Below, piece after piece: positions 1 to 64,000 of a stretch of 64,000 nucleotides of DNA. How positions within the stretch are numbered: position 1 is the first letter of the stretch; every line of letters begins with the position of its first letter. Under the pieces are notes generated by a model. It did no database searches, was not told the origin of the DNA, and worked only from the letters and a program-made list of their open reading frames with translations. The stretch is from Dysgonomonas sp. 25 (GTDB lineage: Bacteria > Bacteroidota > Bacteroidia > Bacteroidales > Dysgonomonadaceae): NCBI RefSeq assembly GCF_010501075.1, contig NZ_QVMN01000001.1, positions 248,001 to 312,000 on the forward strand, written 5' to 3'. The position numbers and the translations under genes were made by a program.

Positions 1-1
1 T

Positions 2-457
2 ATAGTCCGGGACAAAAAAATCGCAGACGTGGAAATGACTGGTATGTGGGAAAACGCACTATCCAAGATTGAAAGCGGGGAAATGAATCCCGACACCTTC
101 CATAAAAGCACAGAAGTTCATGCTTCACAGATAACCAGCGAACTTTTAGGGGTACAGCTCACCTTATCAACGCAGCAGGATTTAATCTGCCCGAAATGCG
201 GGACAGGTCGGATCCTGCTGTATCCGAAAGTGGCAAAGTGTGATAATATTGATTGCGGGCTGGTTATCTTCCGAAACAAAAGCGATAAGCAATTAACGGA
301 TAAGCAGGTAACGGAACTGGTAACAGCGAAGAAAACAGGAGTGATAAAAGGTTTTAAGAGCAAAGCCGGAAAGCCCTTCGATGCTTCACTGGCTTTTGAC
401 GACCAGTTCAATGTGGTATTCGTTTTCCCTGAAAAGAAAGGGAAATCAAGGAAATAA
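2..457 (+). CDS. topB: DNA topoisomerase III (TopB/Exc type), C-terminal fragment
   Basis: The frame is open to the left edge, so this is the C-terminal part of a longer protein; a GTG at 29 is only an internal valine. It has one zinc-ribbon-like site (CPKCGTG, then CDNIDCG), followed by a short repeat of the kind that ends type IA topoisomerases: a K/G-rich segment, FKSKAGKPFDASLAFD, then the terminal VFVFPEKKGK. Type IA topoisomerases of this size class are standard cargo of Bacteroidetes conjugative elements; in CTnDOT the homologue Exc lies in the excision operon. Here it points right and converges on the leftward excisionase-like module. Family call from the tail only; the catalytic domain lies outside the window. 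Confidence 0.82.
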   Translation: MVRDKKIADVEMTGMWENALSKIESGEMNPDTFHKSTEVHASQITSELLGVQLTLSTQQDLICPKCGTGRILLYPKVAKCDNIDCGLVIFRNKSDKQLTDKQVTELVTAKKTGVIKGFKSKAGKPFDASLAFDDQFNVVFVFPEKKGKSRK

Positions 458-538
458 TCTGAAATTCCGTATCTTTACCACAGAAAATTCCATTATGAAT
501 AGATTTTATGCTATCCGTAATTGAGGATTTTTGTGGTT

Positions 539-570
539 AGCACCCGGTGGGGACACTGGGTGCTTTTCAA
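539..570 (+). terminator. Intrinsic terminator after topB
   Basis: Arms AGCACCC (539-545) and GGGTGCT (558-564) form a 7-bp stem followed by TTTT. It lies 80 bases after the topB stop and directly abuts the stop of the convergent DHFR-like gene, so it may serve both directions, though the U-tract favours the plus strand. Confidence 0.75.
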
Positions 571-1094
571 TTTAATTCATGCCTAAAATGATATGTCGCA
601 CATAATATCCCACCATCCAGTGAATGACAATCTGATAATTCCCATTCTGAACCGATTGTTCTTCCGATAAAAGAAACACCTTCGCCCAACATGATAGGAA
701 CAGTGTAAATTGTCAATTCATCCAGCAGTTGAGTATTGATTAAAGATGTGATAAGTTTACCGCCCCCAATAACTACCAAATTGGATTCTGTTTCTTTTTT
801 TAGTCCCTGAATAACATCAAAAGGATTGTCGGTTATGAAAGATAAATACTCTTCCTGAATAGTATTTATGGGAGTATTTGCGACAACAAAAGTCTTTTTA
901 CTTTTGTATGGCCAACCACCCCACCGTTCAAAAATAAAATTATAGGTATTTGTGCCGGAAATCAGCATTTCTGCGGAACTATATACTTTGCTGATAGATT
1001 CTTTTACTTCTTTTGTAATCCAGTCAATTTCACCATCCTTACGAGCAATAAACCCGTCAAGAGATACAACTATTTGCGCTTTTAAAATTCCCAT
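567..1094 (-). CDS. Dihydrofolate reductase / RibD C-terminal domain family protein
   Basis: The 175-residue protein is the length of stand-alone RibD_C/DHFR-fold reductases. It begins with the family signature VVSLDGFIARKDGEIDW, has the NADPH-binding segment VVIGGGKLITSLI near residue 110, and ends with the usual ELTIYTVPIMLGEG block. Members reduce pterin- or flavin-precursor-like substrates with NADPH, but many are uncharacterised and some are carried on mobile elements beside resistance genes. It stands alone, convergent with topB. The substrate cannot be inferred; a trimethoprim-insensitive DHFR is possible but unsupported. Confidence 0.85.
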   Translation of the reverse strand: MGILKAQIVVSLDGFIARKDGEIDWITKEVKESISKVYSSAEMLISGTNTYNFIFERWGGWPYKSKKTFVVANTPINTIQEEYLSFITDNPFDVIQGLKKETESNLVVIGGGKLITSLINTQLLDELTIYTVPIMLGEGVSFIGRTIGSEWELSDCHSLDGGILCATYHFRHELN

Positions 1095-1143
1095 ATCAAT
1101 AGGTATTAAACAGTTATTAAACTGTTCGCCAGCCCATCAAAAA

Positions 1144-1292
1144 GAAGCGTGGAACTCACACTGCTCCGATACGAGGTACTGGCATACCTAAGAATAGAAG
1201 ACAGGCAAGCCCACGCTATACAACGATAGCATAGACATTGCACAGTAGTCCCTATTCTTTTGAAAATTGCCAGTTTTCGTATCGAGACGTTC
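1144..1292. repeat. Large imperfect inverted repeat, candidate oriT or replication origin
   Basis: The left arm, from GATACGAGGTACTGGCA (1168-1184) through AAGAATAG, pairs imperfectly with the right arm, from CTATTCTTTT (about 1252) through TGCCAGTTTTCGTATC (1268-1283). They enclose about 55 bases. A second short pair, AGCGTGG (1147) with CCACGCT (about 1213), allows an alternative fold. No ORF on either strand is convincing here. The 1,095-1,399 gap lies between the DHFR-like gene and the primase module, a sensible place for an oriT or primase-recognised origin, but no nick site was identified. Confidence 0.45.
1165..1184 (+). repeat. 20-bp inverted repeat, left copy
   Basis: TCCGATACGAGGTACTGGCA is the exact reverse complement of 4175-4194. 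The two copies face inward around the HTH-primase-HTH module (1400-4043). A degenerate copy in the opposite orientation lies at 1268-1287. No matching target-site duplication is visible outside the pair. Confidence 0.8.
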
Positions 1293-1318
1293 TGCGAACG
1301 TTATGTTATATATCAATA

Positions 1319-1345
1319 CTGAAAGATTAACTTTCAGCTTTTTAT
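1319..1345 (+). terminator. Possible intrinsic terminator (rightward)
   Basis: CTGAAAG (1319-1325), a five-base loop, CTTTCAG (1331-1337), then CTTTTTATCT. The U-rich tail follows on the plus strand, where no upstream CDS exists, so it would end a transcript crossing the inverted-repeat region; it may also help end the leftward operon finishing at 1400. Confidence 0.4.
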
Positions 1346-1399
1346 CTCAAATTTTCCTCTGCAAAGATACTGAAAGTCGGTGATATAAGCTATTATTTT

Positions 1400-1678
1400 T
1401 TACAGTTTCTCCCGAATCAACTTATGTACATCGGTGGCTTTATAATAGCATCGACCATCATCCAGTTTTATATAGGGCAGGATACCTTTTTTCCGATAAC
1501 GCTGGAGTGTGCGAAGGCTAACTTTCAAGAGAAACATCAAATCCTGATTATCCAAAAGCTGTTCACCATCCAAACAATTACGCTGGGTTGTCAATCGGTC
1601 GATTTTCTTTTCGGTCATATCGAACCTATCCATTATACGTTCCATCCAAGCGATGAATGTTTCTCTATCTATATTCAT
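1400..1678 (-). CDS. Small HTH DNA-binding protein (excisionase-like)
   Basis: A 92-residue protein with a short N-terminal helix (MERIMDRFDMTEKKIDRL) and a MerR/excisionase-type winged HTH: LLDNQDLMFLLKVSLRTLQRYRKKGILPYIKLDDGRCYY, followed by VHKLIREKL. This DNQDVxxLLxIS architecture is typical of the small Xis2c/Xis2d-like proteins and helix-turn-helix proteins of Bacteroidetes conjugative and mobilizable elements. It is the last gene of the leftward operon, 12 bases after the primase gene. It probably acts as a recombination directionality factor or module regulator; the exact role is inference. Confidence 0.8.
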   Translation of the reverse strand: MNIDRETFIAWMERIMDRFDMTEKKIDRLTTQRNCLDGEQLLDNQDLMFLLKVSLRTLQRYRKKGILPYIKLDDGRCYYKATDVHKLIREKL

Positions 1679-1690
1679 AACAATAACCGA

Positions 1691-3721
1691 TTAAAAATGA
1701 CCTTTGATAAAATAACTCTGATTTGAAGGGTCTTTAATGATAATTTCCTTCTCCCGCATAAAGCGTATATAACTTTTCGCCGTGCGTTCCTTTACATCCA
1801 TAATCTGCTGTATCTGTTCGCACAGGTCTATATAAGTGATAAATGTTTGCTGGTCGAACACTTCACGGGCTACGCTTACCAGTTCTTTTTCTTTCCGCTT
1901 CTCTTTTTCTTCACGGGGCTTTTCACCACGATATAGGTGCATCCCGGTTTCCTTATCCCAAGAAAAAAGCATTAATGGAACATCCAACGGGCTGCCTTCC
2001 CGAACCTTTAAGGCTTTTACTACTGATACAGTCGGTTCATTATCCAGTTCGATGGAGAGGATGGCAGCCGATTTCCGTTGCAGTTCCGACCCCAAGTGTC
2101 CACGAAGCTTTAATCCGTTCGGGACATAGTGCAATACACACACAATACAGGTCTGATATATTCCAGCCAATCGGTAGAGTTCATCGACAACCCGCAAACT
2201 TTCGGCTTCATCATTGGCTGAATGTACCAAATCGGCAATACCATCTATTACGACCAACTGGATACCGCCATATTGATAATGAAACTTATCCATGCTTTGT
2301 ACAATAGCCTGTAAACGTTCTTTGCGGGACATCCCGGTAAGACAGAAGGCTTTCAACTCTTCCGGCTTTTCCGGTTGTTTTGCCCGCTTTAATAGGTTGG
2401 AAACATTCTTAAACAGTTGTACTTCGGACTGTTCTGTATCATACAACAGGACGGCTTTATTTTGGCTATTTTCGTGTACATTGATTCCCAGTGTATCAAT
2501 ACAAATATTTTCCGGTCTGATTGACCCGGCAACCAACGCAGCAACATAGTTGCTTTTACCTGTACCTTCACCACCTGTGATGCAAAGGATATTTCCTTGT
2601 GTTCCCAGTGGTACATCCCCGGCAGATATGATTTCCTGTGCCTTTGCCGGAGGGTTGTTAAAATCTATTTCGCACGATTTCAGCATAGTCATAGTATCGC
2701 TGTATAGAGTATCTAAAAAATCAAGGAAGAGTTTCAGGAACGATTCACGGCTATTTCCAAGCCCGAAATAATCGGATATATCTTTCTCTTCTTTTGTTCC
2801 TGAAAGTGGTAATAGAAGGCGTTTTACGCCGTATTCCGCCAACTGCTTTTCATGTTTGGAAGAACTCTCAAGCCCGGTTTTATCTACATCATAAAGCAAA
2901 ATGATATGTTTGAACCGGAATGACAGTTTATGAATGATAGTTGTCGGAATGTTTACGGTTTCACTATTGAAGCATATTGCATGAAATCCCTTTGCTGCGA
3001 GGGAAAGAACATCTTTTTCACCGCCAGTAATAAAGACTGTATCACCTTTGGCTGGTAACTGTTCCAATCCGAAGCTGTAATTTTCCCCCATATCACCCCC
3101 ATATAGGAATCGCATTTTGGAAAATGGACGGTATAGCTTGATATATCGTTTGTTTTTATAACCAAATATCGGTTCGCCCAATGATGAAGTTATGAAATAA
3201 GGCTTTCCTTCTGAATTTTCACTTTTGAACTCTCTAATAGAACATACCTTATACAGTATCAATATTTCAGGAGTGATGCCGAACTTTTCCCAGTATTCCA
3301 ATTCATTCCGAGAAAATTTTTGTTCCTGAAAGCTATATGGTTTAGCTTTCTTTTCAGGAATGACAAGTATAGATTCCTTCGGGTTATATGGTGCAGAATT
3401 ATCTGTATTCTCTGATAATCCAAGCGATAAATCCTGATTAATGGTTTTCAGTATCTCGACAAAATCATTAGCATTATTACAGTTCAAACCTTTCAGTTTT
3501 CCTACGAGGTAGAAACAATCCCCACTATACTCGTCATTCCCAAAGTCTTTCAACTTATATACTCCGGCTTTTCGGTCAAAATAAATATTACACGAAGCCT
3601 TGCTGTCTTTATACAATGGGTTGAAGAAATTACGTCCAACACGCCATTGACAAGCAATGTAATATCTAAAAACGTTCAATCCGTTACTTGTTCTTTCTAA
3701 GATTTCTTCTTTCCTTAACAT
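1691..3721 (-). CDS. Toprim-domain primase / RecA-type helicase of an integrative element
   Basis: A 676-residue protein. Residues 1-100 resemble a degenerate CHC2-type primase N-domain. A Toprim domain spans about 226-310, with the catalytic glutamate in ITGGEKD (231-237) and the acidic pair in LLYDVD (275-280). A RecA/DnaB-like ATPase follows, with Walker A GGEGTGKSN (383-391) and Walker B LVVIDG. The last 60 residues form a winged helix (YIDLCEQI... ERTAKSYIRFM). It probably primes or unwinds the excised element, like primase-helicases of mobilizable elements; the CTnDOT gene orf3 occupies a comparable place. Its start overlaps the upstream HTH gene by 38 bases, which suggests translational coupling. 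Confidence 0.82.
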   Translation of the reverse strand: MLRKEEILERTSNGLNVFRYYIACQWRVGRNFFNPLYKDSKASCNIYFDRKAGVYKLKDFGNDEYSGDCFYLVGKLKGLNCNNANDFVEILKTINQDLSLGLSENTDNSAPYNPKESILVIPEKKAKPYSFQEQKFSRNELEYWEKFGITPEILILYKVCSIREFKSENSEGKPYFITSSLGEPIFGYKNKRYIKLYRPFSKMRFLYGGDMGENYSFGLEQLPAKGDTVFITGGEKDVLSLAAKGFHAICFNSETVNIPTTIIHKLSFRFKHIILLYDVDKTGLESSSKHEKQLAEYGVKRLLLPLSGTKEEKDISDYFGLGNSRESFLKLFLDFLDTLYSDTMTMLKSCEIDFNNPPAKAQEIISAGDVPLGTQGNILCITGGEGTGKSNYVAALVAGSIRPENICIDTLGINVHENSQNKAVLLYDTEQSEVQLFKNVSNLLKRAKQPEKPEELKAFCLTGMSRKERLQAIVQSMDKFHYQYGGIQLVVIDGIADLVHSANDEAESLRVVDELYRLAGIYQTCIVCVLHYVPNGLKLRGHLGSELQRKSAAILSIELDNEPTVSVVKALKVREGSPLDVPLMLFSWDKETGMHLYRGEKPREEKEKRKEKELVSVAREVFDQQTFITYIDLCEQIQQIMDVKERTAKSYIRFMREKEIIIKDPSNQSYFIKGHF

Positions 3722-4043
3722 ACAGCTTGTGATTTGTTACTAAGTCATTTAAACATTCTGAATTGCTTCTAATCAGCCGTTCTTCCAGCATCCGTTTGAT
3801 TTCTCCTATTTTGTAGAAATACCGACCCCGAATATTGGAATAGGCGATTGTGCCTGATACTCGAAGCCTTTGTAATGTTTTGTCGCTGATTTTTAAGAAT
3901 GTGCAGACTTCGTAACTATCCACCCATATTTCATCTTCGTTTATATCTTCCGATTCCTGTTTGTTAAGGATATAATCTGCAATAGCATTAATCTTTGCTT
4001 CCAATTCCTTAAATGCTTTCGATTCTATCGTTATGACATCCAT
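3684..4043 (-). CDS. HTH protein, Xis2c-like excisionase/regulator
   Basis: A 119-residue protein: an N-terminal helix (FKELEAKINAIADYIL), a winged HTH (IWVDSYEVCTFLKISDKTLQRLRVSGTIAYSNIRGRYFYKIGEIKRML), and a basic tail ending KERRNLRKNK. It is paralogous in layout to the 92-residue protein at 1400-1678. It is the first gene of the leftward operon and starts about 160 bases past the RteC stop. In CTnDOT, RteC activates the xis2c-xis2d-orf3-exc operon, and this position matches that logic. Excisionase function is inferred from family and context. Confidence 0.8.
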   Translation of the reverse strand: MDVITIESKAFKELEAKINAIADYILNKQESEDINEDEIWVDSYEVCTFLKISDKTLQRLRVSGTIAYSNIRGRYFYKIGEIKRMLEERLIRSNSECLNDLVTNHKLYVKERRNLRKNK

Positions 4044-4066
4044 AATTGTAACTTATTGATTTGCTG

Positions 4067-4118
4067 CAAAGATGAAGGGATTTGTTTGAACAAAAACCAC
4101 AGTTTCGCCCACCTGTGG
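4067..4118 (-). promoter_or_regulatory. Candidate RteC-activated promoter of the excision-like operon
   Basis: On the minus strand, CATCTTTG (plus 4067-4074) is one base off the Bacteroidetes -7 box TAnnTTTG, and no good -33 box lies at the usual spacing. Upstream sits the palindrome CCACAG-N10-CTGTGG (4097-4118), centred about 47 bases before the predicted start. A weak promoter with an inverted repeat near -50 matches what is known of the RteC-dependent xis2c promoter of CTnDOT. The assignment is inference. Confidence 0.5.
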
Positions 4119-4130
4119 CGATATTTTTTT

Positions 4131-4167
4131 CAATAAAAAAAGGCGAAACATTGATTGCTTCGCCTTT
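4131..4167 (-). terminator. Intrinsic terminator of rteC
   Basis: On the minus strand AAAGGCGAA (plus 4159-4167), an 11-base loop and TTCGCCTTT (plus 4139-4147) are followed by a run of T. It ends rteC and separates it from the excision-like operon. The right 20-bp inverted repeat (4175-4194) lies between the rteC stop and this hairpin. Confidence 0.85.
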
Positions 4168-4174
4168 GGTAACT

Positions 4175-4194
4175 TGCCAGTACCTCGTATCGGA
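4175..4194 (-). repeat. 20-bp inverted repeat, right copy
   Basis: TGCCAGTACCTCGTATCGGA on the plus strand is the exact reverse complement of 1165-1184. It lies in the 3' untranslated region of rteC. The pair would allow inversion of, or recognition at both ends of, the roughly 3-kb HTH-primase-HTH module. Confidence 0.8.
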
Positions 4195-4204
4195 TTGATG
4201 ATTA

Positions 4205-5056
4205 TTAGTCCTCTTCTTCCATCCGCCGAAGAAGAGCCTTTTGAAGAATATCTAAATACCTTGTTCTGTTAATCTTACGTCCCTTTATTTCCATATATAT
4301 GTGATAAAAGTCCCCTAAGTCAATATTAAACATTGCTTCAAAATTTTCTGCTATTGTTTTTATATCAACAGTTCCCTTATCGAATGCACCACAAGTATCA
4401 AAGGCGTAAATCAGTTCTACAAGTCCACGTTTTGACCCCGTCCAGACCATTTGACAACAAGAACCATTATTTTTCTTTCGAAGTCCCTCATTTGTTAGCT
4501 CTTTTGTTCTATTGGTGAGATGAATTTTAAGTAATTCATTAGCTAAAATTTTTGCAACCTTGAAATCATAACTGGTGGAGAACTGTGGGTCTGAATCAAA
4601 AAAGGAATTATCTATAATTAAATGAATATCAGGTTTTCCACGAAGAAAATACTTATCGTCAAGATAACAAGCATTTGTCCGGTAGTATTGATAGAAAGTG
4701 AGATTCTGATTAAAGAAGGTAGTCAGAAAATCTAATTCCGAAACATAGTATTGTGTTTGAACATCATCGCTTCCGGTAGGGCGTTTCAACTCAATATTAT
4801 AAATGCTATTGTAATAGATTAATTTACTGCTGATTTGCGGTTTTAAATGTTTGAAGAAATATATTTCCTCTGAATTATCACTAAAATTATATTTCAATAT
4901 GAAAGACTTTAATTCAGACATTACATCTTGCAAGTAATTAATGACATTTTTACAAACATGGAGAAAGTCAGATTCGTTTAATTCGATTGTTTGAATTTCT
5001 GAATCAACATCTTGTAGTAGATTGCTGAAATAGTCTTTTATTGTTATTTCTTTCAT
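4205..5056 (-). CDS. rteC: RteC family regulator of element excision
   Basis: The 283-residue protein carries the RteC C-terminal core: MVWTGSKRGLVELIYAFDTC (from residue 203), then FDKGTVDIKTIAENFEAMFNIDLG and YHIYMEIKGRKINRTRYLD. In CTnDOT, RteC is the DNA-binding activator of the excision operon, itself controlled by the two-component pair RteA/RteB. No rteA or rteB is nearby in this window, so its inducing signal is unknown. It sits directly upstream of the Xis-like operon on the same strand, with its own terminator between, as expected for a trans-acting activator. The length is near the family norm. Confidence 0.9.
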   Translation of the reverse strand: MKEITIKDYFSNLLQDVDSEIQTIELNESDFLHVCKNVINYLQDVMSELKSFILKYNFSDNSEEIYFFKHLKPQISSKLIYYNSIYNIELKRPTGSDDVQTQYYVSELDFLTTFFNQNLTFYQYYRTNACYLDDKYFLRGKPDIHLIIDNSFFDSDPQFSTSYDFKVAKILANELLKIHLTNRTKELTNEGLRKKNNGSCCQMVWTGSKRGLVELIYAFDTCGAFDKGTVDIKTIAENFEAMFNIDLGDFYHIYMEIKGRKINRTRYLDILQKALLRRMEEED

Positions 5057-5134
5057 TGATGTTTTCTTTTAATTCCTAATAGATGTGTTCCAATTCTCTC
5101 TCTTTCATATTATTTTTATATAGGATAAAACAAT

Positions 5135-5171
5135 AAGAACCTGAATCCGTTAATAACAGTTTCAGGTTCTT
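5135..5171 (-). terminator. Intrinsic terminator ending the arsP transcript
   Basis: An 11-bp stem of AAGAACCTGAA (5135-5145) and TTCAGGTTCTT (5161-5171) with a 15-base loop. On the minus strand it is followed by ATTGTTTT. It lies 40 bases after the last small arsenic-island gene, and could also work on the plus strand. Confidence 0.8.
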
Positions 5172-5211
5172 TTCTCAAAAGTAGGTGAGCCTACATAGAA
5201 GGTATCATCTA

Positions 5212-5412
5212 TCAGCACCCACAACCACGATTAACCTGATTGGTTTGCTGCCCAGAATTATCCCCTTCTTTCTTTTCTTCTTGTTTGTCTGACACTTGTT
5301 TGTCAGTACTTTCATTTACCGGAACTTCCTCTATTTGTAGTCCACAACTACATCCTTTATTGTTAGATGCAAACAGAGAACTAAAAAATCCTTTTTTCTC
5401 TTTCTTTTCCAT
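5212..5412 (-). CDS. Small cysteine-rich protein, putative As(III)-binding
   Basis: A 66-residue, highly charged soluble protein with an amphipathic start (KKGFFSSLFAS), a KGCSCGLQIEEVP motif at residues 18-31, a low-complexity polar linker and a GCGC terminus. There is no signal peptide or membrane segment. Four cysteines arranged as two CxC pairs suggest trivalent metalloid or metal binding. It is the last gene of the transcript after arsP (18 bases away). Short proteins with this Cys-x-Cys/IEEV layout may accompany ArsP-type permeases; a role as chaperone feeding the pump is inference. Confidence 0.7.
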   Translation of the reverse strand: MEKKEKKGFFSSLFASNNKGCSCGLQIEEVPVNESTDKQVSDKQEEKKEGDNSGQQTNQVNRGCGC

Positions 5413-5430
5413 GATTTGAAACTTATTGAA

Positions 5431-6333
5431 TTAATAAAATAGATTGAAAACATACCCTGCGATAACTGCTGTAAAAAATATTACTGCCACTATCATAAAG
5501 ACCATTTTTCTTTTGAATATACCTGCAAGCATCGACATTTCGGGTATTGCCATTCCTGCACCACCAATGATTAATGCAACCACAGCACCGATACTCATAC
5601 CTTTGCCTAATAATGCCAACCCGATAGGTATTGCCGTTTCTGCCCGTATATAAAGTGGTACGCCTACGATTGCAGCAACAGGAATAGCGAAAGGATTATC
5701 AGGCCCGGCTATTTTGACTACAAAATCTTCGGGCAGATAACCGTAAATAGCAGCACCAATTCCCACCCCTATAAAGAGGTAGCCAAGAATAGGTTTCATG
5801 CTTCCCCAAGCAGCAATAAAGGATAACTTTATTTTTTCTTTAAATGGTAACTTGCGCTTACTTACAGCTTCTTCCGTATTTTCCGCTGCACTTTTAATTC
5901 TCACATTTTTCATGTACTTGATACCGCCTGTTTTCTCCAAAACATAACCGAAAGCAACAGCACTGATGAAGGCTACGATGAAATACATAATGGCAGCTTT
6001 TATCCCGACCATAACGCCAAGCATTCCTATGATAATCGGATTAAGTAAAGGTGATGCGATAAGGAATGACATGGTAGAACCGAATGGCACGCCTGCATTA
6101 AGCAAACCTACTGTCATAGGAATTGTTGAACAGGCGCAAAATGGGGTTAGTGAACCAAAAACTGCTCCGAGGATGTTACCTGTAATTCCTTTGCCGGATA
6201 GTTTTTTTTGAATTTTTTCTGCCGGAATGTACATAAGAATTATTTCAACTATCATACTTATAAGCATGAATAAGACGAGTAACTCCGCAGAGATAAACAA
6301 GAAATACTTGATTGTTTCTATTAACGTGTTCAT
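5431..6333 (-). CDS. arsP: ArsP-family organoarsenical/permease (DUF318)
   Basis: The 300-residue membrane protein has about eight hydrophobic segments in two repeats. The family signature LTPFCACSTIP (about residues 62-72) holds the cysteines essential in ArsP, and the second repeat has VGVPLYIRAETAIPIG. ArsP pumps trivalent methylated and aromatic arsenicals out of the cell. It follows the MerT-like gene by 27 bases and shares the ArsR1-type operator at 6933 through it. With the ArsM gene in the same island, efflux of trivalent methylarsenicals is a consistent role. A less specific permease function cannot be excluded. Confidence 0.85.
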   Translation of the reverse strand: MNTLIETIKYFLFISAELLVLFMLISMIVEIILMYIPAEKIQKKLSGKGITGNILGAVFGSLTPFCACSTIPMTVGLLNAGVPFGSTMSFLIASPLLNPIIIGMLGVMVGIKAAIMYFIVAFISAVAFGYVLEKTGGIKYMKNVRIKSAAENTEEAVSKRKLPFKEKIKLSFIAAWGSMKPILGYLFIGVGIGAAIYGYLPEDFVVKIAGPDNPFAIPVAAIVGVPLYIRAETAIPIGLALLGKGMSIGAVVALIIGGAGMAIPEMSMLAGIFKRKMVFMIVAVIFFTAVIAGYVFNLFY

Positions 6334-6360
6334 ATTTAAAATTTATGTAGATTATTTTAT

Positions 6361-6891
6361 TTATTGAGGGCAACAACTGGGTGCTTTTTGCTCCTTTTGC
6401 GTTTCAGTAGTGGTTGGCTGTGTTGCCGGACAGCAACCTGAATTATCCTGAATCTGTATCAGTTCTTCCGTTGGGCAACACCCGCCATTAGGTGAGTTTA
6501 CGGTTTTACTTTCATTAAAGCCGATTACTAACATGGCAACAATGATTACAGCACCTGTCCAAAGAAATATTTTTTGGAATAGCCGGGATTTTGGTTTACC
6601 TGTTTTTTCTGATTCGCTTGCACAGCAGCTATTTTCTTTCTCTGTCCCACAACAACTGCCTTTCTTCTTGAAATAGACCTGATAAAAGCCAAACAGTAAT
6701 GATAGAATTGCAAACCCGATAAACCACCATCGGTATTCGGCAAAAAAACTAAGCTGTGAAGCACCAATGCCTAATGCAGCAAGGATACCCGCTAATATTG
6801 GTAGTCCACAGCAACCTACTAACCCAAGCATAGCAAGAATAGAGGATAATACCCCCATAATTGTTGTCCAAATTGTTTTTGATTTACTCAT
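6361..6891 (-). CDS. MerT-like membrane protein with multiple Cys-Cys pairs
   Basis: A 176-residue protein. Three membrane segments are predicted: about 10-45, which contains the MerT-like GLVGCCGLPILAG, about 52-70, and about 108-125. Between and after them lie five more vicinal pairs: GSCCG, NSCCA, GGCCP, SGCCP and the terminal SCCPQ. MerT uses a vicinal pair in its first helix to take up Hg(II); here the surplus of CC pairs and the arsenic context point to As(III) or organoarsenical handling. It is the first gene of a transcript with arsP and the 66-residue protein, under the operator at 6933-6948. The direction of transport is unknown. Confidence 0.72.
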   Translation of the reverse strand: MSKSKTIWTTIMGVLSSILAMLGLVGCCGLPILAGILAALGIGASQLSFFAEYRWWFIGFAILSLLFGFYQVYFKKKGSCCGTEKENSCCASESEKTGKPKSRLFQKIFLWTGAVIIVAMLVIGFNESKTVNSPNGGCCPTEELIQIQDNSGCCPATQPTTTETQKEQKAPSCCPQ

Positions 6892-6932
6892 TGTTTTCTG
6901 TATTATTTTATTGTTTATCTCATTAATCCTAT

Positions 6933-6948
6933 ATCGTAAATATACGAT
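6933..6948. promoter_or_regulatory. ArsR1-type operator before the MerT-like gene
   Basis: ATCGTAAATATACGAT, a 16-base near-palindrome, recurs exactly at 8413-8428 and with one change (ATCGC) at 7289 and 8461. It lies 42 bases before the start codon of the MerT-like gene. Recurrence ahead of every local transcript identifies it as the local ArsR site; the binding itself is inferred. Confidence 0.8.
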
Positions 6949-6966
6949 AATATAGGGTAAAAAATT

Positions 6967-7269
6967 TTATTCAAAAAGCTCTTTGAAAAATTGTTTTGCA
7001 ATAGTATAATGTTCTTTACTAATACAATACCGAACCTTCGGTGGAGTAATTTCGCCTTCAATCAATCCTGCATTTTTTAGTTCTTTCAAATGCTGTGAAA
7101 CGGTAGATTGAGCAATAGGCAAATCTTCGACTATATCACCACAATAGCAATAGTCCTGCTTTGAAAGAAGCCTTAAAATGGCAACCCTTGCCGGATGGCT
7201 TAATGCTTTAGCATAACGTGCTATTGCCACATCCTTTTCATCAAATTGTTCTGCTTTACTAAATGCCAT
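6967..7269 (-). CDS. arsR: ArsR-family metalloregulatory repressor (first copy)
   Basis: The 100-residue protein has the ArsR winged-helix fold: KALSHPARVAILRLLSKQ, QSTVSQHLKELKNAGLIEGEITPPKVRYCI. A CYC pair at residues 41-43 and C62-proximal residues give the As(III) sensor near the start of the recognition domain, where classic ArsR has CVCDLC. It would repress until As(III) binding releases DNA. Its own promoter carries an operator copy (7289-7304), so it is autoregulated, and three more copies sit before neighbouring transcripts. It is about half identical by eye to the second ArsR at 14650, but their operators differ. Confidence 0.92.
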   Translation of the reverse strand: MAFSKAEQFDEKDVAIARYAKALSHPARVAILRLLSKQDYCYCGDIVEDLPIAQSTVSQHLKELKNAGLIEGEITPPKVRYCISKEHYTIAKQFFKELFE

Positions 7270-7288
7270 ATCTGTTACTTTTAAATCA

Positions 7289-7304
7289 ATCGCAAATATA
7301 CGAT
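7289..7304 (-). promoter_or_regulatory. ArsR1 operator overlapping the arsR promoter
   Basis: ATCGCAAATATACGAT on the plus strand. Read on the minus strand it contains TATATTTG, a perfect TAnnTTTG -7 box, so repressor binding would directly occlude sigma factor. It lies 20 bases before the arsR start codon. Confidence 0.8.
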
Positions 7305-7324
7305 GGATATTTTGATTAAAAAAA

Positions 7325-7852
7325 TTAGAAGCTATAAAAAAAACCGAAACTTAAACTATTTCCGCTAAGGTCTAAGCCCCAGCCTTTTTCTCCCAAAGCA
7401 TTTATATCGCTATCTGTATCCCTGTATCCTAAGAATCCAAAATGGGCTGCTAAACTAAACCTATCAGTCAGACCAATTATCATGCCCGGTTTCACTCCAA
7501 CCTGCCAAGCGGTTTCAGATTTACGACCTGTCGGCTTGTCATTAGATAAACCGAATGTTCCATCCATAAACAGCCTTACTTTCCCTGCTGTAAAGTAAGA
7601 ATAACGAGCGTATGGATTTAACGTGAAAGAATTAATTTTTAAGTCTTCGTGTTTAGTGTATTGATAACCGATACCAATTCCAAGATACCATTTACTTGAG
7701 AGGCTGTAACCTATATCCGGCGTTATGGATAAGGTTGTTTTATCTGCACTGTTATTGTTCCAAAAGCCCAAAGAGCCACCAAGACAAAAATCTTGTGCAT
7801 TAGCTATGCTTACCGCAAAGACAGCTATAATCACCATGACAATTTTCTTCAT
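7325..7852 (-). CDS. Outer membrane beta-barrel protein
   Basis: A 175-residue protein with a clean signal peptide (MKKIVMVIIAVFAVSIANAQ) and then alternating beta strands with aromatic girdle residues, ending in FGFFYSF, the aromatic C-terminus expected of an outer membrane barrel of about eight strands. It follows the thioredoxin-fold gene by 70 bases and is probably in the same ArsR1-controlled transcript. A small barrel inside an arsenic regulon could affect metalloid permeability or envelope stability; the function is unknown. Confidence 0.75.
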   Translation of the reverse strand: MKKIVMVIIAVFAVSIANAQDFCLGGSLGFWNNNSADKTTLSITPDIGYSLSSKWYLGIGIGYQYTKHEDLKINSFTLNPYARYSYFTAGKVRLFMDGTFGLSNDKPTGRKSETAWQVGVKPGMIIGLTDRFSLAAHFGFLGYRDTDSDINALGEKGWGLDLSGNSLSFGFFYSF

Positions 7853-7922
7853 CGTTTTCTTTTTAATTATTAATAATTATTGCAAAATGAAACTCCCAAA
7901 CTTGCTGGGTAACTTTAGATTA

Positions 7923-8381
7923 TTAGCGGGAACAACAGCCACTTTGGACAACCTTCTTTGATGCAGCAATAAGGTCGGATTCTTTAGGAACTCCTGTGAA
8001 TTGCCCCGTTACAAAACCTTGTTTGTTTATCACGATGGTAACAGGTTCTTTCAAGGGTTCTGTTATTTTAAGTGTTTTCAGTAGGTTTTCGTCAGCCTTA
8101 TTATCTGCATCCACTTCAATCGTTTCGACTTTGCCGGATAATGCTTTTTGAGATTCTTTGCATACAGATAAAGCTTTTTCCTTATCCTTTAATCCCTGTT
8201 TGCTAATCACAACAAAAATCGCTTTGCCCTGTTTCAATACAGAAACAATTTCATCTTGTTTTGTAACTTGACTGCTATTTGTAGAAGTCATTTTTTCTTG
8301 CGCATAACTGCCAGTGACAGTCATAAGTGAAAGCAAAAATATTGCAATGCTTTCACTGATTTTCAATTTTCTTTTTTCCAT
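7923..8381 (-). CDS. Secreted thioredoxin-fold protein with GCC tail
   Basis: A 152-residue protein with a signal peptide (about 1-28, ending GSYAQ) followed by a thioredoxin-like alpha/beta domain: AIFVVISKQG, VETIEVDADN, and the cis-proline-like EPVTIVINKQGFV. The usual CxxC active site is missing; only one internal cysteine (LSVCKES) and the terminal SGCCSR remain. It is therefore unlikely to be an ordinary thioredoxin, and the CC tail may bind As(III) in the periplasm. Its promoter holds two ArsR1-type operators (8413, 8461). Role inferred from context only. Confidence 0.7.
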   Translation of the reverse strand: MEKRKLKISESIAIFLLSLMTVTGSYAQEKMTSTNSSQVTKQDEIVSVLKQGKAIFVVISKQGLKDKEKALSVCKESQKALSGKVETIEVDADNKADENLLKTLKITEPLKEPVTIVINKQGFVTGQFTGVPKESDLIAASKKVVQSGCCSR

Positions 8382-8412
8382 ATCACTATATAATTAACTT
8401 ATTTTATCGCAT

Positions 8413-8476
8413 ATCGTAAATATACGATGATTTGTAATAAAAAAATATCACTCGAAATCAATCGCAAATATACGAT
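8413..8476 (-). promoter_or_regulatory. Twin ArsR1 operators and promoter of the thioredoxin-fold gene
   Basis: Two 16-base operators, ATCGTAAATATACGAT (8413-8428) and ATCGCAAATATACGAT (8461-8476), lie 48 bases start to start. The distal one contains TATATTTG on the minus strand, a perfect -7 box, and the proximal one falls in the early transcribed region. Such a pair could give tighter repression or looping. No gene occupies 8,382-8,615. Confidence 0.78.
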
Positions 8477-8615
8477 GAAAGATTTGATTCGCCAAACAGG
8501 AAGAGAAAAAGATGATGTCCTTTTCTCTTTATCCCTGTCTTATAGCATTATATATTTTTTCTTTCGCTTGACAGTAGTAAAACTGCCGTCTGAAATCACC
8601 TTCACTTTATAATCC

Positions 8616-8942
8616 TTACCCTTTAATCATAGTAAGCAACATCTTAAATTGCTTGCTTGCATACAAAGCATGAGGAATACCCGCAGGCATAATTATAGAC
8701 TGACCAGTAACCAGCATCAAGGGTTTACCGTTTATGGAAATTTCAGCTTCTCCGTCTAAAATTTCTACCATAGCATCAAATGGGGCGGTATGCTCGCTTA
8801 GTCCCTGTCCTTTGTCGAAAGAAAACAGGGTAATGTTGCCTGCTTCATTCTTCAATACTTGTTTGCTGATTACTCCACCAGTTGAGTATTCAACCATTTC
8901 TGCCATATTCAGTATGACTCCTTTTTCAAATAATTCATTCAT
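8616..8942 (-). CDS. Cupin domain protein
   Basis: A 108-residue single-domain cupin. It has motif 1 (LSEHTAPFDAMVEILDGEAEISINGK) and motif 2 (GQSIIMPAGIPHAL), each with metal-ligand candidates His/Glu. Small cupins of this type are common in Bacteroidetes arsenic and redox clusters, but their substrate is unknown. It is the last gene of the ArsR2-controlled transcript, 12 bases after arsM. A role in metalloid chemistry is inference from position. Confidence 0.8.
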   Translation of the reverse strand: MNELFEKGVILNMAEMVEYSTGGVISKQVLKNEAGNITLFSFDKGQGLSEHTAPFDAMVEILDGEAEISINGKPLMLVTGQSIIMPAGIPHALYASKQFKMLLTMIKG

Positions 8943-8954
8943 AACTATATTCTT

Positions 8955-9782
8955 TTAACAACATCCACCGCATGAACACCCCCCAGAGTTTTTTCTTCCG
9001 GTAACTGTTATGGAAACAATCGCATTCACGGTTTTGAAAGCATTTATTTCATCTTCGTTAAGATACTTTTCAAGAATTTCATCGGGAATGGTAATTTCTT
9101 TTTCCTTACAAATGATAATTTCTGCAAATCCAGCTTCTTTTATTTTCTCAAGATATTGAGCTTTTGGAATTGCTCCCGATACACAACCGACGTACATTTC
9201 TGCTGCATGTTTCAACTTTTCGGGTATTTCTTCATTGAGAACGACATCCGATATGCAAAAATGTCCCCCGGTCTTTAACACACGGTATATTTCATGGAAT
9301 ATCCGGTCTTTGGAAGGTAGTAAATTCAGTACGCAGTTACTTATAACCACATCGGCACGACCTGCACTTACGGGCATATCTTCAATATCTCCCTGCCGAA
9401 AACTCACGTTTTGTATTCCACGTTTCTTTGCATTGGCTTTAGCCTTTTCTATCATGGGTTCTGAAAAGTCAATACCAATGACTTTTCCTTCATCACCAAC
9501 TTCTGCCTGTGCAATAAAACAATCATTCCCAGCACCTGAACCGAGGTCAATAACAGTATTTCCTTTCTCTATACCTGCATATTGGGTAGGCAATCCACAG
9601 CCAAGTCCGAGGTCAGCATCTTCGTTGTATCCTTTGAGCGTTGAATAGTCATCGCTCATAATATTATAGACTTCTTTTGTAGGACTGCACCCACAACAAC
9701 AGCCTGTTTCTTTTCCTTGCAAAGCAATATCGCTATATTTCCGTTTTACTATTTCTTTTAGCTTATCATTACTATTATTCAT
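8955..9782 (-). CDS. arsM: Arsenite S-adenosylmethionine methyltransferase
   Basis: A 275-residue class I methyltransferase with SAM motif DLGSGAGNDCFIA (about 79-91), IGIDFSEPM, and ISNCVLNLLPSKDR. The As(III)-binding cysteines of ArsM are present: Cys62 in LGCGLPTQYA and Cys200 in YVGCVSGAIP, with further cysteines in the N-terminal GCCCGCS and the tail GGCSCGGCC. ArsM methylates As(III) to mono-, di- and trimethylarsenicals. It lies between arsC (14 bases upstream) and the cupin gene. The trivalent products are toxic but are substrates of the ArsP encoded nearby. Confidence 0.93.
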   Translation of the reverse strand: MNNSNDKLKEIVKRKYSDIALQGKETGCCCGCSPTKEVYNIMSDDYSTLKGYNEDADLGLGCGLPTQYAGIEKGNTVIDLGSGAGNDCFIAQAEVGDEGKVIGIDFSEPMIEKAKANAKKRGIQNVSFRQGDIEDMPVSAGRADVVISNCVLNLLPSKDRIFHEIYRVLKTGGHFCISDVVLNEEIPEKLKHAAEMYVGCVSGAIPKAQYLEKIKEAGFAEIIICKEKEITIPDEILEKYLNEDEINAFKTVNAIVSITVTGRKNSGGCSCGGCC

Positions 9783-9796
9783 AACTTATTGCTGTT

Positions 9797-10255
9797 TTAT
9801 TCCCATTCGCCGGAACAGGCACATTTGGGCATTTCTTTCTTTAATATCTGTGTAATGTAAAATTCGGAAAACTTATTCTTTATCTCAAACCTTGTCCGAT
9901 AAAACGGGTCTTTGATAAATTCCGGTGTACCTTTTGCTCTTGATGGGTCACTAAATCCGAAGTGCAGACGTTGTGTCACTTCGCCTGTAAATACAGGGCA
10001 GGTTTCATTGGCTTCATCACAAACGGTTATTACATAATCCCATACCTGACCAATATATTCATTCACATTATGCGGTTTGTGATTGCTAATGTCAATTCCT
10101 ACTTCTGCCATTACTTCAATAGCCATCGGATTTACTTCATCAGCAGGTTTTGTACCTGCTGAAAAGACTTCGATTTCTTCGTCAAACGATTGCAGAAAGC
10201 CATGAGCCATTTGGCTGCGACAGCTATTTCCTGTACATAGAATCAATATTTTCAT
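9797..10255 (-). CDS. arsC: Arsenate reductase, low-molecular-weight phosphatase type
   Basis: The 152-residue protein starts with the CX5R P-loop (C7-T-G-N-S-C-R13) right after the first strand. It has TVCDEANETCPVF, the thioredoxin-coupled ArsC resolving region, and FSDPSRAKGTPE with the general-acid aspartate. It reduces As(V) to As(III) so that ACR3 can export it. The C-terminal KCACSGEWE adds another CxC. It lies 12 bases after the large permease gene, in the ArsR2 transcript. Confidence 0.92.
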   Translation of the reverse strand: MKILILCTGNSCRSQMAHGFLQSFDEEIEVFSAGTKPADEVNPMAIEVMAEVGIDISNHKPHNVNEYIGQVWDYVITVCDEANETCPVFTGEVTQRLHFGFSDPSRAKGTPEFIKDPFYRTRFEIKNKFSEFYITQILKKEMPKCACSGEWE

Positions 10256-10267
10256 TGCATTGTATTC

Positions 10268-11611
10268 TTAAAAAAATGTTCCATAAACAAGACCGGAGAT
10301 AGTTGCCATGATAATGACCAGTGTTACATATACAACCGTCTTTTGCGTACCCATCACACCACGAATAACAAGCATATTAGGCAGGGAAAGTGAAGGGCCT
10401 GCCAGTAGCAAAGCCAATGCAGGGCCTTTTCCCATTCCGGAAGCGAGTAAGCCTTGAATAATAGGCACTTCGGTCAGCGTTGCAAAATACATAAATGCCC
10501 CTGTAAAACTGGCAAAGAAGTTCGATAGCAAGGAGTTCCCACCTACCGCCCACTCAATCCATTCGTTCGGTATAACACCCGGAATGGCTGTATTGTCGTG
10601 TGTAGAACCGAGCAGGAAACCTGCCGTAACCACACCGATAGCGAGCAAGGGCATTATTTGTTTGGCAAATCCCCACGCCGAAAGTGTCCATTCCCGGTTT
10701 TCATCATCCCGTTTATCAAAGAGAGTAACGAGAGATAGAGCAGCAATACCAACAATCATCGGAACAAGCGGGACTAACTTCGGGTTTGGTATGAATTGGT
10801 AAGCCAGAAACGCAGATAATCCTGTCGCCAAAACACCTGTCAGCACCCATTGCCATTTAATTTTCAATATAGTTACGAGGGAATAAGCGAGTATAAGAGA
10901 AAGCGCACCTGTTATATGCCATTTATAAGTAAATATGTAGAACCATATACTTGAAGTATCATCGGCTGCAGGCGCACCCCAATTCGCAAAGACAAGAATA
11001 AATACCAGTGTAAAGAAATGGAGCATAGTTTGCGACATAGGACGTTTAGCAGGTGGAGGAACAATATTCATTTGTTCTTCTTTTTTGGCTTTTTCTTCTT
11101 TTCGATAGATAAAAGACATAATCAGTCCGATAACAACTGAAAATGTAATTGCCCCAATCATGCGGGCAACACCCATTTCCACCCCAAGAATACGCCATGT
11201 GAGAATAATGGATAAAATGCTAATTGCAGGTCCTGAATACAGGAACGCAATGGCTGGTCCTAATCCTGCTCCACGTTTATAGATGCTTGTAAACAAGGGT
11301 AATATAGTACAGGAACATACCGCCAAAATAGCACCAGAAACAGCGGCAACCGTATAGGACAGCCATTTCTTAGCATTTGCTCCGAAATATTTCAAAACTG
11401 CCCCCTGACTGATAAAAACGGCTATCACACCTGCAATGAAAAAGGCAGGTAGAAGACACATGACAACGTGTTCTTGTGCGTACCACTTCGACAAGTCGAG
11501 TGTTGCATCAATCGCTGTCATAAACCGTTCACTGCCTAAGGGTAGGAAAAATACTCCGGCGAAAATGACAACCATCCAAAGAAGGATTTTCAACTCTTTT
11601 TTAGTTTCCAT
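10268..11611 (-). CDS. Large permease related to ArsP (DUF318/YraQ family)
   Basis: The 447-residue protein has ten or more membrane segments. The first half carries AVCSCTILPLF (about 97-107), the CSC motif equivalent to the ArsP cysteine motif, and the second has EVPIIQGLLASGMG and LAGPSLSLPNM repeats. It is longer than ArsP and resembles permeases found in many Bacteroidetes arsenic clusters, often adjacent to the small thioredoxin-like protein encoded just upstream here. It probably exports a metalloid species, possibly an organoarsenical. It lies 11 bases after arsE. Confidence 0.82.
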   Translation of the reverse strand: METKKELKILLWMVVIFAGVFFLPLGSERFMTAIDATLDLSKWYAQEHVVMCLLPAFFIAGVIAVFISQGAVLKYFGANAKKWLSYTVAAVSGAILAVCSCTILPLFTSIYKRGAGLGPAIAFLYSGPAISILSIILTWRILGVEMGVARMIGAITFSVVIGLIMSFIYRKEEKAKKEEQMNIVPPPAKRPMSQTMLHFFTLVFILVFANWGAPAADDTSSIWFYIFTYKWHITGALSLILAYSLVTILKIKWQWVLTGVLATGLSAFLAYQFIPNPKLVPLVPMIVGIAALSLVTLFDKRDDENREWTLSAWGFAKQIMPLLAIGVVTAGFLLGSTHDNTAIPGVIPNEWIEWAVGGNSLLSNFFASFTGAFMYFATLTEVPIIQGLLASGMGKGPALALLLAGPSLSLPNMLVIRGVMGTQKTVVYVTLVIIMATISGLVYGTFF

Positions 11612-11622
11612 GTGTAGCTTTA

Positions 11623-11856
11623 TTATACTCCCAACAGTTGGCGGATTTCGCTTTCGGAAGGAACGTGACCTTTGATTTTTACTTCACCGTCCACAACTAT
11701 GCCCGGCAAGGTCATTACATTATATTTCATGATTTCCATAATATCTTCCTGTTTGGACAATTTTATATCTAATCCGTTATCTTCAATTACTTTCTTTACT
11801 GTTTCGTAGGTTGTTTTACATTTGGCACAACCTGTACCTAATACAATGATTTCCAT
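11623..11856 (-). CDS. arsE: Small thioredoxin-like redox protein (ArsE-like)
   Basis: The start chosen is the ATG at 11856, giving 77 residues; a longer frame from 11937 runs into arsG and adds a segment not seen in the family. The protein begins with MEIIVLGTGCAKCKTTYETV, where CAKC is the redox centre, and has the cis-proline loop TLPGIVVDGEV. Small redox-active disulfide proteins of this type act with membrane permeases, and the order with arsF and arsG matches the arsEFG set described in Shewanella putrefaciens for aromatic arsenicals. The arsE name rests on that synteny. Confidence 0.78.
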   Translation of the reverse strand: MEIIVLGTGCAKCKTTYETVKKVIEDNGLDIKLSKQEDIMEIMKYNVMTLPGIVVDGEVKIKGHVPSESEIRQLLGV

Positions 11857-11867
11857 ATTTGTAATTA

Positions 11868-12569
11868 TTAAATTCCTGTTATTATATAATAGATTCCGAC
11901 AACAATAAATATCGCTGCCACAATCCATTTGAACCATTTTTGAAAAACACTCATTTTGTTATAGAATTTCCCCACGTTACTCACGCTATATGCCAAAAGC
12001 CATGCGATGATGATAACGGGTAATCCCGTTGCAATAGCAAATACAGGTGGAAGCAGTAATCCTGATGGGCTGGCAATCGTCATCGGGATTAATCCGCCGA
12101 AATACAAAACCCCGCTATAAGGGCAGAAAGCAAGCGCAAAAAGTAATCCCAGTAAGAACGCATCGAGGTAGGTTTTCTTTCCTTCTTTGTTTTCTATCTT
12201 TGAAGTTAGCTTATTCATTCCCGGAAGCTTTATTTTGATAATGTCCAACATAAATATTCCGATAATAACCAATGCTATTCCCAGCCACATCCCACCTACG
12301 TTTTGCAGTAATTTGGCTACCTGAAACTGGCTTGCTCCGAAATAGAAAATCAATCCGAGTACCGTGTAGGTAAACATTCTACCAAGCGTATAGAATACAC
12401 CATTGAACATTACCCTACGTTTATCGCCTATATCTTTACTCAAGTAAGCCGTAGCAGTAATATTGGTTGCCAACGGGCAAGGGCTGATTGCGGTCATTAT
12501 TCCCAAGAGAAATGCTGTCAATAATGGAAAGTTAGACCCATCGACAAGGTTTTGTAAAAACTCCATCAT
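11868..12569 (-). CDS. arsG: ArsG-like aromatic arsenical efflux permease (CcdA/DsbD-type)
   Basis: A 233-residue protein with six to seven membrane segments. GIMTAISPCPLATNITATAYL in the first helix and FALAFCPYSGVLYFGGL in the fourth carry the paired membrane cysteines of the CcdA/DsbD fold. Members assigned to the ArsG family export trivalent aromatic aminobenzyl-type arsenicals. It overlaps arsF by 4 bases (ATGA), a sign of translational coupling, and arsE follows. Electron transfer across the membrane is the other plausible function for this fold. Confidence 0.8.
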   Translation of the reverse strand: MMEFLQNLVDGSNFPLLTAFLLGIMTAISPCPLATNITATAYLSKDIGDKRRVMFNGVFYTLGRMFTYTVLGLIFYFGASQFQVAKLLQNVGGMWLGIALVIIGIFMLDIIKIKLPGMNKLTSKIENKEGKKTYLDAFLLGLLFALAFCPYSGVLYFGGLIPMTIASPSGLLLPPVFAIATGLPVIIIAWLLAYSVSNVGKFYNKMSVFQKWFKWIVAAIFIVVGIYYIITGI

Positions 12570-12994
12570 AACCTTTTATCGACTTCGGTTTTGATAAGGT
12601 CGGTAAGGTTTTCAGGACTATTCAAAGCGTTGGCAAATGCTTTGTCGGTAATATCTATGGAATTGTCCCCTTTAGAAACAATGAGGGCATTCCATGTTAC
12701 TTCGTATTTTTCTACAAGTGAAGCATTTTGCTCTTCATCGGTTTTTACTTCAATGAATTTTACACTGGGATTGTCCGCATAAAGTTCTTTTATGGTCTTT
12801 TCTGTCACATCACCCACTGCAATGCAGGTTTTACAACGTTGTTTGCCGTGGAAATAGTAAACGTTCACAGTAGAAGCATCCGTTACTTGTTCTTTAGCTT
12901 CTGTTCCAGTAGTTTGTCCGTTGTTCTTTTGTGTATTACCACCGCAGGCAACTAACAAAGTGGCGAAAAATACGATTAAAATACTCTTTTTCAT
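12566..12994 (-). CDS. arsF: ArsF-like lipoprotein with thioredoxin-like CxxC
   Basis: The 142-residue protein has a lipoprotein signal (LLVACGGN, lipid on Cys17), a polar linker, then a thioredoxin-like domain beginning VNVYYFHGKQRCKTCIAVG with CKTC as redox centre. It has the NPSVKFIEVKTDEEQN strand typical of the ArsF/nitrophenyl-compound reductase-subunit family. It would sit on the envelope side and work with ArsG and ArsE in reducing nitroaromatic arsenicals. It lies between acr3 and arsG in the same transcript. Confidence 0.8.
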   Translation of the reverse strand: MKKSILIVFFATLLVACGGNTQKNNGQTTGTEAKEQVTDASTVNVYYFHGKQRCKTCIAVGDVTEKTIKELYADNPSVKFIEVKTDEEQNASLVEKYEVTWNALIVSKGDNSIDITDKAFANALNSPENLTDLIKTEVDKRL

Positions 12995-13025
12995 TTGATT
13001 GTCTTTTTATTGGTTTGTACTATGT

Positions 13026-14060
13026 TTATTTATAATATTTCTTCCGAAGCCAAAATGCTAAGTTTACCAACAGGATTAATACCGGGACTTCAACCAACGG
13101 CCCGACTACTCCGGCAAAGGCTTGTCCGCTATGTAATCCAAATACGCCGATTGCTACTGCGATAGCCAGTTCAAAGTTATTTCCGGTAGCAGTGAAAGCG
13201 ATGGAAGCATTTTTATCGTAAGAAGCACCCATCCACTTACCTGCGAAGAAACTAAGCAGGAACATTACGACAAAGTAGATAAGTAACGGTATAGCTATAC
13301 GAACTACATCCATTGGTATTTGTACAATCAGTTCACCTTTCAGGCTGAACATAAGAATGATTGTAAATAACAGTGCGATTAAGGTTATCGGGGATATTTT
13401 CGGGATAAACTTTTCCTTATACCATTGTTCGCCTTTCAATTTCACTAATATAAGTCGGCTCAATATACCCATTAGGAAAGGAATACCTAAGTAGATGGCA
13501 ACTGTTTCGGCAATCGTACCGATAGAAATATCAACGATAGCCCCTTCAAACCCGAAGAGGGGAGGAAGCTTAGTAATAAATAACCAAGCGTAGAAACTGT
13601 AAAAGAATACCTGAAAGATACTGTTCAGGGCTACTAAACCAGCACCGTATTCCGTATTTCCTTCCGCCAAGTCATTCCACACAAGAACCATCGCTATACA
13701 CCGTGCTAATCCGATAAGGATTACACCTACCATATATTCCGGGTAATCATGTAAGAAGATGATGGCAAGTAAAAACATTAATATCGGCCCGATAATCCAA
13801 TTCAGGATTAACGAGACTGATAATATTTTTACGTCCTTGAAAACCTTCGGTAATTGTTTATAATCGACTTTTGCCAATGGCGGATACATCATTAAGATTA
13901 AACCGATGGCTAAAGGGATGTTTGTAGTTCCACTGGATAATGAATCTATCGTAGTGCTGAACGATGGGAAAAAGTAACCCAGTCCAACTCCGATAGCCAT
14001 TGCCAAGAATATCCAAAGAGTGAGATTCTTATCTAAGAAACTCATTTTTTTCTTACTCAT
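13026..14060 (-). CDS. acr3: ACR3 family arsenite efflux permease
   Basis: The start at 14060 ([18 protein letters not shown]) gives 344 residues, the usual ACR3 length; a longer frame extends into arsN and is not used. Ten hydrophobic segments are visible. The conserved [10 protein letters not shown] segment with the key cysteine in helix 4 and the [17 protein letters not shown] motif in helix 9 are intact. ACR3 exports As(III) using the proton gradient. It overlaps the arsN stop by 8 bases. Confidence 0.94.
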
Positions 14061-14568
14061 TGCCTTCTGATTTTTTATTATTGAAAATAAGCAGCCAATG
14101 TCCGACATCCCGCCATTTGTCAAACTTCCATCCGATTTCTTTCATGTGAGAAGATTGCTTAAAACCAAATTTCTCATGTAACTTCACGCTTCCTTCATTT
14201 GGGATGCAGATTCCGGCAATTAACACATGAAGGTTTTCCCTATCTATGTTTTGGAATAAATGTTCGTACAGCGTAGAACCCAGCCCTTTCCCTGTATAGT
14301 CTTTATCTAAATAGATGGTAACTTCTTTCGTAGAAGAGTAAGCACATCTGCCGTTCCATTTATGGATGTAGTAATAGCCCACTACTTTGCCTTCAATTTC
14401 ACCTACATAATAAGGAAAGCCGGAATCAATAATTTCATTGATTCTTTCTTTCATTTCAGTTTCAGGCACAGGGGTTGTTTCAAACGTTACAGCCGTATTC
14501 TCAACGTAGTAGTTGTAAATCTCACAAATCCTACGGGAATCTTCTAATTTCACTTTTCTAATCAGCAT
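14053..14568 (-). CDS. arsN: GNAT acetyltransferase, ArsN/phosphinothricin acetyltransferase-like
   Basis: A 171-residue GNAT enzyme of the Pat family: [33 protein letters not shown] at the N-terminus, acetyl-CoA loop [18 protein letters not shown], and [20 protein letters not shown]. ArsN1 enzymes of this family acetylate the amino group of arsinothricin, an organoarsenical glutamate analogue, and phosphinothricin. It is the first gene after arsR in the transcript, behind two operator-like palindromes. The substrate is inferred from the arsenic context. Confidence 0.83.
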
Positions 14569-14589
14569 CCTATTTCTAATTTATTACAA

Positions 14590-14630
14590 TCGTACATTTG
14601 CGAATAGTGCGTATTTCGTAGATGTACGAA
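14590..14630. promoter_or_regulatory. Two ArsR2-type operator palindromes before arsN
   Basis: TCGTACATTTGCGAA (14590-14604) and TTCGTAGATGTACGAA (14615-14630) resemble the palindrome at 15004 (GTTCGCAAACATACGAAC). They lie between the arsR stop and the arsN start. Neither has a perfect leftward -7 box, though TACATTTG on the plus strand would fit one. They may be secondary ArsR2 sites that block read-through. Confidence 0.6.
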
Positions 14631-14649
14631 TATACAACATAAAAAAACA

Positions 14650-14988
14650 CTAATTTTGAGTATCACAACAACTGTCTGCAACTTCTACTTCGGTCAATAA
14701 AGCTTCAAATAACTTTTTCGCTAAAGACCAGTTTTTCTTATTAATACAATACTTAACAGAAGGCAATGTAATTTCGCCCTGTATCAAACCTGCATCTTTC
14801 AGTTCTTTCAAGTGTTGAGACAGCGTACTTTTTGCCACAGGCAAAATTTCCGACATATCTCCATGATAACAACAAGTCTGACTTGCCAATAATTGTAATA
14901 TGGCAATTCGGACTGGATGGGAAAGTGCTTTGGCAAAACGTGCCATTTGCTCCTGTTCAACTGTATATCCCTTTTTTGCTTTTTTCAT
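14650..14988 (-). CDS. arsR: ArsR-family metalloregulatory repressor (second copy)
   Basis: I choose ATG at 14988 (112 residues, MKKAKKGYTVEQ). The upstream ATG at 15015 lies inside the -7 box of the only good promoter, so it cannot be transcribed from there. The fold is standard ArsR: KALSHPVRIAILQLLASQTCCYHGD with a vicinal CC at residues 39-40, then KSTLSQHLKELKDAGLIQGEI. The tail DSCCDTQN adds a second CC. It heads the long leftward transcript arsN-acr3-arsFGE-permease-arsC-arsM-cupin and represses itself through 15004-15021. Confidence 0.9.
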   Translation of the reverse strand: MKKAKKGYTVEQEQMARFAKALSHPVRIAILQLLASQTCCYHGDMSEILPVAKSTLSQHLKELKDAGLIQGEITLPSVKYCINKKNWSLAKKLFEALLTEVEVADSCCDTQN

Positions 14989-15003
14989 CTTCTTTGTTTT
15001 ATT

Positions 15004-15040
15004 GTTCGCAAACATACGAACTATTTTTCAAACCACCAAA
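15004..15040 (-). promoter_or_regulatory. ArsR2 operator and promoter
   Basis: On the minus strand, TTTG (plus 15037-15040), 20 bases, TATGTTTG (plus 15009-15016): a full match to the Bacteroidetes promoter. The -7 box sits inside the palindrome GTTCG-CAAACATA-CGAAC (15004-15021). Transcription should begin near 15002, just before the chosen arsR start. Confidence 0.82.
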
Positions 15041-15082
15041 CATTATTCAGAAATTTAGTGCAAGATGAAATCCGCATGAATA

Positions 15083-15125
15083 ATTTAATGTAACCACCAT
15101 TAAGTTAATGGTGGTTACATTAAAT
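15083..15125. repeat. Near-perfect palindrome with 21-bp arms
   Basis: Arm 15083-15103 (ATTTAATGTAACCACCATTAA) is exactly complementary to 15105-15125 around a single central G. It is too tight for an RNA hairpin loop without fraying and has no U-tract. It lies about 60 bases beyond the divergent side of the arsR promoter. It could be a recombinase, replication-terminus or dimeric regulator site. Confidence 0.85.
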
Positions 15126-15268
15126 GAGATAAGCCTAAAGTAATACTGTCTTTATTCACAAAATCAAAGGCTTTGGAATATTACCTATGCTGGGTCATCA
15201 TTACAAGTTTGGAAAAAACTACCGCTTTTATTAGAAAAGGCGGTAAAATAATCCCGCTATCATTGTCC

Positions 15269-15314
15269 AGTGCAAGGTGCAAGTATCTATATAGATAAGC
15301 TTGCACCTTGCACT
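15269..15314. repeat. Nested inverted repeat
   Basis: AGTGCAAGGTGCAAG (15269-15283) and CTTGCACCTTGCACT (15300-15314) are perfect 15-bp arms. The spacer starts with a second perfect palindrome, TATCTATATAGATA (15284-15297). Each arm also contains a tandem GTGCAAG/GTGCAAG-like half-repeat (GTGCAAGGTGCAAG), so it may bind several protein subunits. It lies just before a strong rightward promoter. Confidence 0.8.
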
Positions 15315-15341
15315 AAGGCTAATACATTGAAGGCTAAATAT

Positions 15342-15372
15342 TTTGTAAACATGAAAATTATATGTATCTTTG
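15342..15372 (+). promoter_or_regulatory. Rightward promoter of the candidate small RNA
   Basis: TTTG (15342-15345), 19 bases, TATCTTTG (15365-15372): a complete Bacteroidetes promoter. No CDS follows on this strand; a strong terminator lies about 200 bases downstream. The box also resembles the CTnDOT integration core GTANNTTTGC (9 of 10). Confidence 0.75.
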
Positions 15373-15377
15373 AACCC

Positions 15378-15609
15378 AAGATATATGCAGAAGTGCATAG
15401 GTCAAAGGTGGACAAATAGGGGTTATTAAATTTGTGCCTATTTCGTTACCGATAATAAGTTTGGGAAAGTTAAAGCATTGACTTATACGCATATCCGGGG
15501 AAAAGGTTCATGTACCTCTCTCTCCGCAAACAAGGCTGAAAGTCAATAGTTTGCGAAACAAGCACCCAATTTTACACCCAAGAATGTAAAGTTGGGTGTT
15601 TTTGTTTTG
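15378..15609 (+). ncRNA. Candidate free-standing small RNA of about 230 nt
   Basis: A promoter ending at 15372 and an intrinsic terminator ending near 15609 define a transcript with no convincing ORF. The predicted RNA can form the hairpins TATGCA-gaag-TGCATA (15384-15399), AAATAGG/CCTATTT (15414-15443) and CGCAAAC/GTTTGCG (15525-15555), before the terminator stem. It lies between the arsenic island and the AIPR gene, convergent with the latter. I do not recognise it as tmRNA, SRP RNA or RNase P. The 5' and 3' ends do not pair as in 6S RNA. A Bacteroidales-specific RNA family is possible. Confidence 0.5.
15560..15609 (+). terminator. Strong intrinsic terminator of the candidate small RNA
   Basis: CACCCAATTTTACA (15563-15576) pairs with TGTAAAGTTGGGTG (15585-15598): 14 bp with one G-U pair and an 8-base loop, extended outward by three more pairs, then TTTTTGTTTT. 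Confidence 0.85.
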
Positions 15610-15654
15610 CTTCCTTGTGAGGCATCTTCCTATTCACTTCACCCAAAATTTTCC

Positions 15655-15683
15655 TAAAAAAGGGAGATTAATTTATCTCCCTT
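15655..15683 (-). terminator. Intrinsic terminator of the AIPR gene
   Basis: On the minus strand AAGGGAGAT, a six-base loop, ATCTCCCTT and then TTTTT. It lies 33 bases after the AIPR gene stop and faces the small-RNA terminator, so the two convergent units are insulated. Confidence 0.85.
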
Positions 15684-15715
15684 CATTATTTTTTCGGAAA
15701 AGCTCTTTTATTATT

Positions 15716-17701
15716 TTATTCGAAATTAACATCGACAGCTAACAACTGACCTGATTTAGGATTAGTAGATACCCTATATGATACAAGTTTGCCTTCTGAA
15801 TTGAATAGATTTAATCCTTTAGCAGAATTAGAATGAAAAAATACATTGTTCGGTTTTCTTTCAATAAAGCCACAATACTTTCCAAATTTATCCTTTATAA
15901 TCTTTACGATTTTTCCTTTGTATCTAAAATCAACATCATCAACTAAGTCAGTAACATGTTGATTGTTTTTCCTTACTCTCTTCAACAGCAATAATGTGAA
16001 GTCTTTATTATCTTTAATTCCATGAGGACTTTTGTGAAGTTCTTTCTCCCAATGCTCTCTAGTTTTATCAAATATATCAATTGATTCAACAAACTTAGCT
16101 AATGTTTTGTCATCGCTTTTAAGCACATTTAGAATCAATCTAGAATGTTCATCAACCATTTGCTCCGAGTTAATATTAGGACTTTTTCCCGCAATTAATT
16201 CTCTAAAAATCATCATTAAATGGTATTTATAAGTATAGTGTTTTGGCTTATCTAACTTATTCTTTCTAAACAACTTCTCGAGTTTGTAAAATGTCAAACA
16301 AGAGGCAAAATAAGGGAGTTTACTTTGGTAATCCTTAAACAGTATATTAGAGTAAGTATCAAGCAATTTAGATTCATGCCTATGTGATAAATGTGGCTCG
16401 TTAATAAACATTGATACAAATGAATGTACTATGATTCTAAAGTTCAATTTTTGATATTGTGTTATTGACGGATTATGGTCATATTGTTTGGATCTTCTTT
16501 CGTAATAGAATCTTTCATACTCAGGAGATAGTGCATTAATAACATCTTCAAGCTCTTTGTGGAATTTTTTTGTAGTCTCAAAGGCTTCATCCAGCACTAT
16601 GTTTTGTCTATTAGTACCCCTAACTACCTGATTTGTAATTTCAATATCTTGAGTTGAAATCAACTTAATTACTAGTGGAACGGTATTGCTTTCTTCTACA
16701 TTAAAGATAACATGACTTGTTTGACAACCATTCACTATTTGGGGATTTTTTATGGTAATCTGCCTATTGCTGGGGGTATATTTTTCGCAAACAATGGTAA
16801 TGCCATTGTTCAATAAAGCAAACTTTTCAGGCTCTTCTTTTATGGTTCTACCTATTTCAGTATTTATATTGTTATCTCCTTGAAAATCACGGACATTATC
16901 ATCAAATAGCGATTTTCGGATAATACCTTCATCTGTTGATAATAACTTCTTTAATTCACTTGCATAGCATAACAGCATGCATGAATTATCAACTTTATCT
17001 ACAGAAGTTAATGGCATGGTATCAATAGAGTTTAAGACAACCTCAAAATTATTTTCATTAGAATCAATTATCCCTTTGAATCCATCAATGTCGATGAAAT
17101 GTATTACAGGTTCTTTATATGTGTTTAAGCTATTGACATCATCTTTAAATTGTTCCGCAAGAGCTAATTGATGCTTGCTGTTATGCCACTTGCCCATAGC
17201 GACATAGTATAAGCGTACATTAGGATTATCTTCCCATTTATACACGGCTTCTTCACTTATTAAAAAGTCCTTTATCTTAATGAGTGATTTTATTTCGGGA
17301 CTATGAGGTTGCCTTTGCTTTTCAGATAAAAATTCACGAACCCCATCCGCAAAGTTATTAAACTCTCCTTTGTCAAAATCAGACTTGTATTTTGATTGTA
17401 TAAAGATAAATTCGACTGACACTCGTGGAAATCTTTTAACAAGATCTTTTGCTTCTGCTAAATCTCGAATAAGTAAACCATTCAACTTTATAGCAATACC
17501 ATCAATTCCCATGTCATGTGTTCCACCGACATTTACTTTTTCCAAAAGTTCGTTATCTCCATTAAATGCATCTGGCTGATGAGAAGATAATATAACATAA
17601 TTAACATATTTCTCGAAAGCATTTCCATCTGCAATATCATTCAATTCTAATTGCTCCCGAAATTTCTTAAATTTCGCATTAATAATTGGCTCTAGATTCA
17701 T
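15716..17701 (-). CDS. AIPR family protein with nuclease-like N-terminus and cold-shock-like C-terminus
   Basis: A 661-residue protein in three parts. Residues about 20-125 look like a PD-(D/E)xK nuclease: E30 (FEKYV), D67 (GIDGIAI), and Q102-S-K104 (FIQSK). The AIPR (abortive infection phage resistance) core follows, with KFALLNNGITIVCE (about 293-306) and IKNPQIVNGCQTSHVIF (about 317-333). Residues about 593-661 resemble a cold-shock/OB domain: GKIVKII, FGKYCGFIE, NVFFHSNS. The gene is visibly more AT-rich than maeB beside it and stands alone with its own terminator. Phage defence is inferred from the family; the nucleic-acid-binding tail is unusual. Confidence 0.85.
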   Translation of the reverse strand: MNLEPIINAKFKKFREQLELNDIADGNAFEKYVNYVILSSHQPDAFNGDNELLEKVNVGGTHDMGIDGIAIKLNGLLIRDLAEAKDLVKRFPRVSVEFIFIQSKYKSDFDKGEFNNFADGVREFLSEKQRQPHSPEIKSLIKIKDFLISEEAVYKWEDNPNVRLYYVAMGKWHNSKHQLALAEQFKDDVNSLNTYKEPVIHFIDIDGFKGIIDSNENNFEVVLNSIDTMPLTSVDKVDNSCMLLCYASELKKLLSTDEGIIRKSLFDDNVRDFQGDNNINTEIGRTIKEEPEKFALLNNGITIVCEKYTPSNRQITIKNPQIVNGCQTSHVIFNVEESNTVPLVIKLISTQDIEITNQVVRGTNRQNIVLDEAFETTKKFHKELEDVINALSPEYERFYYERRSKQYDHNPSITQYQKLNFRIIVHSFVSMFINEPHLSHRHESKLLDTYSNILFKDYQSKLPYFASCLTFYKLEKLFRKNKLDKPKHYTYKYHLMMIFRELIAGKSPNINSEQMVDEHSRLILNVLKSDDKTLAKFVESIDIFDKTREHWEKELHKSPHGIKDNKDFTLLLLKRVRKNNQHVTDLVDDVDFRYKGKIVKIIKDKFGKYCGFIERKPNNVFFHSNSAKGLNLFNSEGKLVSYRVSTNPKSGQLLAVDVNFE

Positions 17702-17782
17702 GAGTGTTTATTTTATTGTTAATTTCCTCCCAAAAATACTAAATATTTCCGAAACAGCCTGATTTACATCCCTAAACCTTTA

Positions 17783-17905
17783 TTTTTGCCCATTTCCGAC
17801 TTCTGTATAAACTTTATTCCTATTGATTCCTGAAACTCTTTGTATTTCTGCCTCTCTCCGCTCTTATTTAAAACATTATAAGCAGCCTAATGGCTGCTTT
17901 TTTTA
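17783..17905 (+). other. Possible short rightward transcript with terminator
   Basis: TATTTTTG at 17783-17790 fits a -7 box, though without a clear -33 element. At 17880-17899 AAGCAGCC-taat-GGCTGCTT is followed by TTTTTATT. No ORF lies between. The terminator U-tract points rightward, so it is not an obvious maeB terminator, although maeB ends at 17929 on the other strand. It could be a roughly 110-nt RNA or just a bidirectional terminator. Confidence 0.35.
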
Positions 17906-17928
17906 TTCACCCCCAGTAATAAGCCTAA

Positions 17929-20226
17929 TTACATTCGGTAATTATCGCTGCCTTTCTCGTCATGAACGATAGCATCGATGGTAGCAACAGCAGCCAGATT
18001 CACGATATCCCGCACCGATGTCTCGATGTCCGTGAAGTGAACAGGCTTGCGTAACCCGATTTGTATAGGGCCGATGCTCTCGCCTCCTTCTCCCATCTCT
18101 ATCAGTACGCGGCTGACAATATTGGCTGAACTAAGGTTCGGGAATATCAGGGTGTTGACGTTCTTTCCTTTCAACTTATTGAATGGAAAGCTCTTATCGC
18201 GAAGCTCCTTGTTCAGGGCGAAGTTGACCTGCATCTCTCCGTCTATCAGTATATCCTTTTCATTCTCGTGGAAGTATTGAATAGCATCGGATATACTACG
18301 GGGGCTGCCATCACGTTCTGCACCGAAGTTAGAGAACGACAGCATAGCCATCACCGGCGTATGGTTAAAGAATTTGACGGCGTTATGCGTCAGCTTGGCA
18401 ATCTCGATCAGGGTATCTTTCTCCGGCCAGCGATTTATCAGGGTGTCGGACAGGAAGTAAGTCCCTTTCTTATTCTGGATGATATGCATAGCTGCAAAAT
18501 GGTTATAGCCTTCCTGCAAGCCTATCACTTCTATTGCAACCTTGGCGAAATCCTGATAATGGCTGTAGACACCCGTAATCAGGGCATCGGCATCACCCAC
18601 CTCCACCATCATCATGCCGAAGTAGTTGCGGTCGTTCATCTTTTCGAATGCATCCTGAAAGCGAATACCTTCGCGGCATCGCTTCTCGGTCAGTATTTGG
18701 GCATAGCGATTGCGCCGGCGATCTTCCTTGATATTGCGATAGTTCACTATTTCGATTCCCTTGAGATCCAGTCCATTCTCTTTAGCAATAGCTTTTATGC
18801 GATCGGGCGAGCCTAAAAGTATCGGATAACAAATACCTTCGCGGTAGGAGACTATAGCCGCCTTGATCATATTAATATGGTTCCCTTCGCAGAATACAAC
18901 CCGTTTAGGGTTGCTCTTAGCCATGGCAAACAGGCGGTTGATAAGTTTGGTGCTATAGCCCATCATCTCATCCAGATGGTCTTCATAGTCCCGCCAGTTG
19001 GTTATCTTCTTTCGGGCAACGCCACTCTTGACGGCAGCTTTGGCAACTGCCATCGACACACGTGTCAGCAAGCGCGGGTCTAATGGTTTAGGGATAAAGT
19101 AATCCCTGCCAAAGACCAATCGCTTCTTATTGTAAGCTACATTGACCGTATCCAGTACTTCCTCTTTGGCCAAGGATGCCAATGCATGCACGGCAGCCAA
19201 TTTCATATCTTCGTTGATGCTGGTAGCCTGCACGTCCAATGCGCCACGGAATATATAAGGGAAGCCAAGTACGTTGTTGACCTGATTAGGATAATCCGAG
19301 CGGCCGGTGGCAAAAATGATGTCTCCACGGGAGGCCATAGCCTTTTCGTAGCTTATCTCGGGATTAGGGTTGGCCAGCGCAAAGACAATCGGGTTATGGT
19401 TCATTGAACGCACCATTTCTATTGTCAGTGTATCGGCTTTTGAGAGGCCTAAGAACACATCCGCGCCTGCAATTGCCTCTTCCAAAGTCTTCTTTGAGGT
19501 CGTGGCGGCAAACGCTTTTTTGACATCGCTCAAGTCTTTGCGATCAGTCGAGATAACCCCTTTGCTGTCGCACATGATGATGTTTTTCTTCTTTACTCCT
19601 AAACGGATATATAGGTTGGTACAGGCTATTGCCGAAGCGCCTGCTCCATTCACCACCAATTTGATATTCCCTATCTTTTTGCCTGCAATATCCAAGGCAT
19701 TCAGCAAGGCGGCAGAGGAGATGATAGCCGTGCCATGTTGGTCGTCGTGCATGACAGGAATATCCAGTTCCTCTTTCAGGCGGCGTTCTATCTTGAAGCA
19801 TTCGGGTGCTTTTATGTCTTCCAGGTTGATACCTCCGAAAGTGGGCGCTATAGCCTTGACTGCCTGAATAAACCGCTCCGGATCTTTCTCGTCTATCTCG
19901 ATATCGAAGACATTGATGCCGGCATATATCTTGAATAGCAAACCTTTCCCTTCCATCACCGGCTTGCCGGCTAATGCTCCTATATCGCCCAATCCGAGCA
20001 CAGCCGTACCATTGGAAATGACGGCGACAAGATTCCCCTTAGTCGTATATTTATAAGCATCCTCGGGATGCTTTTCTATCTCGAGACAGGGTTCGGCAAC
20101 ACCGGGCGAATAAGCCAGTGCTAAATCGGTTTGGTTACTGTACGGTTTGGTCGGTACAACCTCTATCTTACCATGAGGTTCGCGCGAATGATAGCGGAGA
20201 GCAGCTTCTTTTGTAATCTTTGGCAT
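17929..20226 (-). CDS. maeB: NADP-dependent malic enzyme with phosphotransacetylase-like domain
   Basis: The 765-residue protein matches the length of MaeB-type fusions. Residues about 1-430 are malic enzyme: [47 protein letters not shown] (NAD(P)-binding). Residues about 430-765 are the PTA-like domain ([10 protein letters not shown]..., [38 protein letters not shown]), which in this family is regulatory and not catalytic. It decarboxylates malate to pyruvate and yields NADPH. It is monocistronic and marks the return to core chromosome. Confidence 0.95.
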
Positions 20227-20312
20227 AGCATTACTTATTTAAAAGAGTTAAAGATAAACCCTTTTAAAGTTACGAAAAGAGTTTCGAAATAGCTGCCAAT
20301 TTTATCAAATTA

Positions 20313-20456
20313 TTTTTTCTTTTTAACCACGGAGTAATACAGAGGAAAAAGTAACAAACCTATACTTCTTTTCGACGTTTTTCATCGAGTTACTTTTCTT
20401 TCCCTCTTGTAAACTCATTGCTAATAAACTCGTCTACTTGTTTACTCGTTTACTTA
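20313..20456 (+). repeat. Dispersed repeat unit, copy 1
   Basis: The unit runs from TTTTTAACCAC-GGAGTAATACAGAGG through a hairpin core with ends AAAAGTAAC and GTTACTTTT (20345-20398) to TTTCCCTCTTGTAAACTCATT-CTAATAAACTCGT. The same order recurs at 20645-20808. The core palindrome alone recurs at 20597 and, inverted, at 33421. Confidence 0.8.
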
Positions 20457-20518
20457 TTAATTACTTAACCACGAAGTACGCTAAGATTCTACACTAAGTT
20501 CGCAAAGAGTAGACATGC

Positions 20519-20595
20519 TTGTCATACCGAGTGAATACGAGGTATCTCTTTCACACTTTTAGGAAGAGACTTCTCACATCCGTTCGAAGTGACAA
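20519..20595. repeat. REP-like imperfect palindrome
   Basis: TTGTCATACCGAGTGAATACGAGG-type arm (from 20519) against the reverse complement of AAGAGACTTCTCACATCCGTTCGAAGTGACAA (20564-20595). The TGTCA-CGAA-GTGAGAAGTCTCTT wording is a dispersed palindrome found in many Bacteroidetes genomes. It lies between the two copies of the other repeat family. Confidence 0.65.
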
Positions 20596-20596
20596 T

Positions 20597-20651
20597 AAAA
20601 AGTAACAAACCTCTACTCATTTTCGATGTTTTTTATCGAGTTACTTTTTCT
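20597..20651 (+). repeat. Hairpin-core repeat, partial copy
   Basis: AAAAAGTAACAAACCTCTACT... to ...ATCGAGTTACTTTTTC is the core of the dispersed unit without its flanks. Ends AAAAGTAAC/GTTACTTTT are complementary and the interior TTTCGATG...ATCGAG is partly palindromic. Confidence 0.75.
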
Positions 20652-20808
20652 TTTTAACCACAGAGTTCCACAGAGTTTTTCACGGAGTAATACAGAGGAA
20701 AAAAGTAACATTTCTCTACTTATTTCGAGTATTTTTGACAGGTTACTTTTCTTTCCCTCTTGTAAACTCATTACTAATAAACTCGTATACTTGTCTACTC
20801 GTCTACTA
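20645..20808 (+). repeat. Dispersed repeat unit, copy 2
   Basis: Same arrangement as 20313-20456 with an extra ACAGAGTTCCACAGAGTTTTTCAC insertion before GGAGTAATACAGAGG. Its hairpin core is at 20699-20751. It ends at the stop codon of the terminase-like gene. Together these repeats fill the 580-base gap between maeB and that gene. Confidence 0.8.
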
Positions 20809-21387
20809 TTACAATTTATTATACTCCTCAATAATCTTGCGCGATTTGGCTATCGCTTCGGGAGTAAGCTCATCCCGTTCGCCCCGATCCAGCTTCTCTA
20901 ATTCGCGTTTCGTTTCTTCATTAATAACTTCGATGATGAGCGGTTGGCGGGTGATGTGGTGTCGTTTTTCTTCTTTCTCGCGTTCGCGTTGTTGAGCTTC
21001 TTCGTGACGCAGGCGTTCATCTTCGCGTTTCAGTACGGCATTGATGGTGGCAGTGTCTGGTGCGTGGTCTTTTTCTTTCACTATCTTTTCTTTCAGGACG
21101 AGACGGTCGGGGTAGTGTTTGTCAGGTACGTAGACATATTTGGTCTCTACGGTTTTGTAGCCGTTCATTTTGCGGCGGGCGGCTTGACGGGCGAGGGTGA
21201 CTAAACGTTCGTTGCGCTGGGATTGGGCTAATTGTATGGCTTCGCGAAAATCTTCCTTTTCATTTTTCCACTCATAAAACGTTTTGCGGTTAATCTTCAT
21301 AAAACCGCAGATTTCGTTGATAGTCGATTCGCCGTCGGCGATAAGTTCGCATATTGCTTCTACTAATTGTTTGCTGTACTTTGCCAT
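20809..21387 (-). CDS. Terminase-small-subunit-like HTH protein (orphan)
   Basis: The 192-residue protein begins with an HTH resembling phage terminase small subunits and related packaging proteins: KQLVEAICELIADGESTINEICGFMKINRKTFYEWKNEKEDFREAI. A highly charged coiled-coil follows (LKREDERLRHEEAQQREREKEEKRHH, about 112-140). No large subunit, portal or other phage gene is near, so it is a relic, a domesticated DNA-binding protein, or a family found scattered in Bacteroidales chromosomes. It lies beside the repeat cluster. Confidence 0.7.
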   Translation of the reverse strand: MAKYSKQLVEAICELIADGESTINEICGFMKINRKTFYEWKNEKEDFREAIQLAQSQRNERLVTLARQAARRKMNGYKTVETKYVYVPDKHYPDRLVLKEKIVKEKDHAPDTATINAVLKREDERLRHEEAQQREREKEEKRHHITRQPLIIEVINEETKRELEKLDRGERDELTPEAIAKSRKIIEEYNKL

Positions 21388-21517
21388 AATCTTTTTTACA
21401 TAGAGATAATTGCTCTCTAAAAAAGATGTGGCTTTTTAACAAAGAGGGATGGATTTCTATATTATATCCCCCTCTTGTGGAAGGGGCGGGAGGCCTTTTT
21501 TATAATCTATAATTAAT

Positions 21518-23428
21518 CTAATATTCCAACAATATCTCCTCCGGTATATCCGGAGTGAAATCTGTTGATATTCTCGGGCTCGACGACCTCACTTTGAAGA
21601 AGCTGCGGAAACCACTTTGCTCCAATTTAGGATATACACCTATTTTCAGGTCTATCGTATTGAAAATAATGAAATCGTTGCGCAGACGGATACCCAACCC
21701 TATACCATAATTCAGGTTCTCATTCTTGAAAAGGCTTCCCTCTTCCCTTATCCATCCCAAGTCGAAAAAAGAGTAGAACAAACACCGGAACCCGAGGAGT
21801 TCGTAATTCGAGAACATATCCGTTTCAGCCTTAAACAACAATTGCTCAACCCCTTTTCTATCCCTGCGCCAGTTTTTCATTTTCAGGCTCGTATGCTCGC
21901 CCATATAAATCCGGTCGCCAAAATACCTGTCCGGCGTCATCAGCTTCCCATAACTTAGGTTCAGGAACTGCCGCACACGTACCGTATACAACCGCATAAG
22001 CGGCGTAAAATAATGCATGTTAAATTTGAATACACTCTCAAAAGGCTTCTTTTTATCCCAGAAAGAAGAAATAGCCGAATACAGGTACAAAGTACCTTTC
22101 GTCAGGTCATTACTTCCGTAAGAAGCGCTGAACGAACCATACATGCCGTCTTTCACATCCAGGTTATAGAAGCGGCTATATCCCAGCTGCATCGAAAGAT
22201 TATAACCCAAAGCAATATTCTCCGTCGTCCCGAAATTGTAAACCAAATAATCGCGTTGATACGAATTTTTGAACAAACTTAACTGCATCAGCCAGATACG
22301 GTTTCTGGCATGCTTATAGGGGAGCATAATGGTTTTTATATAATCCTGATATGCCTCATTCCTATACTCATCCATTTTGTGCTTATACCTGAACCCTACA
22401 ACGATACGCTTGATGCTGTTGTCCTCCGACAAAGTGAAAGCCCTTCCTATCGTAGCCGAAAACAATTCCCGCCTGTCGGGCGTAATAGAATCCCAATTGA
22501 TATATTCGGGGCGTCTGACGTTGTTTTTATAACTGATTTCGCCGAAATAATTATACCTCGGTTGCAATTTGCGGGTTAACGATGCCGAAAACTCGTGCAT
22601 CTTTATCTCATCTACATAACTTATCTCCCCATCTATTTTTGTATTCGCAATATTCTCATACAGGTAATTAGCGCCAAAACCTACCTTATGGCTGTATTTG
22701 GGCGTATAAATAAAATTCGCACCCATACGGCTACCCGTTCCGGCGATATTTTTATCGAATACCTCGATATTCATCCGCGACGACGAAAGGTTGTGTATAT
22801 CCACCCCGATTGTCCATTTATCGCGCGCTATTATTCTCACATCTACCATCTCATCATTTCCGGTAACAGGTTCTAATACGATACGCGCATCATTGATATA
22901 AGTCGCATCGCGCAATTCGACCTCCGAAGCAGCTATAATAGCCGGATTGACACGGTCGCCACGGCGAAACTGGATATGCTTTTTGATGGTAGATTCCCGG
23001 CTCAATACATGTGTCTTGTTGAATATTTCGGCATCCTCGTCCACCTTATCCGGGTTGCGGACATCCGTCCCGAAAGGCGCCAATACAGTGACTTCAATGT
23101 TGCGTATGATTTTATCCCTGAATGGCTCATAATCCTTAGCGATAGATTTATTCTCCTCCGCATCAAAAGAGACCTTCGGTTCCCTTACTATCAGCCGGAA
23201 CAGACTTTTCGTCCAACTTTTCTTGGCGCTTTGCTCCTTGAGTGTCTGATAGGATTCGGGCAATTTCTTCGAGCGGATAGTATCTTTTGCTTCTATCGCA
23301 TTTTCGGTCATAAGTATCGGAGGCTGTATCGTATCGTTCGCATATGCTTCTGCTCCTTTCAGTGATTGGGCTTGTAATACCGAAAGAAGGATAAATATAG
23401 CGATGATATGAAAACGTATTAGCTTCAA
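21518..23428 (-). CDS. BamA/TamA-like outer membrane protein with POTRA-type N-domain
   Basis: A 636-residue protein with a signal peptide (about 1-26, ending QSLKGA). Residues about 100-215 look like POTRA domains: RDKIIRNIEVTVLAPFG, IKKHIQFRRGDRVNPAIIAASEVELRDATYINDARIVL, and VDVRIIARDKW. The remaining 400 residues are beta-strand rich, as in a 16-strand barrel, with FIYTPKYSHKVGFGANYL-type strands. It resembles the BamA/TamA surface-antigen superfamily but is shorter than BamA. It may assemble or translocate outer membrane components; the substrate is unknown. It is a single gene divergent from the activase. Confidence 0.75.
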   Translation of the reverse strand: MKLIRFHIIAIFILLSVLQAQSLKGAEAYANDTIQPPILMTENAIEAKDTIRSKKLPESYQTLKEQSAKKSWTKSLFRLIVREPKVSFDAEENKSIAKDYEPFRDKIIRNIEVTVLAPFGTDVRNPDKVDEDAEIFNKTHVLSRESTIKKHIQFRRGDRVNPAIIAASEVELRDATYINDARIVLEPVTGNDEMVDVRIIARDKWTIGVDIHNLSSSRMNIEVFDKNIAGTGSRMGANFIYTPKYSHKVGFGANYLYENIANTKIDGEISYVDEIKMHEFSASLTRKLQPRYNYFGEISYKNNVRRPEYINWDSITPDRRELFSATIGRAFTLSEDNSIKRIVVGFRYKHKMDEYRNEAYQDYIKTIMLPYKHARNRIWLMQLSLFKNSYQRDYLVYNFGTTENIALGYNLSMQLGYSRFYNLDVKDGMYGSFSASYGSNDLTKGTLYLYSAISSFWDKKKPFESVFKFNMHYFTPLMRLYTVRVRQFLNLSYGKLMTPDRYFGDRIYMGEHTSLKMKNWRRDRKGVEQLLFKAETDMFSNYELLGFRCLFYSFFDLGWIREEGSLFKNENLNYGIGLGIRLRNDFIIFNTIDLKIGVYPKLEQSGFRSFFKVRSSSPRISTDFTPDIPEEILLEY

Positions 23429-23575
23429 AAGATTTTTTTTGATGAAAATAACCTGTCTTCGTTTATAACGTTTATTGCGTGTGTTTAGTTATCTGCAAAA
23501 ACAAATAAAAGTAAAAAACATCTGTTTATTGCGATTATTCACATTAAAATTGGTTCGGATATAGAGTTTATTTTG

Positions 23576-23583
23576 TAATTTTG
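23576..23583 (+). promoter_or_regulatory. -7 box before the dehydratase activase
   Basis: TAATTTTG fits TAnnTTTG and lies 35 bases before the start codon. A TTGG sits about 23 bases upstream, slightly too far for an ideal -33 box. Confidence 0.5.
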
Positions 23584-23617
23584 TCGCGTTAAATAAGAGC
23601 GCTTTACTATTTTATTT

Positions 23618-26600
23618 ATGCAAAGATCAATGAAATACAAAATGGGGGTCGACGTAGGTTCGACAACTGTAAAAATCGTCATCCTCGATGACTGCAAACA
23701 CATTATATACAAAACCTATAAACGCCACAATGCCAATATCCAGCCAACATTAGTCGAAGAATTCAAGACCGTAATGGGCGAATATCCGGGTGTGCAATTC
23801 GATATATACATTTCGGGCTCGGCAGGTATGGGTATCGGCGAACGTACAGGCATCCCTTTTGTACAGGAAGTCGTATCGGCCGTTGAAGTTGTAAGACAAG
23901 TCTATAATGACGCACATACCCTTATCGATTTGGGGGGCGAAGATGCCAAAACGGTATTCTTCAGCGAAGGGCGTAATCCCGACATCCGCATGAATGGTAG
24001 CTGTGCCGGTGGTACGGGAGCGTTCATCGACCAGATGGCGAGCCTGATGTGCATCTCGGTAGAAGAATTAGGTCAAAAAGCCCTGAAATTCGATAAGATA
24101 TACCCGATAGCCTCGCGCTGTGGTGTATTTGCCAAAACAGACGTACAGAACCTGATAAGCCGTAACATTCCGGTAGCCGATATATCTGCCTCCATCCTGC
24201 ATGCCGTTGCCTTGCAATCGGTTACGACATTGGCTCGTGGATGCGATGTGCAACCGAAAGTGCTTTGCATCGGTGGTCCGCTGACCTTTATTCCGGCATT
24301 GCGCGATGCTTTCAAAGAGGTGTTGAAAATACAGGAATCGGATTTGATTGTTCCCGAAAACGGAGAATACTTCCCGGCTTGGGGGGCTGCATTATATACG
24401 AGCGAAGAAGATAAAACCTTCGATTTAGGTGAGTTGGTCGAGAAAATGTCTCAAACGACAACATCCAACCAGAGCGATGCGCTCGAACCACTATTCAAAG
24501 ACGAACTGAAATACATAGAGTGGGGGACTAACCGCAAAATTAAGCCGCTTAGCTTCAAACCGCTCGGCGAAGAAAAAGAAATAGAATGCTTTTTGGGAAT
24601 CGATTCGGGTTCGACGACTTCCAAAATTGTCATCATGGATAAAGATGCCAATATTGTCTACAAATTCTATGGAAACAATGAAGGCAACCCGCTGAAAAGA
24701 GTAAACGAAGGGTTGGCGCAATTCTTCGAGGAAGCCGAAAAGAAAGGCGTCAACGTAAAATTCCTTTCGTCGGCAGCCACAGGATATGGCGAAGACCTGA
24801 TTAAATCGGCTTTAGGGCTCGATTTCGGTATCGTGGAAACAATCGCCCACATGTCGGGGGCGCAATATGTAGACCCGAATGTGTCGTTTGTATTGGACAT
24901 CGGAGGACAGGATATCAAATCCATCTTCATCGCCAACGGTGTAATTTCCAATATCGAACTGAACGAAGCCTGCTCGGCAGGTTGCGGATCATTCCTGCAA
25001 AACTTCGCTTCGAATCTGGGGATGGAGCTGTCAGACTTCTCCCGCGCGGCTTGTCTGGCCAAATATCCGAGCGATTTAGGTTCGCGTTGTACGGTATTTA
25101 TGAACTCGAAAGTGAAACAATCGCTTCGCGAGAATGCCGGAAATGACGACATTGCAGCCGGATTAGCCTACTCGGTAGTGAAAAACTGCCTCTTCAAAGT
25201 ATTGAAAATATCCAACCTGAATATATTAGGCGACAACATTGTCGTTCAGGGAGGTACCTTCCGCAACGATGCCGTTTACCGTGCTTTGGAAATGCTTTCG
25301 GGCAAATCGGTAAGCTCTACCGACCACCCCGAACTGATGGGTGCTCTCGGTGCTGCATTGTATGCACAACGCTTGTGGAGCAAAGGACGCGCAGAAGAAT
25401 CGTTCAACGGTAAGGAATCGTTGATAGATGTTACGACCATCGATACGAAAGAACTGACTTGTAAAGGTTGTACCAACCTCTGTTCGGTGCTTCGTTTCCG
25501 CTTCCAGAACGGAAATACCTGTTATGCCGGAAACAAGTGCGAAAAGGTATTCTATAATAAGAGCGTGGCGCGCAAAGAGGGTTACAACGCCTTCGACCGC
25601 AAAAACGAGATATTGTTCAACTATCCTGTCAAGGCAGAAAATATAGTCAAAGGCAAAACTATCGGTATTCCGCGTGTGCTGAATATGTTCGATAACTACC
25701 CGTTTTGGCATACATTGCTGTCGGAATGCGGATTCAATGTACGCCTTTCGCCGGAATCGACTTATCCGCTCTACCAAAGAGGGGTAGGAGGGGTGATGTC
25801 GGATAATATCTGCTTCCCTGCCAAGTTGGTGCACGGGCACATCCTGTCGCTGATAGAGCAGAAAGTAGACCGCATTTTCTATCCGATAGTGCCGAAAGAA
25901 GAAAAAGAATTCGGTGGTGCATCCAACTCGTTCAACTGCCCGGTTGTCAGTGGATATCCCGATGTTATACGCAGCTCTATCGACCCCGAGGGTCGCCACG
26001 GCATTGCTTTTGATGAGCCTGTAGTCACTTTCAGCAGCGACAAGGCGCTGTATAAAGGATGCTACAACTATCTATCGGGGCTTGGCGTTTCCAAATCTGT
26101 ATTCGACAAGGCATTCAATGCTGCCCAACAAACGCGGGCTGCACTGAAAGGCAACTTATATAATTTCCAGAAAGAAATATTGGATAAGGCTGTCGAAAGT
26201 GGCGAACCGGTATTTATTGTTGCAGGACGTCCTTACCATGCCGATCCGCTGATCCACCAGAAAGTGGGGCAAATATTGTCGGATTTGGGAACGATTGTAC
26301 TCACCGATGACGTTTTCCGTAAGCCGGAAAGTGAAGGCTTCGGCAAGCTGAATATTATCTCGCAATGGTCGTATCCGAACCGTGTGGTACAGTCGGCGAT
26401 GGAAATTGCCAAACTACCGCAGAATGTGCAGTTGGTACAACTAAACTCTTTCGGTTGCGGTCCCGACTCGTTCTTTATGGACGAAACACGCGACATACTG
26501 AAAGCGGCTAATAAGAATATTACGGTTATCCGTATCGACGAAATTGCCAGTCCGGGCTCTATCCGCCTGCGTTTGCGCTCGTTGGTAGAATCGCTGAAAG

Positions 26601-27862
26601 CTGCTAAACCGGCTGAAAAGCAAGGCGAACAATATCAGGGATATACTGTCCCATACAAAATAGCAAAAGACAAAGACAAAACGATATTAGTGCCTTGGCT
26701 GGCCGACTTCCTGAACCCGTTTGCACCTGCTTTGGGCGAATTGCTGGGGGTGAAGGTGGCTAACTTGCCTAAATCGAATAAACTATCTGCCGACCTCGGG
26801 TTGATGTATGGTAACAACGAAGTGTGTTATCCGTCTACGCTGGTGTTGGGAGATATCATAAGCGCTTTGCAATCGGGCAATTACGACGTGCAGGACATTG
26901 TCCTTGCCATCACGCAGACCGGCGGTCAATGCCGTGCAACGAACTATATCGCGCAGATAAAGAGCGGTCTGATAAACGCCGGATTCAATGATATACCCGT
27001 TATTGCCTTGAGTTCGGGCGATACTTTCCAGAATGGCGAAAGCGAATTCAAAATGGAATGGAAACGCCTGTCTAAGATTGCTGTTCCGTTGGTACTCTAC
27101 GGAGATGGTTTGCAACAGATGCACAGTGCCATTTCGGTGCGCGAGAAGAAAGCCGGTTCATCACTTTCGGTGTTCGATTTCTATATCGAACGCGGTATAG
27201 ATGCTGTCCGCGCCAATGACCCGAAAACCTTAATGCGCCTGTTGAAGGAGGCTGTCGCTGATTTCAACAATGTGCCTATCTACGATAAAGAGTATGCTAA
27301 AGTAGGGTTGATAGGGGAAATATTTGTGAAGTATAATAACTATGCACAAGCAAATATTACTGAATGGTTGCGTTCGAAGAATGTGGAAGTTTCTACACCG
27401 CCTTTGCTCGATTTCTTGTTGCAATTCTTTGTGAATAAGAAAACGAATGTGGCAAACGGCTTGCAAGACCAAACCATATTCGAGAGAATGATGACCAAAA
27501 CCATCTGGCAATATGTCAACCGCAAGGTGAAAAAGGTGGATAAGATAATGAGCAAGTTCAAATATTTCGAACATTCCGAATCTATCTTTGCTAAAGCCGA
27601 AGCGGCATCCGAAATAGTGAACTTGGCTAACCAGTTCGGCGAAGGGTGGCTGATACCGGGCGAAATAGCTCACTACGCACGCAAAGGGGTAAACAAAGTG
27701 GTTTGTATACAGCCGTTCGGTTGTATCGCCAATCACGTGATTGCCAAAGGAGTAGAGAAACGCATCAAGGAGTTATATCCGAATATGAGTATCCTCTATC
27801 TCGATATCGACGGTGGTGTGGCGGAAGTCAACCTTCAGAACCGCTTGCACTTTATGATGTAA
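23618..27862 (+). CDS. 2-hydroxyacyl-CoA dehydratase activase-type giant protein
   Basis: The 1,414-residue protein has two BadF/BadG/HgdC-type ASKHA ATPase domains, starting GVDVGSTTVKIVIL (residue 9) and FLGIDSGSTTSKIVIM (about 325). Each has its Fe-S cysteine loop (GSCAGGTGAFIDQMA; EACSAGCGSFLQNFA). A DUF2229 region follows (IGIPRVLNMFDNYPFWHTLL), then HgdB-like segments with GGQCRATNYI. In the classic systems the activase drives an electron by ATP hydrolysis into the dehydratase; this fused type is widespread in anaerobes but its substrate is unknown. No separate dehydratase subunits are nearby. It is monocistronic, with its own terminator. Confidence 0.88.
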   Translation: MQRSMKYKMGVDVGSTTVKIVILDDCKHIIYKTYKRHNANIQPTLVEEFKTVMGEYPGVQFDIYISGSAGMGIGERTGIPFVQEVVSAVEVVRQVYNDAHTLIDLGGEDAKTVFFSEGRNPDIRMNGSCAGGTGAFIDQMASLMCISVEELGQKALKFDKIYPIASRCGVFAKTDVQNLISRNIPVADISASILHAVALQSVTTLARGCDVQPKVLCIGGPLTFIPALRDAFKEVLKIQESDLIVPENGEYFPAWGAALYTSEEDKTFDLGELVEKMSQTTTSNQSDALEPLFKDELKYIEWGTNRKIKPLSFKPLGEEKEIECFLGIDSGSTTSKIVIMDKDANIVYKFYGNNEGNPLKRVNEGLAQFFEEAEKKGVNVKFLSSAATGYGEDLIKSALGLDFGIVETIAHMSGAQYVDPNVSFVLDIGGQDIKSIFIANGVISNIELNEACSAGCGSFLQNFASNLGMELSDFSRAACLAKYPSDLGSRCTVFMNSKVKQSLRENAGNDDIAAGLAYSVVKNCLFKVLKISNLNILGDNIVVQGGTFRNDAVYRALEMLSGKSVSSTDHPELMGALGAALYAQRLWSKGRAEESFNGKESLIDVTTIDTKELTCKGCTNLCSVLRFRFQNGNTCYAGNKCEKVFYNKSVARKEGYNAFDRKNEILFNYPVKAENIVKGKTIGIPRVLNMFDNYPFWHTLLSECGFNVRLSPESTYPLYQRGVGGVMSDNICFPAKLVHGHILSLIEQKVDRIFYPIVPKEEKEFGGASNSFNCPVVSGYPDVIRSSIDPEGRHGIAFDEPVVTFSSDKALYKGCYNYLSGLGVSKSVFDKAFNAAQQTRAALKGNLYNFQKEILDKAVESGEPVFIVAGRPYHADPLIHQKVGQILSDLGTIVLTDDVFRKPESEGFGKLNIISQWSYPNRVVQSAMEIAKLPQNVQLVQLNSFGCGPDSFFMDETRDILKAANKNITVIRIDEIASPGSIRLRLRSLVESLKAAKPAEKQGEQYQGYTVPYKIAKDKDKTILVPWLADFLNPFAPALGELLGVKVANLPKSNKLSADLGLMYGNNEVCYPSTLVLGDIISALQSGNYDVQDIVLAITQTGGQCRATNYIAQIKSGLINAGFNDIPVIALSSGDTFQNGESEFKMEWKRLSKIAVPLVLYGDGLQQMHSAISVREKKAGSSLSVFDFYIERGIDAVRANDPKTLMRLLKEAVADFNNVPIYDKEYAKVGLIGEIFVKYNNYAQANITEWLRSKNVEVSTPPLLDFLLQFFVNKKTNVANGLQDQTIFERMMTKTIWQYVNRKVKKVDKIMSKFKYFEHSESIFAKAEAASEIVNLANQFGEGWLIPGEIAHYARKGVNKVVCIQPFGCIANHVIAKGVEKRIKELYPNMSILYLDIDGGVAEVNLQNRLHFMM

Positions 27863-27887
27863 AAAGATAAAATTCAACTATAGACGG

Positions 27888-27920
27888 AAGCACCTTTATA
27901 ATGAAGGTGCTTTCTTGTTT
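27888..27920 (+). terminator. Intrinsic terminator of the activase gene
   Basis: AAGCACCTT (27888-27896) and AAGGTGCTT (27904-27912) around a 7-base loop, followed by TCTTGTTT. Confidence 0.82.
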
Positions 27921-27959
27921 ACTTGTCCCGGTTTCATCGTTATAATCGGGCTTTTTTAT

Positions 27960-27967
27960 TATCTTTG
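27960..27967 (+). promoter_or_regulatory. -7 box of the recR operon
   Basis: TATCTTTG, a full TAnnTTTG match, lies 28 bases before the recR start codon. The -33 region is not clear. Confidence 0.6.
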
Positions 27968-27994
27968 CTTTAGATATTTAGTATTGTACCAGAC

Positions 27995-28618
27995 ATGAAT
28001 CAACGATATCCTTCCGCCTTATTAGAAAACGCTGTCGAAGAATTTTCGAAACTTCCCGGCATCGGGCGTAAAACAGCTCTCCGGCTTATTCTGCATATGT
28101 TAAGGCAGGATAGTTCGGCCATCCACAATTTTGCCAATGCCATCACCACCCTCAAGGATGAAGTCAAGTATTGCCGCATGTGCCACAATATTTGCGACGA
28201 CGATACTTGCTCTATCTGCAACGATTTGTCGCGCGATAAGACGACGCTCTGTGTGGTGGAGAATATAAAGGAAGTGATGGCGATAGAGAATACGATGCAA
28301 TATCGCGGGGTGTATCATGTACTCGGAGGCATTATTTCGCCGATAGACGGGATAGGCCCTTCTGACCTCGAAATCGAAAGCCTTGTGGAGCGCGTATCGC
28401 AAGGAGAAGTGAAAGAAGTTATCCTTGCCCTTAGCACGACTATGGAAGGCGATACGACCAACTTATACATTTATAAGAAACTGAGCGGTTTCGATGTCAA
28501 TGTCTCTATTATCGCTCGCGGCATCTCTATCGGCGACGAAATAGAATACGCCGACGAAGTTACACTCGGCCGTTCCATTCTGAACCGTACACCGTTCAAC
28601 GAATCTTTCAGGCTTTAA
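27995..28618 (+). CDS. recR: Recombination mediator protein RecR
   Basis: The 207-residue protein is RecR-sized. It has the helix-hairpin-helix start [19 protein letters not shown], the four-cysteine zinc finger [16 protein letters not shown] (about 57-72), and a Toprim domain beginning [14 protein letters not shown], with [18 protein letters not shown] after it. RecR with RecO and RecF loads RecA at gaps. It is first in a rightward block that includes a membrane protein, a HAD protein, an acetyltransferase and TsaC. Confidence 0.97.
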
Positions 28619-28627
28619 AAATCGAAT

Positions 28628-29143
28628 ATGAAAGAAAAGAAAATATATAAACGATTATCCATCTTCTTTTGGCTGAATATCGTACTATTAGGCGGATTCT
28701 TCCTGTTCATCCTCCAACAGAAAGGGGAAAATTTCGGGAATATCCCTTCTAATGTTGCCCTCGAGCGTTGGGCGATTATTATTACCATTGCCGCTATTCC
28801 GTTCGCGCTGAAAGTGTTCCATTCCCTGCTGAAAAAGCTTAAAGCAGGAGAAGCCGCACACTTCCACAACAAATATGTATGGCTATATACGGCGCGCATA
28901 CTCATCCTCGATATGGTAGCGTTGCTGAATATCATCGCTTTCGAAATATATGAGTCTAACAATTTCATCTATTTAACAATAGTTATTATATTTGCAATGA
29001 TGTTTTGTTACCCAAACCGGAATGAGTTAACCTATTCGACTGATATTCCGGACAACACATCGGATGTTCCGGTTGACGAAATGGGCGAAAGTACGACTCA
29101 GGAACAACAAAATGAAGACGCGAAAGACAATATAAACCCATAA
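28628..29143 (+). CDS. Four-helix membrane protein, unknown function
   Basis: A 171-residue protein with four hydrophobic segments: about residues 13-28 (FFWLNIVLLGGFFLFIL), 50-64, 85-103 and 109-125. A polar acidic C-terminal tail follows (TDIPDNTSDVPVDEMGES...). The tail is likely cytoplasmic. No family is recognised. It starts 9 bases after recR and precedes the HAD gene by 13 bases, so it is probably co-transcribed. Confidence 0.7.
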   Translation: MKEKKIYKRLSIFFWLNIVLLGGFFLFILQQKGENFGNIPSNVALERWAIIITIAAIPFALKVFHSLLKKLKAGEAAHFHNKYVWLYTARILILDMVALLNIIAFEIYESNNFIYLTIVIIFAMMFCYPNRNELTYSTDIPDNTSDVPVDEMGESTTQEQQNEDAKDNINP

Positions 29144-29156
29144 AAGATAAAGACGC

Positions 29157-29606
29157 ATGGTTATTGCTGTAGATTTTGACGGAACAATTGTAGAACACGC
29201 ATATCCCCAAATAGGACGTCCTATTCCGTTTGCAATAGAAACACTGTTGCAATTGCAGAAAGAAGGACATACCTTATTGCTCTGGTCGGTTCGCGAGGGC
29301 GATCTGTTGCAGGAAGCTGTCGACTATTGTGCAGGCAAAGGGCTGGTATTTTATGCAGCCAATTGCAACTATCCCGAAGAAGACCGTTCTACGGCAGCCC
29401 GGAAGCTGAATGCCGACCTCTTTATCGACGACCGTAATCTGGGTGGGCTACCCGAATGGGGAATGATATACAATCTCATTAAGGGAGCCGAAAATGGCTT
29501 GACATCATACGAACAAATGATGATGTTGAATGATGACAGGCCTCACGGACGACGAAAAAAGAATTTTTTTATCCGTTTAGGCGAAATGTTCGAAAAAGGA
29601 TATTAA
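29157..29606 (+). CDS. BT0820-family HAD-type phosphatase
   Basis: A 149-residue HAD-fold protein. The nucleophile motif is AVDFDGTIVEH (residues 4-14), motif II LLWSVREGD, and the acidic motif LFIDDRNLGG (about 95-104). The close relative BT0820 of Bacteroides thetaiotaomicron is a small phosphatase of solved structure with no firm physiological substrate. It lies in the recR block. Confidence 0.85.
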   Translation: MVIAVDFDGTIVEHAYPQIGRPIPFAIETLLQLQKEGHTLLLWSVREGDLLQEAVDYCAGKGLVFYAANCNYPEEDRSTAARKLNADLFIDDRNLGGLPEWGMIYNLIKGAENGLTSYEQMMMLNDDRPHGRRKKNFFIRLGEMFEKGY

Positions 29607-29647
29607 CTTCGTTAACATATAAATATTAAAATTAATAGGCGGGTGGT

Positions 29648-30187
29648 ATGCTATTAAGTAATTCATACATAAAATTGCGCGCTCTGGAGCCGGATGATCT
29701 GGATATGCTCTACCAATGGGAGAACACATCTGCGCACTGGCTGCATGGCAATACCTTAGCACCATACTCGCGATTTGCACTGAAGAAATACATCACCGAA
29801 ACGCAATTGACTGATATATACGAGAGTAAGCAATTGCGGCTGATGATAGAACTGACCGACAACAATCTCAATATCACTATAGGAATTATCGATTTATATG
29901 ACTTGGATGTGCGCAATAACCGCGCCGGAGTGGGCATCTTGATAGACGAGAAATACCGCAACCGGGGCTATGCCACCCAATCATTGGATTTGATAAAAGA
30001 TTATGCATTCAACTTTCTTGGGCTTTATCAGCTATATGCCTTTATCTCCGTAAAGAATAAATATAGCTTACAACTATTTGAGAATGCAGGATACAAACAT
30101 GCAGGAATCCTAAAAAACTGGATACTGAAAAACGACATCTACGAAGATGTTCAGATTCTTCAGCTTTTAAAAGAGAGGGAGTTATGA
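29648..30187 (+). CDS. GNAT acetyltransferase, RimJ/RimL-like
   Basis: A 179-residue GNAT protein: IKLRALEPDDLDMLYQWEN at the N-terminus, the acetyl-CoA-binding stretch VGILIDEKYRNRGYATQSLDLI (about 96-117), and LFENAGYKHAGILKNWI near the end. This matches the RimJ/RimL/SpeG-like group that acetylates protein N-termini or polyamines. Its stop overlaps the start of tsaC by 4 bases (ATGA), so the two are translationally coupled. The substrate is unknown. Confidence 0.88.
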   Translation: MLLSNSYIKLRALEPDDLDMLYQWENTSAHWLHGNTLAPYSRFALKKYITETQLTDIYESKQLRLMIELTDNNLNITIGIIDLYDLDVRNNRAGVGILIDEKYRNRGYATQSLDLIKDYAFNFLGLYQLYAFISVKNKYSLQLFENAGYKHAGILKNWILKNDIYEDVQILQLLKEREL

Positions 30188-30747
30188 ACGAAGAAATTAA
30201 GAGGGCATTTAATATACTGGTATCAGGGGGGATTATTCTCTATCCTACTGATACGATATGGGGCATAGGGTGTGATGCAACCAACGAAAAAGCAATTAAC
30301 CAAATCTATGAGTTAAAAAAACGTGTAGACTCAAAAGCGCTTATTACCTTACTCGACAGTCCGGCTAAATTGAACTACTATTTGCACGAAGTTCCCGATA
30401 TAGCATGGGATTTGATAGAACTGGCCGATAAGCCGCTGACCATTATTTATGACGATGCACGCAATGTTGCTTCGAATCTGATAGCCGAAGACGGTAGTCT
30501 TGCTATCCGTATCACACAAGAAACTTTTTCCAAAACCTTATGCCAACGTTTCCGCAAGCCGATAGTATCCACATCGGCCAATATCAGCGGGCAACCATCG
30601 CCAACGAACTTCGCCGACATAAGCGAAGAAATCAAAAACGGCGTGGACTATATCGTCAATTTCCGCCAAGACGAAAAGACAAATCCCAAACCTTCCAGTA
30701 TTATTAAATTAGGCAAATCAGGGCAGATTAGAATTATAAGAGAATAA
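30184..30747 (+). CDS. tsaC: L-threonylcarbamoyladenylate synthase (YrdC/Sua5 type)
   Basis: The 187-residue protein has the YrdC-domain signature: GGIILYPTDTIWGIGCDATNEKAI near residue 14, then KKRVDSKALITLLDS, and STSANISGQPSPTNFADI (about 139-156). It makes threonylcarbamoyl-AMP for the t6A modification of tRNAs reading ANN codons. Without the extra Sua5 domain, the short TsaC-type name fits. It is coupled to the preceding acetyltransferase and followed by the TPR gene. Confidence 0.93.
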   Translation: MNEEIKRAFNILVSGGIILYPTDTIWGIGCDATNEKAINQIYELKKRVDSKALITLLDSPAKLNYYLHEVPDIAWDLIELADKPLTIIYDDARNVASNLIAEDGSLAIRITQETFSKTLCQRFRKPIVSTSANISGQPSPTNFADISEEIKNGVDYIVNFRQDEKTNPKPSSIIKLGKSGQIRIIRE

Positions 30748-30768
30748 CCGAACGAGAACTGAAAGACA

Positions 30769-32715
30769 ATGAACCAAAGTGGACATCATGCACTATTTAA
30801 GAAACAATATAGTGCAGCTGAAAGATTGTATTCGGAATACACCGAAAACCCAGGTAAGTATTCGGGTACAAAGGCGCGCGAATTGTTAATGCGGATAGAA
30901 GACCATTACAGCAAGGCCAAAATGTCGGCCGAGGAACTCAACGACCGTTACAACGTTTTGCTGATGGATATGAAGAGGGCGCAAATCTATGCTCTGAAAG
31001 GCGATACACAAATGGCGCGTAGCTTATTCAACCATGTCATCCGCGATGCGGGGCGCATGGATGCCGAAGCACTGCATCTGGTGTTGGAGAGCCATTTATT
31101 CCAGATTTACACATTCGATAGCGAAATGGACAGGAAAGCAATCCGTCAGAAGTGCAATATCGCCCTGCAGATAGGAGCCGAATATTTAGACCGGTCTATT
31201 AACAAATACCACCGCATTATCTATGCTCATGCCGAGATTGAGAAGTATCTCGGGCTGATGGAAGAGGAAGAAGATCACCGCAAGAAAATGTATGCCCATT
31301 ACCTGCGCGCATACGAGCTATATAATAAGCTTATGTCGAAAATGCCGGAGATGTATACCATGGGCTTTGCCAGTATTGTCGAGCGATTGACAAACTATTA
31401 TGTACACAAAGTAAGGAATTACCCGCAGGCTGTTATTCTCTACGAACATCTGGAGCGTTTGGGCGAAACTTATATATACCGCTTCAAAGAAGATGAAAAT
31501 AAGATTATTCATTGTTTGTCTATTGCCGGCGACGGTTTCTATCTGTTAGGAGAGACATATTCGCGCCTGAACAAAGCGAAAAAGTCTGCCAAGCTATTCG
31601 AGAGCGCTGCCCGGGTGTATGCCCATTTGGCGAGATATTCGCCGCAATACCGTAAAAAAGCGGTAGAGATGCAGCGGACGATGGGATATGCCTATCTCGA
31701 AGCCGACAAAACGAAGCAGGCATACGAAGCGTTTGAACAGGCAGCCGAGGTGTACAAAGAGATAGACATCGAGGAGGCTGTCAGCCCCGATTATGAAAAG
31801 ACAGCCGATTTGCACCTGCAACTGGGTAAATATTATATAACGAAAAACAGCTTCCACAAGGCTATCCGTTCGTTCGAGACAATATGCGAATCCGGCAAAA
31901 CAGCCATGGACAAATATCCGGATGAAATAAAGCCTAAAACAGTATATGCCACGGGATTGCATCATATGGGGTGTGTATATGGGCTGATTAAAAAGCATAA
32001 GGAGCAGAAACGGTATCTGGAGAGGGCGCTTGCCATACGTCAATCGTTGCTTCGCTCTGCACCCGAGAATATCGATTTCAGATTTAGCTGGGCCGAAACG
32101 GTTCAGGAGCTTGCAAATCTGTATATGCACCAAAAGCATTACAACAGAGCCTTGAGGCATTATAACGCTATACTCGAAGACAGAAAACGCTTCACCGAAG
32201 AGGATCTGATAGCAAATGGAGGCGCTCTGTTGGAGCTTTACACTAATATAGGCGCGTTGCATACGAAAAAGATGCTGTTGGCCTCAAATAAGAGCCAGAA
32301 GGTGATTGATTATTATACACTTGCCTATCAGTTAGTCCGCAAGTTGTATGACAAAATCCCGAGAATCTATCAAAAGCCTTTAGCCGAAATAAATGCTAAG
32401 TTGGGAGAACATTATTACAAAATGAAGGAATATATAAAAGCGCGCGAGCACTTGGCTTCGTCGTCACAACTGTACCGCAAATTCGATAGGGCAGTAGACC
32501 GCCCGACATGGAACGAGATGATGAGCCTTTTGTCCTTGCAGGTGCAGTTTGAATGTAAGGTGAGCAAAGACTTAGATATCGCTTCGGAGATATTGGATTA
32601 TATGAATAATTCGTACGAAAAAACACCGGAATCGTGGAAAGAGGAGATAAAAGATTTGCGGTATAAAATAGATGTGTTAACTTCGGATATTGAAAAATTG
32701 AGAATTAACATATAA
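30769..32715 (+). CDS. Tetratricopeptide-repeat protein, unknown function
   Basis: The 648-residue cytoplasmic protein has no signal peptide and is made mostly of helix pairs of TPR type (for example ETYSRLNKAKKSAKLFESAARVYA, ADLHLQLGKYYITKNSFHKAIRSF, and ANLYMHQKHYNRALRHYNAIL). These would form a long superhelical scaffold for protein-protein contact. No enzymatic domain is visible. It sits between tsaC (21 bases) and the pentapeptide-repeat gene (9 bases), so all three are probably one transcript. Confidence 0.85.
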   Translation: MNQSGHHALFKKQYSAAERLYSEYTENPGKYSGTKARELLMRIEDHYSKAKMSAEELNDRYNVLLMDMKRAQIYALKGDTQMARSLFNHVIRDAGRMDAEALHLVLESHLFQIYTFDSEMDRKAIRQKCNIALQIGAEYLDRSINKYHRIIYAHAEIEKYLGLMEEEEDHRKKMYAHYLRAYELYNKLMSKMPEMYTMGFASIVERLTNYYVHKVRNYPQAVILYEHLERLGETYIYRFKEDENKIIHCLSIAGDGFYLLGETYSRLNKAKKSAKLFESAARVYAHLARYSPQYRKKAVEMQRTMGYAYLEADKTKQAYEAFEQAAEVYKEIDIEEAVSPDYEKTADLHLQLGKYYITKNSFHKAIRSFETICESGKTAMDKYPDEIKPKTVYATGLHHMGCVYGLIKKHKEQKRYLERALAIRQSLLRSAPENIDFRFSWAETVQELANLYMHQKHYNRALRHYNAILEDRKRFTEEDLIANGGALLELYTNIGALHTKKMLLASNKSQKVIDYYTLAYQLVRKLYDKIPRIYQKPLAEINAKLGEHYYKMKEYIKAREHLASSSQLYRKFDRAVDRPTWNEMMSLLSLQVQFECKVSKDLDIASEILDYMNNSYEKTPESWKEEIKDLRYKIDVLTSDIEKLRINI

Positions 32716-32724
32716 AAGACTATT

Positions 32725-33291
32725 ATGGATGCTTATGCCGATAAGATATTTGAAAATGAGGGTTTTGCAGAACAAAAAATAGAACATGCAGAGTACGAAA
32801 ACTGCACATTCTCTAAGTGCGATTTCACCAATACCTCATTTTCGCTATGCACTTTCATCGACTGCACTTTTGTCCATTGCAATCTGGCAATGACCAAACT
32901 GGTGCAATCTACGATGAATAATGTAGCTTTCGAATCGTGCAAGATAATGGGAGTGAATTTCGGGCATTGCCACGACTTTATATTCGAGGTGAGTTTCAAG
33001 GATTGCCTGCTGGATTACACTTCGTTCGAAAAGAGGAAAATGTTAAAGACCTCATTTGTTAAATCCTCTCTCAAAGGTGTCGATTTTGGCTTGGCAGACC
33101 TCAAACAATCGGTATTCATAGATTGTGACCTGAACGAAGCTATTTTCTACAACACCAATTTGCAGGAAGTCGATTTTCGGCAGGCATACAACTACATCAT
33201 CAACCCGAATGAGAACAATATCAAGAAAGCCCGCTTTTCGCGCGAAAGCCTCGCAGGATTGCTGACGCAATATAATATCGTTATAGAGTGA
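32725..33291 (+). CDS. Pentapeptide-repeat protein
   Basis: The 188-residue protein is built of A(D/N)LxX-type pentapeptides with unusually many cysteines and phenylalanines: ENCTFSKCDFTNTSFSLCTFIDCTFVHCNLAMTKL, later SLKGVDFGLADLKQSVFIDCDLNEAIF. This folds as a right-handed square beta-helix. Some members mimic DNA and protect gyrase (Qnr type), most have unknown roles. Length is near Qnr proteins, but the tandem pattern and the context give no support for quinolone protection. Confidence 0.88.
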   Translation: MDAYADKIFENEGFAEQKIEHAEYENCTFSKCDFTNTSFSLCTFIDCTFVHCNLAMTKLVQSTMNNVAFESCKIMGVNFGHCHDFIFEVSFKDCLLDYTSFEKRKMLKTSFVKSSLKGVDFGLADLKQSVFIDCDLNEAIFYNTNLQEVDFRQAYNYIINPNENNIKKARFSRESLAGLLTQYNIVIE

Positions 33292-33350
33292 TAGTCTCCG
33301 TATGTGTCAACAATCTGACTTTTTCTGTAGCAAATAGACGGATTTATCAC

Positions 33351-33358
33351 TATCTTTG
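33351..33358 (+). promoter_or_regulatory. -7 box upstream of aroC
   Basis: TATCTTTG, a full TAnnTTTG match, 146 bases before the aroC start. A dispersed hairpin repeat (33421-33472) lies in the resulting leader. Confidence 0.55.
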
Positions 33359-33420
33359 TATATCTCTGTCGATTTAGTTTATCTATATTTGTTTAGGAAG
33401 GTAACACTGAGTTTCATAGA

Positions 33421-33472
33421 GAAAAGTAACGCGATAAAAATGCTCAAAACAAGTAGAGGTTTGTTACTTTTC
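33421..33472 (-). repeat. Dispersed hairpin repeat, distant inverted copy
   Basis: GAAAAGTAAC (33421-33430) and GTTACTTTTC (33463-33472) frame the reverse complement of the core found at 20345, 20597 and 20699 (AGTAACAAACCTCTACTT...). A family member 13 kb from the others, in the aroC leader, shows that the repeat is dispersed. Confidence 0.78.
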
Positions 33473-33503
33473 TACAATTGACTGAAAATAAAGGACTAAC
33501 AAA

Positions 33504-34574
33504 ATGAATACATTTGGAAATATTTTTCGTCTTACATCTTTTGGCGAGTCTCACGGAGCCGCTATCGGGGGAGTGATAGACGGTTGTCCGGCGGGAATAA
33601 AAGTTGATATGGAGTTTATCCAGAACGAACTGAATCGTCGCCGTCCGGGGCAGTCTGCTATTACTACACCACGCAAAGAACCGGACGAAGTAGAATTCCT
33701 GTCGGGCATTTACGAAGGATATACGACAGGTGTTTCCATCGGATTCATTGTCCGCAATACCAATCAGCATTCCTCCGACTACGACAATCTGAAGGACGTT
33801 TACCGCCCTTCGCATGCCGATTACACCTATCAGCAAAAGTATGGAATCCGCGACCATCGGGGTGGGGGGCGCTCGTCTGCCCGCGAAACAATAGCCCGCT
33901 GTGTGGCAGGAGCTATTGCCAAGTTAGCGCTGCAACAGCTGAATATTTCCGTCACCGCTTATACATCGCAAGTAGGTGCTATCCAATTAGATAACGATTA
34001 TACCCGATACGACCTCTCTAAAATCGAGGCTACCCCTGTCCGCTGTCCGGATATGAAAAAAGCCGATGAGATGATTGAGCTTATCAAAGAAGTCAAATCC
34101 AAAGGCGATACCATCGGGGGAGTTGTCACTTGCATCATTCAGGGAACTCCTACCGGTTTGGGCGAACCCGTATTCGGCAAGCTACATGCCGCATTAGGCA
34201 GTGCCATGTTGAGCATCAATGCCGTGAAAGGATTTGAATATGGCGACGGCTTCGATGTAAGCCATCGCGGCTCGGAAGTCAATGACGTCTTCTACAACGA
34301 TAACGGCAAAATCAGTACCCGTACCAATCATTCGGGGGGAATACAAGGCGGAATATCAAACGGACAGGACATCTATTTCAGGGTAGCATTCAAGCCTGTA
34401 GCCACCATATTGATGAACCAACAAACAGTAAATAAAGAAGGGGAGGATGTCGAACTGAAAGCCCGTGGACGTCACGATGCCTGCGTTCTTCCGCGTGCTG
34501 TGCCTATTGTGGAGGCTATGGCGGCAATGACTATTCTGGACTATTATCTGTTGAACAAGACTAAAGGAATGTAA
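33504..34574 (+). CDS. aroC: Chorismate synthase
   Basis: The 356-residue protein has the three AroC signatures: [20 protein letters not shown] near the start, [20 protein letters not shown] (about 113-132), and [17 protein letters not shown] at the end. It converts EPSP to chorismate with reduced FMN, the last step of the common aromatic pathway. The length is normal. It stands apart from other aro genes here; a dispersed hairpin repeat lies in its 5' region. Confidence 0.98.
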
Positions 34575-34592
34575 GACTGGAGCAATATTTAG

Positions 34593-35207
34593 ATGATTGA
34601 GATTTTGGCCATAGTAATTTCTATTTTAGCTTTATTTTTTTCCTTATTGAAAGACTTTATTCTTCCTCTAATTAAGAAGCCAAAGCTAAAGTTCGATTAT
34701 GAAAATAAAGAGCCTTTCCGAAGATTTACACTTCCACAAAATCATGGAAAATCTTGCTTCTTAAGGATAAGGTTGAAAAATGTAGGGAAAAGACCTGCTA
34801 TTAATTGTCGCTGTCAAATTCTAAAAATAAAAAAAGGTAAAAACAACTATGGAGATTATGTAGGTTTTCCTATAAGATGGGCCTGCCGACCAGAAAAAGA
34901 TGTTATTTCAGCGGATAGGGAACGTTTGAATATTGGTCAGGGAGAAAGTGAATTTTTAGATATTGTTACAGCGAGTTCTTGTAATGAAGAAATCTATTTG
35001 TGCCAATATCATAAAGAAAATATTGGTATCTCAGATAAACTTGAACCTGGTAAATATGAAATATTCATAATTATAAGTGGTGATAATTTTCAACCTTATA
35101 TACTATCTTTTCATATTGAAAAAACAGCCAAAATAAACCCAGATGGATTAAATGGTAAAAAACTTACTTTAATGGAAGGTAAATCCCGTAATGAATTATT
35201 GAAATAA
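34593..35207 (+). CDS. Membrane-anchored hypothetical protein
   Basis: The 204-residue protein has an N-terminal membrane segment (IEILAIVISILALFFSLLKDFILPLI), then a soluble, beta-rich region (CFLRIRLKNVGKRPAINCRCQILKI..., EPGKYEIFIIISGDNFQPYILSFHI), which looks like an immunoglobulin-like sandwich. No family is recognised. Its sequence is clearly more AT-rich than aroC and the neighbours, so it may have been acquired. It begins 18 bases after aroC on the same strand. Confidence 0.65.
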   Translation: MIEILAIVISILALFFSLLKDFILPLIKKPKLKFDYENKEPFRRFTLPQNHGKSCFLRIRLKNVGKRPAINCRCQILKIKKGKNNYGDYVGFPIRWACRPEKDVISADRERLNIGQGESEFLDIVTASSCNEEIYLCQYHKENIGISDKLEPGKYEIFIIISGDNFQPYILSFHIEKTAKINPDGLNGKKLTLMEGKSRNELLK

Positions 35208-35215
35208 ACTCCTCT

Positions 35216-35527
35216 TTATCTGTTCTTTTGTAGCCCTTTCACCAAATGTTTGATAGCCAGAACAGGGCTTTTATATAACATGCGGGGGCCCGCATAGCGC
35301 ATTACTTCGCGGATTCTATCCCGCATTTGAGGCGAGTAACAATGTACCGGGCATTTCTGGCAGGTAGGCTTATCTTCTCCGAACTTGCAAGAGGCAACCC
35401 GTTTCAATGCATACTTTCTGAGCTCTTCGCAATCGGCACACAATGCTTTTGTAGAGCCATGCTTAGCAGCGCAATAGATGTATATCATCTTGGCTACAGT
35501 CTTTTGTTCGGTTCTGTTCATTGTCAA
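35216..35527 (-). CDS. YgbA-type nitrous-oxide-stimulated promoter family protein
   Basis: The 103-residue protein matches the YgbA_NO family. It has the conserved cysteines CADCEELRKYALKRVASCKFGEDKPTCQKCPVHCYSPQMRDRIREVMRYAGPRMLY, nearly the whole length of the family. Six cysteines suggest an Fe-S or zinc site; in Escherichia coli the homologous gene is induced by nitrosative stress. The name comes from promoter behaviour, and biochemical function is not settled. It is convergent with the hypothetical gene to its left. Confidence 0.88.
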   Translation of the reverse strand: MTMNRTEQKTVAKMIYIYCAAKHGSTKALCADCEELRKYALKRVASCKFGEDKPTCQKCPVHCYSPQMRDRIREVMRYAGPRMLYKSPVLAIKHLVKGLQKNR

Positions 35528-35546
35528 ACAACAGCCTGTTTGGAGA

Positions 35547-36281
35547 TTATTCGAAGTTGAATATCAGGGATATCATGCGTGTTTTCCCTGACTTCACCGC
35601 ATTGCGGTATTTCAGCATATCCATGTCCGTCAGGTCCGAAGTGTCCTGATTCACCACATCAGCCAATCCGAGAGAGAAGCGGAGTTCGGGACATAATTTA
35701 AACATTTTGAGGTAGATATTACACCCTATACCAAAATCGAGGCCATAGTCCATGTTCTCGAAGCGGATAGCTTCGTCTTTCTTATTTCCCAATGCCCAGC
35801 TTCCGTATCCTCCGAACAGGAAATAGGGGCGGGCATTGTGTATGCGTCCTCCGCTGAATTTTATATGCAGGGGTGCGGTGATATAGTTGCTTCGGTATGC
35901 CTTTTCGTACTTCTCACCTGTCGATTGCTCGCGATAGGCAAACTTCTTCTCCCCAAAGTGTAATCCGGGAGAAAAGCGGACATTCAGGTATTGATTGATA
36001 TACCTGTCGGCAATAAATCCGACACTGAATCCGGGCGAGTAGGAGGGTACATCGGCAAACCAGACCTCGCCGGTAGAGGTAGGCGTACCTGTATTCTTCA
36101 TCACTAAATCTTGTGTATGAATGCCAACATAAAAACCTAAATGATAGAGCTTCTGATCGGCATAAGGGAGATTCTGCACCTGATGGTACGACTGGGCGTT
36201 GGCGGATAGCGCCATCATGCCCGAAAGCAGGATAAGGAGTGTGGTGTATATATTCTTTATTTTCATTCTTCTGTTTATCAT
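35547..36281 (-). CDS. porT: PorT-family outer membrane protein (type IX secretion-like)
   Basis: The 244-residue protein has a signal peptide after a short basic start; either M1 or M6 (MKIKN) could initiate. It has the PorT pattern PYADQKLYHLGFYVGIHTQDLVMKNTG and RYINQYLNVRFSPGLHFGEKKFAYRE, then an eight-strand-like barrel ending MISLIFNFE. PorT is an outer membrane component of the type IX secretion system in Porphyromonas gingivalis. The family is present even in Bacteroidales without obvious T9SS cargo, so secretion is inferred, not shown. Confidence 0.75.
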   Translation of the reverse strand: MINRRMKIKNIYTTLLILLSGMMALSANAQSYHQVQNLPYADQKLYHLGFYVGIHTQDLVMKNTGTPTSTGEVWFADVPSYSPGFSVGFIADRYINQYLNVRFSPGLHFGEKKFAYREQSTGEKYEKAYRSNYITAPLHIKFSGGRIHNARPYFLFGGYGSWALGNKKDEAIRFENMDYGLDFGIGCNIYLKMFKLCPELRFSLGLADVVNQDTSDLTDMDMLKYRNAVKSGKTRMISLIFNFE

Positions 36282-36458
36282 CTACAACGGTTAAAGCCCC
36301 GTATTTAGTATATTTATCTTTATATCTTCTTTAGAAAGATTCAAAACTATCATTTTATTCTTAAAATAAGTAAATTAACAATTCACTGCAAAACAATATG
36401 TTGAATCTTTTTGTTTCTTGTGTATAGATAACATATATGAAACCATTATTATTATCTA

Positions 36459-36490
36459 TTTGCTATAAAACAAAAAACTATTTATATTTG
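36459..36490 (+). promoter_or_regulatory. Promoter of the ferredoxin gene
   Basis: TTTG (36459-36462), 20 bases, TATATTTG (36483-36490). This is an ideal Bacteroidetes promoter, 40 bases before the start codon, fitting the high expression expected of ferredoxin. Confidence 0.82.
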
Positions 36491-36529
36491 TCATATCAAA
36501 GTTAGTAATAATATTAAAATTTAGAAACT

Positions 36530-36697
36530 ATGGCTTACGTAATTAATGAAGACTGTATAGCATGTGGTACTTGCATCGACGAATGTCCGGTATCAGCTAT
36601 TTCTGAGGGCGATATCTATAAAATCGATCCTGATACATGTACTGATTGTGGTACTTGTGCAGATGTATGTCCGACAGAAGCAATTCATCCGGCTTAA
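36530..36697 (+). CDS. 2[4Fe-4S] ferredoxin
   Basis: A 55-residue protein, too short for many gene finders: MAYVINEDCIACGTCIDECP, then KIDPDTCTDCGTCADVCPTEAI. Each half carries CxxCxxCxxxCP, giving two [4Fe-4S] clusters as in clostridial ferredoxins. It carries electrons at low potential, for example for pyruvate:ferredoxin oxidoreductase. It is monocistronic, with a strong promoter and terminator. The dehydratase activase 9 kb away would be a conceivable electron acceptor, but that is speculation. Confidence 0.95.
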   Translation: MAYVINEDCIACGTCIDECPVSAISEGDIYKIDPDTCTDCGTCADVCPTEAIHPA

Positions 36698-36720
36698 TTT
36701 ATACCGGGAATTAAAATAAT

Positions 36721-36757
36721 AAGAGGCTGTTCGATTGAGCAGCCTCTCTTTTTATGT
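36721..36757. terminator. Bidirectional terminator between ferredoxin and ilvC
   Basis: AGAGGCTG (36722-36729) and CAGCCTCT (36740-36747) around a 10-base loop. TCTTTTT follows on the plus strand and TATTATTTT on the minus strand, so it ends both the ferredoxin gene and the ilv operon. Confidence 0.85.
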
Positions 36758-36774
36758 CCGGTTCATTCGGATGA

Positions 36775-37821
36775 TTAGTTATTTTCCGGTCTTAGTTTAC
36801 GAACCGTTTCGCCCGTACGCCACATTTCGCTTTCGCGCAATGCTTTGAGTTCTTCCTCTAACTTCTCGCGATAGTCAGGTTGCGAATTGGTATCGATAGA
36901 GCGTTGAGCTTCGTTACCGCATGCCACTTCTTTATAAAGCTTCTCAAAAACAGGCTTGGTTGCATCATGGAAAGGTGTCATCCAGTCCAATGCTCCACGC
37001 TGAGCCGTAGTAGAACAGTTGGCATACATCCAGTCCATTCCCTTTTCGGCAAATAGTGGCATCAAAGACTGTGTAAGTTCCTCTACCGTTTCGTTAAATG
37101 CTTCCGACGGAGAGTGTCCATTCTCGCGCAATACCTCGTATTGAGCCAGTAACAGGCCCTGTATAGCACCCATCAATGTACCGCGTTCGCCAGTAAGGTC
37201 TGAATATACCTCACGTTTGAAGTCTGTTTCGAACAAATAGCCCGAACCTACACCGATACCCAGCGCTATTACACGTTCTTTGGCACGTCCTGTCGCATCC
37301 TGAAAGATAGCATAGCTCGAGTTCAAACCGCGTCCTTCGAGGAACATGCGGCGAAGGCTCGTTCCCGATCCTTTAGGCGCAACAAGGATAACATCTACAT
37401 CAGCCGGAGGAATGATACCTGTACGCTCTTTGTAGGTGATACCGAATCCATGGGAGAAATAAAGGGCTTTTCCTGCTGTCAGGTAAGGCTTGATACGCGG
37501 CCATACTTCGATTTGAGCAGCATCCGACAACAGGTATTGGATAACTGTACCCTTTTCGGCAGCTTCTTCTATTTCGAATAATGTTTCGCCCGGAACCCAG
37601 CCGTCAGCAATGGCTTTTTCCCATGTTTTGCCTCCTTTGCGTTGTCCTACGATGACATTGAAACCGTTGTCGCGCAGGTTAAGGGCTTGTCCCGGTCCTT
37701 GTACACCGTAACCGATAACTGCTATGGTTTCGTTTTTCATTACTTCTCTTGCTTTTTCCAAAGGAAACTCTTCACGGGTAGCTACATTTTCGACTACCCC
37801 TCCAAAATTCATTTCTGCCAT
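36775..37821 (-). CDS. ilvC: Ketol-acid reductoisomerase
   Basis: The 348-residue class I enzyme has the Rossmann motif AVIGYGVQGPGQALNLRDNG (about 34-53), GQRKGGKTWEKA for NADP phosphate binding, VAPKGSGTSLRRMFLEGRG, and the Mg-binding DLTGERGTLMG. It turns acetolactate or acetohydroxybutyrate into the dihydroxy acids. It is the last gene of the leftward ilv operon, 57 bases after the thioesterase gene. Confidence 0.96.
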   Translation of the reverse strand: MAEMNFGGVVENVATREEFPLEKAREVMKNETIAVIGYGVQGPGQALNLRDNGFNVIVGQRKGGKTWEKAIADGWVPGETLFEIEEAAEKGTVIQYLLSDAAQIEVWPRIKPYLTAGKALYFSHGFGITYKERTGIIPPADVDVILVAPKGSGTSLRRMFLEGRGLNSSYAIFQDATGRAKERVIALGIGVGSGYLFETDFKREVYSDLTGERGTLMGAIQGLLLAQYEVLRENGHSPSEAFNETVEELTQSLMPLFAEKGMDWMYANCSTTAQRGALDWMTPFHDATKPVFEKLYKEVACGNEAQRSIDTNSQPDYREKLEEELKALRESEMWRTGETVRKLRPENN

Positions 37822-37878
37822 GATAAATTTACTTTTTGTTTTAAATTATAATATGTATTACTTCTTCTCTCGCTATTG

Positions 37879-38616
37879 TTATTGCCATGTTATACGTGTG
37901 GCACTCACAATCGTTTCGCCATCTTTCATCTCGAGGATATAGCGGGAATCTTCCTCCTTCTTTTGCAGAATATCGATTTTCCGTCCGTATTGCCCTTCGG
38001 ATAAATAGTTGATTTCGAAACGTTTTATTTCTTTCTCCTTGAACAGGTTGATATCGAATACATCGACAAAATGTTCGATATATTTCATGCTGTTCAAGTG
38101 TTTATTGATGTCTATATCGCTGTATTTCACAACAAAGCTGCCCGCTATTGCAGCACCCTCTTTCAATACAGGTATTTTGCTCAAATCCTCGATAGGGCAT
38201 TCCTTACTTTCATCTATGTAATCGGTTAAGCGGAACAACTCCAATACATTGGTCGGCTTACGCGTAGTCATATCTATAGATGCCCACAACGATTTGGCAT
38301 ATCCTATTTCTTTGCCTTCGGAATCCTCAAAAGCGAAAAAACGTTCAGTGAAAAGGCGGTTAACACTATGCACCCATGTCTTGATAACCATAACCGTATC
38401 ATTCTTAGGATATTCGAGCAATTCGATAGCCATGCGCGAAAGCACCCATACCCGTTGCTGCGAGGTCATGGCCGAATAGCCGAAACCGCGTTCTTCGGCA
38501 TGTTTGGTAGCTGCCTGCAACATAAATCCGCCAATCATAGGCAAGGTTGCTTTCCCCCGAAAGTCCGAGAGGTAGGCATCTATCATAAATTCATATCTAC
38601 CGATAGTAGGTATCAT
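37879..38616 (-). CDS. Acyl-ACP thioesterase (FatA/FatB-like)
   Basis: The 245-residue double-hotdog protein has YEFMIDAYLSDFRGKATLPMIGGFMLQAATKHAEERGFG in the first half and the SDIDINKHLNSMKYIEHFVDVF motif with catalytic Asn-His (about 170-190). It releases fatty acids from acyl carrier protein; in Bacteroidetes, these lie in the ilv operon surprisingly often, perhaps linking branched-chain precursors to branched fatty acids. It lies between ilvN (6 bases) and ilvC. The physiological role is inferred. Confidence 0.88.
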   Translation of the reverse strand: MIPTIGRYEFMIDAYLSDFRGKATLPMIGGFMLQAATKHAEERGFGYSAMTSQQRVWVLSRMAIELLEYPKNDTVMVIKTWVHSVNRLFTERFFAFEDSEGKEIGYAKSLWASIDMTTRKPTNVLELFRLTDYIDESKECPIEDLSKIPVLKEGAAIAGSFVVKYSDIDINKHLNSMKYIEHFVDVFDINLFKEKEIKRFEINYLSEGQYGRKIDILQKKEEDSRYILEMKDGETIVSATRITWQ

Positions 38617-38622
38617 AAAACG

Positions 38623-39174
38623 TTATTTTGAGTTATGTTTTTTGTCTAATTCGCGGAGCATGTCGCTCAATCGTTCTATCTTCGATTTCGTAATGGCAAT
38701 GCGCCCCGAACGAATGAATTGCAGCACGCCGATTGTGGCGCTCAACTCTTTAAAAAGTTCCTGCGTCTCTTTGTGATGTCCAGTCTTCTGGATAACTACA
38801 CTGTTCTCGTTTATATCGAGGACAAAAGCATTATGCTTACGGATAAGCTCTTCTGCCGAAACCATTTTCAGGAAATCGGGCGTGGAAAGCTTATACAGGG
38901 CTATCTCCTGATGAATCAACTCGTCGTCGGTGTTGTAGTACGCTTTCAGCACATCCACACGCTTATCTATTTGCAGGACAACCTTTTTGATAGTTTCCTC
39001 GTCGCTGAATACCGTAATGGTAAACTTATGTATGCCTTCGATGGCCGATGGCGATACCGATAAGGTTTCGATGTTTAGTTGCCGACGGATAAAAACACTG
39101 GTTACCTGCCCCAACAAGCCGACTGTATTTTCCGAGAAAACGGTTACTGTATATAATATTTTATTCTCCATCAC
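38623..39174 (-). CDS. ilvN: Acetolactate synthase small regulatory subunit
   Basis: The 183-residue protein starts with an ACT domain: YTVTVFSENTVGLLGQVTSVFIRRQLNIETLSVSPSAIEG. The second domain (KMVSAEELIRKHNAFVLDINENSVVIQKTGHHKETQELF) completes the usual IlvH/IlvN length. It binds valine and controls the large subunit. It lies 2 bases after the second lipoprotein gene and is thus separated from ilvB by two unrelated genes. Confidence 0.93.
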   Translation of the reverse strand: MMENKILYTVTVFSENTVGLLGQVTSVFIRRQLNIETLSVSPSAIEGIHKFTITVFSDEETIKKVVLQIDKRVDVLKAYYNTDDELIHQEIALYKLSTPDFLKMVSAEELIRKHNAFVLDINENSVVIQKTGHHKETQELFKELSATIGVLQFIRSGRIAITKSKIERLSDMLRELDKKHNSK

Positions 39175-39176
39175 TG

Positions 39177-39671
39177 TTATGGTAACATTTTTGAGTATCT
39201 GAAATCTAATTCTCTTATAAGTATATTACATAATTCGTCTTGAGAAATCAATGAGTCCACCCGGAAAGATGTTTCCCCAAAGTTAGCGATTCTTCTCCAA
39301 TCGGACACATCCCAGATGAAATGTTCCATATTGAATGTAGGATTCCCGACGGAATCTTTCTTCTCATACAACGAGATGCGGTATCGCCGTGTGCCGTTCA
39401 ACAAATTACCGGAAGGCAATTCCTTGAAATCGAAATAATTATAGATGATAGAATCAGCACCTTCTTTCGTATATGGCTTCTCCCAATTGTAGAGGGTATC
39501 GGACATACCTTTATAGCTGTTTTCGAAACAAGCTTTGATTTCGGGATAGGCGATATTGGCGTCTACATAGATATTACGTACCTCGTATTTGCCTTTATCC
39601 GATGAGCAGCTATATAATACCCCCAAAAGAGATATAATAATACACATTATGATAATATAAACTTTATTCAT
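39177..39671 (-). CDS. Lipoprotein, unknown function (inside the ilv operon)
   Basis: The 164-residue protein has a lipoprotein signal (IIMCIIISLLGVLYSCSSDKG, lipobox LYSC). The rest is soluble, with alternating strands and conserved-looking tryptophans (DVSDWRRI). No family is recognised. It overlaps the previous lipoprotein gene by 4 bases and is followed after 2 bases by ilvN, so it must be translated with the operon. A role in amino acid synthesis is not evident. Confidence 0.72.
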   Translation of the reverse strand: MNKVYIIIMCIIISLLGVLYSCSSDKGKYEVRNIYVDANIAYPEIKACFENSYKGMSDTLYNWEKPYTKEGADSIIYNYFDFKELPSGNLLNGTRRYRISLYEKKDSVGNPTFNMEHFIWDVSDWRRIANFGETSFRVDSLISQDELCNILIRELDFRYSKMLP

Positions 39672-40612
39672 TCTTCTTCAAAAGTAATTGTATATGAATC
39701 TATTAGTTCGTATTTCCCGTTTATGTATTTATAAACTCTTGTTTCTTCTACATTTTCATCTATCATTTCAGAAACTGTTATTGTTTGGTTGAGATAGTCA
39801 GTCGAACGTTCGCTTAATATCCCGTCCATTATATCCGTTTCTTCAAATTGTTGAGAATCCTTATTGTACAGCCAATAACGATAAATCCCTCCCCGGGCAA
39901 GCCATTGCATATCCAAAGCAATATCGGGGTATCCATCGAAATTTATATCGCTCAAGTGTATTGTATTGCTTGACGGACGTGCATCTAAGCCGGCAATTTC
40001 CTGAACTACATTGTCCGATAAATCATAAATAACTATTTTTGTCAGGCTATCAGTATTAAAGCCTTTATCGGTATAATCACTTTTGAATGTAAACAAAGGA
40101 ACAGTTGTATCATAAAAATGCTGCATTTCAATAAGCTCTTCCTTTCCATGCTTCCATATCTTTTTACCTGACAATGTTCCTTTTTCTAAATCAATAACAG
40201 CTTCTATCCGTGTTTTCTCGACAGAATCTCTATTTATCACTTCTTTTCCAAACAAGTTCAGCCTATTTTCTACGAATTTCCCACTCATACCTCTATAAAT
40301 ATGAGGCGAAAACCTGGTATGTCTATTCCTATAAGTTATTTTTGACAAGGAATCTTTCTTATTGATACTGACAGACATAATAAGCTCTTCATCGCCAATT
40401 TTCCCGGTCAATACATAGTCATATATAACACACATTTCTTTCAATTGAGCATCACTTACTTGTGGAACAGCTTCTTTTTCTTCCGCTTCCACCGCCGGTA
40501 AGGGGGTAGGGAGCAAATCCGGTTTTTCTTGCTCTTTCCCTGCCATCTGACAGGAGAAAAGCAAAGCAGATAAAAGCAATATGATAATATGATGTATCTT
40601 TAGTTTACTCAT
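39668..40612 (-). CDS. Lipoprotein with XAC2610/FG-GAP-like repeat
   Basis: A 314-residue protein with a signal peptide and lipobox LLFSCQMAG (Cys21). A proline- and glutamate-rich linker follows, then a beta-rich region. HLSDINFDGYPDIALDMQ (about 218-235) resembles the calcium-loop motif of FG-GAP/XAC2610-type proteins. It overlaps ilvB by 8 bases and the next lipoprotein gene by 4 bases. It likely sits on the outer membrane; why it is in the ilv operon is unclear. Confidence 0.72.
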   Translation of the reverse strand: MSKLKIHHIIILLLSALLFSCQMAGKEQEKPDLLPTPLPAVEAEEKEAVPQVSDAQLKEMCVIYDYVLTGKIGDEELIMSVSINKKDSLSKITYRNRHTRFSPHIYRGMSGKFVENRLNLFGKEVINRDSVEKTRIEAVIDLEKGTLSGKKIWKHGKEELIEMQHFYDTTVPLFTFKSDYTDKGFNTDSLTKIVIYDLSDNVVQEIAGLDARPSSNTIHLSDINFDGYPDIALDMQWLARGGIYRYWLYNKDSQQFEETDIMDGILSERSTDYLNQTITVSEMIDENVEETRVYKYINGKYELIDSYTITFEEE

Positions 40613-42311
40613 TCCCCAACAATATATCGGTTATACAAGCCCCTGCCGGAACCATCGGGTAAATCATCCCTTCGTGCTCTATTTCAACATCCAGAATATA
40701 AGCGCCTTTGTGATTCAGCATTTCGGCGATAGCACCGTCTAATTCTTCGCGCGTCATTACCTTTCGCGCTTTTATGCCATAAGCATCGGCTATCTTTACG
40801 AAATCGGGGTTTATCAACTTCGTCTCCGAATAGCGTTTATTGAAAAACATATCCTGCCATTGGCGCACATTGCCAAGATAGTGATTATTTAGTATAATTA
40901 TCTTAACATCTGTGCCATATTGCATAATCGTTCCCAGCTCCTGAATGGTCATCTGAATACCTCCGTCGCCGGTGAAAAGGCAAACGGTACGCTCCGGAAC
41001 GCCATATTTAGCGCCTATCGCAGCCGGAAGCCCGAACCCCATTGTCCCCAATCCGCCCGATGTAACCATACTGCGCGTACGGTTATACTTGCAGTAGCGA
41101 ACGCTCATCATCTGGTTTTGACCGACATCGGTAACCATAACAGCATCATTTCCTGTGGCTTCCGATACCTTATTGATAACTTCACCCATCTTCAGATGTC
41201 CCGATTGAGGATGAAGCTCTTTCTCGATAACAACCTTATATTCTGTTTCTTCGTGCGGCTGAAATCCGGCAATCCAGTCGGTATGTTTTTGTGGTTCCAA
41301 CAGTTTGGTCACTTCTGCTATTGTTTCTTTGGCATCTCCTACAACCTTCACGTCCACAGCTACATTCTTGTTGATTTCGGACGAATCGATGTCGAAGTGG
41401 ATAATCTTTGCCTGCTTGGCATACGTATTCAGGTCACCCGTCACGCGGTCGTCGAAACGCATACCGATGGCGATAAGCACATCACATTCGTTCGTCTTCA
41501 TATTAGGGCCGATGTTTCCATGCATCCCCAACAATCCTTTATTCAACGGATAATCCGAAGGCATAGCCGACAATCCCAACACAGTAGAAGCTGCCGGAAT
41601 ATCCGCTTTTTCGAGGAAAGACATCAGCTCTTTCTCTGCTCCGCTCAGGATAACACCTTGTCCGACAAGGGCAAAAGGTTTCTTCGCCTGATTGATTAAT
41701 GCAGCAGCAGCTTCTATGTCTTTTTGTTTTATCTCGGGTTTCGGTTGATAGCTGCGGATAAACGTCGTTTTCTTGTATTCGAAATGGTCGATTAACCCGA
41801 ACTGGGCATCTTTGGTAATATCCAGTACCACTGGTCCGGGACGTCCGGTGGAGGCGATATAAAACGCCCGCGAAACAGCCCAAGCAATATCTTCGGCACG
41901 GCGTATCTGATAAGCCCATTTGGAGGTCGGTTGCGTAATGCCTACTACATCCGCCTCCTGAAAGGCATCGCTACCCAGCAGGGAAGAGGCTACCTGCCCT
42001 GTGATGACTACAATAGGCGTGCTATCTATCATAGCATCGGCTATACCTGTTATGGTATTGGTTGCCCCCGGCCCGGATGTCACCAATGCCACGCCGACCT
42101 TGCCCGATGTGCGGGCGTAGCCTTCGGCGGCATGAGTTGCTCCCTGTTCGTGGCGGACAAGAATATGATTCAGTTTATCTTTATAATCGTACAAGCTATC
42201 GAAAACAGGCATAATAGCTCCGCCGGGATAACCGAATATGGTGTCTACTCCTTCGTTTATCAATGATAGCATCAATGCTTCGCTGCCGTTAATCTCTTTA
42301 TTCATAACCAA
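40605..42311 (-). CDS. ilvB: Acetolactate synthase large subunit
   Basis: The 568-residue ThDP enzyme: INEGVDTIFGYPGGAIMPVFDSLYD, HEQGATHAAEGYARTSGKVG with the catalytic glutamate, and the ThDP motif GDGGIQMTIQELGTIMQYGTDVKIIILNN (about 439-467). It condenses pyruvate to acetolactate, or with 2-oxobutyrate to acetohydroxybutyrate. It follows ilvD by 10 bases. Confidence 0.96.
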   Translation of the reverse strand: MVMNKEINGSEALMLSLINEGVDTIFGYPGGAIMPVFDSLYDYKDKLNHILVRHEQGATHAAEGYARTSGKVGVALVTSGPGATNTITGIADAMIDSTPIVVITGQVASSLLGSDAFQEADVVGITQPTSKWAYQIRRAEDIAWAVSRAFYIASTGRPGPVVLDITKDAQFGLIDHFEYKKTTFIRSYQPKPEIKQKDIEAAAALINQAKKPFALVGQGVILSGAEKELMSFLEKADIPAASTVLGLSAMPSDYPLNKGLLGMHGNIGPNMKTNECDVLIAIGMRFDDRVTGDLNTYAKQAKIIHFDIDSSEINKNVAVDVKVVGDAKETIAEVTKLLEPQKHTDWIAGFQPHEETEYKVVIEKELHPQSGHLKMGEVINKVSEATGNDAVMVTDVGQNQMMSVRYCKYNRTRSMVTSGGLGTMGFGLPAAIGAKYGVPERTVCLFTGDGGIQMTIQELGTIMQYGTDVKIIILNNHYLGNVRQWQDMFFNKRYSETKLINPDFVKIADAYGIKARKVMTREELDGAIAEMLNHKGAYILDVEIEHEGMIYPMVPAGACITDILLGNE

Positions 42312-42321
42312 TTAATAATTC

Positions 42322-44151
42322 TTAATTAATAATTCGCGTAGCGCCTAAGTCTGCCGAACTTACCATACTGGCATAAGCCCGCAAAGCTTTGGATATATAC
42401 CTGTCCCTGTTCGGTTTGAAAGCATTATCACCTTTGCTCAACTCTTGTTGGCGGCGGCTTTCCAGCTCGCTATCAGAAAGTTTTACATTTATCGAGCGGT
42501 TTGGTATATCTATTTCGATAATATCGCCATCTTTGACCAATCCGATTGCTCCTCCCGATGCCGCTTCCGGCGAAACGTGCCCGATTGACAATCCCGATGT
42601 TCCACCGGAAAAGCGTCCGTCGGTAATCAACGCGCACTCTTTCCCTAAGTGGCGCGATTTGATATAGGAAGTAGGGTAGAGCATCTCCTGCATTCCCGGG
42701 CCACCTTTAGGGCCTTCGTAGACGATGACAACTACATCGCCCGAAACAACTTTCCCTTTTAATATGCCATCGCAAGCATCATCCTGCGAATGGAATACTT
42801 TTGCCGGGCCGGTGAATTTGAATATACTTTCGTCTACCCCGGCAGTCTTTACTACGCAGCCATTCAAGGCGATATTTCCTTTCAAGATAGCTAATCCGCC
42901 ATCTTTAGTATAGGCATGCTCCATATCGCGGATGCAACCATTTGCACGGTCGGTATCGAGCGTGAGATAATAGGTTTCCTGCGAACCCATCACTAAATTG
43001 AAACGGTTGGCAGGAGCCGATTTATACAGGTTCTCCGCTTCGGGAGTAGGATTCTCTTTTGTTATATCATATTTTTCTATTGCCTGAGCCAACGTCATAC
43101 CATCTGCCCGATTGACGGATGTATCTACCAATCCGCCTTTGGCAAGTTCGTTCATAATACCGATTATTCCTCCTGCACGGTTGACATCCTGAATATGATA
43201 TTTTTGCGTATTAGGAGCAACTTTACACAAACATGGCGTTTTACGGGATAACTTATCGATATCATCCATCGTGAAATCTACTTCGGCTTCCTGTGCAATT
43301 GCTAATAAGTGCAGGATTGTATTGGTAGAACCGCCCATTGCAATGTCCAATGTCATAGCATTCAGAAATGCCTGTTTGGTAGCTATGCTGCGGGGCAGAA
43401 TACTATCATCGCCATCGCGGTAATATTTATAGGCGTTTTCTACAATCATTTGGGCTGCCTTTTCGAACAGTTTTGCACGGTTGACGTGTGTCGCGACGAT
43501 TGTTCCGTTACCCGGCAGGGCTAAGCCGATTGCTTCGTTCAGGCAGTTCATGGAATTGGCCGTAAACATGCCCGAACATGAACCGCACGTAGGGCAAGCT
43601 GAACGCTCGATAGCTTCGACTTCTTTGTCTGATACACTATCGTCAGCCGATTTTATCATGGCATCTATCAGGTCGAGGTGCTGTCCGTTAAGCTCTCCGG
43701 CTTCCATCGGTCCACCGGAAACAAAAATAGCCGGAATATTCAATCGCATGGCAGCCATCAACATACCCGGAGTGATTTTGTCGCAGTTGCTGATGCATAT
43801 CATGGCATCGGCTTTGTGCGCATTGACCATATATTCGATGCTGTCGGCTATCAAATCGCGCGAAGGTAGGGAATAGAGCATCCCGTCGTGTCCCATAGCT
43901 ATTCCGTCGTCTATGGCTATGGTATTGAATTCGGCTGCGAAACAGCCGAGTTTTTCGATTTCCGCTTTTACCTTTTGCCCTATCTCGTGCAGGTGGGTAT
44001 GTCCCGGAACAAACTGTGTGAACGAATTGACTATGGCGATAATCGGTTTGCCTATCTGCTCATCTTTCATCCCGTTGGCACGCCAGAGCGAGCGGGCTCC
44101 GGCCATCCTTCTTCCCTGCGTACTATCTGAACTACGTAATGCTATTTTCAT
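42322..44151 (-). CDS. ilvD: Dihydroxy-acid dehydratase
   Basis: The 609-residue Fe-S dehydratase has [22 protein letters not shown] and [19 protein letters not shown] for cluster binding, and [22 protein letters not shown] near the C-terminus. It makes the 2-oxo acids of valine and isoleucine. It is the first gene of the operon, behind the leader-peptide attenuator at 44,178-44,255. The length and motifs are normal. Confidence 0.97.
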
Positions 44152-44177
44152 ATATTCTTAACTATCGATATTTTCTA

Positions 44178-44210
44178 ATAAAAAAGCCTTTCCCGCACTG
44201 AGAAAGGCTT
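44178..44210 (-). terminator. Attenuator terminator before ilvD
   Basis: On the minus strand AAGCCTTTC (plus 44202-44210), a 9-base loop and GAAAGGCTT (plus 44184-44192), then TTTTTTATT. It lies 4 bases after the leader peptide stop. Its 5' arm overlaps CCTTTCTCA (plus 44199-44207), which is complementary over 9 bases to TGAGAAAGG at the start of the leader ORF, so an alternative antiterminator fold exists. Confidence 0.78.
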
Positions 44211-44213
44211 ATG

Positions 44214-44255
44214 TCATTTCATCCCTATTATTTCATATACACATACCTTTCTCAT
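44214..44255 (-). CDS. Leader peptide of the ilv operon
   Basis: A 13-codon ORF encoding MRKVCVYEIIGMK. Two valines and an adjacent isoleucine pair are the end products controlled by the operon, and the terminator follows immediately. This is the classical arrangement of transcription attenuation: ribosomes slowed at Val/Ile codons would favour the antiterminator. The minimal size and weak ribosome site reduce certainty. It is too short for routine gene calling. Confidence 0.62.
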   Translation of the reverse strand: MRKVCVYEIIGMK

Positions 44256-44336
44256 TTATTCTGCCAGAGGACGAGAATATCAAGAACGAGCACATGTAAA
44301 ATACAATTTGTCATATTTATGATTGAATTGATGACA

Positions 44337-44366
44337 CAAAGTTATAAACTTTTTGATAAAAACAAA
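44337..44366 (-). promoter_or_regulatory. Promoter of the ilv operon
   Basis: On the minus strand TTTG (plus 44363-44366), 18 bases, TAACTTTG (plus 44337-44344). Transcription should start near 44330 and include the leader peptide 75 bases downstream. Confidence 0.7.
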
Positions 44367-44554
44367 TTTTCTGTGTGGAAATATTTCGAAAGATGTTCTT
44401 TTTTATTTTAAACATATTATTGATTTGTCTTTTTGTAAAGCTAAAACAGCTATACATATAGAAATTTGACAAGCAAATTTTCTAAAATATCCAATACAGA
44501 AAATTGTTTCCGTATTTTTATTGCGAAATAGTTCCTAATTATTGATTGTTTTTT

Positions 44555-44562
44555 TAACTTTG
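44555..44562 (+). promoter_or_regulatory. -7 box upstream of purH
   Basis: TAACTTTG, a full TAnnTTTG match, 37 bases before the purH start. The -33 region is A/T-rich without a clear TTTG at the right spacing. The rest of 44,367-44,554 shows nothing but AT-rich sequence. Confidence 0.55.
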
Positions 44563-44598
44563 TTAGCCTAATAAAAACAGAATTATCAACGTAATAAC

Positions 44599-46122
44599 AT
44601 GTCTTCAGAAAAAAAAATCAAAAAAGCACTCGTTTCAGTCTATCATAAGGATGGATTAGATAATATAATCAAGCAATTAAACGCATTAGGCGTAGAGTTT
44701 ATTTCAACAGGAGGAACGCAGCAATTCATTGAATCATTAGGCTTCAAATGCGAAGCTGTAGAGGACTTGACAGGCTATCCGTCTATCTTCGGCGGGAGAG
44801 TAAAGACGCTCCACCCGAAAGTTTTTGGCGGAATATTGCATCGCCGCGATTTGGCTGATGATGTAGAACAGGCCGAAAAGTACGAAATCCCCGGAATAGA
44901 TTTGGTTATAGTAGATTTATATCCTTTCGAGGAAACAGTCGCTTCCGGCGCAGACGAACAAGCTATTATCGAAAAAATAGATATAGGTGGCATTTCTTTG
45001 ATACGTGCTGCTGCCAAGAATTTCAAAGACGTTATTATCGTTGCATCGAAAAGACAATATGCTCCGTTGGCAGAATTGTTAGAAAAGAAAAAAGGAAGCT
45101 CGGACATTGCCGACCGTAAATGGTTTGCAAAAGAAGCGTTTGCCGTATCATCATCTTACGATTCGGCGATATTCAATTATATGGATGGCGGAGAAGGCTC
45201 TGCATTCCGCTGCGCCGTGGATGATGCCATGCATCTCCGTTATGGTGAAAATCCGCACCAGAAAGGAACTTTCTATGGCGATTTCAGCCAGATGTTCGAA
45301 CAGAAACATGGACGCGAAATATCATACAACAATTTGCTGGATATAGAAGCGGCTGTCAACTTAATAAATGACTTCGACGAAACGACAGTTGCCATCCTCA
45401 AACATAACAATGCCTGCGGTATTGCTTCGCGTAAGACAGTATTGGAAGCATGGAAGGATGCTTTGGCAGGCGATCCTGTATCGGCCTTCGGTGGTATTAT
45501 TGTGGTGAATAAGAATATCGACAAAGAAACGGCAGAAGAAATCAACAAAATCTTCTTCGAAATCGTTATAGCTCCATCATATGATGCGGATGCTTTCGAA
45601 GTTCTTGCTCAAAAGAAAAACCGCATTATCCTTGTACAGAAGAAGAAACCAAGCGAAACAGCCCAATTCCGTTCGATGCTGAATGGTGTGTTGGTTCAAG
45701 ATAAAGATTTAAGTACGCAAAAAGCAGAAGATTTAGAGTTGGTTACAAGCAGGCAACTGCAAGGAACCGAATTGGAGGACTTGTTGTTTGCCAACAAACT
45801 GGTGAAACATACGAAGTCCAATGCCATTATTCTGGTTAAGAATAAACAACTTTGCGCAGGCGGTACGGGACAAACGTCACGCGTAGACGCATTGAAACAG
45901 GCTATCGAGAAAGCACATTCTTTCAACTTCGACTTGAAAGGAGCTGTTATGGCATCCGATGCTTTCTTCCCTTTCCCCGATTGTGTCGAAATAGCCGGAA
46001 AAGAAGGCATTACGGCCGTTATACAGCCCGGAGGATCTATCAATGATAAACTCTCGGTCGAGTATTGCAACGAGCATAATATTTCGATGGTTATGACAGG
46101 GGTAAGACACTTCAAACATTAA
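44599..46122 (+). CDS. purH: Bifunctional AICAR transformylase / IMP cyclohydrolase
   Basis: The 507-residue protein is the standard PurH length. Residues about 1-190 form the MGS-like cyclohydrolase domain (GVEFISTGGTQQFIESLG, GGRVKTLHPKVFGGILHRR). The transformylase domain has LRYGENPHQKGTFYG, ILKHNNACGIA, and AGGTGQTSRVDALKQA. It performs the last two steps of IMP synthesis. It is followed after 38 bases by mreB on the same strand, a common arrangement in Bacteroidetes. Confidence 0.97.
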   Translation: MSSEKKIKKALVSVYHKDGLDNIIKQLNALGVEFISTGGTQQFIESLGFKCEAVEDLTGYPSIFGGRVKTLHPKVFGGILHRRDLADDVEQAEKYEIPGIDLVIVDLYPFEETVASGADEQAIIEKIDIGGISLIRAAAKNFKDVIIVASKRQYAPLAELLEKKKGSSDIADRKWFAKEAFAVSSSYDSAIFNYMDGGEGSAFRCAVDDAMHLRYGENPHQKGTFYGDFSQMFEQKHGREISYNNLLDIEAAVNLINDFDETTVAILKHNNACGIASRKTVLEAWKDALAGDPVSAFGGIIVVNKNIDKETAEEINKIFFEIVIAPSYDADAFEVLAQKKNRIILVQKKKPSETAQFRSMLNGVLVQDKDLSTQKAEDLELVTSRQLQGTELEDLLFANKLVKHTKSNAIILVKNKQLCAGGTGQTSRVDALKQAIEKAHSFNFDLKGAVMASDAFFPFPDCVEIAGKEGITAVIQPGGSINDKLSVEYCNEHNISMVMTGVRHFKH

Positions 46123-46160
46123 GAATTTAGTAATATAAAACATCTCAATATAAAATAGAT

Positions 46161-47186
46161 ATGGGATTATTTTCATTCACTCAGGAAATAGCAATTGATT
46201 TAGGTACGGCAAATACCATCATCATACATAACGGAAAAATAGTAGTAGACCAACCTTCTGTCGTAGCTGTAGAGCGCAAAACAGGCAAAATGATTGCCGT
46301 GGGCGAACAAGCTCGTCAGATGCATGGTAAAACGCACGAAGATATTCGTACTATCCGCCCGCTGAAAGATGGTGTGATTGCCGACTTTACGGCATCGGAA
46401 CAGATGATTCGCGGAATGATAAAAATGTTCAACAAGAAGAATCGTTTGTTTTCGCCATCGTTGCGTATTGTTATCTGTATTCCTTCGGGAAGTACGGAAG
46501 TCGAAACACGCGCTATCCGCGACTCTGCCGAACATGCAGGGGGACGCGATGTATATATGATTTACGAGCCTATGGCTGCTGCATTGGGTATCGGGCTCGA
46601 TGTGGAAGCGCCGGAAGGTAATATGATTGTCGATATAGGCGGTGGTACAACCGAGATTGCTGTAATATCGCTGGGTGGTATCGTTTCCAACAAATCTATC
46701 AAGATTGCAGGAGACGACCTGACCGAAGATATACAGGAATATATGGGACGCCAGCACAATGTGAAAGTAGGGGAGCGTACGGCCGAAAACATCAAGATAG
46801 CTATCGGCGCGGCTCTTACGGAATTGCCGCCGGAAGAAGTGCCGGAAGATTATGTAGTACATGGCCCTAACCGTATGACATCTTTGCCGATGGATATTCC
46901 TGTGTCTTATCAGGAGATGGCGCATTGCTTGGATAAATCCCTGTCAAAGATGGATTCGGCTATTTTGAGTGCTTTGGAGCAAACGCCACCCGAATTGTAT
47001 GCCGACATCGTGCGCAATGGTATCTATATCACCGGAGGAGGTGCTTTGTTGCGTGGTTTGGCAAAACGTTTCTCCGACCGCATCGGGATTACGTTTCACA
47101 TACCCGAAGATCCGTTGCATGCAGTTGCAAAAGGTACCGGCATAGCCCTGAACAATATTGAGAAATTCAACTTCCTGATACGCTAA
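46161..47186 (+). CDS. mreB: Rod-shape-determining actin homologue MreB
   Basis: The 341-residue protein has the actin-fold motifs: IAIDLGTANTIIIHNGKIVVDQPSVVAV (phosphate 1), EPMAAALGIGLDVEAPEGNMIVDIGGGTTEIAVISLGG (connect and phosphate 2), and GIYITGGGALLRGLAKR (adenosine site). It polymerises under the membrane and guides wall elongation. It is the first of mreB-mreC-mreD-mrdA-rodA. Confidence 0.97.
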   Translation: MGLFSFTQEIAIDLGTANTIIIHNGKIVVDQPSVVAVERKTGKMIAVGEQARQMHGKTHEDIRTIRPLKDGVIADFTASEQMIRGMIKMFNKKNRLFSPSLRIVICIPSGSTEVETRAIRDSAEHAGGRDVYMIYEPMAAALGIGLDVEAPEGNMIVDIGGGTTEIAVISLGGIVSNKSIKIAGDDLTEDIQEYMGRQHNVKVGERTAENIKIAIGAALTELPPEEVPEDYVVHGPNRMTSLPMDIPVSYQEMAHCLDKSLSKMDSAILSALEQTPPELYADIVRNGIYITGGGALLRGLAKRFSDRIGITFHIPEDPLHAVAKGTGIALNNIEKFNFLIR

Positions 47187-47223
47187 TAACGCTTATCCCT
47201 AAATATGCTATAGACAACAGAGC

Positions 47224-48084
47224 ATGCATAATTTATTAGAGTTTTTGAGGAAAAACAGTCCTTTCTTCCTTTTCGTTTTATTGGAAGTTATCTGTTTTTA
47301 CTTCATCTTTTCGCATAATTCATATTCAAAAAGTGTATTCTTCAATTCATCCAATGTGGTGAGTGGAAGCATATACAGTGTTGCCGATAAAGTAACTTCA
47401 TACTTCGACCTGAAAGAGGAGAATGAAAGACTATTGCAACAGAATCAGAAAATGGGAAAAGAAATTTTAGCTCTGAAAGATTACGTGTCTTTTGTCGAAA
47501 ATGATAGTGTAAGAGTGAATATTTTATTGGAAAAGTTTTCAAAAAAGAAAACTCAGTACAATTTGATCTCTGCCAAAGTAGTCAACAACAATATTTCGCA
47601 TTCGGATAACTATATAACGATAGATAAAGGAGCGAACGATGGGGTAGTGGATGAAATGGGTGTATCTTCGCCGTCGGGCGTCGTCGGCATAGTAACCTAT
47701 GTCAGTAACCATTACGCAATTGTGCAACCTGTACTGAACACCGATACCAAAATCGGTTGCAAAGTGCTGCGGAATGGGGAATTCGGAGTACTGAAATGGG
47801 AAGATAATGATCCGCGATATGCTTATTTAACCGATTATCCGAAGTACAAACCTTTCGAAATTGGAGACACAATTATCACGAGCGGTTATTCGGATATGTT
47901 CCCCGAAGGAATTTTAGTTGGAGTAGTAGAAGGTTCGAAAAAACAATTGGATGATAACTTTTACAGCCTGAAAGTTCGTTTATCGACCGACTTTGGTACA
48001 CTGAAAAATGTGTTATTGATCCAAAACACTACATTCGACGAACAAGTAGAATTAGAAAACAGAGCAAGAAATGCAAAGAGATAG
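47224..48084 (+). CDS. mreC: Rod-shape-determining protein MreC
   Basis: The 286-residue protein has an N-terminal membrane helix (about 12-32), a coiled coil (about 60-95, LKEENERLLQQNQKMGKEILALKDYV), and the two beta domains of MreC with KVVNNNISHSDNYITIDKGANDGVVDEMGV and YLTDYPKYKPFEIGDTIITSGYSDMFPEGILVG. It joins MreB to PBP2 in the periplasm. Its last 14 bases overlap mreD. Confidence 0.95.
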   Translation: MHNLLEFLRKNSPFFLFVLLEVICFYFIFSHNSYSKSVFFNSSNVVSGSIYSVADKVTSYFDLKEENERLLQQNQKMGKEILALKDYVSFVENDSVRVNILLEKFSKKKTQYNLISAKVVNNNISHSDNYITIDKGANDGVVDEMGVSSPSGVVGIVTYVSNHYAIVQPVLNTDTKIGCKVLRNGEFGVLKWEDNDPRYAYLTDYPKYKPFEIGDTIITSGYSDMFPEGILVGVVEGSKKQLDDNFYSLKVRLSTDFGTLKNVLLIQNTTFDEQVELENRARNAKR

Positions 48085-48583
48085 TATTGTAAAATATGCC
48101 TTGATGTTTGTCATACTGGTACTATTACAGGTATTAATATTCAACAGAATATCTTTGTATGCATACGCCACGCCTTATCTCTATATCTACCTTATCATAA
48201 AACTTCCGGTAGGCATACAACGGAATATTACTCTACTTGTGGCCTTTGTATTAGGCTTTACGATAGATATATTCAGTAATACGCCCGGTGTGAATGCTGC
48301 GGCAACAACATTAGCGGCATTTTTCCGCCGTCCGATACAATCCGTCATGTTTACGCTGGACGATTACGAAGAGAAAGTACCATGCCTGTCATTGTTAGGA
48401 TGGACTTTTGTCAAATATGTATTATTAATGGTGCTTATCCACCATACAGCCTTAATCCTGTTGGAATCCTTTACCCTGTTTAATATCGAAATGCAGTTGT
48501 TGAGAATACTATTCTCCTTTATACTGACATCGATACTGATATTCATTTTGGAAGGCTTCTCCGTTCAAAAGAGGAAAAAGTAG
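48071..48583 (+). CDS. mreD: Rod-shape-determining protein MreD
   Basis: The 170-residue protein has five to six membrane segments, beginning VKYALMFVILVLLQVLIFNRISLYAYATPYLYIYLIIKLP, with the GFTIDIFSNTPGVNAAATTLAAFFR region conserved in MreD of this phylum. It supports the elongasome. Start overlaps mreC by 14 bases, and the stop shares one base with the GTG start of mrdA. Confidence 0.92.
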   Translation: MQRDSIVKYALMFVILVLLQVLIFNRISLYAYATPYLYIYLIIKLPVGIQRNITLLVAFVLGFTIDIFSNTPGVNAAATTLAAFFRRPIQSVMFTLDDYEEKVPCLSLLGWTFVKYVLLMVLIHHTALILLESFTLFNIEMQLLRILFSFILTSILIFILEGFSVQKRKK

Positions 48584-50460
48584 TGAAACAAAACAAGTTG
48601 GATTTAGAAAAAAGAAAGTATGTAATAGGCGGTATCGTTCTTGTTACGGTACTTATCTATGTCGTACAATTATTTTATCTCCAGATTGTTAATAATGAAT
48701 ATAAAGGCTATGCCGAAAACAATGCTTTTTTCAACCGCATGGTATATCCTGCCCGTGGAACGATTTCGGACAGGAACGGCAAGCTGATGGTTTTTAATGA
48801 ACCAACCTACGATTTGGTATATATTCCCAAAGAGGTGGCCAAATTCGATACACTCGATTTATGCAGAATCCTCGATATAGAAAAAACACAGTTCGATAGT
48901 TTAATAAGAACTATCAAACGTAAGCGGGACTATTCGCCATATAAACAGCAAACAATACTTACACAGCTCGGCGTGAAAGAAAGCGCCTTGATTCAGGAAA
49001 AATCGTTTAAATTCCCCGGTTTCTTCATTCAGAACCGTACTCTCCGCCAATATAACTATCATAGTGCCGGATTATTGCTGGGTTATGTTGCCGAAGTGAA
49101 CCAGAAACAGCTCAAAGAAGATGAATACTACGCACCGGGCGATTATGCCGGAAAGTCCGGGATAGAGCTTTCTTACGAAAAATATATGAGAGGGGAAAAA
49201 GGTACGGAAGTATTGCTCCGGGATGCACGTGGACGTATTCAAGGGAGGTATAACAATGGCAACAGCGATACTCCACCGGTTTCGGGACATAATCTTACGC
49301 TCTCTATCGATATCGAGCTTCAGGAATATGGCGAAAAACTGATGAAGAACAAGTTGGGCAGTATTGTAATGATAGAGCCTTCTACCGGCGAAATCCTTTG
49401 CCTGGTTACTTCGCCCACCTACGATCCCTCCATGTTGCTTGGAAAAGAGTTCAGCGAAAATTATGTAAAGTTAGAACAAAATCCACTCAAGCCGTTATTT
49501 AACAGGTCAATACAATCGGCATACCCTCCGGGATCGACCTTCAAAACGACACAAGGATTGATTTTCCTCGAAGAAGGCATTATAAATCCGTATACTTATT
49601 ATTCTTGTCATCATGGCTATCCTCCTCTTGGCGGCCGGCCTAAATGCCACGGGCACATAACACCATTAAACTTAGTACCGGCATTGGCAACTTCCTGTAA
49701 CTCTTACTTTTGTTACGGGTTAACGGCTATGCTCAACAATGATAAATATGGCGGTGTGGGAAATGCTTTTGAAGTCTGGAAAAACCATTTGGTAGATATG
49801 GGATTCGGCTACCGCCTTGGGGTTGACCTGCCATACGAAAACCGCGGATTCATACCCAGTACGGCATACTACAATAAACACAAAGGCGTGAATTGGAAGC
49901 CTGCAAATGTAATCTCTATCTCTATCGGACAAGGTGAGGTATTGCTGACGCCTTTGCAGGGCGCTAATCTGGCGGCAACTATTGCCAACAAGGGTTATTA
50001 TTATACACCGCACGTTGTTAAGGAAATACAGGACACCATTTTAGACGAAAAATATACAGAGAAAAACTATACAGGCATCAAGGAGGAGTATTATAGTATT
50101 ATCCTCGACGGGATGCGAAGAGCTGTTACCGAGGGAACTTGTAAGGGAGCTAACTTGGGTGCTGAAATAAAAGTATATGGAAAAACAGGTACTGCCGAAA
50201 ACTCGCATGGTAAAGACCACTCTCTTTTCATGGGTATCGGCGAAAAGGATGGAAAACAGGTAGCCATATACGTTATAGTCGAAAATGCCGGATTCGGAGC
50301 CACTTACGGTGTTCCTGTCGGGCGTTTGATGATAGAGAAAGCCATTCGTGGCGAAATATCACCAGAGAATAAAGGCATAGAATACAATATAATGCATACT
50401 TCGTTGCTGCCTAATTATTACTATGTATGGTTATGGAATCAACGAAAGCCTAAAGATTAA
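48583..50460 (+). CDS. mrdA: Penicillin-binding protein 2, elongasome transpeptidase
   Basis: The 625-residue protein uses a GTG start that overlaps the mreD stop. It has one N-terminal membrane helix, the pedestal domain with NRMVYPARGTISDRNGKLMVFNEPTYDL, and the transpeptidase motifs SxxK (PPGSTFKTTQG), SxN (ATSCNSYFCYG) and KTG (YGKTGTAENSHGKDHSLFMG). It cross-links peptidoglycan during elongation together with RodA, encoded 18 bases downstream. Confidence 0.96.
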   Translation: MKQNKLDLEKRKYVIGGIVLVTVLIYVVQLFYLQIVNNEYKGYAENNAFFNRMVYPARGTISDRNGKLMVFNEPTYDLVYIPKEVAKFDTLDLCRILDIEKTQFDSLIRTIKRKRDYSPYKQQTILTQLGVKESALIQEKSFKFPGFFIQNRTLRQYNYHSAGLLLGYVAEVNQKQLKEDEYYAPGDYAGKSGIELSYEKYMRGEKGTEVLLRDARGRIQGRYNNGNSDTPPVSGHNLTLSIDIELQEYGEKLMKNKLGSIVMIEPSTGEILCLVTSPTYDPSMLLGKEFSENYVKLEQNPLKPLFNRSIQSAYPPGSTFKTTQGLIFLEEGIINPYTYYSCHHGYPPLGGRPKCHGHITPLNLVPALATSCNSYFCYGLTAMLNNDKYGGVGNAFEVWKNHLVDMGFGYRLGVDLPYENRGFIPSTAYYNKHKGVNWKPANVISISIGQGEVLLTPLQGANLAATIANKGYYYTPHVVKEIQDTILDEKYTEKNYTGIKEEYYSIILDGMRRAVTEGTCKGANLGAEIKVYGKTGTAENSHGKDHSLFMGIGEKDGKQVAIYVIVENAGFGATYGVPVGRLMIEKAIRGEISPENKGIEYNIMHTSLLPNYYYVWLWNQRKPKD

Positions 50461-50477
50461 AACTGTCAGGATCAACT

Positions 50478-51944
50478 ATGTACGAAAGAAAAGAAGACAG
50501 TATAACGAGTAGCGTGGATTGGGTAACAATAGTATTGTTCCTCGTCATGATTGTAGCCGGATGGATAAGCATATACAGTGCCAGCTACGATTACGAAAAC
50601 GTGAAGACAATGTTCGACCTCTCGGGACGTGCAGGCAAACAGTTAGTCTGGATGGGAACATCCATCGTCCTTGCTTTTGTCATATTGAAACTCGATTCCC
50701 GTACATTCGATACCTTTGCTTACTTGGTTTATGCGGGATTGATGTTGCTGCTCTTTATCACTATTTTTATCGCACCTGATATTAAAGGCTCTCGATCGTG
50801 GCTGGTCATAACAAACGATATACGCCTGCAACCGGCTGAATTTGCCAAGTTTGCGACAGCATTAGCTTTGGCGAAGTTTATGTCTTCATACAATTTTAAA
50901 TTGATGAATGTCAAGAACCTGACTATTGTATGTGCGATGATTGCTTTGCCTATGTCGCTCATCCTTCTTCAACAGGAGACAGGTTCGGCACTCGTATTTA
51001 TATCCTTTATGCTCGTATTGTATCGTCAGGGGCTTCCGGGAATTGTTTTATTTGCCGGATTAGCTACTGTTGTACTTTTCATCATCGGACTGAAATATTC
51101 CGAAACAGATATGGGCTTACTCACGCAGGGCGAATTTATAACGACAGTGTTGGTCGTCGTAATTAGTGCTATTTTAGTAGGAGTATATATAAAAAAAGGT
51201 AAAGGTGTTCCGCGTAATATATTGATAGGAGGGACATTGATATATGGTGCTGCTTATCTGCTCTACAAATTCGGCTTGTCTGTCAACTGGGGAATTGTTG
51301 GCTTAGTGGCAATCGGCATATTAACGATCTATTTGATAGTTCTCACGATCAAACAACGGGCACTATCTTATCTCGGCATCATAGCAGTAGTGGTGATGAG
51401 TATAGCATTCGTTTCCGTTATCGATAATATATTCAACGATGTATTGAAACCTCACCAGCAAGTACGTATAAAGGTGGTGTTGGGAATGGAAGAAGATAAA
51501 AAAGGCGCCGGTTACAATGTCAACCAGTCCAAGATAGCAATCGGTTCGGGTGGCTTCGCAGGGAAAGGCTTTCTGGATGGGACACAAACAAAATTGAAAT
51601 ACGTCCCCGAACAAGATACCGACTTCATTTTTTGTACAGTAGGCGAGGAAGAAGGATTTATTGGGACAGTTGCCACTTTGGCGCTCTTTGTCGCATTGAT
51701 TCTCCGGCTGATATTCTTATCCGAGAGGCAAAAAAACGCCTTCGGGCGGGTATATGGCTATTGCGTCGCGGGGATAATCTTTTTTCACTTGGCTATCAAT
51801 GTCGGCATGGTGATTGGGCTGACGCCCGTGATAGGAATACCATTGCCGTTTTTCAGCTATGGAGGCTCGTCTCTGTGGGGATTCACCATATTGCTATTCG
51901 TCTTTCTGCGGATAGATATGACAAGGAAAAGAAGGACTGCTTAG
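50478..51944 (+). CDS. rodA: Peptidoglycan glycosyltransferase RodA
   Basis: The 488-residue SEDS protein has ten or more membrane segments. GSRSWLVITNDIRLQPAEFAKFATALALAKF contains the family signature, and VPEQDTDFIFCTVGEEEGFIGT plus the terminal GIPLPFFSYGGSSLWGFTI are the other hallmarks. It is longer than proteobacterial RodA because of extra helices around 220-300, as in other Bacteroidetes. Its stop overlaps by 4 bases the stop of the convergent ABC gene. Confidence 0.96.
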   Translation: MYERKEDSITSSVDWVTIVLFLVMIVAGWISIYSASYDYENVKTMFDLSGRAGKQLVWMGTSIVLAFVILKLDSRTFDTFAYLVYAGLMLLLFITIFIAPDIKGSRSWLVITNDIRLQPAEFAKFATALALAKFMSSYNFKLMNVKNLTIVCAMIALPMSLILLQQETGSALVFISFMLVLYRQGLPGIVLFAGLATVVLFIIGLKYSETDMGLLTQGEFITTVLVVVISAILVGVYIKKGKGVPRNILIGGTLIYGAAYLLYKFGLSVNWGIVGLVAIGILTIYLIVLTIKQRALSYLGIIAVVVMSIAFVSVIDNIFNDVLKPHQQVRIKVVLGMEEDKKGAGYNVNQSKIAIGSGGFAGKGFLDGTQTKLKYVPEQDTDFIFCTVGEEEGFIGTVATLALFVALILRLIFLSERQKNAFGRVYGYCVAGIIFFHLAINVGMVIGLTPVIGIPLPFFSYGGSSLWGFTILLFVFLRIDMTRKRRTA

Positions 51945-52960
51945 TTATTCTTTCTCAGCCATTCGGCTAATTGCTCAAAGCTATTTATTTCAACAGTCTC
52001 ATTATCAGATGATAATCGGATAAGAGTAGGAGAGTGGACGGCTATTTTTAAGGCTGTATCGTCCTCTTTATCTGACATTTGTATATTGTATCTGGCTAAT
52101 AGGTTCTTTGTCCAGTAGTGCAGTAATGGCGTATCCGCCTGAATGAAAGCTTTTTTTGTCCCCGTCACTTTAGGCAGAAAAACGCCCGATTCATCGTTGA
52201 ATACAATATTTTCGCTATCAAAGAAATTATCCATCGCACCGGATAAAACAATATCCTCCGTAACACCACATTGCAAACCTTTCTCGCGCGATAAAAGCCA
52301 CAATCTGTCGGCGAGATGCAAAGCCAAATCGACATTATGCGTAGACAAAAGTATTGTTTTCTGCTGATTAATAGCTAATTGGTGCAGAAGCGAAATAATC
52401 TCTATACTGCTTGTTATATCCAGAAAAGCGGTAGGCTCGTCCAACAGGATAATAGGACATTCCTGTGCCAATGACTTGGCTATCATGGCTTTTTGCCGCT
52501 CTCCGTCAGAAAGTTCAGCAATATAAGCCTCTTTTTTATGGGCGATACCGACATCTTTAATTGCCTGATTGACAATCGCTTTGTCTTGTTCATCCAATTG
52601 CCCGAAGAAGCCCGTGTATGGATAGCGCCCCAATTCAACTAATTCTCTGACAGTCAATCCTCCTGCCGAAGTCTTATCCGTAAGCACAAGCCCCATCCGC
52701 TTGGAAAGGTCTTTCTCCTTATAGCTTTGTATACTTTTCCCTTCGAGAGAAATCTCTCCCGAAAGCACAGGTTGTGAAGCACTTATCGTGCGGAGTAGGG
52801 TAGACTTGCCTGCCCCGTTAGCCCCCAATAAGCAGACTAATTCGCCTTTATACAATTCGAACGATAAATCGGAATATAAGCAGTTGGTATCGTGCTGTTT
52901 TGTCTTGTGATACCCGATAGCAATATTTTCTGCCGATATAATAACTTCCCGGTTCATCAA
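51941..52960 (-). CDS. ABC transporter ATPase, iron-siderophore/cobalamin type (FecE/BtuD-like)
   Basis: The 339-residue ATPase has Walker A LLGANGAGKSTLLRTI (about 44-59), a Q-loop, signature ELSDGERQKAMIAKSLA, and Walker B CPIILLDEPTAFLD. About 90 extra C-terminal residues follow the usual FecE length. It overlaps the permease gene by 4 bases. Together they form the inner-membrane part of a FecCD-type importer. No substrate-binding protein or TonB receptor is nearby. Confidence 0.92.
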   Translation of the reverse strand: MMNREVIISAENIAIGYHKTKQHDTNCLYSDLSFELYKGELVCLLGANGAGKSTLLRTISASQPVLSGEISLEGKSIQSYKEKDLSKRMGLVLTDKTSAGGLTVRELVELGRYPYTGFFGQLDEQDKAIVNQAIKDVGIAHKKEAYIAELSDGERQKAMIAKSLAQECPIILLDEPTAFLDITSSIEIISLLHQLAINQQKTILLSTHNVDLALHLADRLWLLSREKGLQCGVTEDIVLSGAMDNFFDSENIVFNDESGVFLPKVTGTKKAFIQADTPLLHYWTKNLLARYNIQMSDKEDDTALKIAVHSPTLIRLSSDNETVEINSFEQLAEWLRKNN

Positions 52961-53988
52961 TTGAAATATTGTATTTTCTTCTGATTAATAATAACATACA
53001 GGATTACCGGAACACCAAAAATCGGTGTAATGGCATTCAAAGGCAATGCTCCCCTGTTGCCCGGAAGCACACAAATCAAGTTGCACAAAAGAGCTAATGC
53101 CGCACCGATAAAAATCGTAACAGGCAATAGCGATTTATGATTCGAAGTACCCAAAAGTAAGCGCCCAATATGTGGAACTGCCAACCCGATAAATCCCACA
53201 GGGCCGCAGAATGCACAGGTTATAGCGGTGAGCAATCCGGCACAGATAAGCAGTAAAAGGCGTGTTGTTTTGATATTTACGCCTAAATTGGCGGCGTAGC
53301 GTTCACCTAAGAGCAAAGCATTCAGCGGCTTAATCAACAAAATAGACAAGAATAACCCAATAGCTACAACAATGCAATAGAATGGTAATTGCTCGATGGA
53401 AACGTTGCCGAAGCTACCCATTCCCCACATCATATAGCTGAAAGCATTGTCGCTCGTGCTCCAGAATTTGAGGATGGAAATAACAGACGATGTCAGGTAC
53501 CCCACCATTATCCCAATAATGAGCAACATAACGTTATTCTTGACTATGGAGGCAAAGCCCATAATGATGATGAGTATCAAGGCGGCACCGACAAAAGCCC
53601 CGAAAACGACAGTCATAGAGTAGGAGAGTGAGAACCCGCTTGTAGAGCCGATTCCTGCGCCTAACAGCAAAATAATAACAGCTACCCCAAGGCTTGCCCC
53701 CGAACTGATACCCAATATTCCCGAATCGGCTAAAGGGTTTCGGAAAGCTGTTTGCAGTAAAAGCCCCGATACAGCAATCGCGCCTCCTGTAAACAATGCT
53801 GTTATTGCTTGCGGGAGACGCGATTCGAATATGATTATCGGCCATGTCCGTCTTTCAGCTTCTTTTCCCAACAGGATATCTATCACAGCATCTGCCGGTA
53901 TAGTAGCCGAACCGAAAAATAAATTCAGGACAAACAGTACAACTATCAGTAAAAGAAATAGAAGACTATATTTCAGCCCTTTAGACAT
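52957..53988 (-). CDS. FecCD-family ABC permease
   Basis: The 343-residue protein has about ten membrane segments and the FecCD signatures RLPQAITALFTGGAIAVSGLLLQTAFRNPLADSGILGISSGASLG (about 58-102) and CGPVGFIGLAVPHIGRLLLG (about 258-277). It imports iron chelates, haem or cobalamin. It is the first of two genes and starts about 30 bases after the dipeptidase stop. The substrate is unknown. Confidence 0.93.
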   Translation of the reverse strand: MSKGLKYSLLFLLLIVVLFVLNLFFGSATIPADAVIDILLGKEAERRTWPIIIFESRLPQAITALFTGGAIAVSGLLLQTAFRNPLADSGILGISSGASLGVAVIILLLGAGIGSTSGFSLSYSMTVVFGAFVGAALILIIIMGFASIVKNNVMLLIIGIMVGYLTSSVISILKFWSTSDNAFSYMMWGMGSFGNVSIEQLPFYCIVVAIGLFLSILLIKPLNALLLGERYAANLGVNIKTTRLLLLICAGLLTAITCAFCGPVGFIGLAVPHIGRLLLGTSNHKSLLPVTIFIGAALALLCNLICVLPGNRGALPLNAITPIFGVPVILYVIINQKKIQYFN

Positions 53989-54015
53989 GGTTTCAATGAT
54001 ATGCTCGTTGTTATA

Positions 54016-55650
54016 TTACTCGATGACTTTATATTTATTGCCGGTTTCCTTCACTACCTGACGATAGAATTTGTCCGGATAGCCTACCCGTTGCGGCGAT
54101 GATGCTTGCCCATGCTCGTTGCGGATAAACTCACCGTTTTTCTCTTTGCGCACAACTCCATCCATATATTTAATTAATAGGAATTCACCGAGTTTTTTCC
54201 ATTTGTCGAAAGCATATTGCGCTTGGTCGCAGCTATACTCGGTCAGGTATTTTGTTACCTGATCGGGATGCTTTTCGAACATATCGGATGCGAATTTCTC
54301 CGTTTCAATCTGGTCTTTATCGAATTTATATTCCAATTCCCTTTGTACCTTTTTCATGTCAGGGTACATATAATCCCACTTGGAATATACCATATTAGAT
54401 ACCCAGTTGTGAATCCAGAAGCTCGATGTCCACGAAAAAGTGTATAAATCGCCGTTTCCAACGCGGAAACATTCAGGCGTTTCCGTTATCGAACAATACA
54501 TCGGTGTATATACCGTCTGTGCGGCATCGTCCATCCCGAACCAAAGGATTCCTCCTATCGGATTCGGCAGCCACGAACGCATCTGGGCAACAAAAGTAAA
54601 TCCTGTTTGCTGCGTAGCTATCGGGCGTTCATTGCAATATTTCACCGAATCCACTTCCCATTCCAGTGGAGCCCAGCGATATGGGCTATTGAACGGGCCG
54701 GCACCTACGTCCTTGCTCCAGTCCAAAGCTGTTCCTTCGTAATGGTCGCGCATCATTTCCTTTACATCACTCAATGACAGCTGCCTATCCGGTTTGATAT
54801 ACAAAGGCATCGGATCGTTGGTCACACCCAATGCGTACGATACATATTTAGCCATGTCTTTGTTGAAACGGTTGAAGAAGCTCCATACACGGGCTTCGCA
54901 ATAGCGTTGTCCACCGAAATCAAGCGGATTGTAAGCTTTCGCAAAGCTAAAATCGGCATCTGTACCTGAATAATAACCTTTTTCGCGGGCAAAAGATACA
55001 ACGTCCGGTGAATACAGGCAATTTTCAGGATCATTCAACGGAAATTGCTGTATACGGGCTTGGTTAGCATGAGCAGCTATACAGTCATCCGGGATACGGA
55101 CAGCTACCCATACAGCGCCTTTGTTGCCACGCCCTTTGCCAATCATTTCCAATATCCATATTTCGTTCGGATCGGCAATAGAAAAGGATTCGCCTCCACT
55201 GTAATAGCCATATTTTTCGACTAATCCGGTCATTATCTGAATCGCTTCGCGGGCGTTTTTAGCCCGTTGAAGTGTTATGTATATCAAACTTCCGTAGTCG
55301 ATTATTCCTTCGGGGTTTTCCAGTTCCGAGCGTCCGCCGAATGTTGTTTCTGCTATAGCCAACTGAAACTCGTTCATATTACCCACAACATTATAAGTTC
55401 GTTCTACCTGGTCTATTTCGCCCAGAAACTTGCCGGTATCCCACTCATGCACTTTGAGCTTTTCGCCCGGTTGATATTTGCGAGCCGGCCAATGGTACAG
55501 TTCTCCATACAAAGCATAAGAATCGGCTGAATAGCTGATGAAAGTCGAACCATCGGTAGAGGCGGCTTTTCCTACTAAAAAATTAGTACAAGGAAAAACC
55601 GGAAGAATACCTATGGCTAATAATAGGATAATCGAATAGAATGTCTTCAT
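54016..55650 (-). CDS. C69-family dipeptidase
   Basis: The start chosen is 55650 (MKTFYSIILLLAIG), giving 544 residues with a signal peptide that ends just before CTNFLVGKAASTDGSTFISYSADS. That cysteine becomes the N-terminal nucleophile after processing, as in Ntn-type peptidase C69. A longer frame to 55827 adds 59 residues that break the signal peptide. IAETTFGGRSELENPEGIIDY and GGESFSIADPNEIWILEMIG are family blocks. It cleaves dipeptides in the periplasm. The ABC pair follows on the same strand. Confidence 0.9.
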   Translation of the reverse strand: MKTFYSIILLLAIGILPVFPCTNFLVGKAASTDGSTFISYSADSYALYGELYHWPARKYQPGEKLKVHEWDTGKFLGEIDQVERTYNVVGNMNEFQLAIAETTFGGRSELENPEGIIDYGSLIYITLQRAKNAREAIQIMTGLVEKYGYYSGGESFSIADPNEIWILEMIGKGRGNKGAVWVAVRIPDDCIAAHANQARIQQFPLNDPENCLYSPDVVSFAREKGYYSGTDADFSFAKAYNPLDFGGQRYCEARVWSFFNRFNKDMAKYVSYALGVTNDPMPLYIKPDRQLSLSDVKEMMRDHYEGTALDWSKDVGAGPFNSPYRWAPLEWEVDSVKYCNERPIATQQTGFTFVAQMRSWLPNPIGGILWFGMDDAAQTVYTPMYCSITETPECFRVGNGDLYTFSWTSSFWIHNWVSNMVYSKWDYMYPDMKKVQRELEYKFDKDQIETEKFASDMFEKHPDQVTKYLTEYSCDQAQYAFDKWKKLGEFLLIKYMDGVVRKEKNGEFIRNEHGQASSPQRVGYPDKFYRQVVKETGNKYKVIE

Positions 55651-56321
55651 ATTTCTTATTATTTGATATTGATAGGTTATTTTTCTGTTGTTTGCGTAAA
55701 GATAATTATTATTATGCAATATAAGAATAAAGATATCCCTCACAAAAGAGATAAAGCAGCGATAAAACAACATTTTTAATATTTCGGGGGTGTTTACAAA
55801 TGGAAAGAATATAGTTGATTCTGGCAAATTCTGAATAACAATTGTAAACTAGCAGAGTTGTATATAAATATATATAGATGTATTCATATATAAATGAATA
55901 TTATTAAAGTATAAATACAAAAATAAATACAGATGATCAGCCGTATATACAAAAGTAACTATGCATAGAGAGCAAGCTTAATAACTACATTATTAATACA
56001 TATAATTACATATAAATCAGTATATGATATATGCAATTTAAAGTTTTACTTTAACAAAACGGGCGAAATCACGTTTTACCTCTTAAAATCGGCTATATTC
56101 ATCAATAACTAATATATTATACTGCTATAAATAAGATAATTATAACTACTTATTAAATCATAACTTCAACTATATTTACGGTTGTATATTACTGCTTGTT
56201 TACTTTTGAATACAGCATAGATACAAATATAAACAACAAATGTAATTTATTTTGGTTTTCAAATGTGATTCTTATTTTATACATTTGTATTTGTATTATT
56301 TACATCTATAATCTTAAAATT
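55651..56321. other. AT-rich intergenic region
   Basis: About 670 bases of strongly AT-rich sequence, with runs such as TATATAAATATATATAG and repeated ATATAAAT motifs (55,860-56,040). No ORF is convincing. TACTTTTG at 56201-56208 could be the -7 box of the XRE gene. Low melting and bending are likely; it may hold nucleoid-protein sites. Confidence 0.6.
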
Positions 56322-56807
56322 ATGAGAGAACGGATACGCCTTATTATGGAGAATGAGCAACTCACTCCATCAGCTTTTGCCGATATGTTGGATATTGGCC
56401 GTGCGGTAATATCGCATATACTGAATGGGCGTAATAATCCGAGCTTGGATGTGGCTACACGTATCTTGAGCAAGTTACCCTATGTCAATTCCGATTGGTT
56501 ATTGACCGGGAACGGAGAGATGTATAAACCCGGAACGGATAGAACGCCATTGATCGATTCCCATCAGGAAACACCCGCTTTCCCCACAGAAGGGATGGAT
56601 TTATTCTCTCAGGCTGCGATAAATCCGATGGAAAGGGCGGAAAAAACAGAATATCGCAAGGAAAATATAGTTAACACCCCCGAAAATGTAGTAAAAGAGC
56701 CTATAAAACAAGAGATTATCTATCAAAAAGCACCTGAAAAGAAAATCACTAAAATAATCGTATATTACTCCGACAACACATTCGAGACGTTCGAAGCTAA
56801 TAAATAG
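56322..56807 (+). CDS. XRE-family transcriptional regulator
   Basis: I choose ATG at 56322 (161 residues, MRERIRLIMENEQLTP) because it opens directly at the HTH; a longer frame from 56196 adds a hydrophobic, AT-driven segment. The HTH is LTPSAFADMLDIGRAVISHILNGRNNPSLDVATRIL, and SDWLLTGNGEMYK follows as in Bacteroidetes HTH_3 regulators. The C-terminus ends TKIIVYYSDNTFETFEANK. It is isolated, so the target is unknown. Confidence 0.86.
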   Translation: MRERIRLIMENEQLTPSAFADMLDIGRAVISHILNGRNNPSLDVATRILSKLPYVNSDWLLTGNGEMYKPGTDRTPLIDSHQETPAFPTEGMDLFSQAAINPMERAEKTEYRKENIVNTPENVVKEPIKQEIIYQKAPEKKITKIIVYYSDNTFETFEANK

Positions 56808-56913
56808 ATAATAATCTTACTTTCTTTATCAAAATTCGATCCCAATATCCGTATATTCAAAAGCCAATAACTTCCCGTAAGATTCATGGCGGATATCTCC
56901 GATGAATAAATGC

Positions 56914-56952
56914 TCGAAAAAAAAAGTTCCCTATATTACTATAAGGAACTTT
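56914..56952 (-). terminator. Terminator of the GH2 gene
   Basis: On the minus strand AAAGTTCC (plus 56945-56952), a 14-base loop and GGAACTTT (plus 56923-56930) are followed by nine T residues. It lies 27 bases after the GH2 stop. Confidence 0.83.
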
Positions 56953-56978
56953 TGTACCATTGGAGTTATTCTATTCTC

Positions 56979-58856
56979 TTATTGAGGATATTCCCTCTGT
57001 TTACTGTAATCAGTGGTCTTTTTATTCAGTTCTTTGCTCGATTGTATAATGGCTTCGTTGATGGCTTTTACTTTGTCGAAGTCCATTTTCTCTACTTGCC
57101 GGTCGTAAGTCACAAGGCCGTTTATCTCGTGCTCTACATCGGTAGTCTGCGTATATATGGCACAACTTATGCCTTGATAAATCATCATTTGCTCGACCGT
57201 ATTCAAGAGCGTCACATACGTGTCGGAAAGGATATCCTTGCTTATCATTATTTCGTACGAATTGTTGCGAACCGGCCACATATGCCCTCTGACAAAAAGG
57301 CCTTTCCCTCCGAATTCTCCGATGGAGGCAGCACGGTTTTCCTCGGGCTTAGGCGTATGCTCTTCGTTTATTGGACCATAATTGTGTCTGTCCACAAAGT
57401 CGCCATTTCCGGGATTGCCATATGCAGGGCGATAGCCGGGTGCGTAGTTGTAGCCGGAATTACCGTTTACAAGTCTCGACGGATCATATTGCTTTGTCCA
57501 GTCCGTAATTTCCTTCACATCGAATGCCCCCCAGTTCTCGTTGAATGGTACCCATGTAACGATAGAAGGCACGCTTATCAACTGGTCGATAATCTCTTTC
57601 CATTCTTCGCGGAATTGCGTCCTGACAGCTACAGAGTCTTGCCCGTCGGGCTCCCATATATTAGGCATATCCTGCCATACGAGAACGCCTAAGCGATCGC
57701 AATGATAGTACCAGCGCATAGGCTCGGTTTTGATATGCTTGCGGATAACGTTGAAACCGGTACGTTTAGCCAATTCGATATCGTAAAGTAAAGCTTCTTC
57801 GGTGGGAGCAGTAAGGACGCCATCGGGCCAGTATCCTTGGTCTAAAAGCCCTAAATGGAGAATAAACTCGCCATTGAGTAGTGTACGGGTTACTCCGTCC
57901 ACTTTGCCGAGTGATACCGAACGCATCCCGAAGTAGCTGTCTACCTGATCGACGACTTTACCTTTGGCATCTTTCAGTTCAAGTTTCAGATCGTATAGGA
58001 AAGGCGTGTCAGGTGTCCATAGTTTAGGTTTGGAAATGGGTAAGTAAAATTTAGTACCCGTGCGGCCTTCCTTGGTTGCCACTTTTCGGTTTCCATCGAG
58101 GGCAACAGCTGATATTTGCAGATTCTTTTCCGAGGCCGTAACTTCTATTTCGAGACGATTATTTACCAGATCGGGAATCAACTTCAGGTGTGAGATATGT
58201 TCTTTTGCAACCGGTTCTATCCAGACACTTTGCCAGATGCCGGATGTAAAGGTATAGTCTCCTCTTGGGCCGTTCTTGCCCGAAGCTGCTTTGCCGTCGT
58301 TAGGGTCCCATGCGCCTACGACGAGCATATTTTCGCCTGATTTCAGGTAATCGGTTATGTCGAAACTGAAATTGGTATATCCTCCTGTATGACTGCCGAC
58401 TTTTTTGTCGTTAACAAAGACTGTGGCTATACGGTCGACCGCACCGAAATGCAATATAACCCTTTTACCTTTCCAGTCTTTTGGGATAGTGAGTGTCCGG
58501 CGATACCAGAGGTTTGTTTCAGCTTTGCGGTTGATGCCCGATAATTCGGCTTCGGGAGAGAAGGGAACTAATATCTGTTCGGCATTAGCACCGAATTTTG
58601 GAGGAACACTTGCCGTTACCGGATTGGAGAGATCGCTACCTCCCATATAATCCCATTTGCCATTGAGGGTAAGCCATTGTGTACGTACCATCTGAGGACG
58701 CGGATACTCGGGCAGCGGGATTTCCGTTTGGGATGCGATTTCTGTCCAGGGGGTAGGAAGTGTAAACTTTTTTACTTGCTGAGCCGTGACATTATAAGTG
58801 CCTGCAAATAAAAAAAATACTACTGCAATGCAGTGGATAATTTTTTTCATCTTCAT
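56979..58856 (-). CDS. Glycoside hydrolase family 2 protein
   Basis: The 625-residue secreted protein has a signal peptide (about 1-25), then the jelly-roll sugar-binding domain ([46 protein letters not shown]), an Ig-like domain, and a TIM barrel with [40 protein letters not shown] (acid/base Glu) and [10 protein letters not shown] (candidate nucleophile Glu) lie in the expected order. It is a beta-galactosidase, beta-glucuronidase or beta-mannosidase type enzyme; the exact sugar cannot be read. It has no SusC/SusD neighbours. Confidence 0.88.
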
Positions 58857-59044
58857 TAGAATTTGAGGTTATAAAAATAGGGATTCAGGTTACTCTTAAA
58901 GGTATGTAAATCTACAGATTTTTCCCGAGAAAAGAAATAATATAAATGAATATGTTATGAGTCACACATTAAATTAAATAATCCTTCGGAAAAGAAAAAT
59001 ACAAAAAGTCGCCCTTTTATCGCTTTTATTCCTTATTATAGTAT

Positions 59045-59052
59045 TAACTTTG
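59045..59052 (+). promoter_or_regulatory. -7 box of pyrK-pyrD
   Basis: TAACTTTG, a full TAnnTTTG match, 31 bases before the pyrK start. The -33 region has no clear TTTG. Nothing else is evident in 58,857-59,044. Confidence 0.58.
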
Positions 59053-59082
59053 TTACTCGATTAAAGTAAAAAAATATACCGA

Positions 59083-59865
59083 ATGAAAACAATGCTCGAT
59101 TTGGTTGTTACTGCTAATGAGCAACTAAACCAGAATTACAGCCTGATAAAGCTGACAACACAAGACCAAAGCCCGCTTCCCGAGATGTTTCCGGGACAGT
59201 TTGTGCAGGTTCGGGTAGATGATTCGCCTACCACCTTTCTCCGGCGGCCTATTTCAGTCAATTTTGTAGATAAAGCGACAAACGAGCTTTGGCTGCTTGT
59301 TCAGAAAATTGGAGACGGTACGCGCAAAATGTGTGAAGCAAAACAAGGTGATATACTCAACTTATTGCTCCCGTTGGGTAATTCTTTTACCCTTCCCGAT
59401 GGAAATCCGGAGGCAAAAGTATTGCTTATTGGTGGCGGAGTTGGAACAGCACCTATGCTATATCTGGGAGCAAAGTTGAAAGAAAAGGGAATTATGCCTC
59501 ATTTTTTATTGGGTGCAAGATCCAAAAATGATCTGCTACAATTAGACGAGTTTGACAAATTTGGAAAAGTTTTCTGCACAACCGAGGATGCCAGTTATGG
59601 CGAAAAAGGATATGTTATTGATCATTCGATTTTGAAAAGTGAAACTTTTTCGGCAATTTATACCTGTGGCCCTAAGCCGATGATGGTTGCCGTTGCCAAA
59701 TATGCTACTGAACATAATATTTCGTGCGAGGTATCTCTCGAAAACCTGATGGCATGCGGATTTGGGGTCTGCTTGTGCTGTGTAGAGAATACGCGCGAAG
59801 GGAATCTTTGCGCTTGTACTGATGGTCCCGTATTTAACATTAATAAATTGAAATGGATAAGCTAA
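59083..59865 (+). CDS. pyrK: Dihydroorotate dehydrogenase electron-transfer subunit
   Basis: The 260-residue protein has an FAD domain ([25 protein letters not shown], with the RxxS motif), NAD-binding [24 protein letters not shown] (about 107-130), and the [2Fe-2S] cysteine cluster [25 protein letters not shown] (about 226-250). It passes electrons from NADH to PyrD. It overlaps pyrD by 13 bases. Confidence 0.95.
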
Positions 59866-60764
59866 AAGTTAATATCGGAAATTTATTTTTGAAAAATCCT
59901 GTAATGACTGCTTCCGGAACTTTCGGAAACGGAAAGGAGTATACAGATTTTATAGACTTGTCCCGTTTGGGAGGGATTTGTGTAAAAGGTACGACCATAC
60001 ATGATCGTCAAGGGAACGCTTATCCCCGTATGGCGGAAACGCCATCGGGCATGCTCAATGCTGTAGGATTGCAAAACAAAGGGGTAAACTATTTCGCCGA
60101 AAAGATATATCCCGAAATCAAGGATTATGATACCAACATAATCGTAAATGTATCGGGATCGACTATCGAAGATTACGTAGCATGCACCGAAAGATTGGTT
60201 GAATTGGACAAAATTCCGGCCATAGAACTGAATATCTCCTGCCCCAATGTAAAAGAAGGCGGCATGGCTTTCGGAACTTGCACTACATCGGCGGCGGCTG
60301 TTACAAAAGCTGTCCGTAGGGTCTGGAACCGCCCTTTAATCGTGAAATTGTCGCCTAATGTAACGGATATAACCGAGATAGCCCGTGCCGTAGAGGCCGA
60401 AGGCGCAGACTCGGTTTCGCTGATTAATACGTTGATGGGAATGGCTATCGACATTCACAGACGACGCCCGAAACTATCGACCGTAACAGGCGGATTGTCA
60501 GGTCCGTGCGTAAAACCTGTCGCTGTGCGGATGGTATGGCAGACATACAATGCCGTTAAAATTCCGATTATCGGTATGGGTGGAATCTCTTGTTGGGAGG
60601 ACGCTATCGAGTTCATCTTGGCAGGTGCAACAGCCATTCAGATAGGGACTTACAATTTTATAGATCCTACTATATCGGTGAAGGTAGTAGATGGAATTAA
60701 GCAATATTTAGACCGGAACGGTATATCTTCGGTCAAAGAGTTGATTGGTGCATTGGAAGTCTAA
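59853..60764 (+). CDS. pyrD: Dihydroorotate dehydrogenase B, catalytic subunit
   Basis: The 303-residue protein is type 1[38 protein letters not shown] with the catalytic cysteine region, and [30 protein letters not shown] for FMN phosphate. It makes orotate with NAD as acceptor together with PyrK. The downstream methyltransferase gene is convergent, with a 4-base stop overlap. Confidence 0.96.
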
Positions 60765-61942
60765 TCGGCTTTCCGGCAGATGATAAGCACCTTATGCCCA
60801 TCGCCTAAAGTTGTGCCGAAGATGTAGGTGTTGCCTCCGTCTTTTAACCCCAGACGTTTCTTTAATTCTTGCGGTGAAAGGGGGAAATTTCGGGTAGAAA
60901 TATTAGCTTGCTTAATATTACCCAGTTTGTCTTTTAACTCGCTCTTGTTCAGGGTGGTAGCTGCCACAACTTCGAACGCCCTTCCCTGAAACCCATCTAT
61001 CTGATTATCAGACGTATATAAATGACTATTAACGTGTAGTTTGTCAATACCATAATATTGGGCAATGCTCTTGTAAGCACCGGCTTTGAGTACAGAGCTG
61101 TTCGGCTCGTACAAATATCTTCCTATCTCATTCGTATAGTGCAGGTTGATCTCATCTTCCTCTTCCCTGCTAAAGCTAAAAATATCTGTCTTATCATGGT
61201 GGATATTAACACATTGTAATCGAGGCGATTCCATTACCTGAGCACTATCTTTGATAAATAGCAACTCTTTACATTCATTGTTATGACTGATAATATGTAC
61301 TTCGGCGATACCTTTCAAAGACTTAACAGCCAGCGAAATATCGAGCATAGGAGATAATTTTATCATCGTTCGCTTGGCTTTCTCCTCCAGTAGCGGCTCT
61401 ATCTCGAGAAGATTAGGCGTACAATCTTCTATCGAAACAATTTTCCGGCCTTTGATATCACGCCTTGCCGGATCAATATAGATGCAGTCGACAGCCGTCA
61501 TACGATGCAGATAATCAACAGCATCAGCATTGACAACCTGTATATCGAGATTCAATACAGCGAAGTTGTGTTGTGCAATGCCTGCAAGTTCCTCTTGTTG
61601 CTCTACATAGGTCGCGTCCTTAAATTGCGGGAACAAAAAGGCAATATCCACCCCGAAACCGCCTGTGAGATCGACCAAGCTGCTGCCGGAGAGCAAAGTT
61701 GCCTTGTAACGTGCCGTATATTCCGATGAGCATTGCTCCATCGAAAGGTGCTTCGGATAAAGGATATCCGAGACTTTGTACCAACTTGGAATCTTCTCTT
61801 TGGCTATCTGTTTGCCTTTTATCTGCTGAATAGCCAACGCCATATCTACTTGGGGGAAACGGGAAGCATGCAAAGCAAGCGAATGAATATCATCCGATTC
61901 ATGCTCTTCTATAAACCGTTTAGTATCAGGAGATAGCTGCAT
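60761..61942 (-). CDS. Class I SAM-dependent methyltransferase (THUMP-like domain)
   Basis: The 393-residue protein has a SAM-binding motif [16 protein letters not shown] (about 94-109), [11 protein letters not shown], and [18 protein letters not shown] (about 175-192), the DPxR motif of a subgroup often annotated as THUMP-like methyltransferases. It probably modifies RNA. It starts 1 base after the TamB gene stop, so they are co-transcribed, an arrangement that recurs in Bacteroidales. The substrate is unknown. Confidence 0.85.
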
Positions 61943-61943
61943 A

Positions 61944-64000
61944 TCATTTCAGTTTGATAAAGCTACTCAAAGGACTGCCTTTCTGTATCGAATCGGGAAT
62001 GATAGGGACTAAGGTATCTGCAGGCAATGCCGGTTCTTCTTTGGGTTCTCTCTTCCACGGGAGCAACTCGCTTACCTTATCGAAGTCCCGTTTATATTTG
62101 ATACCCACTCCTTGCGTTTCTTCGGCAGAGGTAGCATGGTAATAATACTTCTCATTGTAGCGGTTATAAGCTTTAACGCGCCATGTGCCCGACTTATTGA
62201 GCAGGTACTCTATCTCTATATCGCGGATGAAAGCGTCCTTTTCTATCGTCGGATCATCACGATACCCGAAGTTACCATTGATCAATAGCCGATCGTTCAG
62301 GAGCTGGCTCGACAGGATCAGTTCTACTTCGGTACTGGTCATTTCCGAGTCGCTGGTACGGATATTCGTCCCCAACTGCCAACGGTTATCCAGCTTGCTC
62401 ACAATCTGTGTCAGTTGCGACGAAAGTGTAGCTGATGCAACAGAGGCAAAGCCTGTTGTACGGTATTCCGTTTCACTATTGGCAGGCGTATAGAATTTCG
62501 ACAACAGCAATAGATAGGCCACTTGCCTGTTTATCATATCTTCGCTATCTAAATAGACTTTGATTTGGCGTTCAACTTCCGGCACAGCCGCAGGGAAAGC
62601 CAAATCAAGTTTTACGGTCGGTCGTCTCAACGGGCCTGTGAGGTTCAGAATACAATTGACCGGAATGTTAGACTGCCCCGATGTTTCCGCTAACGAACTG
62701 CTAAGGTCGTTCAAATTGGCCGTTATCTTGTACACCGCATTCACATTCAGCATCGCTTCGAACGGATCGCCGTCGAAACGTACAGTACTTTCGTCTTCTA
62801 TAACAAACTTTCTTTCGAGCAAACGTTGGAAGGTAAAGAGATAGCTACCCCTGTTTATCAGGTAATTACCATACAAACGAGGAGGAGCTTTTGTAGACCA
62901 GTTGAAGCGTAGCGCTCCTGTACCCGATCCTCTCAAGACGTCGCCTCCTACAGGATCCATCACAAGCTCAACAACCGCATCGGGCGTGGCATCGATATAG
63001 AATCTCATATCGATATCCATCGGTGATTTCGTCTGTATCGGTTGACCTACTGATTGTATATCGGTTTCTTCTTCCGCTTTCGGTTCGTCTTTTGATTTGT
63101 AGGTGATGAAGTTATATTCGGTGATAGAGTTATCCATAAAGTTCATACGGACTTCGGTCTTGTTTTCGGTGCGTATGTTGACATCTATCACTACTGCCTG
63201 CTCGTCGCCGCTGACTACGCCGTTTCCTGTACCGAATACCTTACCCGAGAAGATAGGATTATGCTTTTCCGTAGCATTGTATAGCAAAAAATTCTCCGCC
63301 GAAAGGTCGATATGATAGGATATATTGGTAAACATATTATGTGCCACTTTCCCGTTGCCATAAGCGGTGTTTCCATAATCGTCATGAAAGGCTATATCAT
63401 TGAAGTATATCAAATCGCTTTTCAGATGTACGCTATCGGTAAAGCTATATTGTGTATTCAAGAAATTAATACCAATGCGGCCATCCTCGACAAAGGCATC
63501 CCCTTCGACAGTTACTTTGGAGAAGTTACCAAACAAGCGCACTTTCCCAGACCCTCTCCCCGAAACATTATTGAATAAGGATGACGTATAGGCATTCAGG
63601 AAGCTGATATCGAGACTATCGGCTTCGAAATTCATTGACAAGCCCTGTTTGATAGGATCTATCTCTCCGTCGACGTTGGTTATCTTCTTTTCGGCACTGG
63701 TGATTACACCGCTCATCATAATCTTTTTTGTGTCTTCGTCGAACTCGCTGAACAGATTGAGGTGTCCGAGCGGAGTACCATTAAAGGAAAAATCATCGAC
63801 ATTCAGGCGGGTGTTGGCATACGGCTTACCCTCGGTGCTGGAAACAAAAACCCGTCCTGTTGAACGTCCTCCGAACTTCAATACATCGATTGCCAATGTC
63901 TCGAATATATAGTGTAGGTCTATATTCTTCAATTCGGTTTTGAGTATCTGTCGGCTGTCATTCTTAGCATAAGTGCCGTCTATGAATATATTCTGGTTTT
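61944..64000 (-). CDS. tamB: Translocation and assembly module TamB-like protein, C-terminal part
   Basis: The frame is open to the right edge, so the gene continues beyond the window; the TTG at 63932 is internal. The visible 685 residues are repetitive beta-strand sequence (VRLFGNFSKVTVEGDAFVEDGRIGINFL, ...), and end in the DUF490/TamB_C domain with DMRFYIDATPDAVVELVMDP, YLINRGSYLFTFQRLLERKFVIEDESTVRFDGDPFEAMLNVNAVYKI and IRDIEIEYLLNKSGTWRVKAYNRYNEKYYY. TamB-type proteins span the periplasm as a lipid conduit to the outer membrane. Confidence 0.9.
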   Translation of the reverse strand, partial: NQNIFIDGTYAKNDSRQILKTELKNIDLHYIFETLAIDVLKFGGRSTGRVFVSSTEGKPYANTRLNVDDFSFNGTPLGHLNLFSEFDEDTKKIMMSGVITSAEKKITNVDGEIDPIKQGLSMNFEADSLDISFLNAYTSSLFNNVSGRGSGKVRLFGNFSKVTVEGDAFVEDGRIGINFLNTQYSFTDSVHLKSDLIYFNDIAFHDDYGNTAYGNGKVAHNMFTNISYHIDLSAENFLLYNATEKHNPIFSGKVFGTGNGVVSGDEQAVVIDVNIRTENKTEVRMNFMDNSITEYNFITYKSKDEPKAEEETDIQSVGQPIQTKSPMDIDMRFYIDATPDAVVELVMDPVGGDVLRGSGTGALRFNWSTKAPPRLYGNYLINRGSYLFTFQRLLERKFVIEDESTVRFDGDPFEAMLNVNAVYKITANLNDLSSSLAETSGQSNIPVNCILNLTGPLRRPTVKLDLAFPAAVPEVERQIKVYLDSEDMINRQVAYLLLLSKFYTPANSETEYRTTGFASVASATLSSQLTQIVSKLDNRWQLGTNIRTSDSEMTSTEVELILSSQLLNDRLLINGNFGYRDDPTIEKDAFIRDIEIEYLLNKSGTWRVKAYNRYNEKYYYHATSAEETQGVGIKYKRDFDKVSELLPWKREPKEEPALPADTLVPIIPDSIQKGSPLSSFIKLK

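Follow-up and report, generated by a model that had tools for sequence, protein, structure and literature searches.

The closest described relatives of the protein analysed here form the AbiU1/AIPR family (PF10592), whose founder is found in Lactococcus lactis and which appears as AbiU in PADLOC, where it is counted among defence systems. According to the available portion of PMC3985639, lactococcal AbiU is made up of two genes, abiU1 and abiU2, whereas the gene studied here is solo. In CnuB of type I CoCoNuT systems, a cold-shock-like domain (OB folds) is likewise part of a putative defence protein that is believed to target RNA; CnuB carries a McrB-type GTPase, whereas our protein is a nuclease-AIPR chain, and the main text of that paper, in its accessible part, makes no mention of AIPR (PMC11090510). 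SspE, BrxU and GmrSD also combine a ParB-like domain and a nuclease in one chain, as far as the available text of PMC10952713 and PMC13251355 describes them, but unlike our protein they have an HNH-type nuclease (DUF1524) and a DGQQR motif and are without the AIPR core. MzaE of the MZA system has the AIPR core in common with our protein, which matched it weakly in PADLOC and stayed below the cut-off of the NCBIfam equivalog (35 bits versus 1050). A fusion of AIPR with a cold-shock domain was not found in the literature searched, whose coverage was partial, so its absence from print is not proven.

The gene lies in a stretch of 64,000 nucleotides from Dysgonomonas sp. 25, here called the window. 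Its features, numbered from the first letter of the window except for the first line, are:

C11:248001-312000, the window in its own genome, Dysgonomonas sp. 25
15716..17701, minus strand, AbiU/AIPR-family gene with a C-terminal cold-shock domain, 661 aa, ATG start
17048..17677, minus strand, residues 9-218, predicted PD-(D/E)xK nuclease-fold head with E30, D67, Q102 and K104 (conservation and FokI/MspJI fold match)
16583..16999, minus strand, residues 235-373, AIPR core (NNGIT, NGCQT, TNRQ), ParB/sulfiredoxin-like in the predicted model (Pfam and fold matches)
15962..16576, minus strand, residues 376-580, mostly helical region (AlphaFold2 secondary structure), followed by a low-confidence linker at 581-590
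15722..15916, minus strand, residues 596-660, divergent cold-shock domain with five predicted strands (profiles; strands at low pLDDT)
15660..15683, strand not given, terminator-like stem beyond the stop of the gene (direct reading and scan)

Over its full length the protein matched a single Pfam family at E <= 1, AIPR (residues 266-521, 2.4e-43, 149.4 bits versus a gathering score of 25), and the PADLOC AbiU model matched it near full-length (residues 5-547, 9.5e-106), so that both models place it in the AbiU1/AIPR family, as had been predicted. It has the same head and core residues as its relatives and differs by the extra C-terminal cold-shock domain. A PDB search with the full-length protein returned one match at E 1.1, equivalent to chance, and a search with the profile of alignment A3, from which one relative (L041) was left out, gave three at E 0.14-0.16, also taken as chance. 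The full AlphaFold2 model, built from a 41-row alignment, reached a mean pLDDT of 83.4 and a pTM of 0.74. The gene had been described as AT-rich, single and equipped with its own terminator. In line with this, its G+C content is 31.4% versus 41.4% for the window; a terminator-like stem (GGGAGAT/ATCTCCC) followed by six T stands directly 3' of the stop when read on the strand of the gene; and no ORF of at least 60 aa lies wholly within the flanking gaps, 17702-17928 towards maeB and 15069-15715 towards the ars-type side. The scan, which found 5 terminator-like sites versus 1.2 expected, placed this stem (15660-15683) on the plus strand alone. Since no ORF of that size lies in the gaps, we place the gene product in the AbiU1 protein family and not in the two-gene system. 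The scan gave no promoter evidence, because 12 promoter-like sites were found versus 13.2 expected, and the one Rfam match in 14000-20000 (E 0.97) was rejected, being under its gathering score. Judged from sequence and predicted structure, the gene most likely encodes an AbiU (AIPR) family nuclease that is mobile and directed against phage, with an added C-terminal cold-shock-type nucleic-acid-binding domain.

We propose that this is a single-protein anti-phage effector within the AbiU1/AIPR family, spread by horizontal transfer. The PD-(D/E)xK domain at its N-terminus, for which fold and active-site residues were computed, would cut nucleic acid. The ParB/sulfiredoxin-like AIPR core would act as a gate and keep the nuclease in check until it has bound a ligand, nucleotide or nucleic acid. 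The cold-shock domain, fused in some lineages only, would bind RNA or DNA that phage infection exposes in single-stranded form, and this binding would either bring the enzyme to its target or release the gate. Phage or host nucleic acid would then be destroyed and the infection aborted, an outcome suggested by the link of the family to abortive infection and by the context of the gene. Such a single-chain sensor and effector is the best mechanism that we can offer, and we hold the chances for and against it to be evenly balanced. A fuller version seems to us rather improbable: AbiU-CSD as a recognise-switch-cut chain, in which a cold-shock reader of single-stranded phage nucleic acid is coupled to a nucleotide- or ligand-gated ParB-like AIPR core and a FokI-like head, would run parallel to SspE and GmrSD, differing from them in its PD-(D/E)xK head and in a reader of RNA or single-stranded DNA that can be exchanged.

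The head had been recognised from an E30...D67...Q102-x-K104 arrangement, the positions of which proved right: in the 41-row alignment, window protein included, E30, D67 and Q102 are identical in 41 rows and K104 in 39, and in a 17-row alignment all four are invariant. Comparison of residues 1-218 of the model (head pLDDT 75-93 in 10-residue blocks, AlphaFold2) with structures among Foldseek's 1000 best chains gave FokI as the top match (Z 9.9, rmsd 3.2, 139 aligned) and MspJI as the second (Z 8.3, rmsd 4.4, 136 aligned), followed by Can2, McrBC and Card1 at Z 5.2-5.7, with unrelated rows (CD38, small GTPases, azoreductases) at Z 4.7 or below. The PD-(D/E)xK fold anticipated for the N-terminus was thus found in the predicted model. 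Foldseek itself listed nothing at E <= 0.001 for the model against the PDB, the sequence profile of the head had 0 matches in the PDB, and Pfam detected no nuclease in residues 1-133 alone. We conclude, from motif conservation and predicted fold together, that the head is a PD-(D/E)xK fold with an intact active site, which would make it a nuclease. The four residues are found together in 78 of 104 AIPR proteins (101 of the 104 distinct), and several distant AIPR proteins are without them, indicating that the head is a feature of AbiU that fades in remote AIPR branches; a nuclease-like head is therefore present as predicted but general in AbiU proteins and not special to this one. An N-terminal HEPN domain, with which AIPR proteins are described in the available part of PMC3506569, was considered and rejected for this head, since both the residue motif and the predicted fold are those of PD-(D/E)xK.

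The AIPR core motifs noted in the original prediction are borne out by the Pfam match over residues 266-521. N299, G325, Q327 and N364 occur in 103 of the 104 AIPR proteins, the remaining row being a gap. The first Foldseek match of the model was a pNOB8-like ParB-N domain (E 0.029, probability 0.77). Residues 235-373 of the model aligned with ParB, Noc and sulfiredoxin structures at Z 5.1-6.9, one ParB row at 3.8, and SspE and BrxU stood among the weaker fold matches of the model (Z 5.3 and 4.2, rmsd 15.9 and 13.1), all of them below Z 8, where a match may reflect a common arrangement only. The sequence profile of the core, compared by hhalign with DUF262 (10 proteins of the genus, E 0.27) and with DndB (2 proteins, E 0.063), gave nothing significant, and the core has NGCQT in place of DGQQR, without the arginine of that motif. 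The resemblance of the core to ParB/sulfiredoxin folds is thus suggestive only, and AIPR as a ParB-like switch is a lead, because the profile comparison is not significant and the DGQQR arginine is missing. The predicted fold could tie AIPR to the domains that serve SspE and GmrSD as nucleotide switches, a connection that sequence profiles do not confirm. A link between the N-terminal domain of DndB and AIPR has been drawn before (PMC3506569, in its accessible part).

The same observations bear on the main rival to the single-chain mechanism with a sensing tail, namely that sensing, whether of a nucleotide, modified base or phage protein, falls to the AIPR core, with the tail only anchoring the protein on RNA or DNA or tuning it. 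The near-invariance of the four core residues and the ParB/Noc/sulfiredoxin-like matches speak for such a role, as does SspE, whose nuclease is switched by the GTPase activity of DUF262 (PMC13251355, in the part available), but the missing DGQQR arginine, the insignificant comparison with DUF262 and DndB and the low Z range speak against it. Taking in the distribution of the tail given below, we regard a sensing core as possible but rather improbable.

The preferred reading assigns recognition to the tail. FGKYCGFIE, starting at residue 606, and NVFFH, starting at residue 619, had been read as cold-shock signatures; both are present, and sequence profiles identify the tail as of cold-shock type. 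Among the seven window-clade tails the mean column identity is 51%. Their profile has 24 PDB matches up to E 10, and 22 of these belong to the cold-shock, Unr/CSDE1 or Y-box type (best 1.2e-10). Used alone, the tail of the window protein had five matches: two to Unr cold-shock chains, at 7.2e-4 and 0.023, and three to unrelated proteins (E 0.49 to 1). A five-tail profile that includes the tail of L071, a relative on a viral contig, matched mostly cold-shock chains (best 2.3e-9), helped by the canonical L071 row. The Pfam cold-shock model had no match in the window tail at E <= 10, so a scan with curated models misses the domain; with the same model, the tails of L026, L027, L002 and L008 stayed under the cut-off (E 1.2e-4 to 0.091), those of L001 and L025 had no match, and those of the cousins L009 (2.1e-16) and L028 (1.5e-11) exceeded it, with L071 reaching 7.7e-20. 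When the two types of tail were aligned with each other by hhalign, the match was weak (E 0.0082, probability 4.8). AlphaFold models gave the tail five strands at low confidence (pLDDT 43-54 in 10-residue blocks over residues 591-661 of the full model, mean 49.8 when modelled alone), and a Foldseek search with this low-confidence model, in which the first cold-shock match ranked 34th at E 3.4, was uninformative. On its sequence profiles, the tail is a divergent cold-shock domain.

Of the RNP motifs, the window tail keeps G-F-I (in KYCGFI) and V-F-x-H (VFFH), and several stacking aromatics are replaced; the aromatics that we take to be canonical for cold-shock stacking (W8, F15 and F30 in CspB numbering) are absent. 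With RNP residues partly kept and stacking aromatics replaced, binding of nucleic acid by the tail is plausible. These replacements, which affect several canonical stacking residues across the window clade, together with the change of the RNP2 histidine to Asp in L008 and L025, could also mean that the tail has degenerated and serves structure or dimerization, without nucleic-acid binding. We consider this unlikely, as the GFI and VFFH-type RNP residues are kept in the window protein and its near relatives and the tails of the cousins L009, L028 and L071 are near-canonical. The PADLOC model CSD_V matched the tails of L071 (3.8e-15) and L009 (6.6e-12) and gave no match to the tail of the window protein. 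We take CSD_V to be the cold-shock protein of type V retrons, and thus a module of another defence system.

To see how far the tail is conserved among AIPR homologues had been put forward as a check, and the answer was divided: 10 of the 104 AIPR proteins, in two clades, carry it, and in the other 94, which include three proteins cut before the C-terminus (L088, L118 and L126), none was seen, while the head is family-wide. The relatives were drawn from genomes, plasmids, phages and viral contigs; the 67 viral loci are all in the tail count, 45 of them in the tree, from which incomplete or identical proteins were omitted, and 38 in alignment A4, with 7 near-duplicates omitted. A model made from the ten tails found those ten among the 104 proteins, the best other protein scoring 0.033, and leave-one-out models, for which the window protein, L001 and L002 were omitted together, recovered every tail with E 1.9e-9 or better; among the remaining proteins the best score was 0.11. 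The plasmid search with L071 gave 912 records, from which fusions were not counted, since a cold-shock match alone could admit a record; a scan of viral contigs with the window protein alone as query gave 5 candidate stretches and no relative. Mapped on a tree of 63 core sequences, the presence of the tail calls for two or more gains or losses. By these sequence comparisons the cold-shock tail is an uncommon, lineage-specific add-on, and its absence from the 94 proteins implies that it is not essential to the basic activity of the family, which also counts in favour of the core as the sensor. The natural contrast between tailed and untailed proteins offers a direct test of whether the tail sets the trigger.

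The placement of the gene adds four features to those listed above:

1..15527, strand not given, right part of a 45-kb integrase-bearing conjugative element at tRNA-Ser(TGA), of which the window holds the right third
15515..15527, plus strand, att-like core CCTCTCTCTCCGC, bounding the 45-kb element on its right and the AbiU unit on its left, identical in sequence to the 3' end of tRNA-Ser
17764..17852, minus strand, Mob_Pre-type relaxase remnant, 89 bases, 3' end of the gene (alignment to a longer gene in Dysgonomonas sp. 511, L004:4478-5938)
17851..17861, plus strand, att-like core CCTCTCTCCGC, a shorter copy of the core that bounds the AbiU unit on its right

An exact pattern search found the 13-base core CCTCTCTCTCCGC twice in the genome, at C11:218632-218644, the 3' end of tRNA-Ser(TGA), and at window positions 15515-15527; ARAGORN found no tRNA within the window, the tRNA-Ser lying to its left. 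Between the two copies are genes for an integrase, TraG, TraJ, TraM, a MobA-type relaxase and a topoisomerase. The 45-kb element (C11:218559-263527) has CTnDOT-type Tra proteins, and its cargo looks, by eye, arsenic-related. The AIPR gene sits just outside this element, bounded by CCTCTCTCTCCGC and CCTCTCTCCGC, and of the relaxase gene only the last 89 bases are left, cut at the core. The 2.3-kb unit at 15515-17861, with one gene, a relaxase stub and two att-like cores, is probably the remnant of a second, mobilizable element that sits in tandem with the 45-kb one at the same site. The original prediction had put the gene on the edge of an integrative element; the mobile context stands, and the position is more precisely that of this 2.3-kb remnant next to the conjugative element. 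The core GCGGAGAGAG (as read on that strand) was absent within 700 bases of all 25 further malic-enzyme loci in the genus that have a 3' flank, and an empty site beside maeB was consequently not recovered.

Mobility was further borne out by Dysgonomonas sp. 511 (L003, L004), where a copy with 99.5% DNA identity directly follows a relaxase gene of Mob_Pre type (the L004 protein matches Pfam Mob_Pre at 2e-21) and is accompanied by primase-like and ATPase genes; the 13-base core is found downstream of the gene there as well (L139). In the malic-enzyme protein the two genomes share 75% identity at best, so the AIPR gene has moved recently. In eleven other regions (L001, L002, L025, L071, L148-L152 and two pieces from sp. 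511), the only neighbours shared were integrase-, excisionase- and transposase-like ORFs, the latter two named by eye. HamA/HamB (Hachiman) genes are close to the tailed gene in L002, integrases stand beside L150, L151 and L152, the last of which also has AbiEii, and L025 is a plasmid record; around the tail-bearing L001, L148 and L149, no clear mobile or defence neighbour was seen by eye in the ORF lists. That mobilizable or integrative units and a plasmid carry the gene or tailed relatives of it, and phage and viral-contig records mostly tail-less ones, could indicate that the protein serves the element, in stability or competition between elements, and not the host, phage defence being secondary. 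We think this improbable given that the literature ties the family to phage resistance and that the L002 gene is close to Hachiman genes, and retain an anti-phage effector as the preferred reading.

Within the genus, matches were found in the genome of sp. 25 itself, in G024 (near-identical) and in G010 (weak and partial). At E <= 1e-20 the protein was matched in 10 of 395 genomes of a phylum sample and 5 of 393 of an order sample, its own genome being counted in both, and a housekeeping role was rejected on this sparse spread. Sequence immediately to the left of the core, at about 15380-15530 of the window, was matched in L140-L142 over 26 to 33 bases (88-100%) and in L138 over about 146 bases (71%), in each case ending at the same core; these partial counterparts are perhaps the ends of related elements in other genomes of the genus. 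The sp. 511 gene appears interrupted at about residue 150, both contigs ending inside it (L003 1-100 and L004 6449-6536), and the contig ends are unrelated and, by eye, inverted-repeat-like, which suggests an insertion sequence. Just beyond the end of the gene, a transposase-like ORF was noted by eye at L003:1742-2965.
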